Positions 1 through 64,000 of a stretch of 64,000 nucleotides of DNA are shown here, piece after piece. A program made the translations under genes and the position numbers. Source of the DNA: Synechococcus sp. SynAce01 (GTDB lineage: Bacteria; Cyanobacteriota; Cyanobacteriia; PCC-6307; Cyanobiaceae); contig NZ_CP018091.1 of NCBI RefSeq assembly GCF_001885215.1, forward strand, positions 2,232,001 to 2,296,000, in the 5' to 3' direction. The notes beneath the pieces were generated by a model. That model was not told where the DNA came from, searched no databases, and saw only the letters and a program-made list of their open reading frames with translations. Within the stretch, counting starts at the first letter, position 1. The number at the start of each line of letters is the position of its first letter.

Positions 1-782
1 CAACCCTCCTTCTCGGCAGCAAAACGGGCCCCTAAGGTGAGGCAGCGATCGAGATCCGCCGATCCATACCGGCTGAGGCGATGCAGCGGCTCTTCCGGTC
101 CTACCACCGCCAGCCACCAACCTTTCCGGCGCGCTTCCGGCCCAAGACGGCTCCAGGCTTCCAGCAACGGGGCCACACCTTTCTTCGCGTGCAGGCGGCC
201 CAGAAACAGCAGCACCCGCTCACCGACAGGCACGCGCTCGCTCCAGGGCGGCGGTGGACGCGGCTGGGAGCGATCAATGCTTGGGGTGCCATTGGGAAGG
301 ATGGCGATCGGCCCGCGAAAGCCGAGGGCCCGGATCGAGCGGGCCTCCGAGTGGCTGAGCGCATGCAGGCAACGGGCCTGCTCCAGGGTCTGCTGTTCCC
401 AGAGATGCCAAACCGGCGATTTCTTCCAGCGATGCCGGGCCAAGGCCCAGGCATCGAGCATGCCGTGGGGAGCGATCAGCACGGGCAGCTCCTGCTCCAG
501 CAGCCGCGCTACGCGGGTGGGGAATTGCCAGAGCCCATGAACATGCAGCAGATCCGGCCGCAGGCTGCGCAACTGAGCGGCCAGGCGACGATCGCCCAGT
601 ACGGGCAATTGGCCGCAACTGGAATACCACTCCGCGGCGACCTTTCGCTGCTGCAGAGCCTCCACCAGCTGGCCAACGGAGCTATCGACACCCCCTGGAG
701 CAATCCCGTCGGTGCGGGAGAGATGCAGGATCGAAACCGGCTCGGAAGGCAGGTGCAAGGAATCCATTCGCTGCCGGAGCAT
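1..782 (-). CDS. GT4-family glycosyltransferase, partial (runs off the left edge)
   Basis: The frame reads leftward from an ATG at 782 (alternative ATG at 767) without a stop to base 1, so the C-terminal half is missing. The visible part has the N-terminal Rossmann features of GT4 enzymes: a glycine-rich loop near residue 25 (APGGV), the segment DLLHVHGLW near residue 85, then a PHGML motif and an LPNGTPS stretch typical of the domain linker. It probably transfers a sugar from a nucleotide-sugar to a lipid-linked glycan at the cytoplasmic membrane. It starts 11 bp after the stop of the upstream acetyltransferase gene, so it is likely co-transcribed. Donor and acceptor cannot be read from the sequence. 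Confidence 0.8.
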   Translation of the reverse strand, partial: MLRQRMDSLHLPSEPVSILHLSRTDGIAPGGVDSSVGQLVEALQQRKVAAEWYSSCGQLPVLGDRRLAAQLRSLRPDLLHVHGLWQFPTRVARLLEQELPVLIAPHGMLDAWALARHRWKKSPVWHLWEQQTLEQARCLHALSHSEARSIRALGFRGPIAILPNGTPSIDRSQPRPPPPWSERVPVGERVLLFLGRLHAKKGVAPLLEAWSRLGPEARRKGWWLAVVGPEEPLHRLSRYGSADLDRCLTLGARFAAEKEG

Positions 783-793
783 AAGCAAGCTCC

Positions 794-1366
794 TCAGCGA
801 CGTCCCACCACCAGCGCCGGGTGCCCTGCCACGATCACGCCCGGCTCGATCAGCCCGGAGGCCACCGCAGCCAACGCCACCACCGCTGCAGCCCCCACCT
901 GGGTGCCAGGTGCCAGCACGGCCTGGGCTGCGATCCAGGCGTCGCTGTCGATCTGGATCGACGCCACCTTCAGATCGAAACCGGGCGAACGAACATCGTG
1001 GTTGCCGGTGCAGAGATAGGCACCCTGGGAAACGCAGACCCGATCGCCGAGGGTTACCAGCGCCAGGTTGTCGATCCACACCGCCTCCCCCAGCCAGCAG
1101 TGGTCGCCCACCACCAGGCGCCAGGGACATTTCACCCGCAGCCTGGGTTTGATCCGGCCACCAACGCCGATCTGCGCCCCGAACAGCCGCAGCAGCCATT
1201 GGCGCCAGGGCGTGCCCGGCAGATCGGAGGCCAGCAGCGGTTGCCCGACCAGGAGCCAGAGGGCCTGGCGCCAGCGCGGGGCTCCAGGAGTCCACCAGCT
1301 GGGGAGGCGGTAGTGGCCGAGGTCTTGCACGGGCCGGGGCAAAAGGGTGACCACTGCTAGCTTCAA
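794..1366 (-). CDS. WcaF-like hexapeptide-repeat acetyltransferase
   Basis: A 190-residue protein matching the usual length of colanic-acid-type WcaF O-acetyltransferases. The N-terminal third has the WRQWLLRLFGAQIG segment and the central part (residues ~80-140) shows left-handed beta-helix hexapeptide spacing, including GDHCWLGE, ISQGAYLCTGNHD-like sequence (here VSQGAYLCTGNHD) and a VLAPGTQVG turn. TGNHD contains the expected catalytic histidine. It ends with AGHPALVVG, the AGxPAxxVG signature of this family. It would acetylate a sugar during exopolysaccharide assembly. It lies directly upstream of a GT4 gene; the antitoxin remnant lies just upstream on the other strand. Confidence 0.85.
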   Translation of the reverse strand: MKLAVVTLLPRPVQDLGHYRLPSWWTPGAPRWRQALWLLVGQPLLASDLPGTPWRQWLLRLFGAQIGVGGRIKPRLRVKCPWRLVVGDHCWLGEAVWIDNLALVTLGDRVCVSQGAYLCTGNHDVRSPGFDLKVASIQIDSDAWIAAQAVLAPGTQVGAAAVVALAAVASGLIEPGVIVAGHPALVVGRR

Positions 1367-1389
1367 GTCATCATCACGGAGATGAAGTG

Positions 1390-1551
1390 ATGGCGACCAT
1401 CAGTGACAACACAAGGCACGAGTCGAGCGACTTGCCCCATTCCGCCTCTCACCACGATCTCGATGCCCTGATCGGCGTCTGGAGTCAGGAGGAAGCGGCA
1501 GAATTTGAAGCCGCCGTTGCCCCATTCCAGACCATCGATTCAGATTGGCAG
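1390..1551 (+). pseudogene. Orphan VapB-like antitoxin remnant antisense to a glycosyltransferase 3' end
   Basis: From ATG 1390, preceded by GGAG at about 8 bp, 54 residues read as a small cyanobacterial PIN-partner antitoxin: DLDALIGVWSQEEAAEFEAA followed by VAPFQTIDSDWQ, close to the usual GxWSxEEAxEFxxAxxxFxxID(x)xLW ending. There the expected stop is missing and the frame drifts on to 1599 through sequence that encodes the neighbouring glycosyltransferase on the other strand. No toxin gene follows. It lies on the plus strand inside a minus-strand operon. I read it as the leftover of a toxin-antitoxin pair whose toxin was lost when the glycosyltransferase end was joined here. Expression is unknown. 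Confidence 0.6.
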
Positions 1552-2717
1552 GCAAGCGCCAGCGCCAGAAAGGCAGCCCCGCGCGGAAACCTGGGATAGC
1601 CATGGGCCTGGACAACGGCTTGTTCCAGCCCACCAGCAAAAGAATCCAGGCTGAACGCCTCCAAGCGCCGTTGCGCGGCAGCCAACATCGCTAGGCGTTG
1701 AGCGGGCTGCTGGGCTTCGGCGCGGTGCAGGGCGGCGGTGAGCTGGTCGGGATCGGCTGGATCAAACAGCCAGCCTGTTTCGCTGGGGGTGATCAGATCA
1801 GCCGCGCAGCCGCAGGCCGTGCTGACGATCACGGGCAGCCCTGCCGCCATCGCTTCATTCACCACCAGACCCCAGGTGTCCTTGCGGCTGGCCAGAACCA
1901 GGGCTGAGGCCTGGCCGTAGGCGCGGGCGATCGCATCCTGGTTGAGGAAGGGCTCCACGCCAACGTGCTCCGGCTGGGGCAGCCGAGCGATCGCCTCGCC
2001 CAGGGCTATGGCCTGCGGGCCCTCTCCACCGCCGCCGATCAGGCGCAGGCCCCAGCCGCCGCCCTGGCGCTGATAGGTGGCATAGCCGGCCAAGAACCCA
2101 TCAAGATTCTTCTCGGGGATGGTGCGCCCTACCCAGAGAAAGTGGGGCAGCTTGTTCAGCGCTGACGCCTCGCTGCGGGCGCAGGTTGCAGCAGCCGAGA
2201 AGAAGGCGTTATCCACCACATCCCACGGCTGAACAATGGCTGCTGCGGGGAATCCGAGCTCTATGAGATAGGCGCGACTTTCCTGGCCGGCCACGAGCGC
2301 GGCGCTGTAATGGCGCAGCAGCAGGCGCTTGCTCCACTCCCTGAGATGCTGCCGCGGCGCATCTCGCCAGCGGCTGTCGGCAATCAAAACCGCAGGAATG
2401 TGGCGGCGCCGCGCCTGCCAGAGCAGCTGTCGGTAGGCCCGATCGGCCCAGCCCACGGTGAGCACCACATCGGGGCGCACGCCATCGAGCAGGGCGGTGA
2501 GTTGCCGCTCAAGCAAACGTGCAGCTGGATCCTGCTCTGGGCCGTCGGCACCCTGAAGCGCATGGCGGCGATAGGTGCCGGCAGGCTCGAAGCTCCAGGG
2601 ATATTCCTGCGAGTGGGGCCGGGTTTCGAGCACCTCCAGATCGAGATGCGCGAGCGCGGCCTGGAAGCGGGCATTGTGATACGGGCCGATGCGGTGCAAA
2701 GCCAGAAGGGCCCTCAT
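1485..2717 (-). CDS. GT4-family glycosyltransferase with a recombined C-terminal tail
   Basis: ATG 2717 is chosen because it overlaps the upstream stop as ATGA; the open frame runs further up to 2921, but that would cover the neighbour. The 410-residue product has a GT4 donor domain: LWVGRTIPEKN near residue 225, LIGGGGEGP near 260, and WGLVVNEAMAAGLPVIVS near 320, which carries the ExxxxxxxE-type nucleotide-sugar contact. The last ~20 residues are antisense to the antitoxin remnant, so the natural C-terminus has been replaced by foreign sequence. The catalytic core looks complete, so activity may be kept. Role inferred: glycan chain assembly at the inner membrane. Confidence 0.8.
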   Translation of the reverse strand: MRALLALHRIGPYHNARFQAALAHLDLEVLETRPHSQEYPWSFEPAGTYRRHALQGADGPEQDPAARLLERQLTALLDGVRPDVVLTVGWADRAYRQLLWQARRRHIPAVLIADSRWRDAPRQHLREWSKRLLLRHYSAALVAGQESRAYLIELGFPAAAIVQPWDVVDNAFFSAAATCARSEASALNKLPHFLWVGRTIPEKNLDGFLAGYATYQRQGGGWGLRLIGGGGEGPQAIALGEAIARLPQPEHVGVEPFLNQDAIARAYGQASALVLASRKDTWGLVVNEAMAAGLPVIVSTACGCAADLITPSETGWLFDPADPDQLTAALHRAEAQQPAQRLAMLAAAQRRLEAFSLDSFAGGLEQAVVQAHGYPRFPRGAAFLALALACQSESMVWNGATAASNSAASS

Positions 2718-3883
2718 GCGCCGATCGCCCCCAGCACCGCCAGCAGCCGCTCGCCATAGCGGGCCCAGCTGTACTCCTGGGCCCGCTGGCGAGCCGCCGC
2801 CGCCATGGAATGGCGTAAGGCCCTGTCCGCCAAAAGCTGCTCGATACGATCGGCCAGGGCTTCGGCGTCGCGGATGGGCACGAGAAAGCCCTCGATGCCG
2901 TCGCGGATCACGGAGCCGCACTGGGGCGTGGTGATCACCGGCAGGCCAGAGGCCATGGCTTCGAGGGCCGAGAGCGCCATGCCTTCGGCGAGGGTGGGCA
3001 GCACGAACAGATCAGCTCGGCGAAACTCCTGCTGCACCTGGTTGCGGGGCACCGCTCCGAGATAGGTGGGGCCCAAGAAAAGGGGATCGCTCACGTTCAC
3101 CAGCTGCGGACCCACCACCCGGCACTCGAAGCGCAGGCCCTTCGCCTGCAACAGGCGGCAGGCCGCCGCCAGCACGTGGCTGCCCTTGCGCAGGCCCACC
3201 TGCCCCACCATCAGCAGCCGGCCAGGTTGGGGATCAGGCTCCAGCGCCAACCACTGCTCCGGCACGCCATAGGGCACGATCCGCAGCCGGGCCCGATCAC
3301 AGCCCAGCGCCACGGCGCTCTCCAAGCAAGCGGCTGACGGCACCAGCACCCGATCACACAAGCTCCATTTCTCAAGGGTGCGGCTCAGATCCCTCGCCAC
3401 GGAATCTTTGCCGGGACCGCGGCGTTCGATGCCGGGATAGCGGCGTTGCTCATCGAGCAGCAGCAGGCCGGCGGCTGGATCCAGGAACTGCTCATGCACC
3501 ACCTTCAGGCCCCACGCCTTGGCTTGGCGGAGGGCGTCAAGGTCGTTGTGAACGAAGTTGGTGTAAACGGCTTCTGCCCCCGCGAAGCGCTCGCGCAGAG
3601 CGCGCTGCAGCAAGGGAGCGGCGCTGTCGCGGCGGCAGAGCATGGCGAGCGGCTGGTCGTGCACCAGATTTCGGGGCAACTCCTGGGGTAGACGCCGGCT
3701 CAGGAGGCGCTCAAGGGGTCGAGGCCGTAGACGGCTGGGCAGCCATCGCGCCAGCGCCTGCAGCGGGCGGTGCTCGGCGTGGATGTCGGTGTAGAAGGCA
3801 GCCAGGCAGGCGGCATCGGCCAGCACGGCCGGTACGGCGTAGTGGTGGCGGGCGCCGGGTTGGAGAACGGCGTAGCGAGGCAT
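2714..3883 (-). CDS. GT4-family glycosyltransferase
   Basis: Start at ATG 3883 (MPRYAVLQPGARHHY) rather than the first ATG at 3901, because the N-terminal strand begins there. The 389-residue protein has GT4 features: VPYGVPEQW at the linker, LLMVGQVGLRKGSH in the donor domain, VLPTLAEGMALSALEAMASG with the paired glutamates, and a TTPQCGSVIRDG loop. Its stop overlaps the next start (ATGA), implying translational coupling. About 200 bp of AT-rich non-coding DNA separates it from the next upstream gene, so a promoter may lie there; none was recognised. Substrate unknown. Confidence 0.8.
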   Translation of the reverse strand: MPRYAVLQPGARHHYAVPAVLADAACLAAFYTDIHAEHRPLQALARWLPSRLRPRPLERLLSRRLPQELPRNLVHDQPLAMLCRRDSAAPLLQRALRERFAGAEAVYTNFVHNDLDALRQAKAWGLKVVHEQFLDPAAGLLLLDEQRRYPGIERRGPGKDSVARDLSRTLEKWSLCDRVLVPSAACLESAVALGCDRARLRIVPYGVPEQWLALEPDPQPGRLLMVGQVGLRKGSHVLAAACRLLQAKGLRFECRVVGPQLVNVSDPLFLGPTYLGAVPRNQVQQEFRRADLFVLPTLAEGMALSALEAMASGLPVITTPQCGSVIRDGIEGFLVPIRDAEALADRIEQLLADRALRHSMAAAARQRAQEYSWARYGERLLAVLGAIGA

Positions 3884-4083
3884 CAGTGCGCCTGGCCACA
3901 AAATTCAGTCATTCATGACGGTGTTGATCTCCTCCACCTCGCATCCTTTGAAGCAAATCAATTTTGTGTAGCTCACAAGTCCACCAAAACAATGAGGCGC
4001 TGTAAGTGGCCAAGATAAGCGATTTTACAAGGCCATGAATTTTGCTCGCAGCCTATTAAATTAATCTTCATTGCGAGAGGGTG

Positions 4084-4920
4084 TCATCGCATTCGATGGA
4101 TATGTGGCGCTATCAACAACCGGCCAACAGCGAAACCGAACATCCTTAACGGTTTAGTACGCACTAAATCATGCCAAGAAAGCGAACGGCCAGCCAGCAA
4201 TCGAGCCCACCCCCAAATCCTAGCTCGCAACCGAACTCGCAAGAATGTGGCCTTGCTGCCACGGGCGTAGAAGGGCATGAAGGCCAAAGGACCTTTTAGC
4301 GCATCAGCTTGGTGAGACCGGCCTAACCCTGATTTCGAATGTTCTGGATTAGCAATGCCACCATGTTCCCCAAACTGCCGATAGGGGAGGTAGCTTTCAA
4401 CACCGCGTGCCTTAAGCCAATAGCCTAACCCTGCATCCCAAGGAGCATAGACACCGCTGGGATTGACAATGCACTGTTCTTCAAAAAATTTCAGCATCAT
4501 CATTGCCACTGCTGGAGCTATTACATACGCCACCGTTCCCCCGGCATGGCCTCGGGCACATTTTGGAGACGACGGCATATCCCAAAACTGAGGGCCACAG
4601 GCATAAAGATATGCCAAGCTAGTATGAATACGATCTGCAGGAATGGGCAGTGTCAGCCCTCCAAAGCCCAATACCGGAACAAAATCTGCCTCAACGATAA
4701 TCGAGGGTGCATCACTCATTGCAACCATGCGCCAGGCATTGGCATGATTAACGAGACATCGATAGATGGCGGAACAGGATTGCTCTTGTTCCGAGTAGGG
4801 ACCGCGCACAATCTGCACTAGAAAACCTTCGGAGATCAGCACTTTGCTCAATACTGAGACGTCTTCTCGGTGGGCAACAATAAAGACATTTTTGGAGAAT
4901 TGATTTAATGCTGCTGACAT
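4084..4920 (-). CDS. GT25-like LPS-biosynthesis glycosyltransferase
   Basis: A 278-residue protein beginning NVFIVAHREDVSVLSK, the short N-terminal strand of GT25-like enzymes. It has IYRCLVNHANAWRMV (the SHxxxW-like element) and IIVEADFVPV, which occupies the place of the acidic DxD-type metal motif (E-x-D). GHAGGTVAYVIAPAVA near residue 125 fits the G-x-xGY-I segment. It is clearly richer in A+T than the genes on both sides, which suggests separate acquisition. It starts 5 bp after the downstream end of the next GT2 gene. Membership of GT25 is by motif order only. Confidence 0.6.
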   Translation of the reverse strand: MSAALNQFSKNVFIVAHREDVSVLSKVLISEGFLVQIVRGPYSEQEQSCSAIYRCLVNHANAWRMVAMSDAPSIIVEADFVPVLGFGGLTLPIPADRIHTSLAYLYACGPQFWDMPSSPKCARGHAGGTVAYVIAPAVAMMMLKFFEEQCIVNPSGVYAPWDAGLGYWLKARGVESYLPYRQFGEHGGIANPEHSKSGLGRSHQADALKGPLAFMPFYARGSKATFLRVRLRARIWGWARLLAGRSLSWHDLVRTKPLRMFGFAVGRLLIAPHIHRMR

Positions 4921-4925
4921 CGTAA

Positions 4926-5714
4926 CTATGCGATTTTCATTGTTTTCAAGCGCTCCTCCATCAACATCACACTCAGCAGAAGCTCCACATACATCCGCTG
5001 AAACGCATAGAACCAGCCGCGCCAGCCATCCAGCAGGCCCCGCTTCCAGATCAGACAGATCAACAGAATGGCAAACGGGGCGATCACATAGAGGCGGCGG
5101 ACGCGGTCGGAGCGGGAGAGCTGTGCGGTGGGGGTGGCGTTCAGCTTGGCCACCTCCAAGCGCAGGTAACGCTCCTGGGCCCAGAGCCAGCGGGACAGTG
5201 GCTTGCGATCGTCGTGCAGGATCGGCTCACTCAGCACTCCGCAGCGGCCAGATAGCACCAGATCCTGGGTGTGGCCATCATCCACGTACCGGCCTACTTC
5301 GTGGCGAAACAAGGCGATTCGGGGGGGAAGAACCGTGCCAGAGAGGGGCCTCCCAAACACGCAGTAGCGGAAGGGAATTCGGTAGCCAGCCATGAATGGA
5401 GAATCGCTATCAATGACCCGCGCGATGGCCTGCTGCAACCGGTCGGTGATCAGATAGTCGGCATCCAGACTGAACACCCAGCCCTCGCTGATCTGGTCCA
5501 AGCCGAAATTCCATTGGCGCGCATGCGTATCGAAACGGCGCCTGAACACCTCCACCTGGGGATGCCGGCTCAGGATCTCCAACGTGCCATCCGTGCTGCC
5601 GCTGTCAATCACCACGATCCGCCGGGCCCAACTGAGCCGCTCCAGCACCCGGCCGATGTTGTCTTCCTCGTTGTAAGTGAGGATCAGCAGGGTGATTTTG
5701 TCAAGCGAAGCCAT
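4926..5714 (-). CDS. GT2-family glycosyltransferase (WaaE/KdtX-like)
   Basis: 262 residues with a GT-A fold: LLILTYNEEDNIGRVLERL at the N-terminus, VIDSGSTDGT near residue 37, and FSLDADYLIT carrying the DxD motif near residue 83. The C-terminal end (residues ~205-230) has a hydrophobic helix VIAPFAILLICLIW followed by an amphipathic stretch, typical of WaaE-type enzymes that sit on the membrane. Probable role: adding a sugar to a lipid-linked or LPS-type acceptor. It precedes a GT25-like gene by 5 bp and follows the Wzy-like gene by 38 bp, so it is in the same operon. Confidence 0.8.
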   Translation of the reverse strand: MASLDKITLLILTYNEEDNIGRVLERLSWARRIVVIDSGSTDGTLEILSRHPQVEVFRRRFDTHARQWNFGLDQISEGWVFSLDADYLITDRLQQAIARVIDSDSPFMAGYRIPFRYCVFGRPLSGTVLPPRIALFRHEVGRYVDDGHTQDLVLSGRCGVLSEPILHDDRKPLSRWLWAQERYLRLEVAKLNATPTAQLSRSDRVRRLYVIAPFAILLICLIWKRGLLDGWRGWFYAFQRMYVELLLSVMLMEERLKTMKIA

Positions 5715-5752
5715 TTAGAGCGGCTGTAAATCAAGGGCATTTCCTGGGAGGG

Positions 5753-7204
5753 CTATTCAGTAAAAACTTCCGCCGAGGCAAGTGAATTTACCGGAAGAAT
5801 TAAAGACTCTTGACTAGAGTGCCGTTTAACAATCGAGGGGATCGACAGACAGGATCCCGCGCAAATCCCCAACAATAGCAATACAAAGGGGTCTCCGTAG
5901 ATTTGACTGGCTCCCATGAAGAAGGGGATGTTGGCAATCGCAAAACCGAACAGGCCCCAGTAGAGATTGCTAGTGGCAGAATCGAACATGGTAAGGAGGC
6001 TAAGATTTCGGCGAATCAGCAAGAAGAAATGATAAACAATCAATCCGATCAGGATGATTCCAGGAAGGCCAAGTTCTAGGATTAGCTTGCTAAGGCCTCC
6101 CTCTGCGACGTATTCAAACGTACTAGCGCGCACCCCTTGTAACGCCTCGACCTGATTAAATTGAATGTCTCCGGCCTGCGCCGCAGCACCTGCGCCGAAA
6201 CCGATACCACCGGTTAGAAAAAGTGCCGGAAGAAGTGTGTTTATTCCAAGAAGGTGAAACCTGGGGATAATTTCCCCCCATGCTGTACTAGTGCGCCATA
6301 AATACGGGTTGATATCTAATAATAAATCAGGAGAAAGAATGATGATTGCGATCACAGACAAGCCCAAGGGGCCAAGAATTCCCGTTATCAGGCGATCTCG
6401 CTGACGGATGTTTCCACTCAGGCTGAACAGCACCAGCATGACAAGCACGAAGGTCACGACTAGAACAATTGATTTCCGTCTGCCTGTTAGAAGGGTTAGG
6501 AAGCTGCAAACGATCGATCCCAAGCCATAGATGTTGAAGGTAGATCGCTGTGGCCCTGACCATCCAAAAACGAGGAGCAGGCATGCCGCTGCGGCAAGAT
6601 GCCAGGCTGCTACCTCGCTAGTGCGCCAAAACCCTGATGCGCCCTGCTTTGAGAAGCCTTCGAAGTTGATCAGAATCCCCCCCCCAACTTCTTTCAACAG
6701 CAGCCCCCAATCCATGCCCTGATGAGAGAGCCAGACTGAGAAGGACCAAGGAATGGAAAGCAGCAAATAAACACCCAACAGTTTGCGTAAGGACTTCGGC
6801 TCTAGGCCAACCTGATAGCCCATCCACAGGCCAAGAAAGGGGGCCAGATAGAAGCCGATACCAATCATTGTCAGAGTAGGAGATCCGAAACGCAGGAACG
6901 ACTGAACAGCCTGTAATCCAATCAGAACAAAGAAAAATGGCACAAGAGTGGTTAGCTGACGTTGTCCCTGGAAGATCTGTGGCATCATCAAGCTGCCGCG
7001 TCTCCGGTAGCAGAGTGCGGCGCTGAGCAGGAAGAACACCAGCACCAGGCTCACCATCAGGCCAGGCTGGTTGGATGTGATCTTGCGCAAGGGATCCTGA
7101 ACAAACCCCACCGCAATGGTGGCCGTGAGAGCTGTTCTCCAGTCGGTTCCTAGAAGCAGCAGTGCCAGATCGCCGAACAGCAGCAGGATCAAAACGAGCG
7201 ACAT
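5753..7204 (-). CDS. Polytopic membrane protein, O-antigen polymerase (Wzy)-like
   Basis: 483 residues with about ten to twelve hydrophobic segments and few soluble loops except one near residues 300-360 (after ILLDINPYLWRTS, containing QFNQVEALQGVRAST). This layout, one large periplasmic loop late in the protein, matches Wzy/WaaL-type polymerases and ligases. LLTGRRKSIVL near residue 240 is a basic cytoplasmic loop. Low sequence conservation is normal in this family, so the call rests on topology and on position in a glycosyltransferase operon. Its start overlaps the upstream GT4 stop by 16 bp. It is A+T-richer than its neighbours. Confidence 0.6.
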   Translation of the reverse strand: MSLVLILLLFGDLALLLLGTDWRTALTATIAVGFVQDPLRKITSNQPGLMVSLVLVFFLLSAALCYRRRGSLMMPQIFQGQRQLTTLVPFFFVLIGLQAVQSFLRFGSPTLTMIGIGFYLAPFLGLWMGYQVGLEPKSLRKLLGVYLLLSIPWSFSVWLSHQGMDWGLLLKEVGGGILINFEGFSKQGASGFWRTSEVAAWHLAAAACLLLVFGWSGPQRSTFNIYGLGSIVCSFLTLLTGRRKSIVLVVTFVLVMLVLFSLSGNIRQRDRLITGILGPLGLSVIAIIILSPDLLLDINPYLWRTSTAWGEIIPRFHLLGINTLLPALFLTGGIGFGAGAAAQAGDIQFNQVEALQGVRASTFEYVAEGGLSKLILELGLPGIILIGLIVYHFFLLIRRNLSLLTMFDSATSNLYWGLFGFAIANIPFFMGASQIYGDPFVLLLLGICAGSCLSIPSIVKRHSSQESLILPVNSLASAEVFTE

Positions 7205-8385
7205 GCCGGGGACTCCTCCACAACCGCATTGAGACTATTGGCGTATGCCGTTTTTAGTTCGATGGCAATCGCGTCCCAACAAAAAGACGTTTCGGCCAGC
7301 CGGCGAGCAGCCTGCCGCATTGTTACGGAAGGGCCCATGAGGGATTTCATTAGACACTCAGCCAGCGCCTCAACGTTGCCCTCCACCAAGCGGCCGGCAC
7401 CAGCAGCCCCAATCTGGCTAGCGATGCCCACCTCAGGCGTCAGGATCACGGGTGTGCCGGAGGCCAGTGCCTCGATCGCAGCGATGCCGAAGTTCTCGGC
7501 GGCGGAGGGCAGCACGAACCAGTCGGCCTTTTGCAGGAGCTCGGCCTTGGCCTGACCCGCCACGAAGCCATGCCATTGAAGCTGCTCAGTCAGGCCAAGT
7601 TGATCTGCCTGGCGCCGCAGTTCAGCCACATAGGCAGGCTCGCCATCGCCAGCGATGTCGAGATGCCATTGGGCGTGCGGCCTGCGGCGCCGCATCAGGG
7701 CGAGGGCCTGCAGCAACAGCGGCAACTGCTTCTTGGGGTGAAGACGCGAGAGAAACAGAAAGCGGACCGGCGCGTCGAGACGCTCGCTAACAAGCTGGCC
7801 AAAAACTTGCGGCAGCTCCACACCCAGCGGCAGCACGAAGGAGGGCGTTGACAGAGTCAGTGAAGCGGCCTCGCGCCGCTCAGCGTCGCTCGTGAAATGA
7901 AGAGCGGAAGCTCCCTGGAGGTTACGGCGTTCGATCAGGCCCAGCAGCAACCGCTTGCGGCAGGAACTCTGCCGCAAGCTCCAGTGCTGCAACTGGCCGA
8001 TGGTGCGGACGATGTAGGGCACCCCCCGTCGCCGTGCCAGCGCCATGCCCACCGTCGAGGGAAAGGAGAACAAGGCATGCACATGCAGAAGGTCGTAGTC
8101 GGCCAGGTGAGACCGCAACCAGCTCACCAGAGCGGGGCTGACAGCGAACTCGCGCAACACCCGCAGCGGTGGGCTCCAGCGCGCAAAAGCTAGCACCGGC
8201 ACGCCGGCATGCTCGTGCCAGCGGCCCAGAGGAAAGCCACTCAGATGATCAGGGCCGTCGTCGTTGGTGGTGAGAATCGAAGCCTCGACGCCTTGGTGGC
8301 GCAGGGCAGACGTCATCGCCAGTACTGCCTGACTGGGACCCCCGCGCCGGGGGCTGATTGAGGGGATCAGGTGCAGGACACGCAT
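7189..8385 (-). CDS. GT4-family glycosyltransferase
   Basis: A 398-residue GT4 enzyme. The N-terminus has HLIPSISPRRGGPSQAVLAM, the glycine-rich acceptor loop, and YDLLHVHALFSFPS near residue 95. The donor domain has FLSRLHPKKQ, IAGDGEPAY, and FVLPSAAENFGIAAIEALASGTPVI, with the two conserved glutamates. The ATG at 8385 is 4 bp from the stop of the preceding (frameshifted) FkbM gene, and its own stop lies inside the Wzy-like gene by 16 bp. Probably adds one residue of the repeat unit; sugar not predictable. Confidence 0.85.
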   Translation of the reverse strand: MRVLHLIPSISPRRGGPSQAVLAMTSALRHQGVEASILTTNDDGPDHLSGFPLGRWHEHAGVPVLAFARWSPPLRVLREFAVSPALVSWLRSHLADYDLLHVHALFSFPSTVGMALARRRGVPYIVRTIGQLQHWSLRQSSCRKRLLLGLIERRNLQGASALHFTSDAERREAASLTLSTPSFVLPLGVELPQVFGQLVSERLDAPVRFLFLSRLHPKKQLPLLLQALALMRRRRPHAQWHLDIAGDGEPAYVAELRRQADQLGLTEQLQWHGFVAGQAKAELLQKADWFVLPSAAENFGIAAIEALASGTPVILTPEVGIASQIGAAGAGRLVEGNVEALAECLMKSLMGPSVTMRQAARRLAETSFCWDAIAIELKTAYANSLNAVVEESPACRSF

Positions 8386-8389
8386 CGGC

Positions 8390-9258
8390 TCAAACGTACT
8401 GACCCAGGACCTGAAAGACCGGTGCGGTGCTCACCCGCTCGCGTGCCCAGTCGAGGTCACGGATCCATAGCTGGTTGCCGCCACAGGCGGCTACATCGAG
8501 GCTGAGGGTGCGAGTCCAGGGGTCGTAGGAACAGGCCTGGAACCCGGCTCCACTCAGGTGCTGCTGCACTGGCTTGCTGCGGTCTTCACAGAGGATTGCG
8601 GCGGGGGGCGCCTCGGCAAGGGTGCGGGCGGCACCCGCCAGGACGGAGGGCTCATAGCCCTCTACGTCGAGCTTCCAGCAGCAGGCGTGGGCGATCGAGG
8701 GGATGTCATCGAGGGGATGTCATCGAGGGCAACAACCTCAACCGGCTGAGAGTGGCCGCTGTAGCCAGCGGCCACAACCTGGTTCATGCATCCCTGGTCG
8801 ATGCGAAAGAACACTGTGCCCCGCGCAGCGCCCGCAGCTGCTTGATGAGCAGTAACAAGGCCTTCGAGGTGGTTCAGGGCCAGGTTGCGCTGCAGCCAGG
8901 CGAACGTGTCGGGTGTTGGCTCAAAGGCCACAGTGCTGGCACCCACCGCGGCGGAGGCCAGCACTGTGTAGCTGCCCACGTTGGCTCCGATGTCAGCGAA
9001 GGTGTCCCCGGGGCGGAGCAGATGCAGCACGAAGGCCATATCGGGCCATTCGTGCAGGCCGCAGTAGAGATTGCCGGTGGCACCGGTGAGGCCGCGATCC
9101 ACCCAAAGGGAGGTGCCATTGATCCATGGCATGACCACCGGCCCGGGCCGCAGACGGCAGCGCAGCTGCCATCCCGCGTAGCGCATTAGCGTGCTGGCGA
9201 AGTGGCGCCGGCCGAGCGGGTGACCCCAGAGGTAGGGAAGGGAAATGCGCAGGCTCAC
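8390..9258 (-). pseudogene. FkbM-family methyltransferase, frameshifted by a 14-bp tandem duplication
   Basis: The frame starts at GTG 9258, overlapping the asnB stop as GTGA, and shows the FkbM methyltransferase core: FADIGANVGSYTVLAS (SAM-binding motif I), TVAFEPTPDTFAWLQRN and VVALDDIPS. At 8697-8724 the 14-bp unit GAGGGGATGTCATC occurs twice in tandem and the frame runs to a stop at 8662. Removing one unit restores a 3' half with KLDVEGYEPSVLAGA, the family's KxDVEGxE motif, ending at 8390, four bases before the next start. The ancestral product would be about 284 residues. It would O-methylate a sugar of the glycan. As written the gene is broken, though slippage could revert it. Confidence 0.85.
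8697..8724. repeat. 14-bp perfect tandem duplication inside the FkbM gene
   Basis: Two head-to-tail copies of GAGGGGATGTCATC, followed by a partial third start (GAGGG). The unit length is not a multiple of three, so copy-number change switches the reading frame of the methyltransferase. Confidence 0.9.
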
Positions 9259-11096
9259 GAACGTGCGCTCATCGGAGGGGCGGTGGGAAGGATGAGCCCC
9301 AGATGCCGCTGCAGCCAGTCGTTCAGCACCATCAGACCCCAGCGACGAGCCCACGGTCCCATGTCCAGCCCCGCCGGCGTGCTGGGGTTGGGCAGCAGGA
9401 ATTGCTCGCCCGTTTCGGATCCAGGCGTGTCGAACCAGGGCTGGAAGGGAAACAGGAATCCCTGCTTCGGACGATCCGGCAGCACGCTCCTGAGTTCCGG
9501 TACCGCATCCCGCAGCAGGCGCTTGCCGGTTGCCAGGCGCTGCGCCGCCGGCTGGGAGGCCAGGGCGCGAAACAGTGCGGCATCCACCAGCGGCAGCCTC
9601 AGCTCAAGCCCGAAGGCCATCGTCATGGCATCGCCATCGCGCAACAGTTGGTTGCCCATGTAGAGGCTGCTCTCCAGCCAGGCGACCCGATCGGACGGGT
9701 CGGGGTAGCGCTGCTGGTCCTCGGGGTCGATGATCGGTTCGTGGCCGACCCGGCCGTGCTCCGGCGCGGAGGCCAGCGCCCAGTGCCCCAGTAGCCGCTC
9801 CACCTCCGCCGGAGCAAACAGGCCCCTTAGGCAACGATAGGTGTTGTCAATCGAGGCAGGACGGCGCAGGGCGGCCGCGAGGCGCTGGGCACCGGCACGG
9901 TGGCTACGGCTCAGCCAGGCGGCCCCCGCCGGCGCCAGCGGATCTAGGCGGCGATGCAGGGCCCAGGCGCTGGGCACGCGGGCGAAGCTCGGATAACCGC
10001 CGAACAGTTCATCGCCGCCCAGGCCGCTGAGCACCACCTTCAGGCCAAGCTCGGCGGCGCGGCTGGCCACGCAATAGCTGTTGAAGCCATCCACGCTTGG
10101 CTGGTCGATCGCGGCCAGGAAACCAGGCAGGAAGCGCCACGCCTCGGCGGCGCCGAGAGGGAGGACGTGATGCTCAGCCCCGAAATGGCGGGCGAGGGCC
10201 GCCGCCTGCTCCGATTCATCGAAGGCCCGCTCAGCGAAGCCGATCGTGATCGTGGTGAGCGGACGGCTCACAAGCGCCAGCACCGCCGCAGAATCCAGCC
10301 CGCCAGAGAGGAACAACCCCACCGGCACATCGGCGAGCAGGTGGGCCTGGACGCTGGCTTCAAGAGCTTGCCGGGTGTAAGCCACCAGATCCGGGTAGGG
10401 AAGCGGCGCTTCCGGTGCGTAGCTCGGCTGCCAGTGGAGCTGGGTGTGCCAGCGGCCCTCCTGCCAGATCCCTATGCCGCCCGGCGGCAGGGCGCACACC
10501 CCTTCCACCAGGGTGCGCTCGGCAGGCAGGCTGCCCTGGGCCAGGAATGCTCTCAACCCCCGCGGATCGAGACGCCGCGGCACCCGCCCCGTGGTCAGAA
10601 GGGCCCGCAGTTCCGAAGCGAACAGCAGCTCGCCACCTGGCCCCTGCCAGATGTAAAGCGGCTTGATGCCGTAGGGATCGCGGGCCAGCAGTGCCCGGCG
10701 TTCCTGGCGGTCCCAGAGGCAGTAGGCGTACATGCCGCGCAGCCGGCCCAGGGCGGCGCTGCCATAGCGGATGAGCAGCTGCAGCAGCACCTCGGTGTCG
10801 CCGCCGGAGCGAAAGCGGTGGCCCTGGCGCTCAAGATCGGCCCGCAGCTCGCGCTGGTTGTAGATCTCGCCGTTGAACACCAGCACGTAGCGGCCGCAGG
10901 CGGAGGCCATCGGCTGGTGGCCGGCGGGTGAGAGGTCCTGGATTGCCAGGCGCCGGTGAACCAGGGTGGTGCCGTTCTCGTGCCAGTGGCCGGCGTCGTC
11001 GGGGCCGCGGTGGGCCAGGGCCTGATCGAGGGCCGCCGCCAGTTCGGGCCCGGCGTCGCCTGGGCGAGTGGAGAGTAGGCCGGCGATGCCACACAT
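9255..11096 (-). CDS. asnB: Asparagine synthase (glutamine-hydrolysing) family amidotransferase
   Basis: 613 residues beginning MCGIAGLLST, which exposes Cys2 as the N-terminal nucleophile of class II glutaminases after Met removal. The GATase domain (1-~200) shows VHRRLAIQDLS and FNGEIYN. The synthetase domain has the PP-loop SGGLDS at 264-269 for ATP pyrophosphate binding and LSGLGGDELFGGY. Length and domain order match AsnB-like enzymes. Inside polysaccharide loci such proteins often amidate uronic acids rather than aspartate (for example WbpS-type), so the substrate here may be a sugar acid; this is inference. It is 3 bp from the GT4 gene upstream and overlaps the FkbM gene downstream. 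Confidence 0.9.
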   Translation of the reverse strand: MCGIAGLLSTRPGDAGPELAAALDQALAHRGPDDAGHWHENGTTLVHRRLAIQDLSPAGHQPMASACGRYVLVFNGEIYNQRELRADLERQGHRFRSGGDTEVLLQLLIRYGSAALGRLRGMYAYCLWDRQERRALLARDPYGIKPLYIWQGPGGELLFASELRALLTTGRVPRRLDPRGLRAFLAQGSLPAERTLVEGVCALPPGGIGIWQEGRWHTQLHWQPSYAPEAPLPYPDLVAYTRQALEASVQAHLLADVPVGLFLSGGLDSAAVLALVSRPLTTITIGFAERAFDESEQAAALARHFGAEHHVLPLGAAEAWRFLPGFLAAIDQPSVDGFNSYCVASRAAELGLKVVLSGLGGDELFGGYPSFARVPSAWALHRRLDPLAPAGAAWLSRSHRAGAQRLAAALRRPASIDNTYRCLRGLFAPAEVERLLGHWALASAPEHGRVGHEPIIDPEDQQRYPDPSDRVAWLESSLYMGNQLLRDGDAMTMAFGLELRLPLVDAALFRALASQPAAQRLATGKRLLRDAVPELRSVLPDRPKQGFLFPFQPWFDTPGSETGEQFLLPNPSTPAGLDMGPWARRWGLMVLNDWLQRHLGLILPTAPPMSARS

Positions 11097-11099
11097 GGC

Positions 11100-12251
11100 C
11101 TAAGCCTCCACCCCAAGGACCGGCAGCCGCGCCAGCAGGGACTGCAGCCCGGCCAGGAAGGCGCCGGAGCCAAACCGTTCGGCAACTGCAGCGGAAAGAG
11201 CCTCGGGCCGGAACCAGAGCTCCTCGCCATAGCCCTCCAGCAGGGCCCGCAAGGGCGGCGCCAGGGGCAACCGCGGATCCACCAGGCAGCCGAAGGCCCC
11301 ATCAGCGAGGGGATCCACTGAGCCATCGCGGTTGCCGGCCAGCACGGGCTTGCCGCAACCGAGCGCCTCGAGAAAGACGATGCCGAAGCCCTCCCCCTCG
11401 CTCGGCAGGGCGAAAAGGCTGGAGAGCCGGTAGTGATCGGCCAGCTCGGCGTCGGCAATGCGGCCAGGCAGCAACACCGCTTCGCTAAGCCTCAGCTGCT
11501 GAACGCGCCGGCGCAGCCGCGGCCGGTCGTCGCCGTCGCCACCAATCAGCAGCACGAGATCGGGCCAGAGCTTGCGCAACTCTGGCATCGCGGTGATCAG
11601 CGCGTCGATGTGCTTATAACAATCCTTGCTGGAGAGGCGCGTGATCGAGAAAATCAGGGGTTGCTCCGGCCTCAGGCTGTAGCGCTCCAGCAGGGCCACT
11701 GGGCGCGGGCCAGGGCGGAAGCGGTTCTGGTTGAAGCTGTTCGGCAGCACCACCAGCTCGGGGCAGCGCCGGCCGAGCTGGTGGTGCAGCTGATCACGGG
11801 TGTAGCGGCTAACCGGCAGCACCAGCTCCAGCCGCTGCAGAGCCCAGCGGCGCAGCCCGAACCGCAGGGTCCAGACGTCGATCCCATGGGCCGCCGCCCA
11901 GGTGGGGCAGCCCGCCAGCCGGCCCAGCAGAAGCTGGAGGGGAGCCAGGTGCGGATGGGTGGCGATCACCAAGGCCGGGCGACGGCGCATGGTTGCCATC
12001 AGTGCCACGAGCACCAGTTGAAGCAGGGAGAGCAGCGGCAGGCGGGATCCGCAGGGGTGGAGTTCCAGACGCGGATCTACAGCCACAGGCATGTGGGAGG
12101 AAAAGTCGTTGCGCACGAACACGCGCAAGCGCGTTTCGGCCGGGAGCACCTGCAGCAAGCCCTTCAGCAGGGTGCGACCGTAGTTCTGCACGCCGCCATC
12201 GCGGGCATAGAGCTCCGGGCAGAGCAGATCAACCACCGTCGGACGGCTCAT
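11100..12251 (-). CDS. GT4-family glycosyltransferase (module A)
   Basis: 383 residues. ARDGGVQNYGRTLLKGL at the N-terminus is the acceptor-side loop, AAHGIDVWTL and LVLPVSRYTRDQL lead to LPNSFNQNRF at the linker, and the donor domain has LLIGGDGDDR and ALPSEGEGFGIVFLEALGCGKPVLAGN. The stop is 3 bp before asnB and the start overlaps the next GT4 gene by ATGA (12248-12251). The decayed gene at 24544-25604 is a clear paralogue, with the same DGGVQ-YGR, LPVSR and GNRDGSVDPL segments, and marks the left end of the duplicated module. Confidence 0.85.
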   Translation of the reverse strand: MSRPTVVDLLCPELYARDGGVQNYGRTLLKGLLQVLPAETRLRVFVRNDFSSHMPVAVDPRLELHPCGSRLPLLSLLQLVLVALMATMRRRPALVIATHPHLAPLQLLLGRLAGCPTWAAAHGIDVWTLRFGLRRWALQRLELVLPVSRYTRDQLHHQLGRRCPELVVLPNSFNQNRFRPGPRPVALLERYSLRPEQPLIFSITRLSSKDCYKHIDALITAMPELRKLWPDLVLLIGGDGDDRPRLRRRVQQLRLSEAVLLPGRIADAELADHYRLSSLFALPSEGEGFGIVFLEALGCGKPVLAGNRDGSVDPLADGAFGCLVDPRLPLAPPLRALLEGYGEELWFRPEALSAAVAERFGSGAFLAGLQSLLARLPVLGVEA

Positions 12252-13429
12252 CGAAACACGGCCGCCCGCAGCAGTTGGTGCAGACCGGCTGTGGTGGCCG
12301 AATAGCTGAACCGATCGATGTGCTTTCGAGCCGCCACTCCCATGCGGCGCAGGCGGGCCGGATCGGAGAGAGCGTCAGCCAGGGCGGCGCGCAAGGCGGC
12401 GCCATCACCTGCGGGGACGATCCAGCCAGTACGGCCGGGGATCACCAGATCGGGCCCGCAGCCTACATGGCTGCTTACGAGCACCGGCCGGCTCAGGTTC
12501 ATGGCCTCGTTGATGCACAGCCCCCAGGTTTCAGCGGCTCCCACAGAGGGCAAGACGACCAGATCCGCCAGCGCATAGACGCGGGGCATGGCGCTCTGGT
12601 TCTGAAACGGCAGGATCCAAACCCTCCCGGCAGGTTGGGCGGCGGCGCGGTGCCGGAGCTCAGACTCCAGGGCACCGGCGCCCACCAGCACCAACACGGC
12701 GCTGGGGTGATCGAGGCGGCTGAAGGCTTCGACCAGATCGAGCGGCCGCTTCTTGGGCTCGAACTTGCCGGCAAACAGCACAACAGGAGCGGCTGGGTCA
12801 ATGCCAAGCTTATGGCGCCAGGCCTGCGCCTCACGCTCAGCGGCAGGGGCAGCGGCCTGAAAACGCTGATTGTCCACGTCGTGGGGGGCCAGCACGATCC
12901 GATCCGCCTGGATGCCGGCGGCGCGGAGGTAAGCCGCGTTGGCCTGGCCCACGGCCAGGGCCGCCGTGAAGCGGCGAAACAGCATCCTGCGCAGCATGGC
13001 GACAAACCCAGTGCTCCAGGAGTACTCACCGGCAAGGTTGTGGGAATCACCCCGCAGAACGATCGGAATCCGCCTCAGACGTGGATCAAGCAGCAGGCGT
13101 AGGTGGCTGCGGAAGGGGTAGCCGAACAGCAGCACGGCATCGGGTCGCCAGGCCAGCAGCACCGATACCAGCTTGGGATTATCGAGGCCACCGAAATGGT
13201 GCGTGCCTGGATCAGGCGAGCGGTTGGGTATGAAGCAGCTGGGGTAGCCTTCAAGCAACGGCAAATCCCAGCGAACACTCTGCGCGAAGCCCTTATCATG
13301 GCGCTCGGCAATACCGAAGTCCCAAAGGTAGAACACCTTTGACTCCAGCCCAGGATCGGCCGCCAGGAGAGCAAACCAGGGGGCGTAGTACTGAATCGGG
13401 TGGCTGACAACAACAGCAAGACGGATCAT
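12248..13429 (-). CDS. GT4-family glycosyltransferase (module A)
   Basis: 393 residues starting MIRLAVVVSHPIQYYAPWF, an N-terminus seen in GT4 enzymes of polysaccharide loci. Donor-domain motifs are LFAGKFEPKKRPLDL, VLVGAGALE and VLPSVGAAETWGLCINEAMNLSRPVLVS. The C-terminal half of the fusion protein at 25816-27894 is a divergent paralogue with the same HPIQYQAPLF and FVGKFQEKKHPLDL stretches. Upstream of its ATG lie 290 bp without a gene (13430-13719), in which I see no clear promoter or coding remnant. Sugar specificity unknown. Confidence 0.85.
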   Translation of the reverse strand: MIRLAVVVSHPIQYYAPWFALLAADPGLESKVFYLWDFGIAERHDKGFAQSVRWDLPLLEGYPSCFIPNRSPDPGTHHFGGLDNPKLVSVLLAWRPDAVLLFGYPFRSHLRLLLDPRLRRIPIVLRGDSHNLAGEYSWSTGFVAMLRRMLFRRFTAALAVGQANAAYLRAAGIQADRIVLAPHDVDNQRFQAAAPAAEREAQAWRHKLGIDPAAPVVLFAGKFEPKKRPLDLVEAFSRLDHPSAVLVLVGAGALESELRHRAAAQPAGRVWILPFQNQSAMPRVYALADLVVLPSVGAAETWGLCINEAMNLSRPVLVSSHVGCGPDLVIPGRTGWIVPAGDGAALRAALADALSDPARLRRMGVAARKHIDRFSYSATTAGLHQLLRAAVFR

Positions 13430-13719
13430 GAATTATATGAGTCTGCAGACAAGCATTTAATATGGAAGAAGCCTTTCAATAGAAAGTCTCAAAAGGCTCG
13501 AAAATAATGCTTGGTAATACAGAAGGAAAATGCAACGATGATCAAGAACTGAGAAAGCCACATGGTGGCGAAAAGCTTGCCTGATCCGGCGTTAGCAGAA
13601 CCGCTGTCAATGCAGCCTGCATGGAAACTTTAAACTCCAAGCAGAACAGCAAAGCTCAGGGTCTTGAACATCTGCTGATTGCCTAAGAAGATGTTCCGGA
13701 GCAGGAGTCGCAGCCTCAA

Positions 13720-14640
13720 TCACCACAACTGGCGCTCTTGGAGGCCATTGGTGCAGAGCGTAACTCGTACCAGAGCCGGACCACTGTAATGCAATCTAAG
13801 AGCCCAGGCCAATCCACGCAGCTGCGCCAGAAGGCCCAGCGGAATCCACCAGGGTCTGCGTAAATGATGGCGTGTGATCACCGACCGGAGCAGATCACGT
13901 AAACATCCCAGCAAGGCAGGCAGCAATGGCTGCGTACGCAGGCGAAAATAAAACGAACCAACACAGTGATCAGGCCGAGTTGTTGTGAGGTGCTGGCCAT
14001 AACTGCGGGTGCCGCCACGCTGAGCTTGGAGATGGTCTATCAACGCCTCAGAAATATAACGAATACTCAACCCAGCCTGGCGCCAGCGATATGCAAGTTC
14101 TGCTTCGTAGCGATAGGCAACACGCACAAAGTTCTCATCAAAGCCGCCCAGATCGAGCGCCATTTGGCGTGGAAGGGAGAAGTTGCCTCCCATGAACTCA
14201 CTGCACGGGCGGGGTTGCAAGCTGTTGAAGCGAAAGGGTGCCGCAGTTTCCGCATCGGGCTGTCCCTGGTGCCAAGGCTGCAGCACCCTGCCCGCAATTA
14301 GGGCTCCAGGCCAGTGGCGGTGAGCCTCCAGGTGGGCGTGCAGCAACCCAGGCGAGGGGATGATGTCGTCGTCAAGAAACAGCACACGCTGGCCTTGGGC
14401 CTCCAGCAGGGCTCGATTCATGGCAGCGGTAATCGACGGTTGCTTCAGGCGGATCCAGCGCAGCCGTCCCTGTTGATTCCAGTCTTGTAGGTGCGCTTTG
14501 GTGCTGGGCTCGTGATCGGGCGTCTGATCAATGACCAGCAGCTCCTCCGGCGGTGGATCCAGAGCAAGCAAGGATTCGATGGAATCGATCAACACCTGCT
14601 CGCGCCCATAGGTGGGGATCGCCACCGAAAGTACAATCAT
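13720..14640 (-). CDS. GT2-family glycosyltransferase (module A)
   Basis: 306 residues from ATG 14640, chosen because it overlaps the upstream stop by ATGA; the longer open frame to 14682 is ignored. VLSVAIPTYGREQV opens the GT-A domain, LLVIDQTPD replaces the usual VDDxSxD, and FLDDDIIPSPG near residue 97 carries the metal-binding aspartates. MGGNFSLPRQM and LGGFDENF follow as in rhamnosyl/galactofuranosyl-type GT2 enzymes. The segment is nearly identical to residues 1-~190 of the GT2-GT4 fusion at 25816-27894, so the two are recent paralogues. Confidence 0.85.
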   Translation of the reverse strand: MIVLSVAIPTYGREQVLIDSIESLLALDPPPEELLVIDQTPDHEPSTKAHLQDWNQQGRLRWIRLKQPSITAAMNRALLEAQGQRVLFLDDDIIPSPGLLHAHLEAHRHWPGALIAGRVLQPWHQGQPDAETAAPFRFNSLQPRPCSEFMGGNFSLPRQMALDLGGFDENFVRVAYRYEAELAYRWRQAGLSIRYISEALIDHLQAQRGGTRSYGQHLTTTRPDHCVGSFYFRLRTQPLLPALLGCLRDLLRSVITRHHLRRPWWIPLGLLAQLRGLAWALRLHYSGPALVRVTLCTNGLQERQLW

Positions 14641-15608
14641 GGATGCGCGGAGAGATGCAGCGATTGGGTAGCTCGAAGCCACACCTTCGGCAGCCAGGGA
14701 CCGTGGCGAAAAGCTTCGGCAAAATAGCGCCGACAGCGCGGATCACCGTTGCGGCGCAGTGACTCGGCAATGAAATAGGCGCCTTCGGCCTGGTGTCGAT
14801 CGAAAGGCCACCAGCTTGGCAGACGCCAACCTGGTGGCCTGGGGCGAACTCGGGCAGCTTGGACCAGCAGAGGGGCTTCAGGATGGCCACTGCGGCGGGC
14901 TGCGTAGCAGGCTCGGGAGAGGGCCGCAATGGCACGTTGCTCACGCCAATGACGCGAAGAGAGCCCACAGGTAAACAGTCGCACACGTGTCAGCACCTCA
15001 GGGATGTGGATGAACGTGCCCTGCTCCGCGAGGCGATACCAAAGGTCCCAGTCTTGCCCGAAATAGAACTCCGGCCGGTAGCCGCCTGCGGCCTCATAGG
15101 CACTGCGCCGGAACATCACCGAAGCGTGGTGGGGGATATCGATCGAGAGACCCTGCTCAGGAGGGCCGGTGTTGACCCAACGCGGCTTAGCCATGGGGAG
15201 TTGGCATCGCTTCACAAAGAGGTGCTCCCATCGAGGGCCACAGACCTCAACATCACTGGTTACAAGAACGCATTCGGGGTGGCAGTCAAGGATGGAGGCT
15301 TGGTGGTGGAGCCGATCTGATGCCATAACATCCCCAACATCAAGGCGGGCGATGTAGTCTCCACGAGCCATGTCACATCCAGCAAGTAGGGCCTTGGTGA
15401 GACCAAGCTTCTGTGCAGCAACAACGATCAACCTACTCTCATCTCCCCATATTGTATTCAGGTCGGCGCTCAGATCAGTATCAATCCCGCCATCGAGAAC
15501 AAGAATGCACTCCATGTCTCCGCGATAGGAGGAAAAAACTGAAGTCAGAGAATCCAGCAATTGAGCAGCATGGCCATGGGCTGCAATAACGACAGATATC
15601 TTCATCAA
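14637..15608 (-). CDS. GT2-family glycosyltransferase (module A)
   Basis: 323 residues: ISVVIAAHGHAAQLLDSL at the start, RLDVGDVMASDRL in the position of the DxD motif, then GGYRPEFYFGQDWDLWYRLAEQG near residue 195. The last ~120 residues are almost the same as in the paralogue at 27891-28892, while the first 100 differ, which points to gene conversion or recombination in the shared part. It lies 12 bp upstream of the next start and is coupled to the downstream GT2 gene by ATGA. Confidence 0.85.
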   Translation of the reverse strand: MMKISVVIAAHGHAAQLLDSLTSVFSSYRGDMECILVLDGGIDTDLSADLNTIWGDESRLIVVAAQKLGLTKALLAGCDMARGDYIARLDVGDVMASDRLHHQASILDCHPECVLVTSDVEVCGPRWEHLFVKRCQLPMAKPRWVNTGPPEQGLSIDIPHHASVMFRRSAYEAAGGYRPEFYFGQDWDLWYRLAEQGTFIHIPEVLTRVRLFTCGLSSRHWREQRAIAALSRACYAARRSGHPEAPLLVQAARVRPRPPGWRLPSWWPFDRHQAEGAYFIAESLRRNGDPRCRRYFAEAFRHGPWLPKVWLRATQSLHLSAHP

Positions 15609-15620
15609 TGTAGCCAGCGT

Positions 15621-16664
15621 TCAGCCAAAGCACAGGCTACGCAGGATTGCCACTAGATCCTTGCAAACACTCCACAGACCTGAGGCGTAGCGACGGTAGC
15701 CACCGGATAACAACAGGCTGATGAATTCACGTAGACGAACACTGAGACGCGTTGATGAATCTCGAACCCTAAGCCTGGTGCTCAGGAAGCAGCAAGCGTC
15801 ATCGAGCTGGTCCAGCTTGACAGAGACATCGGTAAGCGCGCCTGTGGCCGAACATCTGGCTTTAAGCATCGATCGGCAGTAGTGAAGTTTCTGCAGGCGG
15901 CTTTCGGTATTGGCCGGTGGCGAGAGCAGGTTGGCAAAGGATGGTTCTGACTTCGCAGCCTGCCTGGAAGTATGGCTGGCCTGGAGGGGATGGCAGCGGT
16001 ATAGGGTGAGAGCTTCTGGGATCAGGACCAGATCGCCGTAACAGGCGGCCACACTGGTGAGCCATTCTTCAAAGAACCACTGTGGAATCGAGGCGGGCTT
16101 CGCAACAATCGCGTCCCGAAGCGAGAAAGGGAAGGCAAGAGTGTGGGCCAGACAGGGGAGACCGCCCTTGAGATAAGAAGAAAAACTTCCCATCCTCCGA
16201 TGTTGCTTGCAGATCCGAATCGAGCTGGCGAACCCACCACGCAGGGTTCCACCGGTTGGATTTACTTGGGCATCTGCAAGCAGGCTGTCGCAGCAAACAA
16301 GCGTGGCACTTTGGTTCTGCAAGAACGCATCAAGCAGGCACTCAAGTCGACGGGGAACCCATACATCATCATGATCAGCAACTGCCACGTAGTCGCATGG
16401 AGAGACGTAACGAAGGGCGTTGAGATAGTTCTCAGTTATGCCAGCAGGATCATGATTCACTACAAAGCGAACTGGAACTGGCGCATTCGCGGCAGCCGCA
16501 CGAACAATATCTGCGGTTTTGTCGTGGGATCCATCATCAGAGATCAGAATCTCACAGGGCAGCAGAGTTTGATTGAAAATAGAAGCAAGGGTGTTACCTA
16601 CATAGCGTTCAGACCGATAGGTGGGCAGGATCACGCCAAACGAGGGTCGCCTAGGCATCAGCAA
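15621..16664 (-). CDS. GT2-family glycosyltransferase (only in module A)
   Basis: 347 residues (the third-codon ATG at 16658 is also possible). FGVILPTYRSERYVGNTLASI and LISDDGSHDKT form the nucleotide-binding half; VAVADHDDVWVPRRL holds the acidic metal motif near residue 96, and WFFEEWLTSVAACYGD is the acceptor-side ED-like element. It has no counterpart between the GT2 and methyltransferase genes of module B, so it was either lost from B or inserted in A. Its start overlaps the methyltransferase stop by 14 bp. Confidence 0.8.
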   Translation of the reverse strand: MLMPRRPSFGVILPTYRSERYVGNTLASIFNQTLLPCEILISDDGSHDKTADIVRAAAANAPVPVRFVVNHDPAGITENYLNALRYVSPCDYVAVADHDDVWVPRRLECLLDAFLQNQSATLVCCDSLLADAQVNPTGGTLRGGFASSIRICKQHRRMGSFSSYLKGGLPCLAHTLAFPFSLRDAIVAKPASIPQWFFEEWLTSVAACYGDLVLIPEALTLYRCHPLQASHTSRQAAKSEPSFANLLSPPANTESRLQKLHYCRSMLKARCSATGALTDVSVKLDQLDDACCFLSTRLRVRDSSTRLSVRLREFISLLLSGGYRRYASGLWSVCKDLVAILRSLCFG

Positions 16665-17313
16665 ATCCCTGGCGGCCTGTTTTTCTCAACAAACTGGCAA
16701 GATGGCCGCCAATCCACCCCTGTTTGAGGCAGTCGAAGTTGCCGCTAAACCCATAGCTCACAGCAGATGGATAGGTATTGACATGCTGACTAAAATACAC
16801 TGGAAAGGTGGTCGCAGTGATGTAATTGATGTGGGTAGGATCTGAAAAGGCAGCCCGTGAAGGGATTGCGGGAGTAAGGCTAAGAAAAAGACCTTGGGGC
16901 TTGAGCACCCGATAAATCTCGTTCATGAGCTCAACAAAGCAAAATCTTGTTGCGCCCCTCAGCCAGAGAACCCTCGGAACATGCTCAAGAAAGTCGAAAG
17001 CAGTAACATAGTCAAAAGAATTATCCAGAAAGGGGATTGGCTGCACTGTTAGATCTGTCTTCCGCAAGAAATCAGAATTAGCAGAATCCTCAATCCGAAT
17101 ATCAATACCACAGCATCGATTGGCGCTAAATGGATTTTTCGGATGAAAACCACATCCAAGATCAAGGCTTACTGAGTGAGCCTCGCTGGCGCAGACTGGA
17201 GGATCCAAGGCCAGAAAATGATGGAGGCTCCGATAGCGATCTAGATCATCGCATTCACTCCAAGCATGGCGGATGGAAGAAATCAGAGTAAGCGTCTTTC
17301 TATGAGCACGCAA
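16651..17313 (-). CDS. SAM-dependent methyltransferase (class I, type 11-like)
   Basis: 220 residues. VSLDLGCGFHPKNPF near residue 48 is the SAM-binding glycine motif; CCGIDIRIED is motif II; PFLDNSFDYVTAFDFLEHVPR is the post-II/III region; EIYRVLKPQGLFLSLTP is the conserved beta-5 region. This is the usual size of small methyltransferases that decorate surface glycans. It is markedly A+T-rich. A truncated, frameshifted paralogue lies at 28893-29277 in the matching place of module B. The exact acceptor is unknown. Confidence 0.8.
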   Translation of the reverse strand: MRAHRKTLTLISSIRHAWSECDDLDRYRSLHHFLALDPPVCASEAHSVSLDLGCGFHPKNPFSANRCCGIDIRIEDSANSDFLRKTDLTVQPIPFLDNSFDYVTAFDFLEHVPRVLWLRGATRFCFVELMNEIYRVLKPQGLFLSLTPAIPSRAAFSDPTHINYITATTFPVYFSQHVNTYPSAVSYGFSGNFDCLKQGWIGGHLASLLRKTGRQGFADA

Positions 17314-17357
17314 GACTCGCTGGTAATTGAGTGAGAAGACATACAGAGACTGGCTGG

Positions 17358-18371
17358 CTAGCGCTCAGAAAAAGGCCTGGAGAAAAAGCGGAATATCTGG
17401 TGCCTATTAAAGACGAAAGAACTTAGGGAGTCTGCACAACCAGTTCCAACCAGGCTGAGTGCTAGGCGCCAGAGGATCTGCTTTATCCTGATAAGCATAA
17501 ACGGCCGTGCAGCCTGCTGAGCAAGCCGATCGAACTGTGCGGAGATGGAACGTTCACCAGCCAAGGCCGATTGGCGCGCCAAGAGAAAGACAGCCTTGGA
17601 AAAGTGCATCATCTCTGGTGCACGCGGTTGTACACCAGCCTTGCCTGCACATTCCAAAATCGAGCGACGAGCCATGGCACGATCAGCCAGTTTACGCGGA
17701 TTTGTGCTACCTCCAGCGCTCAAATGCTCCTCGCTTAGATTGATGCGGCGAATCGAGCAGAGCTCATTTACCCAGACTAGGCGAGTCCCAGTGGAACCAC
17801 AACGGGCGTCGTATTCCCAGTCTTCCTCGTTGATCCACGGCTGCCATGGCCCGATCTGATCCAGCAGGGTACGGCGGTACAGAGGGGAGCTGGTGGTCCA
17901 CCACCGTTCCGTCAACAGCCTGGGGAAGAGGTGATCGATGAGTTCACCGGTGGCCCTCATCGGACAGTCGCGTCCTGGTGGGTTGGAAGCATGATTCTCT
18001 TCAGCACTGGGTCCGTAGCAGATGCCACACTCAGGCCGGCGCTGCAAGGTAGCAACCTGGGCGGAAAACTTTGCCGGCAAGAGCAGGTCGTCGCTGTCGA
18101 GGAATTGAATGAATTCGCCCCGTGCCTCATCCAGACCCCTCTGCCGGGCTGCGCCTGGACCACTGTTGACCTGGCGAATCACCTTGACGGGGATGATGGC
18201 TTCTCTCGAGAGCGTATCGGCAACATCTGCAGTAGCGTCAGTGGATCCATCGTCCACGATCACGATCTCGATGGAGGGATAAGTTTGCTGCAGCACGGAA
18301 CGAACCGCTTCCGCAAGCAGCCGTGGCCGGTTGTAGACGGGAATAATCGTACTGACGAGACCCTGATTCAT
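17358..18371 (-). CDS. GT2-family glycosyltransferase (module A)
   Basis: 337 residues with a textbook GT-A start: STIIPVYNRPRLLAEAV, IEIVIVDDGSTDAT, and QFLDSDDLLLPAKF with the DxD aspartates near residue 95. NEEDWEYDARCG near residue 185 is the catalytic ED-type motif. The N-terminal ~185 residues are encoded in the tract that is nearly identical to 29851-32450; the C-terminal part differs from the paralogue. It overlaps the upstream GT2 gene by ATGA. Intact here, frameshifted in module B. Confidence 0.85.
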   Translation of the reverse strand: MNQGLVSTIIPVYNRPRLLAEAVRSVLQQTYPSIEIVIVDDGSTDATADVADTLSREAIIPVKVIRQVNSGPGAARQRGLDEARGEFIQFLDSDDLLLPAKFSAQVATLQRRPECGICYGPSAEENHASNPPGRDCPMRATGELIDHLFPRLLTERWWTTSSPLYRRTLLDQIGPWQPWINEEDWEYDARCGSTGTRLVWVNELCSIRRINLSEEHLSAGGSTNPRKLADRAMARRSILECAGKAGVQPRAPEMMHFSKAVFLLARQSALAGERSISAQFDRLAQQAARPFMLIRIKQILWRLALSLVGTGCADSLSSFVFNRHQIFRFFSRPFSER

Positions 18372-19369
18372 TGAGAAGAGAACGACATACGATCTGGGCG
18401 ACCAGACCGGGTTCTCACGGAGAAGTACAGGAACCCACTGAAGGAAATGAGGAACCTAGGCTCGAGCCACAATGCCTTCGGTATGCATCGCAAGGGCGCA
18501 TGCCAGACGCAGCCCTTCATTTCAACCAGGCGTCTGCGATAAGCTTGCATCGCTGGCGGCCACAGCAGGATGCGATCCTTCAATGATCGACAACGAGGCT
18601 TCAAGTAGCGGTAGACCAAGGAAATGGCCGCAAGAAAATCCCGGCACAGCCGCTCCTGCTGAGCCTGGGTCGTCGCGCCCCAGGCTTCCCAGTGGCATAG
18701 ATTAAAAACAGTGTGATGAACCAAAGGCTTATCGAAATAAATGCAACTACCTCGGTTGAGAAGGCTTGCGAAGTAGAGAATCGGGAAGAAGGCATTGCTT
18801 TCGTATCTCGCCCAGAACTCCTGGTCAACCAAATCTGGGCGAAAGAACAAGCCGGTGAGGATGTAGCCCTTGTCCGCAAGGCGCATCGTGGTCACCGGGT
18901 CAGAGGGAAACACAACGTCGGCCGATGCGATGCGGCAACTGGTGCAGGCATGCGCACCTGATTCCGTGTAGGAGTATCGCGGGTAAAAAATGCTTGAAAC
19001 TGAATGGCTACGATCGTTTTCGAGGCGACGGATCACAGAGAGCAGGTGGTCGATGCTTCCTGGCTCAAGCCAGTCGTCGTCGGTGAGGATCGAACAGAAT
19101 GCAGCCTTGCATTCAAGAACCATGGAACGGATATTCGCCGACATGCCGAGATTCACGGCATTGAAATCTATAGAAATACAGGGATGGATGGACAGTAACT
19201 GAGCCTTGAATCGCTCGGAATCCATGCTTTTCGAAGCGTCGTCGCGAACATGAAGCGTCAGCGAGCCTTGCGACAGCTCCTGGTGGGCCTGACTGACGAC
19301 AGAGCGAACAGCTCGAATGGCTCCTTCCTCACGCTGATAGACGGGAACGAGGATGGCAAGCTCAGCCAC
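18368..19369 (-). CDS. GT2-family glycosyltransferase (module A, non-ATG start)
   Basis: The reading frame is open back to 19534, but that would overlap the upstream gene; GTG 19369 or TTG 19375 (which overlaps the upstream TGA) give a normal start VAELAILVPVYQREEGAI. The ~333-residue product has FCSILTDDDWLEPGSIDHL as its metal motif and a C-terminal half rich in aromatic residues. The whole gene lies in the 2.6-kb near-identical repeat. The copy at 30453 has lost one base near its 3' end and differs in its last residues. Confidence 0.75.
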   Translation of the reverse strand: MAELAILVPVYQREEGAIRAVRSVVSQAHQELSQGSLTLHVRDDASKSMDSERFKAQLLSIHPCISIDFNAVNLGMSANIRSMVLECKAAFCSILTDDDWLEPGSIDHLLSVIRRLENDRSHSVSSIFYPRYSYTESGAHACTSCRIASADVVFPSDPVTTMRLADKGYILTGLFFRPDLVDQEFWARYESNAFFPILYFASLLNRGSCIYFDKPLVHHTVFNLCHWEAWGATTQAQQERLCRDFLAAISLVYRYLKPRCRSLKDRILLWPPAMQAYRRRLVEMKGCVWHAPLRCIPKALWLEPRFLISFSGFLYFSVRTRSGRPDRMSFSSQ

Positions 19370-19371
19370 GC

Positions 19372-20361
19372 TCAAGGCCTCCTCCAGCGGATGAGCCTGG
19401 TGAGCCCAGTGAGTATGCGCTGAGCACGCGAACGGGTTCGCTGCATCGCAATGAGAGATGTGGCAGGAAGGTCGCTCAGGTAGATGGCGCAGAGGCTGAA
19501 CGATGAGTTTCCAGGATGGATGATGGCGTGGCATGACGACAACAACACCATGTCCATGAGTGCATCCCTGGTTTGCTCGAGACGGGGTTGGCCGAAATCG
19601 GTGAGGTGCAGAGGCGATTCATCATCGGAGAAAGGCTTCTGCCTCACAACGGTTCCAGGAAAGACCTTCAGAAACCAGTGCTGCGTCGGCAGATGGTCGG
19701 TAGACAGAAACACTCCATCGTAAAGACCGGTATTAAGCTTCCGCCGGACTGCTGCAAGAATCGCAGATTTACTAGGCGACGACTTCGTTACTACTTGTTC
19801 ATTGGCTGCTCGGATATGTACGCCCAGCATGGCCGAGCCAAAGTGCTCGGCAGTAAACGCTGTGCGCCTCAGCTCGATCTCAGGTTGCAGGCGCAGACAT
19901 TTGCGCACTCCAGCCTGGATGTCAGAGAGACTGTAGCTTGCTAGAGCATCAAAGTCCCACATGACACAGACCTGAGCATCATGTGGCTGTTTTTGATCGA
20001 ATGAATAGATATCCCGCGCTTCCTGCCGATCCCATCCTCTCATCCTATCCTCAATCCACAGGCTGAGCATCGTTCGCTGGAGACTGCCATCCCAGCGCGG
20101 CGGGAGCACTGAGGTGCTGTTTTGAACAGCAGAGAATTCAGCCTGGGCGTGCTGCCCTTCCAGGCGAAACAGCAGTTGGAACACATTGTCCCCTTCAGGG
20201 CCGAAGGTGCCATCATGCCAATCGACGAGCACCTTTCGATCGTTTTTTTCAGCATAGAGCAATGCCAGAATCACTGCTCGCAATGCATCGCCCAGACCGG
20301 CACCCCGGAAGGACTTCACAAGGACATAGCCACCGCGATCTGCAGATGATTGCACAGACAT
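19372..20361 (-). CDS. NodZ/fucosyltransferase-like glycosyltransferase, copy 1
   Basis: 329 residues. LVKSFRGAGLGDALRAVILALLYAE at the N-terminus is the glycine-rich opening of GT-B enzymes that act like NodZ-type fucosyltransferases; LGVHIRAANE near residue 192 matches the conserved HxR(R/A) nucleotide-sugar motif; VFLSTDHLPT and LLSSCHAIIHPGNSSFS are the other expected blocks. It would pass fucose or a related deoxysugar to the glycan. It is identical in translation to the gene at 31409-32398. It stops 2 bp before the next gene's start region. Confidence 0.65.
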   Translation of the reverse strand: MSVQSSADRGGYVLVKSFRGAGLGDALRAVILALLYAEKNDRKVLVDWHDGTFGPEGDNVFQLLFRLEGQHAQAEFSAVQNSTSVLPPRWDGSLQRTMLSLWIEDRMRGWDRQEARDIYSFDQKQPHDAQVCVMWDFDALASYSLSDIQAGVRKCLRLQPEIELRRTAFTAEHFGSAMLGVHIRAANEQVVTKSSPSKSAILAAVRRKLNTGLYDGVFLSTDHLPTQHWFLKVFPGTVVRQKPFSDDESPLHLTDFGQPRLEQTRDALMDMVLLSSCHAIIHPGNSSFSLCAIYLSDLPATSLIAMQRTRSRAQRILTGLTRLIRWRRP

Positions 20362-20363
20362 GA

Positions 20364-20414
20364 CTAGGCTTTCTGAGCGGCTCGCTCAAGCCTGGGACTC
20401 CAACCATAAAACAG
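20364..20414 (-). pseudogene. 3' remnant of a GT11-like gene cut by IS1595
   Basis: The last 16 codons (FYGWSPRLERAAQKA and stop) are the same as the end of the intact GT11-like gene at 32401-33294. Upstream sequence is replaced by the IS1595 left end at 20415. Nothing else of this gene is seen on the far side of the insertion sequences, so it was deleted rather than merely split. Confidence 0.85.
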
Positions 20415-21448
20415 CTTGATTAGGCAGCAAGCTCCGCAGGCAGCCCTTTTGGGACCTAGGCTGGTACGCATATACCAGTCGTCACTGCCATGGCTATGAA
20501 TCGGATCCAGTTCCAGGCCAGCCTGTCGCTGCCCCAGTTTATTGAGCTCTACGGAACCGAGCAAAAATGTGAAGTTGCCCTGGAACAGGCGCGCTGGCCT
20601 GATGGTTTCCGTTGCCCACGTTGTGAGGGCAAGGAGTACGGGCTCATCATTGGCAGGCGCCACAAGCGCTATCAGTGCCGGAGCTGTCGTCATCAAGCCA
20701 CCCTCACGGCCGGTACCATCTTGGAGGCAACAAAGTTACCTCTGACCACCTGGTTCCTTGCCTTCTACCTCGTCGGCCAAGCCAAGACAGGAATCTCCTC
20801 ACTAGCTCTGAGGCGTCATCTCGGTGTGAACTACCGAACGGCATGGTTGCTTCAGAACAAGATCATGCAGGCAATGAAAGAACGTGATGGCGCCTATGTC
20901 CTCAGAGGAAGGGTGCAGGTGGATGATGCCTACCTTGGCGGAGAACGCTGTGGTGGCAAGCCTGGTCGTGGATCGGAGAACAAGGTGCCGGTCGTGGCAG
21001 CCGTCTCTGTCGATGAGGCGGGCCACCCCCGGTATATAAAACTTGCCACCGTGCCCACGTTCTCTTTTGCCGCTATTGCTGATTGGGCCCAAGATTCACT
21101 GGCGATAGGCTGTGAAGTGATCTCCGATGGGCTGGCTTGCTTTCGCGCCGTTGCAGAAGTCGGTTGCTTCCATCATCCTGTGGTCGTAAAGGGTCGTCAT
21201 CCCAATGAATTACCAGAATTCCGTTGGATTAACACGGTGCTCAGCAACTTGAAAACCAGCTTCAGCGGCAGCTTCCATGCCCTTCGCTTCGAAAAGTACG
21301 CTGATCGCTACTTGGGCGCCTTCAGCTACCGCTTCAATCGGCGGTTCAATCTGGCGGCAATGACCGAGCGTGTGGTTCATGCCATCTGCAGCTGTCAAGC
21401 ACGGCCGGAACGACTCCTGAGGTGTGCGGAGTTTGCTACCTAATCGAG
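20415..21448 (+). mobile_element. IS1595-family (ISXO2-like) element, copy 1
   Basis: 1034 bp, the same length and sequence as copy 2. The ends form an imperfect inverted repeat: CTTGATTAGGCAGCAAGCTC on the left and CTCGATTAGGTAGCAAACTC reading in from the right. The flanking octamers (TAAAACAG and TGGGGAGA) do not match, unlike copy 2, so this copy has lost its target duplication through deletion or recombination. Confidence 0.9.
20490..21443 (+). CDS. IS1595-family (ISXO2-like) transposase, copy 1
   Basis: 317 residues. An N-terminal zinc ribbon is visible (C42PRC45 and C63RSC66). The catalytic core starts with VQVDDAYLGG (first aspartate near 145), followed by ISDGLACF and INTVLSNLK, the pattern of IS1595/ISXO2 DD(N/E) transposases. 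It is full length for the family and free of frameshifts, so probably active. It catalyses cut-and-paste or copy-in movement of the element. The gene fills almost the whole element. Confidence 0.9.
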   Translation: MAMNRIQFQASLSLPQFIELYGTEQKCEVALEQARWPDGFRCPRCEGKEYGLIIGRRHKRYQCRSCRHQATLTAGTILEATKLPLTTWFLAFYLVGQAKTGISSLALRRHLGVNYRTAWLLQNKIMQAMKERDGAYVLRGRVQVDDAYLGGERCGGKPGRGSENKVPVVAAVSVDEAGHPRYIKLATVPTFSFAAIADWAQDSLAIGCEVISDGLACFRAVAEVGCFHHPVVVKGRHPNELPEFRWINTVLSNLKTSFSGSFHALRFEKYADRYLGAFSYRFNRRFNLAAMTERVVHAICSCQARPERLLRCAEFAT

Positions 21449-21456
21449 TGGGGAGA

Positions 21457-23186
21457 TGCCACCCCCGGTTTCAAGAAAGTTGTCACCCCTCTCATCAGTA
21501 CACCCGGGGGCTTGAGGACATGACCAATGCGCGGATACAGCGAGGCCGTCAAGGCTGATGTGAGAAGGCGGATGAGCCCGCCGCACAGGCAGAGCGTGGC
21601 CAGGATTTCAGAAGAGCTGGGCATTCACGTGATCACCCTCTACAAATGGAGGAAGACCTGGCGGTTGCAGGGAGAGGTGGTGCCGGCATCCGAGAAGGAA
21701 CCAAACGGCTGGAGCGCTGCCGACAAGTTCACAGTGGTGCTGGAGACCGCTGGCCTGAATGCCACTGAGCTCAGCGCCTACTGCCGGGAGCGGGGCCTGT
21801 TTCCCGAGCAGGTGGAGCGTTGGCGCCAGGCAGCCCAGGATGCCAATGCCAAGCCGGTGCTGACGATGGCCGAGCAGAAGGAGCTCGAAAAGCTCCGCGC
21901 CCAGGACCAGCGAGAGATCAAAGCCCTCAAAAAGGAGCTGCAGCGCAAGGAGAAGGCCATGGCGGAGATGGCGGCCTTGCTGGTGCTGCGAAAAAAGTGG
22001 GAGGCCTTCTGCTCGGAGGACGCGGAAGGCTGACCAGCACCGCGCACCGGCGGGAGGCAATCGAGCTGATCGGCGAGGCGAATGCCGCTGGCGCCAGACT
22101 GGTAAGCGCCTGCGCTGAGATCGGCATCAGCCTGCGAACCCTCAGGCGCTGGCGTAAGGCTTTTGGTGGTGATGGGGACGGCGAGGACCGCCGTAAAGGC
22201 AGTTCACGCCTGGTGGGTCACCGGCTAAGCGAGGAGGAACGCCAGCGGATCCTGCTCACCTGCAACCAGCCGGAGTACGCCTCGCTGCCGCCAGGACAGA
22301 TCGTACCGGCGCTGGCTGATCAAGGCCTGTATATCGGCTCTGAATCGAGCTTCTATCGGATCTTGCATCAGGCAGGTCAGTGCCACCGCCGCGGTCGCGC
22401 CCGGCTGCCGCAGGAACCGCGATCAGTGCCGCGCCTCAGGGCGGATTGCCCCAATGAGGTTTGGTCGTGGGATATCAGCTTTCTGCCGACAACGGTGCGA
22501 GGTGTGTGGCTCTACCTGTACCTGGTGGTCGATGTCTGGAGCCGCAAGGTGGTGGCTTGGGATGTAGCCGAGGTGGAGTCATCCGAGATCGCAGCTGAGC
22601 TGGTGCAGCGGGCCTGCCTGAAAGAGCGCTATCACCGGCCAAGGGGCTTTGACGGCCACCAGAGCCAGCAGCAGCCGCTGATCCTCCACGCCGACAACGG
22701 CAATGCCATGCGCGGGGCCACGCTGGAATCGAGGCTGGAGGAGCTGGGTGTGCTCAGATCCTTTTCCAGGCCAAGGGTTTCAAACGACAACCCCTACTCA
22801 GAATCCCTGTTCCGAACGCTCAAGTACCGTCCCGACTACCCGAGACGGCCATTCGCAAGCAAAGACGAGGCCTGCGAGTGGGTGGCGGCGTTTGTCGGCT
22901 GGTACAACCACTGGCACCGCCACAGCGGCATCAAATTCGTCACGCCCCATCAGCGTCACAGCGGAGCCGCCAGCACAATCTGCAAGAAGCGAGCCGATAT
23001 CTACGAGAAGGCCCGTCGGGCCCATCCGCGACGCTGGAGCCAAACCACCCGATGCTGGCGTCAGCCAGAAGAAGTGTGGATCAACAAGCCACCAGAAAAG
23101 CCAAAACCGACCCTGGCGCTACCATCAGCGAGGGCAGCCTGAATAGCCGCCAAGGAGTGACAACTTTCTTGAAAGTCACCGCCACA
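21457..23186 (+). mobile_element. IS3-family element
   Basis: About 1.73 kb. Terminal inverted repeats share TTTCAAGAAAGTTGTCAC at both ends (21469 onward and its complement near 23159-23176), and a TG...CA pair 12 bp further out gives the stated limits. It starts 8 bp after the IS1595 right end. No matching direct repeat is seen on the two sides, so either the exact ends differ by a few bases or a rearrangement removed one flank. Confidence 0.8.
21527..23142 (+). CDS. IS3-family transposase OrfAB, joined by programmed -1 frameshift
   Basis: OrfA (21527-22033, 168 residues) has an N-terminal helix-turn-helix (QSVARISEELGIHVITLYKWRK) and a leucine-rich coiled coil near 115-150. At 21991-21997 the slippery heptamer A AAA AAG lies in the right phase. 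A -1 shift there continues into OrfB, which has a second helix-turn-helix (GISLRTLRRWRK), then an integrase core: WSWDISF with the first Asp, LHADNG with the second, and NDNPYSESLFRTLK with the Glu. Both parts look complete, so the element may be active. No known link to the polysaccharide genes other than insertion. Confidence 0.85.
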
Positions 23187-23597
23187 GCCATAATTCAAGA
23201 TCGATCAACTTTAAGGACAGACTTGGATCCACGAGGACCATCGGCAACCTTCATCAGCAAGGTATAAAAGATGCATAGAGCAGGTATTCCAAGTAGAGAA
23301 TAGACTTGACAAGTGCCTGACTCGCCTCACTATTACAGAGGAAGATTGGCTAATATTCACCTCTGGGGCTTAATCCAGCACGTTTTGACGGCGTCGAGGC
23401 CTCATCCCTCCCGCGCACAACGGCTTTGTCCGTCTCGGAGTAGGACCCTATGGATCACGCCATCAGCCTTCTAGCTGACTGAAGTGATAGAGCTGCGGCT
23501 GCGTCTACGTTCATAGGAAGAGGTCCTGCCGCGGCAACGAAATGCCGCTGGTACCTTGCCATAAACATATACCACGTGCAGCACTCAAGCCTTTTGA
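23187..23597. other. Non-coding junction after the insertion sequences
   Basis: About 410 bp with no convincing reading frame on either strand and no similarity that I can see to the other modules. It joins the IS3 right end to an A+T-rich FkbM gene and may contain scrambled ends of lost genes. Confidence 0.5.
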
Positions 23598-24368
23598 TCA
23601 GCCTTTGCAGAGAGCTTCCTTAAAGGCAGCCGGCAACTGATCAAGTCGAGTTTTTTCAACAGCTAAAATATCTATTTTTGACCCTTTCTGAATGAAAGTT
23701 TTTATATCAACCTTAGTCAACGGCCGGCATGAGCCTAACGCATGAAAGAAGGTGTAACTCCCAGACGTTGACAAGACCTCTCTGACATTGCCAAAATGCC
23801 CTAACGTAGAGCATTCAAACGCAATATTGGGTTTTGCATTTCGAAGGTCGTCAAGGCCACCATTTAGCACGCTGGCCTCGGAGCCCTCTACATCAATTTT
23901 AATCAGATCCGGTGGCAAAATTAGATTGTTTGCCGCTAGGTCGTCAATTGTATAGACGGTGACACTTGTTGCTCTTTTTGTTTTTGTGTATTGTAGTTTC
24001 TCATTGGATATAAGGCTAGCATGCCCGTCGTGGGCGAAGTGAGCGAGCTCGGCGCTACCTTGCACATCTCCCAGTGCGGCTTCAAATAGTCGAATTCTAG
24101 GGCTGAGGTTGTTCGTCTCTATTGAGATTTTCAACGCCTTTGCCAATTCCGCCTGGGCCTCGAATGCGAAGCTAGTGGCAAGAGGCATGGAATGGACTAG
24201 CTCGATACACATGTAGCCAACATTTGCGCCAATATCATAAAATATACCCTTATCAGGCATAACCCATCTGCACGTATCATGAACCCAGTGCTCCCATGAA
24301 TCATTCCAATTCTTCATGGTTACAAAAAAAATCAAGGCCAGAAGGGGCAATCGCAAGCTTCGCCCCAT
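23598..24368 (-). CDS. FkbM-family methyltransferase
   Basis: 256 residues from 24368, or 239 from ATG 24317 (MKNWNDSWEHW), which removes a hydrophobic leader-like stretch. GIFYDIGANVGYMCIELV is SAM motif I, SFAFEAQAELAKALKISIE motif II, and DLIKIDVEGSEASVLNGG the diagnostic KIDVEGxE block. It would methylate a glycan hydroxyl. The gene is A+T-rich compared with the glycosyltransferases and has no counterpart at this place in module A. About 175 bp without a gene separate it from the next pseudogene. Confidence 0.85.
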   Translation of the reverse strand: MGRSLRLPLLALIFFVTMKNWNDSWEHWVHDTCRWVMPDKGIFYDIGANVGYMCIELVHSMPLATSFAFEAQAELAKALKISIETNNLSPRIRLFEAALGDVQGSAELAHFAHDGHASLISNEKLQYTKTKRATSVTVYTIDDLAANNLILPPDLIKIDVEGSEASVLNGGLDDLRNAKPNIAFECSTLGHFGNVREVLSTSGSYTFFHALGSCRPLTKVDIKTFIQKGSKIDILAVEKTRLDQLPAAFKEALCKG

Positions 24369-24543
24369 ATCTAGTGGTCAGATAGCTACTTATTAGGTAC
24401 TCTCTCAGGAAAAACCCTGCAGATCGAGCCAAAAAGCCTTTTCCGCGAGGGGGCAAACGTACTATCGATGCAATCAGCAATCAGATTAAGTATCCACGGA
24501 TCTTCATGCATTTTGATGAAAGAACCAAATATAACTCTAAAGT

Positions 24544-25604
24544 TTACTGAGTGCTGTTACTGCGTGATGCCTTGTAAAGTTCATGAAAGGCATGCGGGAG
24601 CCTCAGCGCGCCCTCGGCGGTGAGGAGCTCATCGAGGTGCCGGTAGAAGGCGGGGCAAACTTATCGCGAGGCCACCGCCGCCGACAGGCCGGAGGGATCG
24701 AAGCATAGCGGCTGGCTGCAGCGCTCCAGCAGGGCACGCAGATGTTGGGCCAGGGGCTGATCGGGGTCCACCAGCAGCCCGAAGCGCCCATCGTCCAGGG
24801 GATCCACCGAGCCATCGCGGTTGCCTGCCAGCACCGGCCGCCTGCAGCCGAGGGCTTCGAGGAAGAGGATGCCGAATCCCTCCTTCTCGCTCGGCAGAGC
24901 GAAGACGCTGGCCAGGCGGTAGTGATCAGCCAGTTCATAGTCGGCAATGCGCCCCGGCAGCAACACAAAACCCTGCAGACCCAGATCTTCCACCAAAGCC
25001 AGGAGACGCGCCCGGTCGTCCCCGTCGCCGCCGATCAGCAGCATCAGGTTGGGATGGGATCGGCGCAACTTCACCATGGCGGTGTCTAGGCGATCAAGAT
25101 GCTTTGCGTGATCGCCGCGACTCAGACGGCAGAGACTGAACACCACGAGCTGACTAGGAAACAGGCCATAGCGTTCAAGCAGGGCTACCGACGCATGCCC
25201 GGGAGAGAAGTCTTCAGCGTCGTAGGTGTTCGGCAGCAGGGTGAGGGAAGGGCACTGAACACCGAGCTGTGAGCGCAACCGAGCGGCCGTGATGCGGCTC
25301 ACAGGCAACAGCAGATCGGCACGGGAAAGGGCCAAGCGGCGGAGTCCGTCTAGCGGCCGCCATGCCTCGATGCCGTGAACGCTGATCCACAGACGCGCTT
25401 CGGCAAGCCTGGCCGCCGGCCAGCCGATCGGCGCGAGGTGCAGGTGGCTGCAGGAGCACCAATTGAGGGCGACGACGGTTCGTAGCCAAGGCAGCCACCA
25501 CCAGGGGCAGCCAACAACGAGCGTCCATAGCGCTGCACGCCCCCGTCTGCACTCCACACCTGGGGAGCAAGCACCTGCACACGGGCTGGCCAAGCAGAGC
25601 TCAT
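24544..25604 (-). pseudogene. GT4-family glycosyltransferase, decayed (module B)
   Basis: Paralogue of the gene at 11100-12251. The start MSSAWPARVQVLAPQVWSAD (ATG 25604) continues to GGVQRYGRSLL in one frame, a second frame holds LVVAALATNRRRPQ, a third runs from HLHLAPIGW through LPVSR, LLIGGDGDDRARL and ALPSEKEGFGILFLEALGC to SAAVA, and a final frame restores FYRHLDELLTAEGAL up to TAA at 24544-24546. About 50 residues are missing after the N-terminus. At least three frameshifts and one deletion show it is not functional as a whole, although the donor domain remains open. Confidence 0.85.
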
Positions 25605-25815
25605 GACGCCACCAGGGACATGGCGCTGCGCAGGCAAGAGTTAGCGAACCTATCGATGCACGACCAGAAAAAAGCACCTGCCCCCGTGTGGCGGAAGACT
25701 GAGACAGCTGCTGCGAGGGCATCGAGAAGAACCGGAAGTTGCGGCGATTAACCAGGCACAGACGGAGCAGACGGGGGTTAAGTTGTCTTCATCGAAGACA
25801 GTCGCAACTGCAACA

Positions 25816-27894
25816 TCACCCAATTACGGCTGCCAGTCGCCTGGCAAGAGCATCCTTAATGCCATGGACATTGACGCTTACGTTGTAGATTTCCATGACC
25901 CGACTGCGGGCCGCGTTGCCCATGGCATCTGCCCTTTCTCGATCCTCGCTGAGCCAGTGCATTGCGCCTGCCAGTGCATCAATATCTCCAAATGGGAAGG
26001 TAAGCCCTGTGTGCTCATGGAGCACGAGATCTTCCGCGCACCCAACTTGATCACTCACAATCGCTGGCAGACCACATGCCATTGCCTCATTCACGACCAA
26101 CCCCCAGGTTTCACCAGAGTCTGATGGGAGGACAAGTGCGTCTGCTACTACATAAGCTTGAGTGATTTCAGTCTGGTTGAGAAAACCCGCAAAGCTCACC
26201 GCCAGGTCATGGTCTTGAGCATATTGTCGACACTTATCATTCAATTCACCTGAACCCACGAACAGCACATGAATTCTCTCCGACAACCCTTGTTCCTGTA
26301 GGCGCTCCAGGGAAAGGAGAAGATCGAGAGGGTGCTTCTTTTCCTGAAACTTGCCAACAAAAAGAAAGCAGAAGGCCTCACCAGGAATTGCCCATTGCTT
26401 ACGCAGCTCTTCTCGGAATGGGGCGATGCTCTTGGCACGTTCGGCAAAGAACTGGTTATCCACAAAATAGGGAGCCGACCAGAGACGGTCTGCTGGAGCT
26501 CCGTTTCGGCGATAAAAGCGGGCATTGGCTTTTCCGATCGGCAACAGTGCCGCTGCCTGGGCAACGATCAGCCGATGCGGCAGCCTCACAGGCCATGACC
26601 TGGCCCGAAGATCATTGGCTTCGGTGCGCAAAAGAATCGGTAAGCAGCGAAGCCTCGCAGCGATCAGCATCTGGAGCATGCCCAAGCATTGCCAGCCGGT
26701 GATCAACACCGCATCAGGCATCACCCGCTCTGGGCCAAAGGCCAATTCAGCCATAGGCTTGGCTAGCCAAAGACGAAGGTATTGAGCTTGGTCGCCGCGG
26801 CTCCGGGTTGACGTTGCCACTCGCCAATGGTAACCATCGAGCAGAGGCACATCCCAAGTGAAAGGCAGGCCGAAGCCCACGCCCTGGAGCTGAGCATCGG
26901 GCAAGGTGAGAAATAAGACCTCGATTCGCATGGAGCCATCGGAAGCCAGTGCTCGAAATAGAGGAGCCTGATACTGAATCGGATGGGTCGTGACAATCAG
27001 CAGACGACGTACCTTCGTCGACAGCAACCTTGGGCCTTTTACCGATAACCAAAAAGCCCAGAATAGGCCGCGCAACTCAGCCAGGAGGGTGAGGGGGATC
27101 CACCAAGGCCTATGCAGGTGATGGCGTGTGCGAGGAGCACGAAAGAGCGCAGCAGCAGAGCGAAACACTGCCGAGTGAAATGGACGGGTACAGAGCAGGT
27201 GGTAATAACGACCAACGGCATGATCCGGACGCAGGGTACGAAGGTGTTCTCCATAGCTGCGTGTTCCACCACGGGAGGTATGCAAATGATCAATCAGGGC
27301 CTCTGGTATGTAGCTGATTGATAGCTCACATTGCCTCCAGCGATGGGCAAACTCAGCTTCAAAGCGATAGGCTACACGCGTGAAGTTTTCGTCAAACCCC
27401 CCCAGTTCGAGCGCCATTTGGCGGGGAAGGGAGAAGTTGCCGCCCATGAACTCACTGCACGGGCGGGGTTTTAAGCTGTTGAAGCGGAAGGGTGCCGCAG
27501 TTTCCGCATCGGGCTGACCCTGGTACCAGGGCTGCAGCACCCTGCCGGCAATCAGGGCTCCAGGCCAGTGGCGGTGAGCCTCCAGATGGGCGTGCAGCAA
27601 TCCTGGCGAGGGAATGATGTCGTCGTCGAGAAACAGCACACGCTGGCCTTGGGCCTCCAGCAGGGCTCGATTCATGGCAGCGGTAATCGACGGTTGCTTC
27701 AGGCGGATCCAGCGCAGCCGTCCCTGTTGATCCCAGTCTTGTAGGTGCGCTTCGGTGCTGGGCTCGTGATCGGGCGTCTGATCAATGACCAGCAGCTCCT
27801 CCGGCGGTGGATCCAGAGCAAGCAAGGCTTCGATGGAATCGATCAACACCTGCTCGCGGCCATAGGTGGGGATCGCCACCGAAAGTGCAGTCAT
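25816..27894 (-). CDS. Bifunctional GT2-GT4 glycosyltransferase fusion
   Basis: A single 692-residue frame. Residues 1-~300 are a GT2 domain (LSVAIPTYGREQV, FLDDDIIPSPG, MGGNFSLPRQM), nearly identical in its first ~190 residues to the separate GT2 protein at 13720-14640. Residues ~308-692 are a GT4 domain (LLIVTTHPIQYQAPLF, FVGKFQEKKHPLDL, LVLPSDSGETWGLVVNEAMACG), related to the separate GT4 protein at 12248-13429. In module A the same two genes lie in the same order but apart, with 290 bp between. The fusion thus arose by loss of that spacer and the GT2 stop. Both active-site sets are present, so two successive transfers by one polypeptide are plausible. Confidence 0.85.
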   Translation of the reverse strand: MTALSVAIPTYGREQVLIDSIEALLALDPPPEELLVIDQTPDHEPSTEAHLQDWDQQGRLRWIRLKQPSITAAMNRALLEAQGQRVLFLDDDIIPSPGLLHAHLEAHRHWPGALIAGRVLQPWYQGQPDAETAAPFRFNSLKPRPCSEFMGGNFSLPRQMALELGGFDENFTRVAYRFEAEFAHRWRQCELSISYIPEALIDHLHTSRGGTRSYGEHLRTLRPDHAVGRYYHLLCTRPFHSAVFRSAAALFRAPRTRHHLHRPWWIPLTLLAELRGLFWAFWLSVKGPRLLSTKVRRLLIVTTHPIQYQAPLFRALASDGSMRIEVLFLTLPDAQLQGVGFGLPFTWDVPLLDGYHWRVATSTRSRGDQAQYLRLWLAKPMAELAFGPERVMPDAVLITGWQCLGMLQMLIAARLRCLPILLRTEANDLRARSWPVRLPHRLIVAQAAALLPIGKANARFYRRNGAPADRLWSAPYFVDNQFFAERAKSIAPFREELRKQWAIPGEAFCFLFVGKFQEKKHPLDLLLSLERLQEQGLSERIHVLFVGSGELNDKCRQYAQDHDLAVSFAGFLNQTEITQAYVVADALVLPSDSGETWGLVVNEAMACGLPAIVSDQVGCAEDLVLHEHTGLTFPFGDIDALAGAMHWLSEDRERADAMGNAARSRVMEIYNVSVNVHGIKDALARRLAAVIG

Positions 27895-28892
27895 GGATGC
27901 GCGGAGAGGTGGAGCGATTGGGCAGTTCGTAGCCAGATCTTTGGCAGCCAGGGACCGTGGCGAAAAGCTTCGGCAAAATAGCGCCGACAGCGCGGATCAC
28001 CGTTGCGGCGCAGCGATTCGGCAATGAAATAGGCGCCTTCGGCCTGGTGTCGATCGAAAGGCCACCAGCGTGGCAAACGCCAGCTTGGTGGTCTGGGGCG
28101 AAGCCGGGCAGCCTGGAGCAGCAGAGGGTCTTCAGGATGGTCGCTGCGGCGGGCTGCGTAGCACGCTCGGGAGAGGGCAGCACTGGCACGCTGCTCACGC
28201 CAATGACGCGAAGAGAGCCCACAGGGAAACAGACGCACACGTGTCAGCACTTCAGGGATCTGGAAGAAGCTGCCTTGCTCGGCAAGCCGGTACCAGAGAT
28301 CCCAGTCTTGCCCGTAGTAAAATTCATTGCGGTAGCCACCGACTAATGCATAGGCACTTCGGCGGACCATCACAGACGCATGGTGGGGAATGTCGATAGA
28401 CAGACCAGCCTCAGCAGACAGCGTGTCGGCCCGCTGGGGCTGCTGCATTGGAAATGGGCAACGTTTTACTTGCAGTGGTTCCCAAAAAGGTCCGCAAACC
28501 TCAACATCACTGGTGACCAAAACGCAGCCGGGATGCTGTTTTAGCACTTGAAATTGGCGATCGAGCCGTGAGGGGGTCATCACATCGCCGACATCGAGCC
28601 GGGCGATAGCTCTTCCTTTCGCCAAAGAGCAGCCCTTGATCAGGGCCCCGGTGAGCCCAGGCTTCTCTAGATATTCAAGCCGAATACAAGGAAGCTGCTT
28701 GCGCAGAACCGCAACTGCCTCTTGATATCGTTTGCGGCAAAGCCCGTTAAACACCACGATGAGCTCCCAGCCCACTCCTCGGGAGCTGATAACACTCGCG
28801 AGGGTTTCGACCAATTGTATCGACAACTCATGGGTTCCAATTATACAGCTGACGCTGGGAATCATTTTTGGAACCAGGGACGAGCTATTCAT
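27891..28892 (-). CDS. GT2-family glycosyltransferase (module B)
   Basis: 333 residues. VSCIIGTHELSIQLVETLASV at the start, ARLDVGDVMTPSRL for the metal site, then GGYRNEFYYGQDWDLWYRL. From residue ~190 onward the sequence nearly equals the module A protein at 14637-15608; the first part is clearly different, showing a recombination border inside the gene. Its ATG at 28892 abuts the stop of the truncated methyltransferase remnant (TGAATG), and its own end is coupled by ATGA to the fusion gene. Confidence 0.85.
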   Translation of the reverse strand: MNSSSLVPKMIPSVSCIIGTHELSIQLVETLASVISSRGVGWELIVVFNGLCRKRYQEAVAVLRKQLPCIRLEYLEKPGLTGALIKGCSLAKGRAIARLDVGDVMTPSRLDRQFQVLKQHPGCVLVTSDVEVCGPFWEPLQVKRCPFPMQQPQRADTLSAEAGLSIDIPHHASVMVRRSAYALVGGYRNEFYYGQDWDLWYRLAEQGSFFQIPEVLTRVRLFPCGLSSRHWREQRASAALSRACYAARRSDHPEDPLLLQAARLRPRPPSWRLPRWWPFDRHQAEGAYFIAESLRRNGDPRCRRYFAEAFRHGPWLPKIWLRTAQSLHLSAHP

Positions 28893-29277
28893 TCAAAAAG
28901 TTTTGAATGTCGTCATTCCACTTCGAAAACAGAATCGAGGTACATGCTCAAAAAAAATCATATGCGGTTACTAGGACAACTGAGAATGGCGGAAAAGGGA
29001 TTCGGCTCACGAATAAGGCTGCCGAGATGACGCTCGAATTATTTGGCACAAAAATATCAATTCCGAATACTTGTTTGCACTTTAATGGGTTCCTTGGAAT
29101 TGCTCCACAGCCTAAATCAAGAGATGTAGCGTCTTCAGGCTTGATCCAATGAAGATTTGAAATCAAATAGAATTGATCTATAGTTCGTATTTGTGGTGTT
29201 TGCAGAGAGTGGCGAAGAGAGGGTGGCAAGCCCATACTTCGCGTGACAAGTGAAGACAACTTGGAGACAAAGTTCAT
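28893..29277 (-). pseudogene. Truncated and frameshifted methyltransferase (module B)
   Basis: Paralogue of the module A methyltransferase at 16651-17313. SLDLGCGAIPRNP and VFGIDIFVPNN are SAM motifs I and II. The frame stops at 28948 just after AYDFF, within a run of eight T on the coding strand; dropping one T continues to EHVPRFCFRSG, after which the last half is missing and a stop (28893-28895) touches the next ATG. So it carries both a homopolymer frameshift and a C-terminal deletion. Confidence 0.8.
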
Positions 29278-29378
29278 ATTGTCAAGGTAGGCATTGATGC
29301 TGGGATGCTAGTTGCTGGTCTTGCAAACTGTTTGCTAGCTAGAGAAGCTTTGAAAGCAGGATTATGCTAGTCGCAATA

Positions 29379-30409
29379 TTATCTTTGCGACGTGATTATC
29401 GACAACCAAATCAATGAAGCTCTCGAAGTGGTTGAATGGGTGAGTGGAGAAAAAATATTGGCAAACTTTGCTCCTCGTCTCCAGCCAAACCAGTGGGCCA
29501 CTAGACCATAGAAGAAGTAGTACAGAAGGCGAAAGCTTGTGGGAGTGGACGCGCATCTAGCCAAGTTCAGAAGTGTTATCGATTCTTTGTCTAACCCTGC
29601 CAAGCCGCACTGGCGGCAAAGCAAGAAGGTCGAGCGAGCAAAGAGTCGCATCTCCGGTGCTTCCAATGGAATCCCTGCCTGGCGGGCGCTGATATAGATC
29701 GATTGGCGTGCCATGCTCCGATCCGATAACTTGCGAGGATCCACGCTGCCCCTCTGGCTGAGGTGGTCATTGCCGAGGTTGATGCGCCGTACAGAACAGG
29801 GATCCTCAACCCAAGCCAGCCGTGTGCGCGTGGCACCGCAGCGCGCATCATATTCCCAGTCTTCCTCGTTGATCCACGGCTGCCATGGCCCGATCTGATC
29901 CAGCAGGGTACGGCGGTACAGAGGGGAGCTGGTGGTCCACCACCGTTCCGTCAACAGCCTGGGGAAGAGGTGATCGATGAGTTCACCGGTGGCCCTCATC
30001 GGACAGTCGCGTCCTGGTGGGTTGGAAGCATGATTCTCTTCAGCACTGGGTCCGTAGCAGATGCCACACTCAGGCCGGCGCTGCAAGGTAGCAACCTGGG
30101 CGGAAAACTTTGCCGGCAAGAGCAGGTCGTCGCTGTCGAGGAATTGAATGAATTCGCCCCGTGCCTCATCCAGACCCCTCTGCCGGGCTGCGCCTGGACC
30201 ACTGTTGACCTGGCGAATCACCTTGACGGGGATGATGGCTTCTCTCGAGAGCGTATCGGCAACATCTGCAGTAGCGTCAGTGGATCCATCGTCCACGATC
30301 ACGATCTCGATGGAGGGATAAGTTTGCTGCAGCACGGAACGAACCGCTTCCGCAAGCAGCCGTGGCCGGTTGTAGACGGAACAATCGTACTGACGAGACC
30401 CTGATTCAT
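29379..30409 (-). pseudogene. GT2-family glycosyltransferase, frameshifted near its start (module B)
   Basis: From ATG 30409 the frame begins MNQGLVSTIVP as in the module A gene, then breaks because one base is missing where copy A has GACGGGAATAATC and copy B GACGGAACAATC. The rest (from LQQTYPSIEIVIVDDGST) is open to 29379, with FLDSDDLLLP and NEEDWEYDARCG intact. The last ~130 residues differ from copy A. An internal start would lack the first nucleotide-binding strand, so the product is unlikely to work unless the missing base is a sequence error. Confidence 0.75.
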
Positions 30410-30452
30410 TGAGAAGAGAACGACATACGATCTGGGCGACCAGACCGGGTTC

Positions 30453-31406
30453 TCACGGAGAAGTACAGGAACCCACTGAAGGAATGAGGAACCTAGGCTC
30501 GAGCCACAATGCCTTCGGTATGCATCGCAAGGGCGCATGCCAGACGCAGCCCTTCATTTCAACCAGGCGTCTGCGATAAGCTTGCATCGCTGGCGGCCAC
30601 AGCAGGATGCGATCCTTCAATGATCGACAACGAGGCTTCAAGTAGCGGTAGACCAAGGAAATGGCCGCAAGAAAATCCCGGCACAGCCGCTCCTGCTGAG
30701 CCTGGGTCGTCGCGCCCCAGGCTTCCCAGTGGCATAGATTAAAAACAGTGTGATGAACCAAAGGCTTATCGAAATAAATGCAACTACCTCGGTTGAGAAG
30801 GCTTGCGAAGTAGAGAATCGGGAAGAAGGCATTGCTTTCGTATCTCGCCCAGAACTCCTGGTCAACCAAATCTGGGCGAAAGAACAAGCCGGTGAGGATG
30901 TAGCCCTTGTCCGCAAGGCGCATCGTGGTCACCGGGTCAGAGGGAAACACAACGTCGGCCGATGCGATGCGGCAACTGGTGCAGGCATGCGCACCTGATT
31001 CCGTGTAGGAGTATCGCGGGTAAAAAATGCTTGAAACTGAATGGCTACGATCGTTTTCGAGGCGACGGATCACAGAGAGCAGGTGGTCGATGCTTCCTGG
31101 CTCAAGCCAGTCGTCGTCGGTGAGGATCGAACAGAATGCAGCCTTGCATTCAAGAACCATGGAACGGATATTCGCCGACATGCCGAGATTCACGGCATTG
31201 AAATCTATAGAAATACAGGGATGGATGGACAGTAACTGAGCCTTGAATCGCTCGGAATCCATGCTTTTCGAAGCGTCGTCGCGAACATGAAGCGTCAGCG
31301 AGCCTTGCGACAGCTCCTGGTGGGCCTGACTGACGACAGAGCGAACAGCTCGAATGGCTCCTTCCTCACGCTGATAGACGGGAACGAGGATGGCAAGCTC
31401 AGCCAC
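30453..31406 (-). pseudogene. GT2-family glycosyltransferase with altered C-terminus (module B)
   Basis: Same as the module A gene at 18368-19369 up to ALWLEPRFLI, then one A is missing from the GGAAATGAGG tract and the frame ends 9 residues later (PSVGSCTSP) instead of 23 residues of the original end. The GT-A core (ILVPVYQREEG, ILTDDDWLEPG) is unchanged, so the protein may still be active; I class it as damaged because of the frameshift. Start GTG 31406 or TTG 31412 by analogy. Confidence 0.65.
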
Positions 31407-31408
31407 GC

Positions 31409-32398
31409 TCAAGGCCTCCTCCAGCGGATGAGCCTGGTGAGCCCAGTGAGTATGCGCTGAGCACGCGAACGGGTTCGCTGCATCGCAATGAGAGATGTGG
31501 CAGGAAGGTCGCTCAGGTAGATGGCGCAGAGGCTGAACGATGAGTTTCCAGGATGGATGATGGCGTGGCATGACGACAACAACACCATGTCCATGAGTGC
31601 ATCCCTGGTTTGCTCGAGACGGGGTTGGCCGAAATCGGTGAGGTGCAGAGGCGATTCATCATCGGAGAAAGGCTTCTGCCTCACAACGGTTCCAGGAAAG
31701 ACCTTCAGAAACCAGTGCTGCGTCGGCAGATGGTCGGTAGACAGAAACACTCCATCGTAAAGACCGGTATTAAGCTTCCGCCGGACTGCTGCAAGAATCG
31801 CAGATTTACTAGGCGACGACTTCGTTACTACTTGTTCATTGGCTGCTCGGATATGTACGCCCAGCATGGCCGAGCCAAAGTGCTCGGCAGTAAACGCTGT
31901 GCGCCTCAGCTCGATCTCAGGTTGCAGGCGCAGACATTTGCGCACTCCAGCCTGGATGTCAGAGAGACTGTAGCTTGCTAGAGCATCAAAGTCCCACATG
32001 ACACAGACCTGAGCATCATGTGGCTGTTTTTGATCGAATGAATAGATATCCCGCGCTTCCTGCCGATCCCATCCTCTCATCCTATCCTCAATCCACAGGC
32101 TGAGCATCGTTCGCTGGAGACTGCCATCCCAGCGCGGCGGGAGCACTGAGGTGCTGTTTTGAACAGCAGAGAATTCAGCCTGGGCGTGCTGCCCTTCCAG
32201 GCGAAACAGCAGTTGGAACACATTGTCCCCTTCAGGGCCGAAGGTGCCATCATGCCAATCGACGAGCACCTTTCGATCGTTTTTTTCAGCATAGAGCAAT
32301 GCCAGAATCACTGCTCGCAATGCATCGCCCAGACCGGCACCCCGGAAGGACTTCACAAGGACATAGCCACCGCGATCTGCAGATGATTGCACAGACAT
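31409..32398 (-). CDS. NodZ/fucosyltransferase-like glycosyltransferase, copy 2
   Basis: 329 residues, the same translation as the gene at 19372-20361, and lying in the 2.6-kb direct repeat. All motifs are kept (FRGAGLGDALRAV, GVHIRAANE, STDHLPT, IIHPGNSSFS). It begins 2 bp after the stop of the intact GT11-like gene. With the neighbouring GT2 copies damaged, this second gene gives redundancy or extra dosage of the same sugar transfer. Confidence 0.65.
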   Translation of the reverse strand: MSVQSSADRGGYVLVKSFRGAGLGDALRAVILALLYAEKNDRKVLVDWHDGTFGPEGDNVFQLLFRLEGQHAQAEFSAVQNSTSVLPPRWDGSLQRTMLSLWIEDRMRGWDRQEARDIYSFDQKQPHDAQVCVMWDFDALASYSLSDIQAGVRKCLRLQPEIELRRTAFTAEHFGSAMLGVHIRAANEQVVTKSSPSKSAILAAVRRKLNTGLYDGVFLSTDHLPTQHWFLKVFPGTVVRQKPFSDDESPLHLTDFGQPRLEQTRDALMDMVLLSSCHAIIHPGNSSFSLCAIYLSDLPATSLIAMQRTRSRAQRILTGLTRLIRWRRP

Positions 32399-32400
32399 GA

Positions 32401-33294
32401 CTAGGCTTTCTGAGCGGCTCGCTCAAGCCTGGGACTCCAACCATAAAACAATGTGCTCTCGCGTAGCTGGGATCTATACAACCGCTGATCTCGGGAGAAG
32501 AGATGCAAGATTCTGGATTCTGTGAGGAATGCCGCCCAGACGCTGAAGGTAGATGGGGGGTCAATGATCACGTCACACAGCGACAGAAGCAGCTGATCAG
32601 TAGGCCCATCAGAGAGTGGCGAGACGGTGAGAGAATCTGATGCCTGTGCCTGCAGGAATCCGGGCTCATTCGAGCAGAGCAAAAAATGTATTTGGCCCTC
32701 ATCAGCACGCCGAAATTCGTGTTTTGCCTGCTCAATCCAGTCTAGATAGTCGCTCTCATTATAATGCCAGACCCCACCTCGATGCCTAGAATAGTCTCCA
32801 CGCCTGGCATGGATGCCGATCAGGATGCTGGATTTCGCACGTGCATCAGCATATACCGAATAGGCTTGTTGGTGATATCGCTCACGATAACGGAAGATCT
32901 TTCTGATGACTGGAGCCTCGGCATGGGAGACTGCCGGCATGCTCGAACACCAGTCTCCGGCCTGATCAATGATCCAGAGGCCGCGTTGAAGCGTGCTGGG
33001 TGGAAGGTCCGCCCATGAACGTGTCTCATTGAGATAGTTGATCCCAGGACAGCACTGCAGGATTCGCCTGGAAAAACGATTTGAGACAATGCGGCACAAC
33101 AGCCGGTAAAGGCTCAATGGCAGAAACAGCAACGTAATTCGGTGTGTTCGGTCACCGGCTTCGAACATCTCCCTGTAGTCACTCAATGACAGGACAAGGA
33201 CACGGATATCATGTCGTATGCAGAAACTCGTCAGGGCTGCAAGGGCAACCAGCCGGTTGGAGATCTGGGATCGCTGCCGCAGTACGAGAATCAT
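32401..33294 (-). CDS. GT11-like (alpha-1,2-fucosyltransferase-type) glycosyltransferase
   Basis: 297 residues. ILIGIHARRGDYSRHRGG near residue 158 carries the HxRRGDY motif of GT11 fucosyltransferases; HFLLCSNEPGF and LLLSLCDVIIDPPSTFSVWAA match the later conserved blocks. The N-terminal LRQRSQISNRLVALAALTSF replaces the usual GGLGNQ loop, so donor use could differ. Overlaps the WbsX-like gene by ATGA. It is the intact form of the gene whose last 16 codons remain at 20364-20414. Confidence 0.7.
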   Translation of the reverse strand: MILVLRQRSQISNRLVALAALTSFCIRHDIRVLVLSLSDYREMFEAGDRTHRITLLFLPLSLYRLLCRIVSNRFSRRILQCCPGINYLNETRSWADLPPSTLQRGLWIIDQAGDWCSSMPAVSHAEAPVIRKIFRYRERYHQQAYSVYADARAKSSILIGIHARRGDYSRHRGGVWHYNESDYLDWIEQAKHEFRRADEGQIHFLLCSNEPGFLQAQASDSLTVSPLSDGPTDQLLLSLCDVIIDPPSTFSVWAAFLTESRILHLFSRDQRLYRSQLRESTLFYGWSPRLERAAQKA

Positions 33295-34388
33295 TTTGCT
33301 AAATCATTTCTTCCCAGGAGGATCTCTCTGGTTTTCTCGAGGTATTGCAGTCCCCAGTGCTGATCCGGCTCGAGGTGATTCCCCTCTGCCCACTCATTCC
33401 AGGCATTGATGAACAGTATGGGCTCGGGCAGCCTCCGCTCCGGCAGTCGGCTGACTTCATGATCCAGCCACTCTGCGTAGAGATCCGGCGTGGAGCCATG
33501 AAGGATGGTGGCATGGGTTGCTCTCCGTGCTGAGTTGTCCCAGGAAGGGGTCACGCAGGGAAAGCGGGGATACGAGGGGATCGGCTTCGTACGCATCCCG
33601 TCCACCACAGCACCGTAGGAGAACACGCTGTCTTGCACAAAGCTGGGACTGGACAGTCCAAGCCCCCTCATCAATCGCCATCGTCTGCTCCGGCGAAGGG
33701 GCGCTGGCAGACAAGTCCAGTCCGGCTGGAACTCCACGGCGTAGTCAAAGCCGATCTCTCGCGGATCACCATGGCATTCCTGGATCGATTCCACAGTCAG
33801 CAGGGAGATCTCGCCAATTCCCAGTGCATGGCATTCCTGTCGCCAGCGCGCTGCGGTAGCGGCTGGATCAGGGAGTTTGCTCACCCGGTAGACCAGAAAG
33901 ATGGGCTTGCCATCGATGCGCATGTAGCGCGGATCCCGGAACGCAGCGGTGAGCTGCCGGATATGACGGATGTCGTCTTCTGCTGAATAGGTCTGGTGGA
34001 GCAACACATCCCTGTCGCGTCCGTTCCAGCTTCTTGTCCAGTGTTCGTTGGCCCAGCAGAGGCAGAAGGGAAAGTCTGGATCACCGGAACGAAGCACCTC
34101 TTCGAAGGGCCTTTGCAGAAGCTGCTTACCGTGGAACCAATAGTGGTAATAGCAGAATCCACTGATTCCATGGCCACGGGCAAGATCTGCCTGCGCCACC
34201 CGGGATTCAGGAAGTCTCAGGTCGTAGAAGCCAAGATCGGCGGGAAGGTGGGGCTGAGAATGTTCGGTAAATCGGGGACGTGCCGCCGTGACATTCGTCC
34301 ATTCCGTAAAGCCTTGGCCCCACCAGGCATCATTCTCGGGAATGGGATGGTACTGGGGAAGGTAGAAGGCAATGGTGCGAATCTTCAC
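33291..34388 (-). CDS. WbsX-like glycosyltransferase
   Basis: 365 residues opening with IAFYLPQYHPIPENDAWWG, followed by GFTEWTNVTAARPRF, FCYYHYWFHGKQLL and FCLCWANEHWTRSWNG, the unmistakable order of WbsX family (Glyco_transf_WbsX) proteins found in O-antigen loci. LFINAWNEWAEGNHLEPD near the C-terminus is the last conserved block. The family's chemistry is poorly defined; it may be a transferase or a glycan-trimming hydrolase. Coupled by ATGA on both sides. Confidence 0.9.
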   Translation of the reverse strand: MKIRTIAFYLPQYHPIPENDAWWGQGFTEWTNVTAARPRFTEHSQPHLPADLGFYDLRLPESRVAQADLARGHGISGFCYYHYWFHGKQLLQRPFEEVLRSGDPDFPFCLCWANEHWTRSWNGRDRDVLLHQTYSAEDDIRHIRQLTAAFRDPRYMRIDGKPIFLVYRVSKLPDPAATAARWRQECHALGIGEISLLTVESIQECHGDPREIGFDYAVEFQPDWTCLPAPLRRSRRWRLMRGLGLSSPSFVQDSVFSYGAVVDGMRTKPIPSYPRFPCVTPSWDNSARRATHATILHGSTPDLYAEWLDHEVSRLPERRLPEPILFINAWNEWAEGNHLEPDQHWGLQYLEKTREILLGRNDLAK

Positions 34389-35710
34389 GTCTTTTGGGCC
34401 GCCTCATTCCGCAGGCTCTCGTAGATCGCGTTCCGTCGCCGGCGGACGGCGTCGGCGCTGAAGGTCTGCCTGAGTCGGTCGTGGGCATTCGTTGCCAGTT
34501 GCTCGCAAAGCGATTGAGAGTGCAGCAGGCGTGCAATGGCCTCCGCAAAATCTTGGCTCGTATCCGCAAGCAGGCAGTGCCGGCCGGATTGAAACCCAGT
34601 GCCTTCACAGCCCACACCGGTGCTGACCACCAGGGCACTGCAGGCCGCGGCTAGCAGCACCTTCGTGCGCAGGCCGGCGCCGGTGAACACCGGATTCACC
34701 GCGATGCAGCCGGCGATCTCCTCGGCGAGGCCGGGGACAAAGCCATGGAAGACGGCCCCCTGATCCTGCAGGGACTGTTGGATCGGCAGAGGCCATCTCC
34801 CGTAGACATGCAGCGTGCACTGGCTGGGGGTGGCGAGCTCCAGGAGCAAAGGCCGGACCTCGCGGCAGAACCAGCCGACGGCCTCCACATTGGGATGCCA
34901 GTGGCCGGGCCCGACGAACACCAGACGCTGCCGCCAACGCCCGATGTTCCGGGGGGCCATCGGCTGGATGTCAGCGGGGAGGGGAAACGGGCTCACCTCT
35001 ATGGGCAGCCCGGCATCCGCACGGAGCAGGGCTTCGCGATCCTCGGCCGTGAAGGTGATCACCCGCTGGAAGCGCCGCAGCACGGCGGCCTCCATTGAGC
35101 GGGCAGCCTGGCTGTCCGATTCCCTCAGCCAACCAAGCAGCTGAGGATCCGAGACTGAACTGCCATTGGCCTGAGAAGCGCAGAGCTGCTGGTAGAAGCG
35201 CTCGCAGAACAGGGCGTGGGCCTGATGACAGACAAACAGGCGAGGAAGGCCGGCCAGCGGGAGAAAAGCGGTGAACAGGCTTTCATGAAATTCGGCCTGG
35301 ATCAGCCCGGCCCAGTGCCGCTGGCTGAGGATCCTTTCGATGCACTCGATTGGGAGCGGCACGAACGGGTAGTAGGGCCTCTCGGGCAGGGGGCAAGCCT
35401 CCAGCTCCGCTGGAGGCTTGCGGCGTCGGCGCATCCACTGCCGCACGCCAGACAACACGCGGGCCAGCGCAGATCTGGCAGCGGAGGCTCGCGGCAGCGG
35501 CGGCGCGACCTGCTCGCCCCGGATCACCTGCACGTGGGGCAACCGGGCTTCAAGCTCGGCGGCGAGAGCGTGGAGATTCTCGATCGGGCGGGTGAGCACG
35601 ATCCTGAACACGTGGTCGTCCTGTAGGGCTCGCAGGGTGGCGAACTGCGCGGCACGGCCACCGGCATCCGGTGGCCAGGGCAGCTCCGGCGTCACGATGA
35701 GGATGTTCAT
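34385..35710 (-). CDS. GT4-family glycosyltransferase
   Basis: 441 residues. MNILIVTPELPWPPDAGGRAAQF is the N-terminal strand and acceptor loop; LVFVGPGHWHPNVEAVGWF starts the donor domain; GFVPGLAEEIAGCIAVNPVFTGAGLRTKVLLA and VSTGVGCEG are the nucleotide-sugar contacts in the subfamily where the second glutamate is replaced by the TK pair. Its ATG and the upstream stop share one base (TGATG at 35710). High GC like its neighbours on the left side of the locus. Confidence 0.85.
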   Translation of the reverse strand: MNILIVTPELPWPPDAGGRAAQFATLRALQDDHVFRIVLTRPIENLHALAAELEARLPHVQVIRGEQVAPPLPRASAARSALARVLSGVRQWMRRRRKPPAELEACPLPERPYYPFVPLPIECIERILSQRHWAGLIQAEFHESLFTAFLPLAGLPRLFVCHQAHALFCERFYQQLCASQANGSSVSDPQLLGWLRESDSQAARSMEAAVLRRFQRVITFTAEDREALLRADAGLPIEVSPFPLPADIQPMAPRNIGRWRQRLVFVGPGHWHPNVEAVGWFCREVRPLLLELATPSQCTLHVYGRWPLPIQQSLQDQGAVFHGFVPGLAEEIAGCIAVNPVFTGAGLRTKVLLAAACSALVVSTGVGCEGTGFQSGRHCLLADTSQDFAEAIARLLHSQSLCEQLATNAHDRLRQTFSADAVRRRRNAIYESLRNEAAQKT

Positions 35711-36969
35711 CAGAGGTCGGCCCCGCGCAGCAGCGCCTCCAGGTGCGTGAAGTTGGCCTGGGCCAGCCGCTGCAGCTCCGGGAGGTTGCGCTGCAGCGCA
35801 AAACGGCTCTGCTGCCGGCTCTGCCAGAGGCTGTGAAGTGTGGCTTCGAAGCTGGAGGGGTAGCAGAGGGAATCCGCGGAGATCACCATCCGCTCGGGGC
35901 TCGGCGTCAAGCCGGCATAGGCCATGGCGGCGAGAGCCTGGGCCTTGAGGGAGTAGGCCACCAGGGCCGTGGGCACCAGGGTGGACAGGCCGGCGATGGC
36001 TGCGTGCATGCGCTCGGCAACCAGCATCTCGCAGCCGCCGATCAGGCGCTTGTACTCGGCGGCGCTGAGGTCCTCGGCCGCCACCGTCACCGCAGGATGG
36101 AACCCCGTGGCGCGATGCAGCACCGTCGCCATGGTGCGGTCGTCACCGTAGGGCTCATGCACGTGGGGGATCAGGAGAACGGCCAACCCCCACTGCGTGA
36201 CGGCCACCTCAAGGAGCCGGGCCCATGTTTGCTGGTGCTCCAGAGCGCTCAGCGAACACCAGCGGTGTAAGCCCGCGCTGATGGCCAGGGCGAGCACAGG
36301 GAGGCCGGCCTCAGCGAGCCCCAGGTTAGGCACGCGGTGCGCGGGGGGAAGCGCAAAGGCCACATCGGCACAGATTTCGGTGCGCTCGGCTAGGGCGTCG
36401 ATCTGCTCGAGATAGTGATAGCTGAGGCGATCGCGCGTGGTGAGCAGGCTCACATGGGCAACGGCGGAGCGCCAGGCCTGCTCCTGGGCAGGATCATTGA
36501 ACCGACCCACGGTATGGCCGAGCAGCACAACGATGAGCCCTTCGCGAGCGGCCGTGTGGATCAGGGAGAGGTAGTAGAGGAGCGACTCATGGCCATACTC
36601 CGAGGAATACACATCGCCGCCTGTGACGATCAGAAGGCGATGGCCCCGCAGCTGTCGGGCGAGGGTGGGATCGATCAAGCCGGCAGCCCCGGGCTGCTCC
36701 GGGCCCCGGCGAAGGAGGGTCCTGATGGCATGCCGGAACCGGACGTGGCGCGGGCGGGGGGGCGCGGAGGCGCCGAAGCGGCGGAAGGCTGTGGACTGCA
36801 GCGCCACCTCCGGCCAGGTGATGCGCTGCTGGTCGTAGTCCGGGCTCCAGGTGAGCACGGTGATTGATTGGGCAGGCCTGCGCTCACGCAGAAAGGCCAG
36901 CACGGGAAGGACAAGCGCCTCGACACCTCGGTTTCGGAATCCGGTGATACCGGCAACCGCAATCGTCAT
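35710..36969 (-). CDS. Polysaccharide pyruvyl transferase family protein
   Basis: 419 residues. The start IAVAGITGFRNRGVEALV is the N-rich loop at the first Rossmann strand of this family; GGDVYSSEYG near residue 117 and LLTTRDRLSYHYLE near 185 are the other typical N-domain blocks; VAERMHAAIAGLSTLVPTALVAY near 335 carries the RxH motif that binds phosphoenolpyruvate/phosphate in CsaB-like enzymes. It would add a ketal pyruvate to a sugar of the exopolysaccharide. It lies 2 bp from the nitroreductase-like gene. Confidence 0.85.
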   Translation of the reverse strand: MTIAVAGITGFRNRGVEALVLPVLAFLRERRPAQSITVLTWSPDYDQQRITWPEVALQSTAFRRFGASAPPRPRHVRFRHAIRTLLRRGPEQPGAAGLIDPTLARQLRGHRLLIVTGGDVYSSEYGHESLLYYLSLIHTAAREGLIVVLLGHTVGRFNDPAQEQAWRSAVAHVSLLTTRDRLSYHYLEQIDALAERTEICADVAFALPPAHRVPNLGLAEAGLPVLALAISAGLHRWCSLSALEHQQTWARLLEVAVTQWGLAVLLIPHVHEPYGDDRTMATVLHRATGFHPAVTVAAEDLSAAEYKRLIGGCEMLVAERMHAAIAGLSTLVPTALVAYSLKAQALAAMAYAGLTPSPERMVISADSLCYPSSFEATLHSLWQSRQQSRFALQRNLPELQRLAQANFTHLEALLRGADL

Positions 36970-36971
36970 GG

Positions 36972-37943
36972 TCAGCGGAGCTCCATCAGATCGTCGGCGA
37001 CAAGCCGGCGGGATTCGGCCACCGCAATCTCAGGAGGCAGCGAGCCCACGGCGATCATCATGGCGATCGCATAGGAAGCCGGGATGTTCAACGCCTTCTT
37101 GAGCTCGGCGTCCCGCTGGTTGTCCACACTCCAGTTGAGGCAACACGTGCCAAGGCCCTGGGCATGAAGGGCGTAGACCAGGCTCATGGCGAACAACCCG
37201 CCCTCAATCCATGGCTGGTTGCGCTCCCCGATCGAGGCGAAGCAGGAGCGATCCGAAGCCACGATCAGCACATGGCTGGCGAGGTGGCCGAAGCCCTGGT
37301 TGCCGTTCTGCAGTGCTAGTGCCGCCTGTTTGGCCTGATCAGACTGGCAGATCAGCACGCGCCATGTCTGCCTGTTGCACACCGAAGGCGTGTGGCTGGC
37401 GAGGCTGATTGACTCCCGGATGCGGTCGATGCTCACCGGCTGGGAGGGGTCGAAGCAGCGGATGCTATGGCGCGAGGTGAAGAAAGCCCGCGCGTCGATG
37501 GAGCTGGCGGAGAGAACGTTGTCGCGGGTGAGGGTTCGCCAGCCCACCGTGGGTGCGTCGCTCCCCTTCAGCTCCCGTTGGTACGACGCCAGCACCTCCC
37601 CGGCATAGGCCGTGATAGGTGTGCCCAAGCCGCGCGCGTGGGCTTCGCCCAGGGCATCCTCCAACCGCTGGGCTGCGTCGGCACCGAAGGAAGCACGGCG
37701 CTGGACATGGGAGAGCCCTTTCTCCAGGCGGTGATACTCAATGGAGATCAAGGCCTCGAGGTTGGCGTCGCTGAGACCAGTGGCTGAGCGATAAAGCGTT
37801 CCGCTCGAAAAGGCTGCGTAGTCATGAAAGAGACTGTAATCGCAAAGATATTCCTGACGCAGCCGATCCTCGCAAGTGGGTTGGGGAGGACCCACCAGTG
37901 ATCGGAATCTGTGCCGGAGATAACGAAGCGCTCGTCTCAGCAT
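36972..37943 (-). CDS. Nitroreductase-like flavoprotein
   Basis: 323 residues. The N-terminal ~150 residues (with AALISIEYHRLEKGL-type sequence, here EALISIEYHRLEKGL) are particular to the polysaccharide-locus group; the C-terminal half is a nitroreductase fold: FFTSRHSIRCFDPSQPVS, HTPSVCNRQTWRVL (flavin contacts) and MSLVYALHAQGLGTCCLNW. Its reaction is unknown; the family binds FMN and uses NAD(P)H. Being 2 bp from the pyruvyl transferase gene, it most likely acts in the same modification step, as these two are often neighbours. Confidence 0.8.
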   Translation of the reverse strand: MLRRALRYLRHRFRSLVGPPQPTCEDRLRQEYLCDYSLFHDYAAFSSGTLYRSATGLSDANLEALISIEYHRLEKGLSHVQRRASFGADAAQRLEDALGEAHARGLGTPITAYAGEVLASYQRELKGSDAPTVGWRTLTRDNVLSASSIDARAFFTSRHSIRCFDPSQPVSIDRIRESISLASHTPSVCNRQTWRVLICQSDQAKQAALALQNGNQGFGHLASHVLIVASDRSCFASIGERNQPWIEGGLFAMSLVYALHAQGLGTCCLNWSVDNQRDAELKKALNIPASYAIAMMIAVGSLPPEIAVAESRRLVADDLMELR

Positions 37944-38018
37944 CTGGGGCCGGGAAGTCTGGATAGGAGCTGAGGGGTCAATTGGTCATCCACGATCACC
38001 GGCATGGGTGGAAGGCGG

Positions 38019-38912
38019 TTATAGCGTCGGCTTCCACCAGCATTCGGGAAGCACGAGCTGGGGCCTGGATGTGTTGTCCACATCCAGGGGATGGGGGAAT
38101 CGATGAAGAGGAGACGCGGCAGCGGAAACGCGGTCTTTTCTGAGGAACGTGAATTCCATGATCCGCGGAATCTCCAGACCACCGCGCACGATCGAGCCGC
38201 AGCAGTTGTTGGGATGGAGGTGAACACAGTAGTGACTTCTTAGCAGGCGCTTGAAGATCGGGGCCACAAGGTAGAGAAAGCCCTGGTTCCATAGATGGTC
38301 GAGGTGATGAAACTCGATGATGATGATCCTGAATCTAGAGAGCAAAGCATCACTCACACTCGCCAGCACCTGGTACTCGGCGCCCTCGATATCCATTTGC
38401 AGCATTAAGTCGGCCTTCCTGTCATCTGCCTGAGTGGAATCAACCCAAGCATCCAAGGTGGTGTGTGTGTCGTCCTCCCAGCAGGCCAGAAACTTCTTTG
38501 TGAAGGAGAGCCCGGGATGCTCCACGGGAAGCTCATCAACCGATGCATCCGCAAGGAAGACCTTCATGCCGCGCTGCGCGCAGTCAAGGTCAAAACCGAT
38601 GGTGTCGCTGACACCTGGCGAGTAGCAGGCTGCTATCCCAGACAAGTCGTCGGGTACCAGGTAGCCTCCATCGCCATCGGGCCCGACCCGGATGAGATGG
38701 TGCTCCGTAGCCAGCGGACTCAGTTGTTCGATGAGTCGGTTCAGTTTCCATGAAGATCCAGAGGGAATGATCAGCCCAGGCGGTGCCCCCTCAATTCGAT
38801 ATTGCATACTATGGTAGACCCCTCTCAGGCCATTAAGCAGGGGAGAGCGGTAGAAGTTTGACAAAAGACTCATTATGTTAGATGGACTAAATGTGGGCCA
38901 CAAAGGAAACAA
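38019..38912 (-). CDS. FkbM-family methyltransferase
   Basis: 297 residues from 38912, or 284 from ATG 38873 (MSLLSNFYRSP). RVGPDGDGGYLVPDDL and ACYSPGVSDTIGFDLDCA form a variant motif I region; ADLMLQMDIEGAEYQVLAS is the expected M/KxDIEGxE block, and IIIEFHHLDHLW follows. This variant type is common in glycan loci. It probably methylates a sugar. The last ~20 residues have a proline-rich tail. A frame-independent gene; about 110 bp without features lie upstream. Confidence 0.8.
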   Translation of the reverse strand: MFPLWPTFSPSNIMSLLSNFYRSPLLNGLRGVYHSMQYRIEGAPPGLIIPSGSSWKLNRLIEQLSPLATEHHLIRVGPDGDGGYLVPDDLSGIAACYSPGVSDTIGFDLDCAQRGMKVFLADASVDELPVEHPGLSFTKKFLACWEDDTHTTLDAWVDSTQADDRKADLMLQMDIEGAEYQVLASVSDALLSRFRIIIIEFHHLDHLWNQGFLYLVAPIFKRLLRSHYCVHLHPNNCCGSIVRGGLEIPRIMEFTFLRKDRVSAAASPLHRFPHPLDVDNTSRPQLVLPECWWKPTL

Positions 38913-39154
38913 GAGAAGCAGGGCCGACCGTCGTTTTGTAAGCCATCGATTTGGAATCTAGCCGTTCTACCCAATTTTTTAGCATTGATCATCCTGAAGC
39001 AGCAAGTGCAGAGATGCTGGTCTCATGGCCAATATTTCCCACCGTAGATGGCGTCACACCATCCATTCATATTGAAAACAGCTTGACAAAGATAAAGGCC
39101 GTGTGACCTCAGCTCAGAAGAAATATCAATGTAGGTTACACCTCCATCATACAA

Positions 39155-40188
39155 CTTGATTAGGCAGCAAGCTCCGCAGGCAGCCCTTTTGGGACCTAGG
39201 CTGGTACGCATATACCAGTCGTCACTGCCATGGCTATGAATCGGATCCAGTTCCAGGCCAGCCTGTCGCTGCCCCAGTTTATTGAGCTCTACGGAACCGA
39301 GCAAAAATGTGAAGTTGCCCTGGAACAGGCGCGCTGGCCTGATGGTTTCCGTTGCCCACGTTGTGAGGGCAAGGAGTACGGGCTCATCATTGGCAGGCGC
39401 CACAAGCGCTATCAGTGCCGGAGCTGTCGTCATCAAGCCACCCTCACGGCCGGTACCATCTTGGAGGCAACAAAGTTACCTCTGACCACCTGGTTCCTTG
39501 CCTTCTACCTCGTCGGCCAAGCCAAGACAGGAATCTCCTCACTAGCTCTGAGGCGTCATCTCGGTGTGAACTACCGAACGGCATGGTTGCTTCAGAACAA
39601 GATCATGCAGGCAATGAAAGAACGTGATGGCGCCTATGTCCTCAGAGGAAGGGTGCAGGTGGATGATGCCTACCTTGGCGGAGAACGCTGTGGTGGCAAG
39701 CCTGGTCGTGGATCGGAGAACAAGGTGCCGGTCGTGGCAGCCGTCTCTGTCGATGAGGCGGGCCACCCCCGGTATATAAAACTTGCCACCGTGCCCACGT
39801 TCTCTTTTGCCGCTATTGCTGATTGGGCCCAAGATTCACTGGCGATAGGCTGTGAAGTGATCTCCGATGGGCTGGCTTGCTTTCGCGCCGTTGCAGAAGT
39901 CGGTTGCTTCCATCATCCTGTGGTCGTAAAGGGTCGTCATCCCAATGAATTACCAGAATTCCGTTGGATTAACACGGTGCTCAGCAACTTGAAAACCAGC
40001 TTCAGCGGCAGCTTCCATGCCCTTCGCTTCGAAAAGTACGCTGATCGCTACTTGGGCGCCTTCAGCTACCGCTTCAATCGGCGGTTCAATCTGGCGGCAA
40101 TGACCGAGCGTGTGGTTCATGCCATCTGCAGCTGTCAAGCACGGCCGGAACGACTCCTGAGGTGTGCGGAGTTTGCTACCTAATCGAG
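39155..40188 (+). mobile_element. IS1595-family (ISXO2-like) element, copy 2
   Basis: 1034 bp with the same inverted ends as copy 1. It is flanked by a perfect 8-bp direct repeat TCATACAA at 39147-39154 and 40189-40196, which is the target duplication normal for IS1595. It sits in an FkbM gene in the opposite orientation to the gene. Confidence 0.95.
39230..40183 (+). CDS. IS1595-family (ISXO2-like) transposase, copy 2
   Basis: 317 residues, translation identical to copy 1 at 20490-21443, including the zinc ribbon cysteines and the VDDAYLGG catalytic start. Identity of two copies 18.7 kb apart together with an unworn target duplication shows recent transposition in this genome. Confidence 0.95.
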   Translation: MAMNRIQFQASLSLPQFIELYGTEQKCEVALEQARWPDGFRCPRCEGKEYGLIIGRRHKRYQCRSCRHQATLTAGTILEATKLPLTTWFLAFYLVGQAKTGISSLALRRHLGVNYRTAWLLQNKIMQAMKERDGAYVLRGRVQVDDAYLGGERCGGKPGRGSENKVPVVAAVSVDEAGHPRYIKLATVPTFSFAAIADWAQDSLAIGCEVISDGLACFRAVAEVGCFHHPVVVKGRHPNELPEFRWINTVLSNLKTSFSGSFHALRFEKYADRYLGAFSYRFNRRFNLAAMTERVVHAICSCQARPERLLRCAEFAT

Positions 40189-40975
40189 TCATACAAAGGC
40201 TCTGCTGCAGTTTCGATCATGGCGCCTTTTAGAGATCCGGAAGAGAGGAGCCCTTTAGCGCCCTGAAGAATTAAGAATTCAGCCCCCTGTGCATCGATAA
40301 CCAGAAAGTCAATATCTGGCGGGATTCGGCCCTCAGCAATCAGGTCATCGACAGTAGAGGTAGTTAGGCTTATTCTTTTGGAGTAGTATATTGTTGGATA
40401 CGCTTTTCCGTGACGCCCCAGCTCGAGCAATGAGGATGACAGGCCAGAATTGCTTGAAATGTTAAAGGATACTTGCTTGCCACCAGCACTGGATAGACAG
40501 GCAAGTATTGGGTGTTGAGAGAGATTTTGCTGGCAGTTCCTAACAAGGAGATCCAGAACTTCTGGAATAGCCTCAACATGCCAGGCTTCAATATCATTCT
40601 CGCTATAATACTTCGTTTCTGCCCCAGTATTTGCCCCAACATGCAACAGCTTCTTCGGCTTCTCAATGCCATAAGAGGAAATTCGCTGCAACAGCGGCAA
40701 GGCTGAAAGTGGGCGAATAGGAGGGCGAAGTAAATGCCAGTAGCTACGCAAGTAGTTTGCAAATTGAGATTCGCGCAGTGCTCTCAGTGAAGACATCGGC
40801 AGCTTGAAGAATGAAAATAATGACCAGCAGCCAGATTAATTAAATCAAGGCATTCGGACACGACAGGGCAGTTCCATGTTCCATGCACCATACCAGAAAT
40901 ACAGAATGAATGCTCTATGAACTTATTCAGCAGAACCAATACGCCATGCCCAAGTAAGAAGCTAAAAATACTCGA

Positions 40976-42028
40976 CTAGATTGAAGAACGATTGGCTTGC
41001 TCTTTACTTGTGCTCTTAATTTGAAAGACAGTGCCACCACGACTAAAGATCTTTAGGGGCAGAAAGACTCCAACATTGCTTGTCGTCGTCACAATGGTTG
41101 GCCCGTGGGCGATCGATTCTGCCATCACAACAAGCTGCTGGCCAGAATATTCCCTGAGCACAGAGTGATCGCTGAGGTAGTGTATCCCAACACTTCCCTT
41201 CGTAACCGGGATATCCTCAATAAATCTACATCGGTCAAGATAGTGATTTCGCGCATAGTCGCGAACTTGCTGCTGGTCTGTTTGAATTAAGATGGCTTGG
41301 CCGGAGCCTGAATGTGAATCCACATATGAGAATACTTGCGAGGGAGAAACTGGCTCAATCTCAAGAAACTTGTCAGTGCCGCGATAATAGGCGGCTAATG
41401 GTTTGGTTTCCATAATGCTTGCCGATGCTTTGTAGCCTTGAGACAGTTCTGAAGAAAACAGGGATGGCTTGCAATAAATATCCAGAAATTCTACAATCCA
41501 TTCATGCCCAAGTGCATGCAAGATGCCATTGTAGTCACTATGAGGAGAAATGTTTCTTGCTATTTCTTTTTCGCACGGGAGCTTTTCAAGGGCAAACATC
41601 TCAGCCCTATGAGCCTCGACTTCCTGGAAGAAAGCTGGCCAGTTGTTATGGAAGCTACAGTCTTTGTACATTTCCATGCACAACGTATTGTCAATACTTC
41701 TGATCGCAATCTGCTGCTGCTGGCACTCCAAGACTGTAATCAGTAGTTTTGATAGGGACACAAAGAAACCGCTACCAGTATATTGATCTGGATACAACCT
41801 TCCAGGCACTGGATAAAAGGTACCATTTCCTGTGTCAATAAATCCATATCTAACACGTTTGAGTGTATTTACGTTTTCCAAGATTCGGAGCAATGAGAAT
41901 TGCGAGTTCCACAACTCAATAATCGTATTAAGCCGTTCGTCATGCGTCGAATGTCTCTCTAGATGCAGCCCGATGGATGCAAGTATTTGTTTCAGATAGG
42001 GGATCATAGAGATCTGGAAGATTTCCAT
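40976..42028 (-). CDS. Putative glycosyltransferase with YRGTDK motif, family not certain
   Basis: 350 residues, A+T-rich. The most telling piece is AAYYRGTDKFLEI near residue 212, followed by ILIQTDQQQVRDYARNHY and, near the end, VVMAESIAHGPTIVTTTSNVG. This order (H/Y-x-RGTDK, then a strand with TD, then a S/TSN block) resembles GT-B fucosyltransferases related to NodZ and O-FucT enzymes. The N-terminal 200 residues match nothing that I can name. It lies in a row with GT8-like and GT11-like genes, which supports a transferase role, but I am not sure. Confidence 0.5.
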   Translation of the reverse strand: MEIFQISMIPYLKQILASIGLHLERHSTHDERLNTIIELWNSQFSLLRILENVNTLKRVRYGFIDTGNGTFYPVPGRLYPDQYTGSGFFVSLSKLLITVLECQQQQIAIRSIDNTLCMEMYKDCSFHNNWPAFFQEVEAHRAEMFALEKLPCEKEIARNISPHSDYNGILHALGHEWIVEFLDIYCKPSLFSSELSQGYKASASIMETKPLAAYYRGTDKFLEIEPVSPSQVFSYVDSHSGSGQAILIQTDQQQVRDYARNHYLDRCRFIEDIPVTKGSVGIHYLSDHSVLREYSGQQLVVMAESIAHGPTIVTTTSNVGVFLPLKIFSRGGTVFQIKSTSKEQANRSSI

Positions 42029-42043
42029 ATTGAGTATCGCTTG

Positions 42044-42835
42044 CTACAAGACATGATCTATCATGCGCACAAGAAAAGGATGGGAGGAGGCAAGGTTAGA
42101 AAGGGATCTTTTCGAGAGGATGAAATGATCAGATCTCATCTTTGCTATCTTCGAAGGCCGATTGAACCAGTTGGCTTCACGATGGCTGACACCCGCATAG
42201 TGAATCATATGACTGCGAAAACGGTGGCTGCTCTTGCCGGGCGCAAGTGTATGGTTAAATTGATAGCCAATATCGGCTAAAGCTAAGCTGTATTTCTGGG
42301 CAACATAATTCATGAACGTCTGATCACTCATATAACAATTATGTGAGTCGAATTTAGCCCAAACCTCTGCGGGGCGCATTTCCTTGCCAAAGTACTCTCC
42401 AGTTTTTCTCGAACAAACAAGAACTCCAGAATTGAATGACTCGTAGATTTCAGGATTTCTAGCTTCTCGCTGCCAGGCTATCTCGCCGAGAATGCACAGG
42501 ATCGCTTCAACTGATGGGTTATGAAGATCACTGTAGCGGCTGGCGATGAATACACCGAGATGCTCCTCATCGACCACATCGAAAAGGCTCGGAGCAGCTG
42601 GCGCAATGAGTATATCCGCATCCAGAAAGATAATGCGCTCATAATAGGAAAACAGATTAAATATCTGGAACTTTTCATAATTGAGAATTCCTTGAAATTT
42701 ATTGGCAAGACGTGGCGAAAGCCTAATGAAGTCTGATTTAATGTTTTCTGCATATTTCATCATGAGCGGAATCGAAAGCTTGGCAATCGGCTCCATCCTT
42801 GCTCCCGCTGCTAATGTTACAATAGCTGTTTTCAT
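42044..42835 (-). CDS. GT8-like glycosyltransferase
   Basis: 263 residues. YYERIIFLDADILIAPAAPSLF near residue 68 has the DxD motif of GT8 enzymes; FNSGVLVCSRKTGEYF is the conserved NSGV block; SDQTFMNYVAQ the DQ block, and HMIHYAGVSH supplies the late HxxG-type histidine that binds metal. It is glycogenin/galactinol-synthase-like in layout and short. It would retain anomeric configuration when moving a hexose to the glycan. A+T-rich, 15 bp from the next gene. Confidence 0.8.
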   Translation of the reverse strand: MKTAIVTLAAGARMEPIAKLSIPLMMKYAENIKSDFIRLSPRLANKFQGILNYEKFQIFNLFSYYERIIFLDADILIAPAAPSLFDVVDEEHLGVFIASRYSDLHNPSVEAILCILGEIAWQREARNPEIYESFNSGVLVCSRKTGEYFGKEMRPAEVWAKFDSHNCYMSDQTFMNYVAQKYSLALADIGYQFNHTLAPGKSSHRFRSHMIHYAGVSHREANWFNRPSKIAKMRSDHFILSKRSLSNLASSHPFLVRMIDHVL

Positions 42836-42934
42836 TACTTATTACTCAATTTCTCAGCAATAATTTAGAAGATAACATTGAAGATTGATGATGACAAGAA
42901 GCAGTGAATCCGGCTTTTCTTGACTCTAATCTCG

Positions 42935-43891
42935 TTACGGGACAAGAAATTGATATCGTTTGTCATTACAGTCGATAAGGTTGATTTCCGGTGCCTCTAA
43001 AGCATTGAAGAGACCCAGACTAGGTAGCAAGATAAGGTCATTGTTTTCCGATATCCAAGCTGCAAGCCATGCAAAAGTGCTGGTCGACAGAAGAACTCTT
43101 CGGGCAGCACGAATAATCTCGAAGTCGAGGCCTGCTCGATCTGAGAAAAAGAACTCTTCATCCGGGAATGCCAGACGAAGTGCTCTGGAGTATTCTGAAT
43201 CCTCCAATTGTCCAATAAAGATTAGCGACGTGTTGAATTGACTTTTTGCATATCGAATCATCTCGATTGGCAGGGGTTGATGTAAGCTATTTTTAAGCGA
43301 AAGGATATCGCCTGCTCTGATATGTACGTACAGAGCATCGTGCGATCTATCCACAACAAACTTGGCAGCTACTGCCCTGCACTCAGCGTCGCCAGGAATC
43401 AAGAATTGTGCTTCGCAACGGGAAGGGAGATAGCCAATATTGCAAACCGTGCTATCTATATCAAGCAACAGATCCCCTCCTAGCGAGGCAGATCTTATGG
43501 GATAAAGATTTGGAGTATTTGTCGACAGGATATAGCGAGAGTAACAGTCTCCGACCCTTTTCCCATGCAGAATTGCGTCTTGCGACGGGCACAGCCTGGA
43601 TGCAATTCCAAGCATGAGCCTGCGTGAAATTGTTCTTCCAAGCGATTCCGGCTTTGGCCATGGGTAGCTTGAATCTCTGTCAATATAATCATACTGTTCA
43701 CTTAGCAGGCTTGGATTGTCTGGCTGCACTCCTAGCTCTGGTACACCAGAAAAGCCTATATCGCAAGATCCATGAATCAGTCTGGACAAATTCCGGGCAA
43801 ACAACCATGCCAGGAGATGATTGCCAATCTTGAGGGGCCTGACCCTGATGACATGGTGGCGACGGTAGGTTAACTGACTTGATATTCTCAC
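42935..43891 (-). CDS. GT11-like glycosyltransferase
   Basis: 318 residues. LKIGNHLLAWLFARNLS near residue 20 stands in the place of the GGLGNQLFQYA loop; ALYVHIRAGDILSLKNS near 187 has the HxRxGD motif; LIFIGQLEDSEYSRAL and VLLSTSTFAWLAAWISENN match the STFSWW-type block of alpha-1,2-fucosyltransferases. The donor is therefore likely GDP-fucose or a similar sugar nucleotide, by family analogy. A+T-rich; about 155 bp without a gene separate it from the ABC exporter. Confidence 0.7.
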   Translation of the reverse strand: MRISSQLTYRRHHVIRVRPLKIGNHLLAWLFARNLSRLIHGSCDIGFSGVPELGVQPDNPSLLSEQYDYIDRDSSYPWPKPESLGRTISRRLMLGIASRLCPSQDAILHGKRVGDCYSRYILSTNTPNLYPIRSASLGGDLLLDIDSTVCNIGYLPSRCEAQFLIPGDAECRAVAAKFVVDRSHDALYVHIRAGDILSLKNSLHQPLPIEMIRYAKSQFNTSLIFIGQLEDSEYSRALRLAFPDEEFFFSDRAGLDFEIIRAARRVLLSTSTFAWLAAWISENNDLILLPSLGLFNALEAPEINLIDCNDKRYQFLVP

Positions 43892-44047
43892 TGGACAAAC
43901 GTGAGGATTCTCAGCTCATTCCTCTGAGTTTCGGAGATTTCTAAGGCTAGAAAACATTCACCCATTGATTCACTGGGGCCAAGCTTTACCAACCAAGATT
44001 CGAAGCCTTCCGCAAATAGGTCGTTCATATTCGAACATCTTGAGCAG

Positions 44048-45958
44048 TCATCCACTCACCGCCTGTTCCCTGCCGAGCTGCTGCCGCCAAAGCCCCGCAT
44101 ACGCTATGCCCTGCCCCAGCAGCTCGGCGTGGCTCCCCTGCTCCACGATCCGACCACGCTCCACCACCAGGATGGTGTCGGCGTTCACAATCGTGCTCAG
44201 CCGGTGGGCGATCACCAGCACCGTGCGCTGCCGCTCAAATTGCTCGATCGCCTGCTGCACCAGCCGCTCGCTCTGGCTGTCCAGGGCACTGGTGGCCTCA
44301 TCGAGGATCAGCAGCTCCGGGTTGCGCAGGATTGCCCGCGCCAGGCTGATGCGCTGGCGCTGGCCGCCACTCAGCCTGTAGCCCCGCTCCCCCACCAGCG
44401 TGTCGAGGCCCTGCGGCAGTTCGGCGATGAAGCCCGCCGCCTGGGCCCGCGCCGCCGCGGCCTGCACATCTGCCCGCGTGGCCCAGCCGCAGCCGAAGGC
44501 GATGTTCTCCGCCAGCGAGGCATTGAACAGAAACGTGTCCTGGCTCACCACCCCCAGCCGCTGCTGCCAGCTGGGCAGGTGCAGCGTGGCCAGGTCCTGC
44601 TCGTCGATCAGGATCCGCCCGCCGGTGGGGGCGTAGAGCCCAGTGAGCAGATCAGCGATCGAGCTCTTGCCCGCCCCGCTCGTGCCCACCAGTGCCAGCG
44701 TGTGGCCCTTGGGCAAGGTAAAGCTCACCCCATCCAGGGCCGGCGGCGAATCCGGCTCGTAGCACAGGCTCACGTCCTCGAAGCGGATCCCGCGCTCCAG
44801 TGCCCGGAACGGCACGCCCCCCAGCCGCCGGAACTCCTTGCCCGCCGGGCTGAGGATCTCGTTGAGCCGCTCGATAGAGGCGCTGTTGTTGCTCAGGCGG
44901 GTGAACACCCCGGCAATCACCTCCATGCGCATATTCATGCGTTGGAGCGCCAGCACGAAGGTGGCCAGGCTCGGCAGCACCCCCGTCACCCGGCCGCCGA
45001 ACGCCAGCAGGCTCAGGGCCGCGATCACGGCGATTGCCAGCACGGGCAGGACTCGCGCGATCGGACTGATCGCGGCGGTGAGCCGGGTCTGACGCCGCTG
45101 CAGGGCCTCCAGCTCGTGCATCTGGCCAAGCACCGTGCGGTCAGCCGCCTCCAGCTGCCCCAGGCTGTGCAGCAGCCGCAGTCCCTGGATGTCCTCAGTG
45201 ATGCGACTGCCCAGCCGCACCTGGCTCACCGTCAACCGCTGCGAGCCATCGCGGATGCGCGGCAGCAGCTGCTTTTGCACCAGTGTGATCAGCAGCGCCA
45301 TCCCCGCTGCCCCCACCAGCAGCCAGGGCGAGAGGGCCAGCAGCACCCCCAGGTAAGTGAACAGCAGCAGCCCGTTCACCAGCAGCTGCGACAGAGCGGT
45401 GATGGTGGTGTTGATCGCAACCGGGCCCTGGCCGGCGTAATTGAGCAGGTCGCCCACCCGGTAGCCGCTGGCGCAGGCGTAGCTCAGCGCCAGGATGCGC
45501 TGGTGGATCAGGGTTTTCACCGACACCATGCAGCGGGCGGCGAAGTAGCCCACGCTCACCTGGTTCAGGTAGGCCGACAGGCTCATCAGCGCCTGCAGCA
45601 GCACCGCTAGAGCCAGCAGGCCCAGAAACAGTGGCGTGCGCGGCGCCTGGGCGACCGCCTCCTGCAGCGGCCCCGGGAAGCCGATGCTGGGGTAACGGCC
45701 CAGGTTGAGCACTGCTCCGCCGGAGGGGGCCGAGAGCAGCTCCAGCGCCAGGAAGATCACCGCCAGGGTCGCCCCCTCGCTGAAGGCCTCCACCAGGCTG
45801 GAGCCCAGGTTCAGCGCCAGCAGCTTCCACTGTTGGCGGGCCGTGCTGCGCAGCAGCCGCGCCGCCGGCTGCTGGCTCGCGAACGGCAGCAGCAGCGGCC
45901 CGGCGATTCGGCGCGCCAGGCGGCGCAGCAGCGAGGAAGGGCTGGAATTACGGATCAA
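44048..45958 (-). CDS. ABC exporter, fused permease and ATPase (MsbA-like)
   Basis: 636 residues: a six-helix membrane domain (about 45-350) and a nucleotide-binding domain with Walker A GTSGAGKS at 425-432, the signature LSGGQ at 529-533 and Walker B LILDE at 550-554 followed by ATSALD. This half-transporter would work as a homodimer in the inner membrane. At the end of a polysaccharide locus that shows no Wzx flippase in this window, it could flip lipid-linked oligosaccharide, as MsbA/PglK-type exporters do; that role is inferred. The GC content is high, unlike the A+T-rich genes just to its left on the map. Confidence 0.9.
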   Translation of the reverse strand: MIRNSSPSSLLRRLARRIAGPLLLPFASQQPAARLLRSTARQQWKLLALNLGSSLVEAFSEGATLAVIFLALELLSAPSGGAVLNLGRYPSIGFPGPLQEAVAQAPRTPLFLGLLALAVLLQALMSLSAYLNQVSVGYFAARCMVSVKTLIHQRILALSYACASGYRVGDLLNYAGQGPVAINTTITALSQLLVNGLLLFTYLGVLLALSPWLLVGAAGMALLITLVQKQLLPRIRDGSQRLTVSQVRLGSRITEDIQGLRLLHSLGQLEAADRTVLGQMHELEALQRRQTRLTAAISPIARVLPVLAIAVIAALSLLAFGGRVTGVLPSLATFVLALQRMNMRMEVIAGVFTRLSNNSASIERLNEILSPAGKEFRRLGGVPFRALERGIRFEDVSLCYEPDSPPALDGVSFTLPKGHTLALVGTSGAGKSSIADLLTGLYAPTGGRILIDEQDLATLHLPSWQQRLGVVSQDTFLFNASLAENIAFGCGWATRADVQAAAARAQAAGFIAELPQGLDTLVGERGYRLSGGQRQRISLARAILRNPELLILDEATSALDSQSERLVQQAIEQFERQRTVLVIAHRLSTIVNADTILVVERGRIVEQGSHAELLGQGIAYAGLWRQQLGREQAVSG

Positions 45959-45998
45959 AATGAGGCTTGATTTCGAACGTTGGGCAGATTCAGGTTGC

Positions 45999-46416
45999 TC
46001 AATCGGGGAAGGGGTTGATCAACCCGATGCTGGTGTCGCTGAAGTGGCGTGTGTTGCGGGTGGCCAGCTGGGCGCCACGGGCCAGGGCAATCCCGGCAAT
46101 CAAAGTGTCACGCAGATCGACGGAACGTCCCTTGGCTTTGCGTTCAGCGGCTAAAACTGCAGCTCTTTGGGCCGCAAGGCCATCGAGGGGTGCAATTCGA
46201 TCCTGCACCAAGTGTTTCAGCAACTGATTCAGCCCTTGCTCCAGGGAGCGACGGCGCTGAACGCTTGGCAGTGTGGCCACTCCATAGCACAACTCAAACA
46301 CCACCACACTCGGCACCCACACGTCTTGGCTGGACTGGTTATCCAACCAGCACACCTCCTGTATCAGCCTGGCTCTGCATCACAGCCGAAATCATATTGG
46401 TATCAATCAAGATCAC
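45999..46416 (-). pseudogene. PIN-domain toxin (FitB/VapC type), frameshifted near its start
   Basis: From GTG 46416 the frame gives VILIDTNMISAVMQSQAD, the first PIN strand with its Asp, and then breaks; one base later the main frame carries on as CWLDNQSSQDVWVPSVVVFELCYG (conserved Glu), DLRDTLIAGIALARGA (Asp) and ATRNTRHFSDTSIGLINPF, the FitB-type C-terminus. The start overlaps the stop of a short FitA remnant by GTGA. The ribonuclease residues are all present, so one small indel is the only damage to the toxin. Confidence 0.8.
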
Positions 46417-46484
46417 GAGCCCCATGCCGCCGGTGCAGCCTCCTTCACCCATCCATCCAGATTCCGAACCAGCAACTGCGCCAA
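46413..46484 (-). pseudogene. FitA-type antitoxin remnant
   Basis: From TTG 46484 the 23 residues begin LAQLLVRNLD, the start of FitA ribbon-helix-helix antitoxins, and jump to GWVKEAAPAAWGS with the middle deleted. The stop overlaps the toxin's GTG. The deletion removes most of the DNA-binding and toxin-binding parts, so the pair lost both toxin and antitoxin function. Confidence 0.65.
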
Positions 46485-46592
46485 CCAGCCATCCCAGATC
46501 TATTCGTTATCACGCTATTAGCGGTTTGGGCTTGCTGCTGAGAGTTTTTTCTGGGTTGCAGAGACGAAGCGGTATGTCCAGCCGAGCTCTGC

Positions 46593-46985
46593 TCAGGGCA
46601 GCACCTGAGCCGCGAGGCTCTGTAACCGCCGGTCAGCCGTCAGCAAGGTGGCCGCCTCCCGCCGGGCTAGCGCCAAATAGAGGCAGTCGTAGACCGGGTG
46701 ATTCAGATGGCAAGCCAGAGCCAGGGCTTCCACCTGCAAATGGCGGTCTGGCTCAATCTGATCGACCAGATCGCGTGCATCAGCGGGAAGCAGCTGGGGA
46801 TCGAGCCCGTTCAGGTTGCCGGCACGATGCAACTTCCAAAGTGTGTTGGCCACTTCGGAGAGCATCAGCTCTGGTGCCAGCACCAGAGCCGCCTGCTGCA
46901 AGGACTCAGCCCAAGCAGCAGCGCTGGGATCGCAAGTGATGACCCTCAGCGCCGCCGAAGCATCGAGCACAGCAGCGGATGCCAT
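46593..46985 (-). CDS. PIN-domain ribonuclease toxin (VapC type)
   Basis: 130 residues from ATG 46985. The four acidic PIN residues can be seen: VLDASAAL (Asp9), MLSEVANTLW (Glu), VYDCLYLALA (Asp) and TADRRLQSLA (Asp). It would cut RNA when freed from its partner. The start and the antitoxin stop share bases (TGATG). It is the intact first half of the duplicated toxin-antitoxin block; the corresponding gene in the right copy is reduced to a few tens of bases near 51150-51180. Confidence 0.85.
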   Translation of the reverse strand: MASAAVLDASAALRVITCDPSAAAWAESLQQAALVLAPELMLSEVANTLWKLHRAGNLNGLDPQLLPADARDLVDQIEPDRHLQVEALALACHLNHPVYDCLYLALARREAATLLTADRRLQSLAAQVLP

Positions 46986-47230
46986 CAGCGTTCTCGATCG
47001 GCGCGGATTAGGGCCTCCGGCAGTTCTGACCACTGCAGGGGTGATCGCTGGCGCCAACGCTGTTCGATCCGCTCTAGGGCCTGCTGACGCCGCTGACGCG
47101 GGTCGCCACCGCTGAGTACCTCAAGGTCGGCGAGGGCCTGTTGGCTGAGGCTGCGCTTGTGTTCGCGTGCCCGACGCTGCAGCAGACGATGCAAGGGCTC
47201 CGGTAGGTCTCGGATCTGCAGAGATGGCAT
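46985..47230 (-). CDS. FitA/VapB-type antitoxin (ribbon-helix-helix)
   Basis: 81 residues from ATG 47230. PSLQIRDLPEPLHRLLQRRAREHKRS is the N-terminal ribbon-helix-helix, with LSQQALADLEVL as its second helix; the C-terminal half is basic and would wrap the toxin. Upstream in-frame ATGs at 47266 are less likely, since the RHH strand begins with MPSLQIR. Forms an operon with the PIN gene through TGATG. A fragment of its paralogue (start region) lies near 51190-51230. Confidence 0.8.
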   Translation of the reverse strand: MPSLQIRDLPEPLHRLLQRRAREHKRSLSQQALADLEVLSGGDPRQRRQQALERIEQRWRQRSPLQWSELPEALIRADRER

Positions 47231-47332
47231 CAAGCCTGGGACAGCGCACTTAGATAATTTACTCAAACTGCAGGCGTTGCGCAGCTCACACCGTCAGTCG
47301 ATCCATTGGCAGGGAAGGCTCAGGGCATCGGC

Positions 47333-48577
47333 CAGGGCTGACTGAAAGTCAGGCACAAGGGTCGTTGTGCGGCCAAGCTGGGCCTGGTTTTATCGGGACT
47401 GCTCTTGTCCATTGGCCCAGCTTGCTGCCAGTCCCGATCTGATCGCCTTCCTGCAGGCCTTGCCGGAGGGCCGTAAGCGCCGAGGGGTCCGTTACCCCCA
47501 GTGGTTGCTTCTGTTGATGGCGATCCTGGGCATCCTCAGCGGCTGCCGCAGCGCCAGGGATCTGGAGCGTTTTGCCAAGCGGCATCACCAGGCGTTCGGC
47601 GCGGCGCTGGATCTGGAGTTGCCCAAGGCACCTTGCGACTCCACCTTCCTCTACCTGTTCGAGCGCGTGGAGCTGGAGGAGCTCTTTGGGTTGCTCAGGG
47701 ACTGGATGCTCGCTCAGATCGCAGATCAGGACAAGGATTTCGACCAGCTGATCTGTGACGGCAAGACCCTGCGAGGCTCAGCTGCTCAGCCTGATGGCGC
47801 TGATGGGGCGACTCGGTTTGTCACCCAGGTCACGCTCTACGCCCGGGAGCTGGGCGTGGCGATCGCCCAGACCTCCTTCGATACCGGTGAATCCCACGAG
47901 CGCGCGGCTCTGAAAGCCCTGCTGAGCACGCTGGAACTTGAGGGTGTGTTGATTCAGGCGGATGCGCTCCACACCTCGCCAGTGTTTTTCAACTCGCCGC
48001 CGAGCAGGGCGCCGACTTGCTCCTGACGGTCAAAAACAACCAGCGCCGGCTTTACCAACAGATCGTCTCCCAGTTCCGCGGCCACCGGCATTTCCCTGTT
48101 GAAGTCAGCGATGTCGAGGCCAGCCATGGCCGCCAGGTGCGCTGGCAGCTCAGAGCCCGCAATGCCACAGACACCATCCGTGAGCGCTGGGCGGGTGCCA
48201 GCTGGATCATCGAGCTGGTGGTGAGCAGTGGGTTGCGCGACGGCAAGCCGTTTCACCACGTCCACTTGTTCATCACCACCCTGCGCACCAGCCCAAAAGC
48301 AATGCTGCGACTGGTGCGGCAGCGCTGGGCAATCGAAAACCAGTGGCACTGGCCCCGCGACACCCAGCTCGGTGAGGACGCTCACCGCTACGCCCAGCGC
48401 AACGGTGTTCAGGTGCTGGCTCTGCTGCGGACCTTGGCTCTCAACTTGTTGCGCTGCAACGGTTTCCGATCGATCCGCGCTGGCCTGATGGCCGTGGCGC
48501 ATGACATCAGCCGCATGCTCGGCTGGGTCGGCATCAGCCTGGCGGAGACGGGATGAATGGACTTTCAGTCGGCCCTG
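47333..48577 (+). mobile_element. ISAs1-family element with 10-bp target duplication
   Basis: 1245 bp between CAGGG and CCCTG ends. The inverted ends share CCAGGG followed by GACTGAAAGTC. The 10-bp sequence GGGCATCGGC is directly repeated at 47323-47332 and 48578-48587, and the uninterrupted site GGCTCAGGGCATCGGCTGCC is present at 51276 onwards in the paralogous toxin. Confidence 0.9.
47367..48556 (+). pseudogene. ISAs1-family transposase, frameshifted
   Basis: GTG 47367 opens a frame with the N-terminal RYPQWLLLLMAILGILSGCRSARDLERFA, the ICDGKTLRGS block and QADALHT. Near 47985 one base is missing in the TTTTTC tract; the frame then continues as QLAAEQGADLLLTVKNNQ and RQRWAIENQWHWPRD to a stop at 48556. 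Together about 396 residues, the normal ISAs1 size. One indel is the only damage, so the element is probably immobile now. Confidence 0.85.
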
Positions 48578-48660
48578 GGGCATCGGCTGCCCTGGCCAGG
48601 TTTCGATCAGCTGTGGCGATCAGGAGATTGTGCCGCTTCGCCAGGGCCAGATGCAGAGTA

Positions 48661-48729
48661 TCATGGTGCCTTCCTGGTAAGACTGCTGTTCTTCGGGCAC
48701 AAGCCGGGCCACAACCCGACCGCGCCGGG
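48661..48729 (-). pseudogene. Phd/YefM-type antitoxin fragment
   Basis: About 70 bp equal to the middle of the antitoxin gene at 51615-51863 (coding for ARLVPEEQQSYQE-like sequence). Its two ends are fused to the toxin fragment and to the Uma2 fragment. Confidence 0.75.
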
Positions 48730-48911
48730 TTGATCTGGGATGCGCTTCAGCTTGCCCAGATCTCTTCAAGATCCAGCTGCAGGCCTGGAAACTCAGGGCC
48801 TGCTTCGAGATGCGTGGCCTGTTCCTTGCGCTGCGGGTCGCCGTTGGCCTGATAGGCGGCCATCTTGCGGCGCAAAGCGCTGACGCCACGGGGGCCATCA
48901 TCGCTGGGGCT
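48727..48911 (-). pseudogene. Uma2-family nuclease fragment (left copy)
   Basis: Matches the 3' portion of the intact Uma2 gene at 51885-52580, with an internal loss of about 75 bp between two GTCGCCG/GCGCCG-like sites, and ends at CTGGGGCTGG, a string also found in the amidase gene. Confidence 0.75.
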
Positions 48912-49444
48912 GGCAGGCGGGCGACATCACGATTCAGCGGGTGATGCACGACAACTACGGGCCGGTGATCTGGGATGCCAACGACGGCGGTGAGGAGTTG
49001 CGCCGCAGCATCCGCGAGCAGCTGGTTGCACGGGCCAAGGGAGCCGGCCCGGAAACCAGCAGCGCCTTCATCGCCTTCAGCCGTTCCGCCGTGATGCAGG
49101 CCCGTGGCGATCAGCTGGCGGTGGAGATCGATCGCAACGGCACCTCATGGGCCCTGGCCGCCGACCTGCTCGGCCTCTATGAGATTCCCTACGAATGGGA
49201 CCCACGTTAGCGGCGCCTTCTGATCGGCAGCAGCGATGTGGCCTCCACCTACCGCGACGAAGTCTGCAGGACACCAGCGGCCAGCCGATGTTCGAGATGG
49301 CCCTGCTGGGCGGCTAGTCGCCCGTGATCCTGCGGGGTCTGGTGATCGAGAACCGGGCCTGGTGCCGGGTGCTGGAATTCGCCGAGGAATTCGGCATCAC
49401 GGCCTTCTTTTCTCCCTTTGCCTTGGGCGAACGCCGCGGCGGCC
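48902..49444 (+). pseudogene. Amidase paralogue fragment (left copy)
   Basis: Corresponds to the C-terminal two thirds of the intact amidase at 52931-53812. MHDNYGPVIWDAND, AVEIDRNGTSWALAADLLGLYEIPY and ENRAWCRVLEFAEEFGI are clear, but there are in-frame stops (after EWDPR at 49208-49210 and after LLGG near 49316) and at least one frameshift. The catalytic N-terminal part is missing. Confidence 0.85.
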
Positions 49445-49477
49445 GAGGGGGTTCGCCCCGCCCAGATCTCAGCCAGC

Positions 49478-49882
49478 TCAAGGCTCCTCAACGGCAGGTG
49501 TGAGGCCGAGGCCGGCAGCACAGCGGGCCAGGGAGCGATCAAAGCTGATCAGGGCACGGCAGCCCTCGCTGCGGGCCAGATGCAGGGAGTCGGCAAAGTC
49601 GAGCCCATGGCGATGCCACTCCAGGGCATTCAGCACCTGATCATCATGCTCGAGATGCACCTGCGGGATGGCCATCAGACCTTCAAAGGCACGGATGACC
49701 ACCTCGGGCGACAAGCGATAGGCACCACGCAGCACCCATTCCAGCTCAAGCGTCACCGTGATCGGCACAAAGCAGGCGGAGCTGCCATCGATCAGATGCG
49801 CTGCCCGCTCGGCCTGCTCTGGATCATCGTTGGTGAGCAACCGCACCAGGACGTTGGTGTCGAGCGCCAGCGGCAGACTCAT
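49478..49882 (-). CDS. PIN-domain ribonuclease toxin paired with AbrB-type antitoxin
   Basis: 134 residues from ATG 49882, which overlaps the antitoxin stop by ATGA. The PIN acidic residues are ALDTNVLVRLL (Asp), TLELEWVLR (Glu), DFADSLHLARS (Asp) and SFDRSLARCAA (Asp). Longer open sequence upstream is only the antitoxin in another frame. Length is normal for VapC-like toxins with AbrB partners. Confidence 0.9.
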   Translation of the reverse strand: MSLPLALDTNVLVRLLTNDDPEQAERAAHLIDGSSACFVPITVTLELEWVLRGAYRLSPEVVIRAFEGLMAIPQVHLEHDDQVLNALEWHRHGLDFADSLHLARSEGCRALISFDRSLARCAAGLGLTPAVEEP

Positions 49883-50133
49883 GGGTGCTCTGGGCGCTTG
49901 GCGAACAAGGCTGGATCCATCTGCTTCAGGGAAACGGTGGGTCCGTGGTAGCCCGCAGCGCCGATCAGGGCGCGGGCAGAGCCGGGTCGCCCTGCCCCCT
50001 GGGGTGTGAGGCGCAGACCATCCGGTTCCAAGCTGAGAGCCAGGCGATCGCCCGGCTTCAAGCCCAGTAGCTGACGCAGCCGGGCCGGAATCACCAGCTG
50101 CCCCTTCGAGGAGAGGGTGAGGATGGCGTCCAT
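49879..50133 (-). CDS. AbrB/SpoVT-type antitoxin
   Basis: 84 residues. ILTLSSKGQLVIPARLRQLLGLKPGDRLALSL is a swapped-hairpin AbrB DNA-binding domain; the C-terminal part (QMDPALFAKRPEH) is the toxin-binding tail. It should repress its own promoter, and a palindrome lies 17 bp upstream of the start codon. A paralogous fragment with the same SKGQFVIPARLRQLLGL sequence lies at 50349-50426. Confidence 0.9.
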   Translation of the reverse strand: MDAILTLSSKGQLVIPARLRQLLGLKPGDRLALSLEPDGLRLTPQGAGRPGSARALIGAAGYHGPTVSLKQMDPALFAKRPEHP

Positions 50134-50149
50134 GGTTCAACTCCAGCAC

Positions 50150-50167
50150 GTCTTACCAGAGTAAGAC
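50150..50167. promoter_or_regulatory. Palindrome upstream of the AbrB-type antitoxin, putative operator
   Basis: GTCTTACCAGAGTAAGAC: perfect 7-bp arms around a 4-bp centre, ending 17 bp before the antitoxin ATG. AbrB-type antitoxins bind inverted repeats in their own promoter, so this is the likely operator. Core promoter elements are not clear. Confidence 0.6.
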
Positions 50168-50348
50168 AGATCACTGCGCCCTCGCTGATCGCCTGCGGCA
50201 GGCTCGCGCCCAGGCTCACCCCAAGGAAGCGCCACTGCTGCCCACGGCGGCTGAGGCAGCCGTTGCAGAAGCGTGATGGTGAAGCGAAGAATCACGCGGG
50301 AGTCTGGATCTACAAGTGGGGTGGGAGTGATGGAGCGGTGTTACTCGC

Positions 50349-50426
50349 GACACAACCCCAGCAACTGTCTCAGCCGCGCCGGAATCACAAACTGACCCTT
50401 CGACAAGAGGAAGAGAATCGCATCCA
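50349..50426 (-). pseudogene. AbrB-type antitoxin fragment
   Basis: 26 codons read DAILFLLSKGQFVIPARLRQ and then LLGL, against DAILTLSSKGQLVIPARLRQLLGL in the complete gene at 49879-50133. No start codon and no C-terminal half; a leftover of a second copy. Confidence 0.75.
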
Positions 50427-50538
50427 CTGGAAGGCCTCGCCGAGCTTCTTAGTGGCGCCGGGGCCTTGTAGTCGCGTTGTCCTCAAGACCGGCGGAAGCC
50501 CAGGCAGACACACTGGGGGAGTTGGGTCTTCTGCAGCC

Positions 50539-50750
50539 ATGGCGGAAGCGGATGTGCGCTGGCTGCAACGCCTGGACAATGACTGCCGCGTCCTCTGAGT
50601 GAGCTGGAGGAGCAGGGGTTGATTCAGGCCTTTGAATTCCCCATGAACTGAGCTGGCAGCTGTTGAAAGATGTCCTGGTGGACCAGGATGTGAGTGGCAT
50701 CAGCGGTTCGCGGGATGCGGTGCGGGAGGCCGTGGTGAGGGATCTGCTCA
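50539..50750 (+). pseudogene. HEPT-type (HI0074-like) nucleotidyltransferase partner, decayed
   Basis: ADVRWLQRLDN from ATG 50539, then (after a stop and a loss) ELEEQGLIQAFEF, and after one frameshift HELSWQLLKDVL, ISGSRDAVREAV. These are the ordered motifs of HI0074-type substrate-binding proteins (HEPT fold), which work with a small nucleotidyltransferase. Two breaks make it a pseudogene. Confidence 0.7.
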
Positions 50751-50799
50751 GACCAGGCAAAGCAGCATTGAGCGCATCCACAGAACTGATCGAGATCGC

Positions 50800-50930
50800 C
50801 ATCCCTGGTCTTCCGGCGGATCCGACATTGACCTGTGCCTGGAGGCCCCGGCCCTGGGGCTGGGCGAGCTGCTGCTGCTCGGCGCCCAGCTGGATGATCT
50901 TCTGCTGCCCTGGCGGATCGATCTGCCAGG
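50800..50930 (+). pseudogene. MNT-type minimal nucleotidyltransferase fragment
   Basis: GSDIDLCLEAPALGLGELLL near 50818-50880 is the GSxxDxD catalytic centre of minimal nucleotidyltransferases, followed by LLLPWRIDL with the third Asp. The N-terminal strand and the C-terminal end are lost. It follows the HEPT remnant, as in MNT-HEPT pairs. Confidence 0.65.
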
Positions 50931-51013
50931 GCAGGGGTGCTGCTGTGGGAGCAGCCAAGGCAGCGAATCGCCAAAGGGAAGCTGCACTCCGAAGGCGACG
51001 TCACTTAATAACC

Positions 51014-51236
51014 CAGGACTGATTCAGGCCCTGCTCCAGGGAGTGACGGCGCTGACAGCTCGTCCGCCACACATCTTGGCTGAACTGATCAGCCAACCAG
51101 ATGCACCATCTCGATCATCAGCTGCTCCACCACGCGTTTCGGCTCCTGGAGGCTCTGCTCAGGGCAGCACCTGAGACGCCTGCTGCAGGGCTCCGGTAGG
51201 TCTCGAATCTGCAGAGATGGCATAGAACGGGGGCTA
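51014..51236 (-). pseudogene. Compressed remains of FitB, PIN and antitoxin genes (right copy)
   Basis: In order this tract resembles parts of 46221-46260 and 46315-46345 (FitB-type toxin), 46583-46606 (end of the PIN toxin) and 47180-47230 (start of the antitoxin), i.e. the first half of the left block with most of each gene removed. It directly precedes the intact toxin at 51252, as the complete versions precede the broken toxin at 47294. Confidence 0.75.
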
Positions 51237-51251
51237 GCGCAGCTCACGCCG

Positions 51252-51611
51252 TCAGTCGATCCATTGGCAGGGAAGGCTCAGGGCATCGGCTGCCCTGACC
51301 AGGTTTCGATCAGCTGTGGCGATCAGGAGATTGTGCCGCTTCGCCAGGGCCAGATGCAGAGCATCGCCGCTGCGTAGCGCGACGGCTCTGAACTCCTGAA
51401 GCCAATGACGAGCCTGAAAGAAATCGCCGCCACGGGGCTCGATCAGGCTCAGCCGTTGCTGACGAAACAGCTCTAACTCAAGCAGAACCCAGTGACTGAC
51501 CCAAAGCGGTTGATCGCCCTGAAGCAGGAGCCACGTCTCAGCAGCGCCATAGCCGCCATCGCCGAGGAACAGCGACAACACCAAACAGCTATCCACATAG
51601 GTCGGTGTCAT
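51252..51611 (-). CDS. PIN-domain ribonuclease toxin (VapC type)
   Basis: 119 residues. YVDSCLVLSLFLGD (Asp), VLLELELFRQQR (Glu), LRSGDALHLALAKR (Asp) and TADRNLVRAADAL (Asp) mark the PIN active site. It lies 3 bp after the antitoxin stop. A paralogue at 47294-48658 is destroyed by ISAs1 and deletion, so this is the surviving copy of this toxin. Confidence 0.9.
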   Translation of the reverse strand: MTPTYVDSCLVLSLFLGDGGYGAAETWLLLQGDQPLWVSHWVLLELELFRQQRLSLIEPRGGDFFQARHWLQEFRAVALRSGDALHLALAKRHNLLIATADRNLVRAADALSLPCQWID

Positions 51612-51614
51612 TTC

Positions 51615-51863
51615 TCATCCCTCCTCCCGCAGCTCATCCACCAGATCCACCGCACTGAGAGCCAAGCGGGGCCGGTCCGCATGGAAATGTCTGATTCGCT
51701 CAGGCCAGGAGATGGTGGCTTCCTGGTAAGACCGCTGCGCTTCGGGCACAAGCCGGGCCACCACCTGACCCCGTCGGGTGATCACCACCTCATCACCTGC
51801 TTCCACTGCATCCAGCAGCGCTGAAAGCTGAGCCTTGGCCTCCGCCAAGCCCACTGTTCGCAT
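51615..51863 (-). CDS. Phd/YefM-type antitoxin
   Basis: 82 residues from ATG 51863 (a TTG two codons earlier is less likely). RTVGLAEAKAQLSALLDAVEAGDEVVITRRGQVVARLVP is the complete Phd/YefM DNA-binding domain; the C-terminal ~35 residues would block the PIN toxin. Operon with the toxin, spacing 3 bp. A 70-bp piece of its paralogue remains at 48661-48729. Confidence 0.9.
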   Translation of the reverse strand: MRTVGLAEAKAQLSALLDAVEAGDEVVITRRGQVVARLVPEAQRSYQEATISWPERIRHFHADRPRLALSAVDLVDELREEG

Positions 51864-51884
51864 GGTCAACAGGTCAGCTGGTCA

Positions 51885-52580
51885 TCAGCAGCCTAGGGAC
51901 GGGTTGACCTGGGATGCGCTGCCGGCTGCCCAGATCTCTTCAAGGTCCAGGCGCAGGCCTGGAAACTCAGGCCCTGCTTCGAGAGGCGTGGCCTGTTCCT
52001 GGCGCTGGGGGTCGCCGCTGGCGGGCCAGATTTCGACGGCCCGTTCGTCGGGGAGCAACAACCAGCCAAGGCGAGCGCCGTTGGCTTGATAGGCGGCCAT
52101 CTTGCGGCGCAGAGCACTCACGCCGCGGGAGCCCTCATCACTGGGGCTGGCCAGCTCCACCACCAGATCGGGGCAGAGGGGCGGGAAGCCGTGGCGCTGT
52201 TCGGCAGTGAGAGCCTGCCAGCGCTCCAGGCGCACAAGCGCCGCATCAGGACTGAGGATGGCTCCATCAGGCAAACGGAATCCTCCCGAGCTGTCGAGAA
52301 CGGTCCAGCCGCCTTGCTGATCCGCCCACACCAGGAGACGCATCAACAGACGGGAATTACGGACGCTGGTGTCACCACCTGTCGGGGTCATCGTGATCAG
52401 CTCGCCATCGGCGCTGAGTTCGAGCACCGACTCAGGGTTGGCGGAGCAGATCCGCTCAAATTGTTCAGGTGTGAACCGCAAATCATCAGGCCATCGCAGC
52501 GGCGCCAGGACGTCCATCGCAGCTGAAGATGATGAAGTGGCTGGGCTGGTAACCAGTGTCATGGCCGTACTCGGGCTCAT
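51885..52580 (-). CDS. Uma2-family (DUF820) putative restriction-endonuclease-fold protein
   Basis: 231 residues from ATG 52580. Family marks: FERICSANPESVLELSADGELITMTPTGGD, FRLPDGAILSPDAALVR (catalytic Asp region), CPDLVVELASPSDE (ExxSPS) and ALRRKMAAYQANGARLGWLL (K and Y positions), ending with a WP-type strand. Uma2 proteins are very numerous in cyanobacteria and have a PD-(D/E)XK nuclease fold, but their role is not known. It lies 21 bp from the antitoxin start. Two partial copies are nearby. Confidence 0.9.
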   Translation of the reverse strand: MSPSTAMTLVTSPATSSSSAAMDVLAPLRWPDDLRFTPEQFERICSANPESVLELSADGELITMTPTGGDTSVRNSRLLMRLLVWADQQGGWTVLDSSGGFRLPDGAILSPDAALVRLERWQALTAEQRHGFPPLCPDLVVELASPSDEGSRGVSALRRKMAAYQANGARLGWLLLPDERAVEIWPASGDPQRQEQATPLEAGPEFPGLRLDLEEIWAAGSASQVNPSLGC

Positions 52581-52677
52581 GGCTCCAAAGTAGCGGCGAT
52601 CTGAATGCAGCATCCAGGGGCTTTGGCGAAGCCCATGAGCTGAAAGACCAGCCCGCTGTTGCAGGTACCCGTTTCAA

Positions 52678-52770
52678 CGCCTGTTGGGGTCCTGTAGATC
52701 AATCAGCCGTGGGCGCTGAGCTCGGGCACTGCCTCAGGGTTAGCCGCGCACACCAGATCAAACGGGGCAA
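52678..52770 (-). pseudogene. Second small Uma2 fragment
   Basis: About 90 bp resemble the part of the Uma2 gene at 52379-52474 that encodes LELSADGELITMTPTG, with indels. The rest of 52581-52930 shows no gene and no clear promoter. Confidence 0.5.
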
Positions 52771-52930
52771 CGCCTCAAATCACGCTGACGGTGGCTATGG
52801 AATCCATGCAGCACTGCTGCTCCTTGATTGGACTTGTGCGTATTAAGTACAACTAAAATACTTTATCTTGACGTGATGCTTTGGCCTGTATTCAATTCCA
52901 GCCATCGCTCCCTTTCGGCTCGCCACGCTG

Positions 52931-53812
52931 ATGCCAGCCACCATCTATCTGCACTGGGCCGCCACCCCTTACACCTGGGTGCGCTCCGGCCTGTATCACA
53001 CCATCATCAGCGGCGATGGCCGTCTGCGGCGCCTGCACGCCTACAGCATCGATCTACCGGCCCACACCTGGCGACGCAACAGCAATGCGGTGGCCCTGTC
53101 CTGCGCCTGCATGGGTGGCCGCCCCGATCCCTGGAGCATTCCTCCCACCGAGGCCCAGCTCAACGCCATGTGCCGCGAGACCGCTGCGATCGCCCGCAGC
53201 TGGGGCTGGGGTCAGGCCGATATCACCATCGAGAAGGTGATGACCCACGCCGAGGCGGCCGCCAACCGCGACGGTCGCTCGATGCACGACAACTACGGCC
53301 CGGTGATCTGGGGTGGTAGTGGCGAGCGCTGGGATTTCCTGCAACTCAGCAAAAACGGCCCGCCCAGCGGTGGCGATGCATTGAGGCAACGCATTCGGGG
53401 CTTTCTGGCTCAAGCCAAGCCTGAATTTGAGCCGCTCGCCTTCCGTCGCCCCACCAGCATCCGTGCCCGCAGCCAGGAGCTGGCTGTGGAGATCGACGCC
53501 AATGGCAGCTCCTGGGCCCTGGCCGCCGAGCTGCTTGCTCTCTACGAGATTCCCTATGACTGGGACGCCAATCGGCGCCGCATCCTGATCGGCAGCCTCG
53601 ATGTGGCGCCCACCTTCCAGGAGAACCAGGTGCAGCCCAGCGTCGGCTGGCCTTTGTTTGAGATGACCCTCCAGCACGGCAACGCGCCGGTGATCCTGCG
53701 CGGCATCCTGCGCGAAAACCGCGCCTGGTGCCGCGTGCTCGAATTTGCCGAAGAATTCGGCATCAGCACAAGCTTCGAACCCTTCACCCTGATCGAACGT
53801 CGTGGCGGCTGA
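52931..53812 (+). CDS. N-acetylmuramoyl-L-alanine amidase-like protein
   Basis: 293 residues. IYLHWAATPYTWVRSGLYHTII places zinc-type histidines at 8 and 23; VMTHAEAAANRDG gives a third histidine at 106, and GERWDF the Asp of the (K/R)WD motif, all in Amidase_2 order. This half would cut the MurNAc-L-Ala bond of peptidoglycan. The C-terminal half (about 165-293) with SWALAAELLALYEIPY and ENRAWCRVLEFAEEFGI is of unknown fold and may bind cell wall. No signal peptide is seen, so it may be phage-derived or need lysis. A broken paralogue lies at 48902-49444. Confidence 0.75.
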   Translation: MPATIYLHWAATPYTWVRSGLYHTIISGDGRLRRLHAYSIDLPAHTWRRNSNAVALSCACMGGRPDPWSIPPTEAQLNAMCRETAAIARSWGWGQADITIEKVMTHAEAAANRDGRSMHDNYGPVIWGGSGERWDFLQLSKNGPPSGGDALRQRIRGFLAQAKPEFEPLAFRRPTSIRARSQELAVEIDANGSSWALAAELLALYEIPYDWDANRRRILIGSLDVAPTFQENQVQPSVGWPLFEMTLQHGNAPVILRGILRENRAWCRVLEFAEEFGISTSFEPFTLIERRGG

Positions 53813-53895
53813 ATCAAGACACACGAATCGCCGAAAGTCGGGCGGTCGCGAGCGGAGCTCCAGCGACTCGATCCCTTTGCCGTTCTACAGCTGGC

Positions 53896-54375
53896 TCAGG
53901 CTACTGCTGGCTGCTGGAATCGCATGGAAGCCGTCAGCAATGGCAAGCCTCTCAGCACCGCCAGCTGCTCGGGCAAAGGGCTCGTGCCGGGATGGGTTTG
54001 CTGAACATACTCCAGGGCCGCCTGCCAGCCCATGCGGCGGCTGTGCATCAACCAGGCCATCGCCACCAGGGGCGAGCGTTCCACGCCGGCCACGCAATGG
54101 AGATAAACCGGGCCATAGCCGCGCAACCGGCTCAGTTCAGCCAGCACCACAGAGATCTGCCGGGCCGTGGGGACGCAATCGTAGTGGTGATCTGGCAGCG
54201 GTAGGCGAACCCACTCGAAACGCTCGGAGATTCCGTCGCTCAGCTTGATCTCCTCAGCTGCGCAGAGGCTGATCAGCGCCTTGACGCCCTCCTGCTCGAG
54301 CTGATCGAGATCTTCGCTGCTGCAGGGTGCCGTTCCCACGGCCAATTCATCGCTCAACAGCCAGGTGATGCGCAT
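53896..54375 (-). CDS. Tyrosine/dual-specificity protein phosphatase
   Basis: 159 residues. The signature HCVAGVERS spans 93-101, with nucleophile C94 and R100 of the HCx5R motif, and D62 in LPLPDHHYD is a candidate general acid. This size and motif match compact dual-specificity phosphatases. It lies just 6 bp from the Wza-like export gene and on the same strand. In other bacteria a phosphatase next to Wza controls the tyrosine kinase that drives capsule export (Wzb), so that role is possible here, but it belongs to another phosphatase class and no kinase gene is seen in the window. Confidence 0.8.
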   Translation of the reverse strand: MRITWLLSDELAVGTAPCSSEDLDQLEQEGVKALISLCAAEEIKLSDGISERFEWVRLPLPDHHYDCVPTARQISVVLAELSRLRGYGPVYLHCVAGVERSPLVAMAWLMHSRRMGWQAALEYVQQTHPGTSPLPEQLAVLRGLPLLTASMRFQQPAVA

Positions 54376-54381
54376 TCAGTT

Positions 54382-55545
54382 TTAATTGTTGCTGTCGAGC
54401 AGGCGGAACAAGGTCAACACATTGACCAATCCGCTCAGGGGCTGGCTGACGGCCCCGATCGCATCCGCGCTGATCGCATAGCGGCTGCGATTGACGATCA
54501 CCGTGTCGCCATCCACCAGCGGAGGGTTGCTGGCCGTGGAAACTCCCTGGTTGTAATCAAGGCGATATTGGCGGCGCATGGCCGAGCCGTTGCGGTTGAT
54601 CCGCACCAGTTCCAGCTGTGACGTCTTGGCGCGCCAGGTTTCCACGCCCCCGGCCGCCAGGATCGCCTGCATCAAGGGCGTGCTGGCAGGAACCTGCAGC
54701 CGTCCGGGTGATTTCACTTCGCCAATCACGTTGACGGTGATCTGCGTCGGAGCCAGGGTGGTGACTGCCAACTTGGCCGAATTGCTGGCATCTTCCTGGG
54801 CAACGCGCTCCAGCTTGATCGTGTCTCCATCGAAGAGCAATGGATTCTGGAGCTGGTCACCGTCGCGCACCAGCGCCAGCAGGTCCACACGGGTGCGCTT
54901 GAAGCGGGAGTCGGCACCGGGCAGACGCCGCTGCACCACCACCCGCTGCAGGTTGGCCATCGATGTGATCCCACCCGCCTTCTGGATCGCATCCACCAGC
55001 GTGGGGGGCCCACTGATCGACACCGACGCCTGGGTCGTGGAGGCTTCTGAGGTGGTGAGGGTGTAGAGACCAGGGCGCTCCACCTCGCCGACCACAGCGA
55101 TGCGCAGGGGGCGTGGACGCACCACGCTCAGCAACAGATCCGGGCGCTGCAGCTGATTTTTGTAGAGAGTTTCCAGCCAGAGACTGGCCTGGGACAGGGT
55201 CAGGCCCGAGAGCATCACGCTGCCCAGCAGCGGCAGGGAGGCGGTGCCGTCATTGAGGATCTCCAGCGGTCCGCTGAGGTCCTCTACGGCCAGAAACCTC
55301 AGGCTCAACCCATCGCCAGAGCCCAGGATGTAGGCGTCGTCCTGAAGGGTTGTTTCAAATCCAGTGGAGCTTGGACCTGCCTGGGCGATCGCTTCACGCC
55401 GCAACTCGGCCGCCGCAATGGGAAGCGTGGGGCTGGAGAGGCCTAAGGCCAGCAGGAGTGGCAGCGGCGCGACCCAACGCTTTCCCACTGGTTTCAAGCG
55501 CAAGAGCGTCATTGAGGCAATTGACAGTGAGGCGGTTGGTGCCAT
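54382..55545 (-). CDS. Wza-like polysaccharide export protein (poly_export/SLBB)
   Basis: 387 residues from ATG 55545, or 376 from ATG 55512, which puts the signal peptide (LPLLLALGLSSPTLPIAAAE) at the usual distance. The open frame goes up to 55917 but that part is antisense to the divergent gene. YILGSGDGLSLRFLAVEDLSG is the poly_export domain; VVGEVERPGLYTL and VIGEVKSPGRLQV begin two SLBB domains, and the second ends in LMQAILAAGGV. No lipobox cysteine is obvious. It would form the periplasmic/outer-membrane channel for the polysaccharide made in regions 1-4. Confidence 0.9.
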   Translation of the reverse strand: MAPTASLSIASMTLLRLKPVGKRWVAPLPLLLALGLSSPTLPIAAAELRREAIAQAGPSSTGFETTLQDDAYILGSGDGLSLRFLAVEDLSGPLEILNDGTASLPLLGSVMLSGLTLSQASLWLETLYKNQLQRPDLLLSVVRPRPLRIAVVGEVERPGLYTLTTSEASTTQASVSISGPPTLVDAIQKAGGITSMANLQRVVVQRRLPGADSRFKRTRVDLLALVRDGDQLQNPLLFDGDTIKLERVAQEDASNSAKLAVTTLAPTQITVNVIGEVKSPGRLQVPASTPLMQAILAAGGVETWRAKTSQLELVRINRNGSAMRRQYRLDYNQGVSTASNPPLVDGDTVIVNRSRYAISADAIGAVSQPLSGLVNVLTLFRLLDSNN

Positions 55546-55585
55546 GGGGCGAATGTTGCCATGAACCGTGTAAAAAAGTGGGTGT

Positions 55586-57073
55586 ATGGGGCCAGTCATC
55601 AGCTGGCCATCGACGATACATTGGCGCAACTTAATCGCCACGGCCCTCAACGTGTCATTTCGGCTGTTTGCGTCCAGCTTCACGCCTTGGCTCAGCCTGC
55701 TGACGTCGCTTGGCGTGGTGGCGGGCTCGGCGGTCGAAGCCCAGATCTTGCTCTCGGAGCTGCCCGAACCACCGCCCCCCGTGCTGGCCGTTCCTCTGCC
55801 GCCTCCACCAGTGGCGGCTGTCCCGTTGCCACCACCGCCCGTACCCATGTTGCGGGCCCAAGCTGCTGAATCACGTTCTGAATCAGGCCCTGAATCTGAG
55901 CCTGAGCCGCAGTCCACAAGCCTCGTCTGGGAATTGGTTCCGCCCAGCCCCCAAAGCCCCCAACCCCTTCAGCCCACGCCGCCCCCGCCAATCGCTGCCA
56001 CGCCGGAGCGGTCCCTGGCCTGGGAGCTGGTTCCCTCGCAAGACAACCGCCTGGCCGTGATGTCTCCGGCGCAACCCGCCAGCCAGGACGTTCAAATGAT
56101 GGGCCAGATGCTGGCCAGGGACAACAGCCTGCGCTGGTTTCTGGTTCCTGAGGATGAGGTGTTTCGGCCTTCTGCTGCACTGGCCAGAGGCGAGGTCAGG
56201 CCGGACCCGCCTTACCTTCCCGAGCAGCCAGCTCCGCTCTGGCCCAAGGTGCGGGGCCTGGCTCGGGGCATCACCGTCAACGGCGACCCCTACCCCGACA
56301 CGGGCTTGAACGTGCCCAACGGTTTTGCCCAGGACAGGGAATTCACCATATCCACCACACTCACAGCCACGAGCCGGACCCGCGCCTGCCGCGTTCCAGC
56401 AGGAGGAGATTGGATCGACTGCGCCGACAGCGAGGCCTACCTCGACTTCACGCCCTTCAAAGGTGAGTACGCCAGCCTGGGCTTCCAATACACGATTCAG
56501 AGCCTCACCAGCCGCAATCGGGGAACAGGCCAGTTCGCCGGCCAGAGCATCGGCTTCCGCACCGCCTTCAACCTCACCCCTACCACCGGGATTGCCTTCG
56601 GCGGTGAACACATCATCCAGCTTGATGACACCACGGATCTGGGCCGCAACTTTTACCTGGTGCTTTCCCAGGCCGTGCCGATCAGCCGTGGCCAGAACCC
56701 GATCCTGTTGGTGGCCACCGCAGGCATCGGCTCCGATTTTTACGGCTTTGGCGGCAATGGCACCTTGGGATCCACCAACTGCCTGAGTGGCAACAACGTC
56801 ACCAGCCTCAACTTTCCAGAAGGCACCGATTGCTTCTGGGGACCCATCGGCGCCCTCAGCCTTCACCTGGGTAGCCAGGTCTCGATCGGCTACGAGTGGT
56901 TTGGCTTCGGCATCGGAGCAGGCATTTCCGTACGTCCGATCAAAGACCTGCCGCTCACGTTTTCCCTCTACGCCACCGACTTTCTCGGCAACACACCCAG
57001 CTACATCGAGGGGCTCTGCACGACCAATCCTTGCGAACCGCGCTACTACGGCAGGCTGACGATGTCGTTCTGA
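55586..57073 (+). CDS. Putative outer-membrane beta-barrel with proline-rich and W(E/F)LVP repeats
   Basis: 495 residues from ATG 55586, or 473 from GTG 55652, which fits better with a signal peptide ending SAVEAQ. Then three proline-rich repeats (PPPPV-AVPL type, residues ~62-87) and three short repeats WELVP (115-119), WELVP (146-150) and WFLVP (184-188). From about residue 240 alternating hydrophobic/polar strands and a final phenylalanine (LTMSF) look like a transmembrane barrel, with cysteine-containing loops (RACRVPAGGDWIDCAD). It is divergent from the Wza-like gene. I do not recognise a named family; a link to envelope glycan export or anchoring is a guess. Confidence 0.6.
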   Translation: MGPVISWPSTIHWRNLIATALNVSFRLFASSFTPWLSLLTSLGVVAGSAVEAQILLSELPEPPPPVLAVPLPPPPVAAVPLPPPPVPMLRAQAAESRSESGPESEPEPQSTSLVWELVPPSPQSPQPLQPTPPPPIAATPERSLAWELVPSQDNRLAVMSPAQPASQDVQMMGQMLARDNSLRWFLVPEDEVFRPSAALARGEVRPDPPYLPEQPAPLWPKVRGLARGITVNGDPYPDTGLNVPNGFAQDREFTISTTLTATSRTRACRVPAGGDWIDCADSEAYLDFTPFKGEYASLGFQYTIQSLTSRNRGTGQFAGQSIGFRTAFNLTPTTGIAFGGEHIIQLDDTTDLGRNFYLVLSQAVPISRGQNPILLVATAGIGSDFYGFGGNGTLGSTNCLSGNNVTSLNFPEGTDCFWGPIGALSLHLGSQVSIGYEWFGFGIGAGISVRPIKDLPLTFSLYATDFLGNTPSYIEGLCTTNPCEPRYYGRLTMSF

Positions 57074-57200
57074 CCACGCCCTTCTGGCCCTGCCTTCCAG
57101 GTCTGGTAGACAGTTTCCAATCTGGTTTGCGACCTGTTCCCCTTCCTCTTCACATCTGGAAGTAAGTTGGCAGGCATTCTAGAATTAGACAAAGAGTTTC

Positions 57201-57881
57201 ATGCGTTTCACTGTTTCTCTGGCGCTGGCCACGGCCACGGCATTTTCTGTCAACTCCTTGCCCGTGAGAGCGTTTCCAGGGGGCAGCGTCAATTTGGTGC
57301 GTGTGAATGGTGATGGGGTCACCGCTCTGCCGGGCTTTCAACCTCCTGCCGCCCAAACACCCTCTTCAGTTCCAGGGGCGTTCGAGCTGATCAGCCAGGC
57401 GTCTGGTGACGTCCAGTCGGCAAGCGACGTCACGGTTATGCCGGTCGGCAGCAATGAGCTGGAGATCACCTATGAGGGCGCATTGCCCCGGTTCTCGAAC
57501 AGCGAGTACATCTCGGTTCGTAACAAGGTCACCGGCGAAGAAGTGGAGCGTATCTTGCTCAACTCTGACCGTGTCTCTTTCTCCAGCGATCGCCGCAGCA
57601 TCACGATCAATCCCGAAACCACCCTCACCCCGGATGAGGTGCTGTGCGACTTGCTGCCCGATTGGCCAGGCAATCTGCCGGCACGCAGCGCACCCTTTTG
57701 CTTCACCGCAGCCGCTGCCGTTCCTGCTCCTCCCGCAGCCGTTGCGCCTCCAGTCACCAATCCTTTCCCCTGGTGGATTATTCCCGTGGGTCTAGGCGTT
57801 GGCCTGGGAATCTGCGCCGCAGCTGGCTGCTTTGACGGCGGCGGCGGTGGTGGTGGCGGCAGCAACAACGTGTCGCGTTAA
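57201..57881 (+). CDS. Secreted or membrane-anchored protein with Gly-rich C-terminus, unknown
   Basis: 226 residues. Signal peptide about 1-24 (ending PVRAF). The middle (70-155) looks like a beta-rich domain (ELEITYEGALPRFSNSEYIS, ITINPETTLTPDEV). Then comes an alanine/proline linker, a hydrophobic helix WWIIPVGLGVGLGICAAAG near 191-209 and a tail with eight consecutive glycines. The helix plus polar tail could hold it in a membrane. Not a family that I can name. It lies about 130 bp after the barrel gene on the same strand. Confidence 0.6.
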   Translation: MRFTVSLALATATAFSVNSLPVRAFPGGSVNLVRVNGDGVTALPGFQPPAAQTPSSVPGAFELISQASGDVQSASDVTVMPVGSNELEITYEGALPRFSNSEYISVRNKVTGEEVERILLNSDRVSFSSDRRSITINPETTLTPDEVLCDLLPDWPGNLPARSAPFCFTAAAAVPAPPAAVAPPVTNPFPWWIIPVGLGVGLGICAAAGCFDGGGGGGGGSNNVSR

Positions 57882-57928
57882 GGCAATTCCTTCCGCTTAC
57901 CATTCATTCAACTCAACGTACTTTCAAC

Positions 57929-58186
57929 ATGCTCAAACTCTTTACCACCGGTGTCGCACTCGCGCTCGGTTCTGTGGCAGCACCAGCCTTCGCTGCCGAT
58001 CTCGCTGACAGGCCCAGTTGCCTGGGGCCCCGCACGCTCGCTTCGGTCACGTCCACCATCACCCAGGCCAGCGTGGTCAAGGATCCTTTGCTTGCGCAAG
58101 GATTCAGGATTTCGGATCCAGCCTGCACTTATCAGGTGGCACGCCCGGCTCCTGTCGAATTTGTGCCCATTCGTGGTCTCTGGTGA
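57929..58186 (+). CDS. Small secreted protein, unknown
   Basis: 85 residues with a clear signal peptide (LFTTGVALALGSVAAPAFA, cut after about residue 22). The mature part holds two cysteines (SCLGPR and PACTYQV) that could form a disulfide. It starts 48 bp after the Gly-rich protein and is in the same direction. Function unknown. Confidence 0.6.
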   Translation: MLKLFTTGVALALGSVAAPAFAADLADRPSCLGPRTLASVTSTITQASVVKDPLLAQGFRISDPACTYQVARPAPVEFVPIRGLW

Positions 58187-58249
58187 TCGGCTCAAGGCAA
58201 GCCGCCGCCGCTGAACCCTTACGGTTCGTTCAACCTGAGCCGGCCAGCC

Positions 58250-59755
58250 TTGACCCTGCAGTTCACCAACACCCTCACCGGGCGCACCGAGGCGTTTCAG
58301 CCTCGGGTGTCGGGTGAGGTTTCCATTTATTGTTGTGGTGTCACGGTCTACGACCTCTGTCACCTGGGCCATGCCCGCAGTTACATCGTCTGGGATGTGC
58401 TGCGCCGTTATCTGATCTGGAGCGGTTACCGGGTCACCTTTGTTCAGAACATCACCGATATTGACGACAAAATCCTGAAGCGGGCTGCCCAAGAGGGTTC
58501 GTCGATGCAAGCGGTGAGTGAGCGCAACATCACGGCCTTCCGTGATGACATGGCTGCCCTGAACATCCTCCCGCCTGACAAGATTCCCCGCGCCACCCAA
58601 TGCCTTGAGGGCATCCGCGCCATGATCGGCGAACTCGAAGCCTCTGGCGCCGCCTATTCCGCCGCTGGCGATGTTTATTTTGCTGTGCTCGGCCAGCCTG
58701 ATTACGGCAAGTTGAGTGGCCGCAGCCTCAGCGAGCAGCAACAGGGTGCCAGCGGTCGCCTCAACACAGAAGAGGAATCGCGGAAGCGGCATCCTTTCGA
58801 TTTCGCCCTTTGGAAAGGTGTCAAACCTGGAGAGCCCAGTTTTCCCTCCCCCTGGGGGCCCGGTCGGCCGGGTTGGCACATCGAATGCTCGGCGATGGTG
58901 CGTCAGGAACTGGGCACCACCATCGACATTCACCTGGGAGGTTCAGACCTGATCTTTCCCCACCATGAGAATGAAATAGCGCAGTCAGAAGCAGCTAACG
59001 GTGAGCCGCTGGCCCATTACTGGCTGCACAACGGCATGGTGAATGTTGACGGCGAAAAGATGTCTAAATCACTCGGTAACTTCACCACAATTCGATCACT
59101 GCTCGCCAGTGGGGTATCAGCCATGACCCTGCGCTTCTTCGTGCTCCAAGCCCACTACCGCAAGCCCCTTGACTTCACCACTGAAGCGCTCGCCGCCGCC
59201 GCCGCCGGCTGGCAGGGCCTCAACCAAGCTCTTGGGCTGGGCCTGAAACCCAGCTTGCAAGCGCTGCTGGCCTGGGATGGTGAATCTGTTGCTGAGCAAG
59301 GAGCTGAGCAAGAAGAAGCTGCCAAGGAAGCAGATGGTGCCCTGTTGAGCTGTCGCGCTGCCTTCGTTGCGGCCATGGACGACGACCTCAACACCTCAGC
59401 GGCCCTGGCGGTGCTGTTCGATCTGGCCCGCCCGCTGCGAGCCCTCGCGCGCAGGCTGGAGCGGGGAGACCAACGCATTGACGAAGACCGAGATCTGCAC
59501 GGGCGCTGGCAGTTGCTGCAGGAACTCAGCGGTGTGCTTGGCCTGGAGCAGGAGGCCAGCCCTGAGCCTGATCCGGGCGCTGAAGCCGGCCCGGATCAGG
59601 CGGAGATCCAGACCCTGATCAGCGAACGCCTCACTGCGCGCCAAGCGAAGCGCTACGGCGATGCCGACGCCATTCGCGATCGTCTGCGGGCCAAGGGGAT
59701 CGAACTGATCGATCGCCCCGATGGAACCACCGAGTGGATTCAGCGTGGGGCCTGA
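58250..59755 (+). CDS. cysS: Cysteinyl-tRNA synthetase
   Basis: 501 residues from a TTG start at 58250 ([16 protein letters not shown]), the position where homologues begin. [19 protein letters not shown] contains a zinc-ligand cysteine and the HIGH-type motif HLGH (38-41); [17 protein letters not shown] and [19 protein letters not shown] are conserved; EKMSKSLGN near 270 is the KMSKS loop. It charges tRNA-Cys. The C-terminal ~130 residues are the anticodon-binding helices with a short alanine/glutamate-rich insert. Essential housekeeping gene. Confidence 0.95.
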
Positions 59756-59985
59756 TCGCGCATCAAGGCTTCGATCCGGCGGATGCGGATCCTCGTGGTC
59801 TCCCACACCTCGAGCCTGAAGGCCTCTTCTCCAGCGGCGGCTGGGGCCACTGCTGGGGCCTCAGCCAGTACGCGGCGCAAGGCTTCCACCTTCAGCTCGA
59901 TGTCCTCACCCCCCTCAAAGGCATCCCAGAGCTCGCGCTCCAGCCGTGCCCGCTCGATGAAATTCCAACGCTTGAGCCAGAGCAT
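59740..59985 (-). CDS. Small conserved-looking hypothetical protein
   Basis: 81 residues from ATG 59985 ([16 protein letters not shown]). It is highly charged and almost all helical, with [23 protein letters not shown]. Its end overlaps the cysS end by 16 bp on the opposite strand. I do not recognise it by name. The composition and orientation look like a real gene rather than a shadow, since the plus strand here is otherwise empty between cysS and dxr. Confidence 0.55.
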
Positions 59986-60110
59986 CGCGGCCGCCAGAGG
60001 TGAAACCATCGCTGCGCTCAGTGTGCACGACGCCCCTGCCCTGCCACGCGGTCCGCTGGGATCGATGGGATCGATGGGAGACTGGCAGCCAGCAGATGCG
60101 GGCCAGCCTG

Positions 60111-61352
60111 ATGAAAGCGATCAGTGTGCTGGGCTCCACCGGCTCGATCGGCACCCAGACCCTGCAATTGGCCGAGGAGTTCCCGGATCGCTTCGGCGTT
60201 GTTGCCCTGACGGCGGGCCGCAACCTGGCCCTGCTCAGCGAGCAGATCGGCCGCCACTCCCCCGAGGTGGTGGCCCTGGCCGATCCCGAGCTGCTGCCCG
60301 AGCTCCAAGCCAGGCTTGATGCCCTGGAGCCCTCCGCTCGGCCCGCCCGCCGTCCTGAGCTGCTCGCCGGCAGCGAGGGCCTCTGCGCTGCATCCGCCTG
60401 GAGCAGCGCCGAGCTGGTGGTGACCGGGATCGTGGGTTGCGCTGGCCTGCTGCCCACCCTGGCGGCGATCCGCGCCGGCAAAGACCTGGCCCTGGCCAAC
60501 AAGGAAACCCTGATCGCCGCTGGACCGGTGGTGCTGCCCGAGTTGAAACGCAGCGGCAGCCGCCTGTTGCCCGCCGATTCCGAGCATTCCGCCATCTTCC
60601 AGTGCCTGCAGGGCACCCCCTGGGCCGATACCGCCCGCCTCTCCACGGGCATTCCCACCCCGGGCCTGCGCGGCATCCAGCTCACCGCCTCCGGAGGCGC
60701 CTTTCGTGATTGGCCCGCCGCCGATCTGGCCAAGGCGACGGTCGCCGATGCCACCAGCCATCCCAACTGGAGCATGGGCCGCAAGATCACCGTCGATTCG
60801 GCCACGTTGATGAACAAGGGCCTGGAGGTGATCGAGGCCCACTATCTGTTTGGCCTCGATTACGACGCCATCGAGATCGTCATCCATCCCCAGAGCATCA
60901 TCCACTCGATGGTGGAGCTCGCCGATTCCTCGGTGCTCGCCCAGCTCGGCTGGCCCGATATGAAATTGCCGTTGCTCTATTGCCTCAGCTGGCCGGAGCG
61001 CTTGCCCACCCCCTGGCGCCGCCTCGATCTCACCGCCGTGGGCCAGCTCAGCTTCAAGGCACCCGACCAGAGCAAATACCCCTGCATGGCCCTGGCCTAC
61101 GCCGCAGGCCGCAGCGGCGGCACCATGCCGGCGGTGATGAATGCGGCCAACGAGCAGGCTGTCGCCCTGTTCCTCGACGAGCGCGTTCACTTCCTCGATA
61201 TCCCGCGCCTGATCGAGCGGGTCTGCGACCGCCACCGGGCCGAGGTCAAGGCCGATCCCAGCCTCAGCGACGTGCTGGCCGTCGATGCCTGGGCGCGCCA
61301 TGCCGTGCTTGAAGCCTCAGCCAGCCTGGCCCCGAAACTGCTGCTGGCCTGA
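60111..61352 (+). CDS. dxr: 1-deoxy-D-xylulose 5-phosphate reductoisomerase
   Basis: 413 residues from ATG 60111 ([16 protein letters not shown]); an ATG five codons upstream (60096) is also possible. GSTGSIG binds [33 protein letters not shown] (metal site D/E) and [10 protein letters not shown] (flexible loop) are the family landmarks, with [21 protein letters not shown] and [11 protein letters not shown] next. Second enzyme of the MEP pathway, which supplies isoprenoids for carotenoids and the phytyl chain in cyanobacteria. Follows the small minus-strand ORF. Confidence 0.95.
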
Positions 61353-61386
61353 TCGACCAGCTCAACACCACTGACTTGACATTGCC

Positions 61387-61782
61387 TTGAACCTGCCTGG
61401 AAGCGTTGGCCATCACCTGTTGCTCTGCGCCATGCCATCGAATCCGCTCTGCGTGGATCCCGTGCTCGGGGCAGCGAGCTGGAGCCGGCTGAAGGAGCTG
61501 GTGCGGGAGCTGGGCCTGGAGGACCCAGCCCGGCCGGGCGGGGTTGTGCTGCGCAGCAAGGCCGACTGCCTGCGCATCTGTGCCGCGGGGCCGATCCTGC
61601 TGATCTGGCCCGAGGGGATCTGGTACGGGGGCGTGACGCCCGAGCGGATCGAGCGGATCGTGCGGGAGCACGTGGTGGGCGGCACCCCGATCGAGGAGTG
61701 GATCCTCAGGCGCACTCCGTTTGTGCCTGCTGCTTCAACCGCTGCTCTGCCAGCACCTGCTGCTTCAACCACCGCAGCGTGA
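61387..61782 (+). CDS. 2Fe-2S ferredoxin-like (thioredoxin-fold) protein
   Basis: 131 residues from TTG 61387; HHLLLCAMPSNPLC near the start holds the first cysteines, and KADCLRICAAGPILLIWPEGIWYGGV the other pair, the arrangement of the thioredoxin-like 2Fe-2S family of cyanobacteria. The last ~20 residues are an alanine/proline tail (AASTAALPAPAASTTAA) that overlaps the convergent hydrolase gene by 77 bp and may be a read-on extension. Electron carrier role by family; partner unknown. Commonly next to dxr in Synechococcus-type genomes. Confidence 0.8.
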   Translation: MNLPGSVGHHLLLCAMPSNPLCVDPVLGAASWSRLKELVRELGLEDPARPGGVVLRSKADCLRICAAGPILLIWPEGIWYGGVTPERIERIVREHVVGGTPIEEWILRRTPFVPAASTAALPAPAASTTAA

Positions 61783-62770
61783 GCTGATCCGACCAGCTGC
61801 CGCCTGCAGCATGGAAGCCGTTGTGGCCGCCGCCGCCCGTGAGCACGACCTGCAGCCCAGGAGGCGCTGCCTGGGCCAACGCCACCGCCGGGGCGGCCGG
61901 CACCCAGGGATCGTCAAGGGCCTGAACCACAAGAGTTGGCGGCAGGGGAGCCTGTGCCTGTTCTTGTGCTTCCGTCGAGGCGGGCCCACCGCTGGCCAAC
62001 TCCAGCAGCTGCGGCAGCGGACTGGCGGTGGCGTAGTAGGCCTCGGCTGAGGCGAAGCCCCAGCGCGGCGCGGTGATCAGGGCGTCGAAGTCTCGGATGC
62101 TGCCCACGTCGGGCAAACCCCGCCGCTCGCGGGGGCTGATGCCATGGGGATCCGCCAGGGTCTGGCGGCGCAGGGCCCGCACCAGCCAGCGTTCGTAGAG
62201 CCGGTTGCGCGGCCGGCCGATCGATGCGGAGCAGGCCGCCAGATCGAGCGGGCTGCTGATCACCACCAACCCATCCAGGCCGCTCTGCGGCGTGGAGGCA
62301 CCCAGAACAGCGTTGAGCAAGACCGTGCCGCCCAGGGAAAAACCCACCCCGAACAGGGGCCGCTCGCCCGCCAGCTGCCGGGCGAGCGCCAGGGCAGGCT
62401 GCAGGTCGCTGTTGCAGTGGGCGGCGTAGGTGCCTCGGGCCAGGGCCCGGCCGGCGCCAGCCCCGCGCAGATTCAGCCGCAGCACCGCAAAGCCAGCCTG
62501 TTGCAGCGCCAGGGCCAGGCGGCGCACCCCGGTGGCCTGGCTCGATCCTCCCAGCCCATGCAGCAGCACCACCAGGCCCAGGGGCTCAGCGGCGGCCGGC
62601 CGGTCATGCAGGGCCAGCAGCTGCTCCCCCGCTGCGATCGCGATCGGTAGGGGCATCCCTCGATCGATCGGGAACTGGGGCGGCCGGACCGTATCGCGCA
62701 GGGTCTGGAGATCCGCCCCCCACCAGGGCGGCCGCGGGCGGAAGGGTGGGACCAGCAGACGCTCAGGCAC
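61706..62770 (-). CDS. Alpha/beta-hydrolase of the YheT family
   Basis: 354 residues. VPPFRPRPPWWGADLQTLRDTV is the YheT/ABHD N-terminal block; VVLLHGLGGSSQATG is the oxyanion region; GVGFSLGGTVLLN holds the nucleophile serine (GxSxGG), DALDDPWVP the acid and GGGGHNGFH the histidine. Probably a membrane-associated esterase or lipase; substrate unknown. Overlaps the next gene start by 8 bp and the ferredoxin-like tail by 77 bp at the other end. Confidence 0.9.
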   Translation of the reverse strand: MPERLLVPPFRPRPPWWGADLQTLRDTVRPPQFPIDRGMPLPIAIAAGEQLLALHDRPAAAEPLGLVVLLHGLGGSSQATGVRRLALALQQAGFAVLRLNLRGAGAGRALARGTYAAHCNSDLQPALALARQLAGERPLFGVGFSLGGTVLLNAVLGASTPQSGLDGLVVISSPLDLAACSASIGRPRNRLYERWLVRALRRQTLADPHGISPRERRGLPDVGSIRDFDALITAPRWGFASAEAYYATASPLPQLLELASGGPASTEAQEQAQAPLPPTLVVQALDDPWVPAAPAVALAQAAPPGLQVVLTGGGGHNGFHAAGGSWSDQLTLRWLKQQVLAEQRLKQQAQTECA

Positions 62771-63464
62771 GGGCGGGCGTTGCCTCGTGCTGCAACCACT
62801 CAGACAGTTGGATTGGCTCGAGCTCCGGGCTGCTGGTCACCTCGATGATCCGGCCGATGGCGGCGGGTTGCTCCAGGGCATCCAGGCAGACCCGGGCCAC
62901 CAGGCGGCGCGGAATGCTGTTGCTCTCCTGCTGGTCGGGGCCGCTGAAACGCAGGCCTTCGCTCTCGAGCTGCTCCTCAGACTCCTTGAGTCCGCCGGGG
63001 CGCACCACGGTCCAGTCCAGGCCGCTTTCCTGCAGCCAGCGTTCGCCCAGCCGCTTCCAGATCAGGATCAACCCGAACAGGTTGAGGGGGTGGAAGAGGC
63101 GGCCGCTGCAGAGGGAGCTCACCAGCACCGCCCGCTTCACCCCACTGGCGTGGCAGGCGGCGATCTGGGAACGCATGGCCAGGGCATCCACCTTCAGGGG
63201 GCCGGTCAGATCGATCGATGGGCGTGCCCCGGTGGCGATCACCAGGGCCTCCACGCCCTGCAGGGCCTTCTCAAGGGCGGGGCCATCGCTGAGTTCGAGC
63301 CGAATCAGTTCCGCGCCCTGCAGGCCTTCGGGCACGGCGGAGCTGGGCCGCAGCAGCGCCTTCACCCGATAGCCCCGCCGCAGGGCCTCCTGCACCACCC
63401 GCCAGCCAGTCTTGCCGGAAGCACCGCTGACGGCGACAACGCCTTTCGCTAGGGAATCAGTCAT
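62763..63464 (-). CDS. NAD(P)-binding atypical SDR protein (Ycf39-like)
   Basis: 233 residues. VVAVSGASGKTGWRVVQEAL is the GxxGxxG dinucleotide-binding loop; VKALLRPSSAVP follows as in NmrA/Ycf39-like proteins; GVEALVIATGARPS, VKRAVLVSSLCSG and WTVVRPGGLKES are the family's later blocks. Roles of such proteins in cyanobacteria range from photosystem II assembly to quinone-related reduction; which applies here cannot be told. Located 9 bp after the small gene below and overlapping the hydrolase by 8 bp. Confidence 0.85.
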   Translation of the reverse strand: MTDSLAKGVVAVSGASGKTGWRVVQEALRRGYRVKALLRPSSAVPEGLQGAELIRLELSDGPALEKALQGVEALVIATGARPSIDLTGPLKVDALAMRSQIAACHASGVKRAVLVSSLCSGRLFHPLNLFGLILIWKRLGERWLQESGLDWTVVRPGGLKESEEQLESEGLRFSGPDQQESNSIPRRLVARVCLDALEQPAAIGRIIEVTSSPELEPIQLSEWLQHEATPARA

Positions 63465-63473
63465 GGCTGGAAT

Positions 63474-63647
63474 TCAAAGCAGCGGAAGCAGCTCCTGTTC
63501 TAGGCATCGGGCCGGGCCCAGCTGACCGACGCTGCGCAACAGCCGTGCCCGCAGGATGAGCGGATCGAGGTCACATTCCAGGCGCAGACAACGCTGCAGG
63601 TGGAGGCGACATCCCGGCGCTGGTGGAAAGGCTGAACCCTGGGCCAT
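63474..63647 (-). CDS. Small cysteine- and leucine-rich protein, unknown
   Basis: 57 residues from ATG 63647. The sequence has a regular leucine/arginine helix pattern (LHLQRCLRLECDLDPLILRA) and ends CLEQELLPLL. It ends 9 bp before the Ycf39-like start, in the same direction, so it probably heads this operon. No known family; the in-frame codon choice (GC-rich third positions) looks coding. Confidence 0.5.
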   Translation of the reverse strand: MAQGSAFPPAPGCRLHLQRCLRLECDLDPLILRARLLRSVGQLGPARCLEQELLPLL

Positions 63648-63776
63648 GGCCGGAAGTTAAAGAAACCCCGGCCCCGCGCGCCTGACGAGAAACACTCATT
63701 CATCCCTTCCCCCACCACAATCTGTTCAGCAGCGCCATTGATTCGGCCGCACAATGACGGTCCCGGGTCCGTGGCC

Positions 63777-64000
63777 ATGGCTTTCCCTTCCTTTGACCTG
63801 GCCGCCGGGCCATCGCCAGCGGGAGCACCGGCTCTGCCCAGGCCGCGCCAGTGGCAGAGCCAGATGATTGCCCTGCTGCGCCGCCGCCTGGAGCGTGGCA
63901 GCCAGGATGTGCTCATCCATGCCGGCCCCGGTGCGGGCAAAACGCTCGGGGCCCTGCTCAGCTTTCAGCGACTGCAGCAAGAAGGGAAGCTCAGCCATCT
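63777..64000 (+). CDS. P-loop helicase/ATPase, partial (runs off the right edge)
   Basis: ATG 63777 opens a frame to the window end (74 complete codons). RPRQWQSQMIALL is a Q-motif-like segment and HAGPGAGKTLGALL a Walker A loop, the order at the start of superfamily 2 DEAD/DEAH helicases. It is divergent from the small gene and the Ycf39-like gene, with about 130 bp between the starts. Confidence 0.7.
   Translation, partial: MAFPSFDLAAGPSPAGAPALPRPRQWQSQMIALLRRRLERGSQDVLIHAGPGAGKTLGALLSFQRLQQEGKLSH

Follow-up and report, generated by a model that had tools for sequence, protein, structure and literature searches.

Organization of the fused gene and its neighborhood

The window, that is the whole 64,000-nucleotide stretch of the Synechococcus sp. 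SynAce01 genome analyzed here, contains on its reverse strand a gene for a fused GT2-GT4 glycosyltransferase of 692 amino acids (25816..27894), with an ATG start and an uninterrupted frame. Pfam profiles matched residues 5-119 to Glycos_transf_2 (PF00535; E 9e-16, 58.7 bits against a cut-off of 23.3) and residues 494-664 to Glycos_transf_1 (PF00534; E 3e-35, 121.6 bits against a cut-off of 26.4), within a GT2 domain of the GT-A type (residues 1-290; 27025..27894, reverse strand) and a GT4 domain of the GT-B type (residues 297-692; 25819..27006, reverse strand), respectively. Along with these above-cut-off profiles, the N-terminal half carries a DXD-type metal/donor motif, present as DDD at residues 90-92 (27619-27627, reverse strand), and the C-terminal half an EX7E motif, E595-x7-E603 (26086-26112, reverse strand). 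The original prediction, made from the sequence alone, that GT2 and GT4 enzymes are joined in one 692-residue protein with both catalytic motif sets kept, was confirmed by this single intact reading frame, the two Pfam domains and the two motifs.

Upstream, the fused gene overlaps by 4 nt a second GT2 gene, GT2a (27891..28892, reverse strand), whose counterpart in module A of the window lies at 14637-15608. The order GT2a-GT2b-(GT4)-GT4c is common to both modules, and most relatives also carry a GT2a-like gene (32-39% identity) upstream of their fused gene. The neighbors kept in relatives are, in a conserved order, a GT2 gene (17358-like), the GT2a-like gene, the fusion itself, a GT4 gene (7189-like) and the 5753-like and 4926-like genes. 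In the window, the GT4c gene of module B (24661-25722), downstream of the fusion, looks broken, with its N-terminal homology in another frame and an early stop when compared with 11100-12251, so this module-B copy may be decaying.

Distribution of the fusion among cyanobacteria

A search for the same fusion in other cyanobacteria, suggested with the original prediction, recovered it at full length in 33 of 400 genomes sampled from the source family, the window genome included; in one further genome the match runs off a contig end. The 32 other genomes, among them those of Synechococcus sp. CS-1328 and Cyanobium sp. CH-040, encode proteins with 53-64% identity over both halves, gap-free across the junction and without stops. 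In a phylum-wide draw of 386 genomes, full-length fusions were confined to the source family. The GT2-GT4 fusion is therefore real, old and conserved among picocyanobacterial relatives. Its divergence to this extent in many other genomes shows that the genes of this window were not its source. Our literature searches, mainly of openly accessible papers, turned up no description of this GT2-GT4 fusion. We consider it probable that the protein is a bimodular glycosyltransferase established in the surface-polysaccharide clusters of picocyanobacteria, with a linker of a few residues between its modules.

Relationship to the unfused genes of module A

Module A contains an unfused GT2 gene, GT2b (13720..14640, reverse strand, 306 aa), and a separate GT4 gene (12248..13429, reverse strand, 393 aa), divided by a 290-bp gap, at the positions given originally. 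Both domains of the fusion had been proposed to match these neighbors. For the GT2 half, a match of 80% identity over 295 residues to 13720-14640 was indeed found, although this value is mostly due to a homogenized tract; between the GT4 half and 12248-13429 identity reaches only 36%. The GT2 pair is a mosaic, with residues 1-183 being 94% identical and residues 184-294 only 59%. The tract, of about 840 bp (27421..28260, shared with 14167-15006), spans the GT2a/GT2b boundary and shows mostly 88-100% identity in 40-bp steps, with about 45-78% beyond it on both sides. The synonymous divergence of the GT2 pair is low inside the tract (dS 0.21, residues 1-183) and saturated outside. Such a block, together with the contrast in dS, is the pattern left by recent recombination or gene conversion between modules.

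Outside the tract, the module-A GT2 is 59% identical to the window fusion, compared with 52-67% to other fusions, and is closest (63-69%) to the unfused GT2 of genome G349, at 69%, and to fused GT2s of genus g6. In the GT2 tree all fused halves fall in one clade (support 100/100), whose only unfused members are the module-A GT2 and that of G349. A clade of fused sequences only was rejected (AU p 0.0066), consistent with the GT4 half having been lost at least once, in G349. The G349 gene (L069:7682-9187) encodes the GT2 half alone, ends at the fusion junction, is nested among fused sequences and is clearly a secondary fission product.

The module-A GT2 may have the same origin, its lost GT4 half having been replaced by a GT4 of another lineage, a reading compatible with an old, conserved fusion and one that we regard as evenly balanced. 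Its similarity outside the tract to the G349 and g6 sequences, the clear fission in G349 with the accompanying tree test, and the presence in module A of the 7189-, 5753- and 4926-like genes that follow the fusion in relatives all argue for it. Against it, placement of the module-A GT2 alone outside the fused clade was not rejected (AU p 0.19; p 0.38 for the tail region), and a search for a GT4 remnant in the 290-bp gap, as downstream of the G349 GT2, returned nothing above noise. A promoter/terminator scan of the gap yielded a single weak site, located on the opposite strand. The gene at 13720-14640 is thus a relative whose place is within or next to the fused clade; recombination with the locus of the fused gene has recently altered it, and it is not a demonstrated parent.

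The GT4 half of the fusion is closer to other fused GT4s (47-64%) than to its module-A counterpart, which in turn is 70% identical to a standalone GT4 of genome G085. A tree of 40 GT4 sequences grouped the 21 fused halves in one clade (support 94/98) that excluded the module-A GT4, whose nearest neighbors were those of G085 and G053. No second domain, and so no second, independent fusion, was found in the standalone GT4s with extra N-terminal length (G053, G192). In module A the equivalent position is occupied by a GT4 from a different lineage.

The two halves are thus not each closest to the gene proposed as parent. The identical gene order of both modules and the 80% GT2 identity could be taken to mean that the fusion was built from duplicates of the two module-A genes, with parent and product in one window. 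We judge this highly improbable, since the tree refutes it for the GT4 half, which belongs to another clade, the fusion is widespread and diverged, and the GT2 identity comes mostly from the local tract. The proposal of unfused parents 12 kb away is accordingly wrong for the GT4 and unproven for the GT2, and the view that the window presents the split and fused states of the same pair is not supported. High inter-module identity in such loci can reflect local recombination and not parentage.

Junction between the two domains

Alignment spacing and a low-confidence structure model place the junction in a short linker at about residues 291-296 (27007..27024, reverse strand), connecting the final helix of the GT2 to the opening strand of the GT4. 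This puts the junction near 27007-27025 and not at 26980, as first expected. In each of the 31 aligned fusions, 11-12 residues separate the GP of that helix from the LL of that strand, and the C-terminal ends of unfused GT2s fall at much the same point. The model, built from a five-row alignment, has a helix at residues 265-290 followed by a strand at 296-302; with a mean pLDDT of 58.5 it is too poor for domain packing or a fold search. In an alignment of 13 rows, which included window paralogues, the GT2 half was misaligned, and this alignment was left out. As an in-frame start from which the GT4 half of the window protein might be translated separately, the junction offers only a TTG, without a convincing ribosome site. 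An assembly artefact masking a stop and a start at this point, the sequencing error raised beforehand as a reason to doubt the fusion, is excluded in practice and of negligible probability, because 32 other genomes are open and gap-free through the same junction and the spacing is equal in the aligned fusions.

Split counterparts and proposed route of fusion

Genome G355 contains separate GT2 and GT4 genes in the order of the fusion, overlapping by 8 nt (ATGAGTAA). Its GT4 is 48% identical to the fusion. Its GT2, at only 39% identity, falls among other unfused GT2s, so the pair is an analogue of the pre-fusion state and not a proven ancestor; it is nonetheless a better split state than the module-A genes. 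A related GT2/GT4 pair, overlapping by GTGA, was found in G168, a genome of a different family.

Most likely, the fusion formed a single time in an ancestor, or it reached its present range through transfer among members of the family. We infer that its source would have been two overlapping genes on the same strand, joined by a small frame change at a stop/start overlap such as that of G355, which would leave almost no linker between the two domains.

Two fused genes, of G427 (L063:561-2609) and G419 (L066:1501-3549), step from 62% to 92% identity about 120 bp upstream of the junction, which points to a swap of one module between strains. This step, the fission in G349 and perhaps module A could suggest a hitherto undescribed family of picocyanobacterial surface-glycan loci in which fission and recombination recur close to the domain junction, glycan linkages diversifying by exchange of whole modules, a generalization that we hold to be doubtful for now.

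Predicted function and comparison with known systems

Residues D38, D90-D92, E179, E181 and H203 of the GT2 half are invariant in 31 of 31 fused sequences. In the GT4 half, E603 is likewise kept in all 31 and E595 in 30, the exception being G318, in which the GT4 half may consequently be inactive. Close pairs of relatives gave dN/dS values of about 0.08-0.25 in both halves, indicating purifying selection. GT2 enzymes have the GT-A fold and are typically inverting, and GT4 enzymes have the GT-B fold and are retaining. Both modules are predicted to be active, and the protein would probably make two linkages of one glycan, possibly consecutive. A role in surface-polysaccharide assembly is likely given the transferase neighbors in relatives and the asparagine-synthase-like, methyltransferase, pyruvyltransferase and ABC-transporter genes of the window. 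That one module alone is catalytic, the other serving as an acceptor-binding or scaffolding domain, would agree with the loss of E595 from the EX7E motif in G318; it is unlikely, however, with both motif sets present in 30 of 31 fused proteins and both halves under purifying selection.

No NCBIfam equivalog scored above its cut-off for the fused protein. The best match of the GT2 half was HpsN (NF038299; 110.9 bits, curated cut-off 425) and the GT4 half weakly matched HpsO (54.9 bits, curated cut-off 575). HpsN (GT2) and HpsO/HpsP (GT4) belong to the cyanobacterial hormogonium polysaccharide locus and their models describe separate proteins; scoring far below the cut-offs, the fusion halves are not members. 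Matches to PDB relatives fall largely in the GT4 half and say nothing about specificity.

Bimodular transferases are already a known kind. WbdA of Klebsiella O3/E. coli O9 and ORF6 of Klebsiella O7 likewise have two glycosyltransferase modules per polypeptide in a polysaccharide cluster, the WbdA modules being mannosyl transferases and those of O7 two GT2s, whereas the window protein combines a GT2 and a GT4 (PMC11231755). Its two complete modules in one chain correspond to the arrangement of WbdA. Work on Klebsiella O4/O7 has described polymerase modules as variably distributed among single- and multi-module proteins (PMC11231755), and the window fusion therefore adds one more case to a known arrangement. 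Exostosins (GT47 + GT64, heparan sulfate) also join two glycosyltransferase families in one protein, each thought to add one sugar type (PMC9178029); being animal enzymes of other families, they offer an analogy only.

The locus thus provides a natural, conserved GT2 and GT4 fusion with a split counterpart in another genome, that of G355. Picocyanobacterial surface polysaccharides are little characterized and probably matter for recognition by phages and grazers. Should both modules act on a single glycan, two linkages of such a polysaccharide would become easier to assign with the fusion and the G355 pair.

Repeats and transposases in the window

Two direct repeats of 2.6 kb (17791-20413 and 29830-32450) are 99.66% identical, each with a GT2-like and a NodZ-like (fucosyltransferase-type) gene. 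Near them are two copies of an IS1595-type transposase gene (20490-21443 and 39230-40183) with identical protein sequence, possible agents of the duplications. Several short direct repeats of 54-292 bp, 77-98% identical, are also shared between 47279-49399 and 51237-53765.
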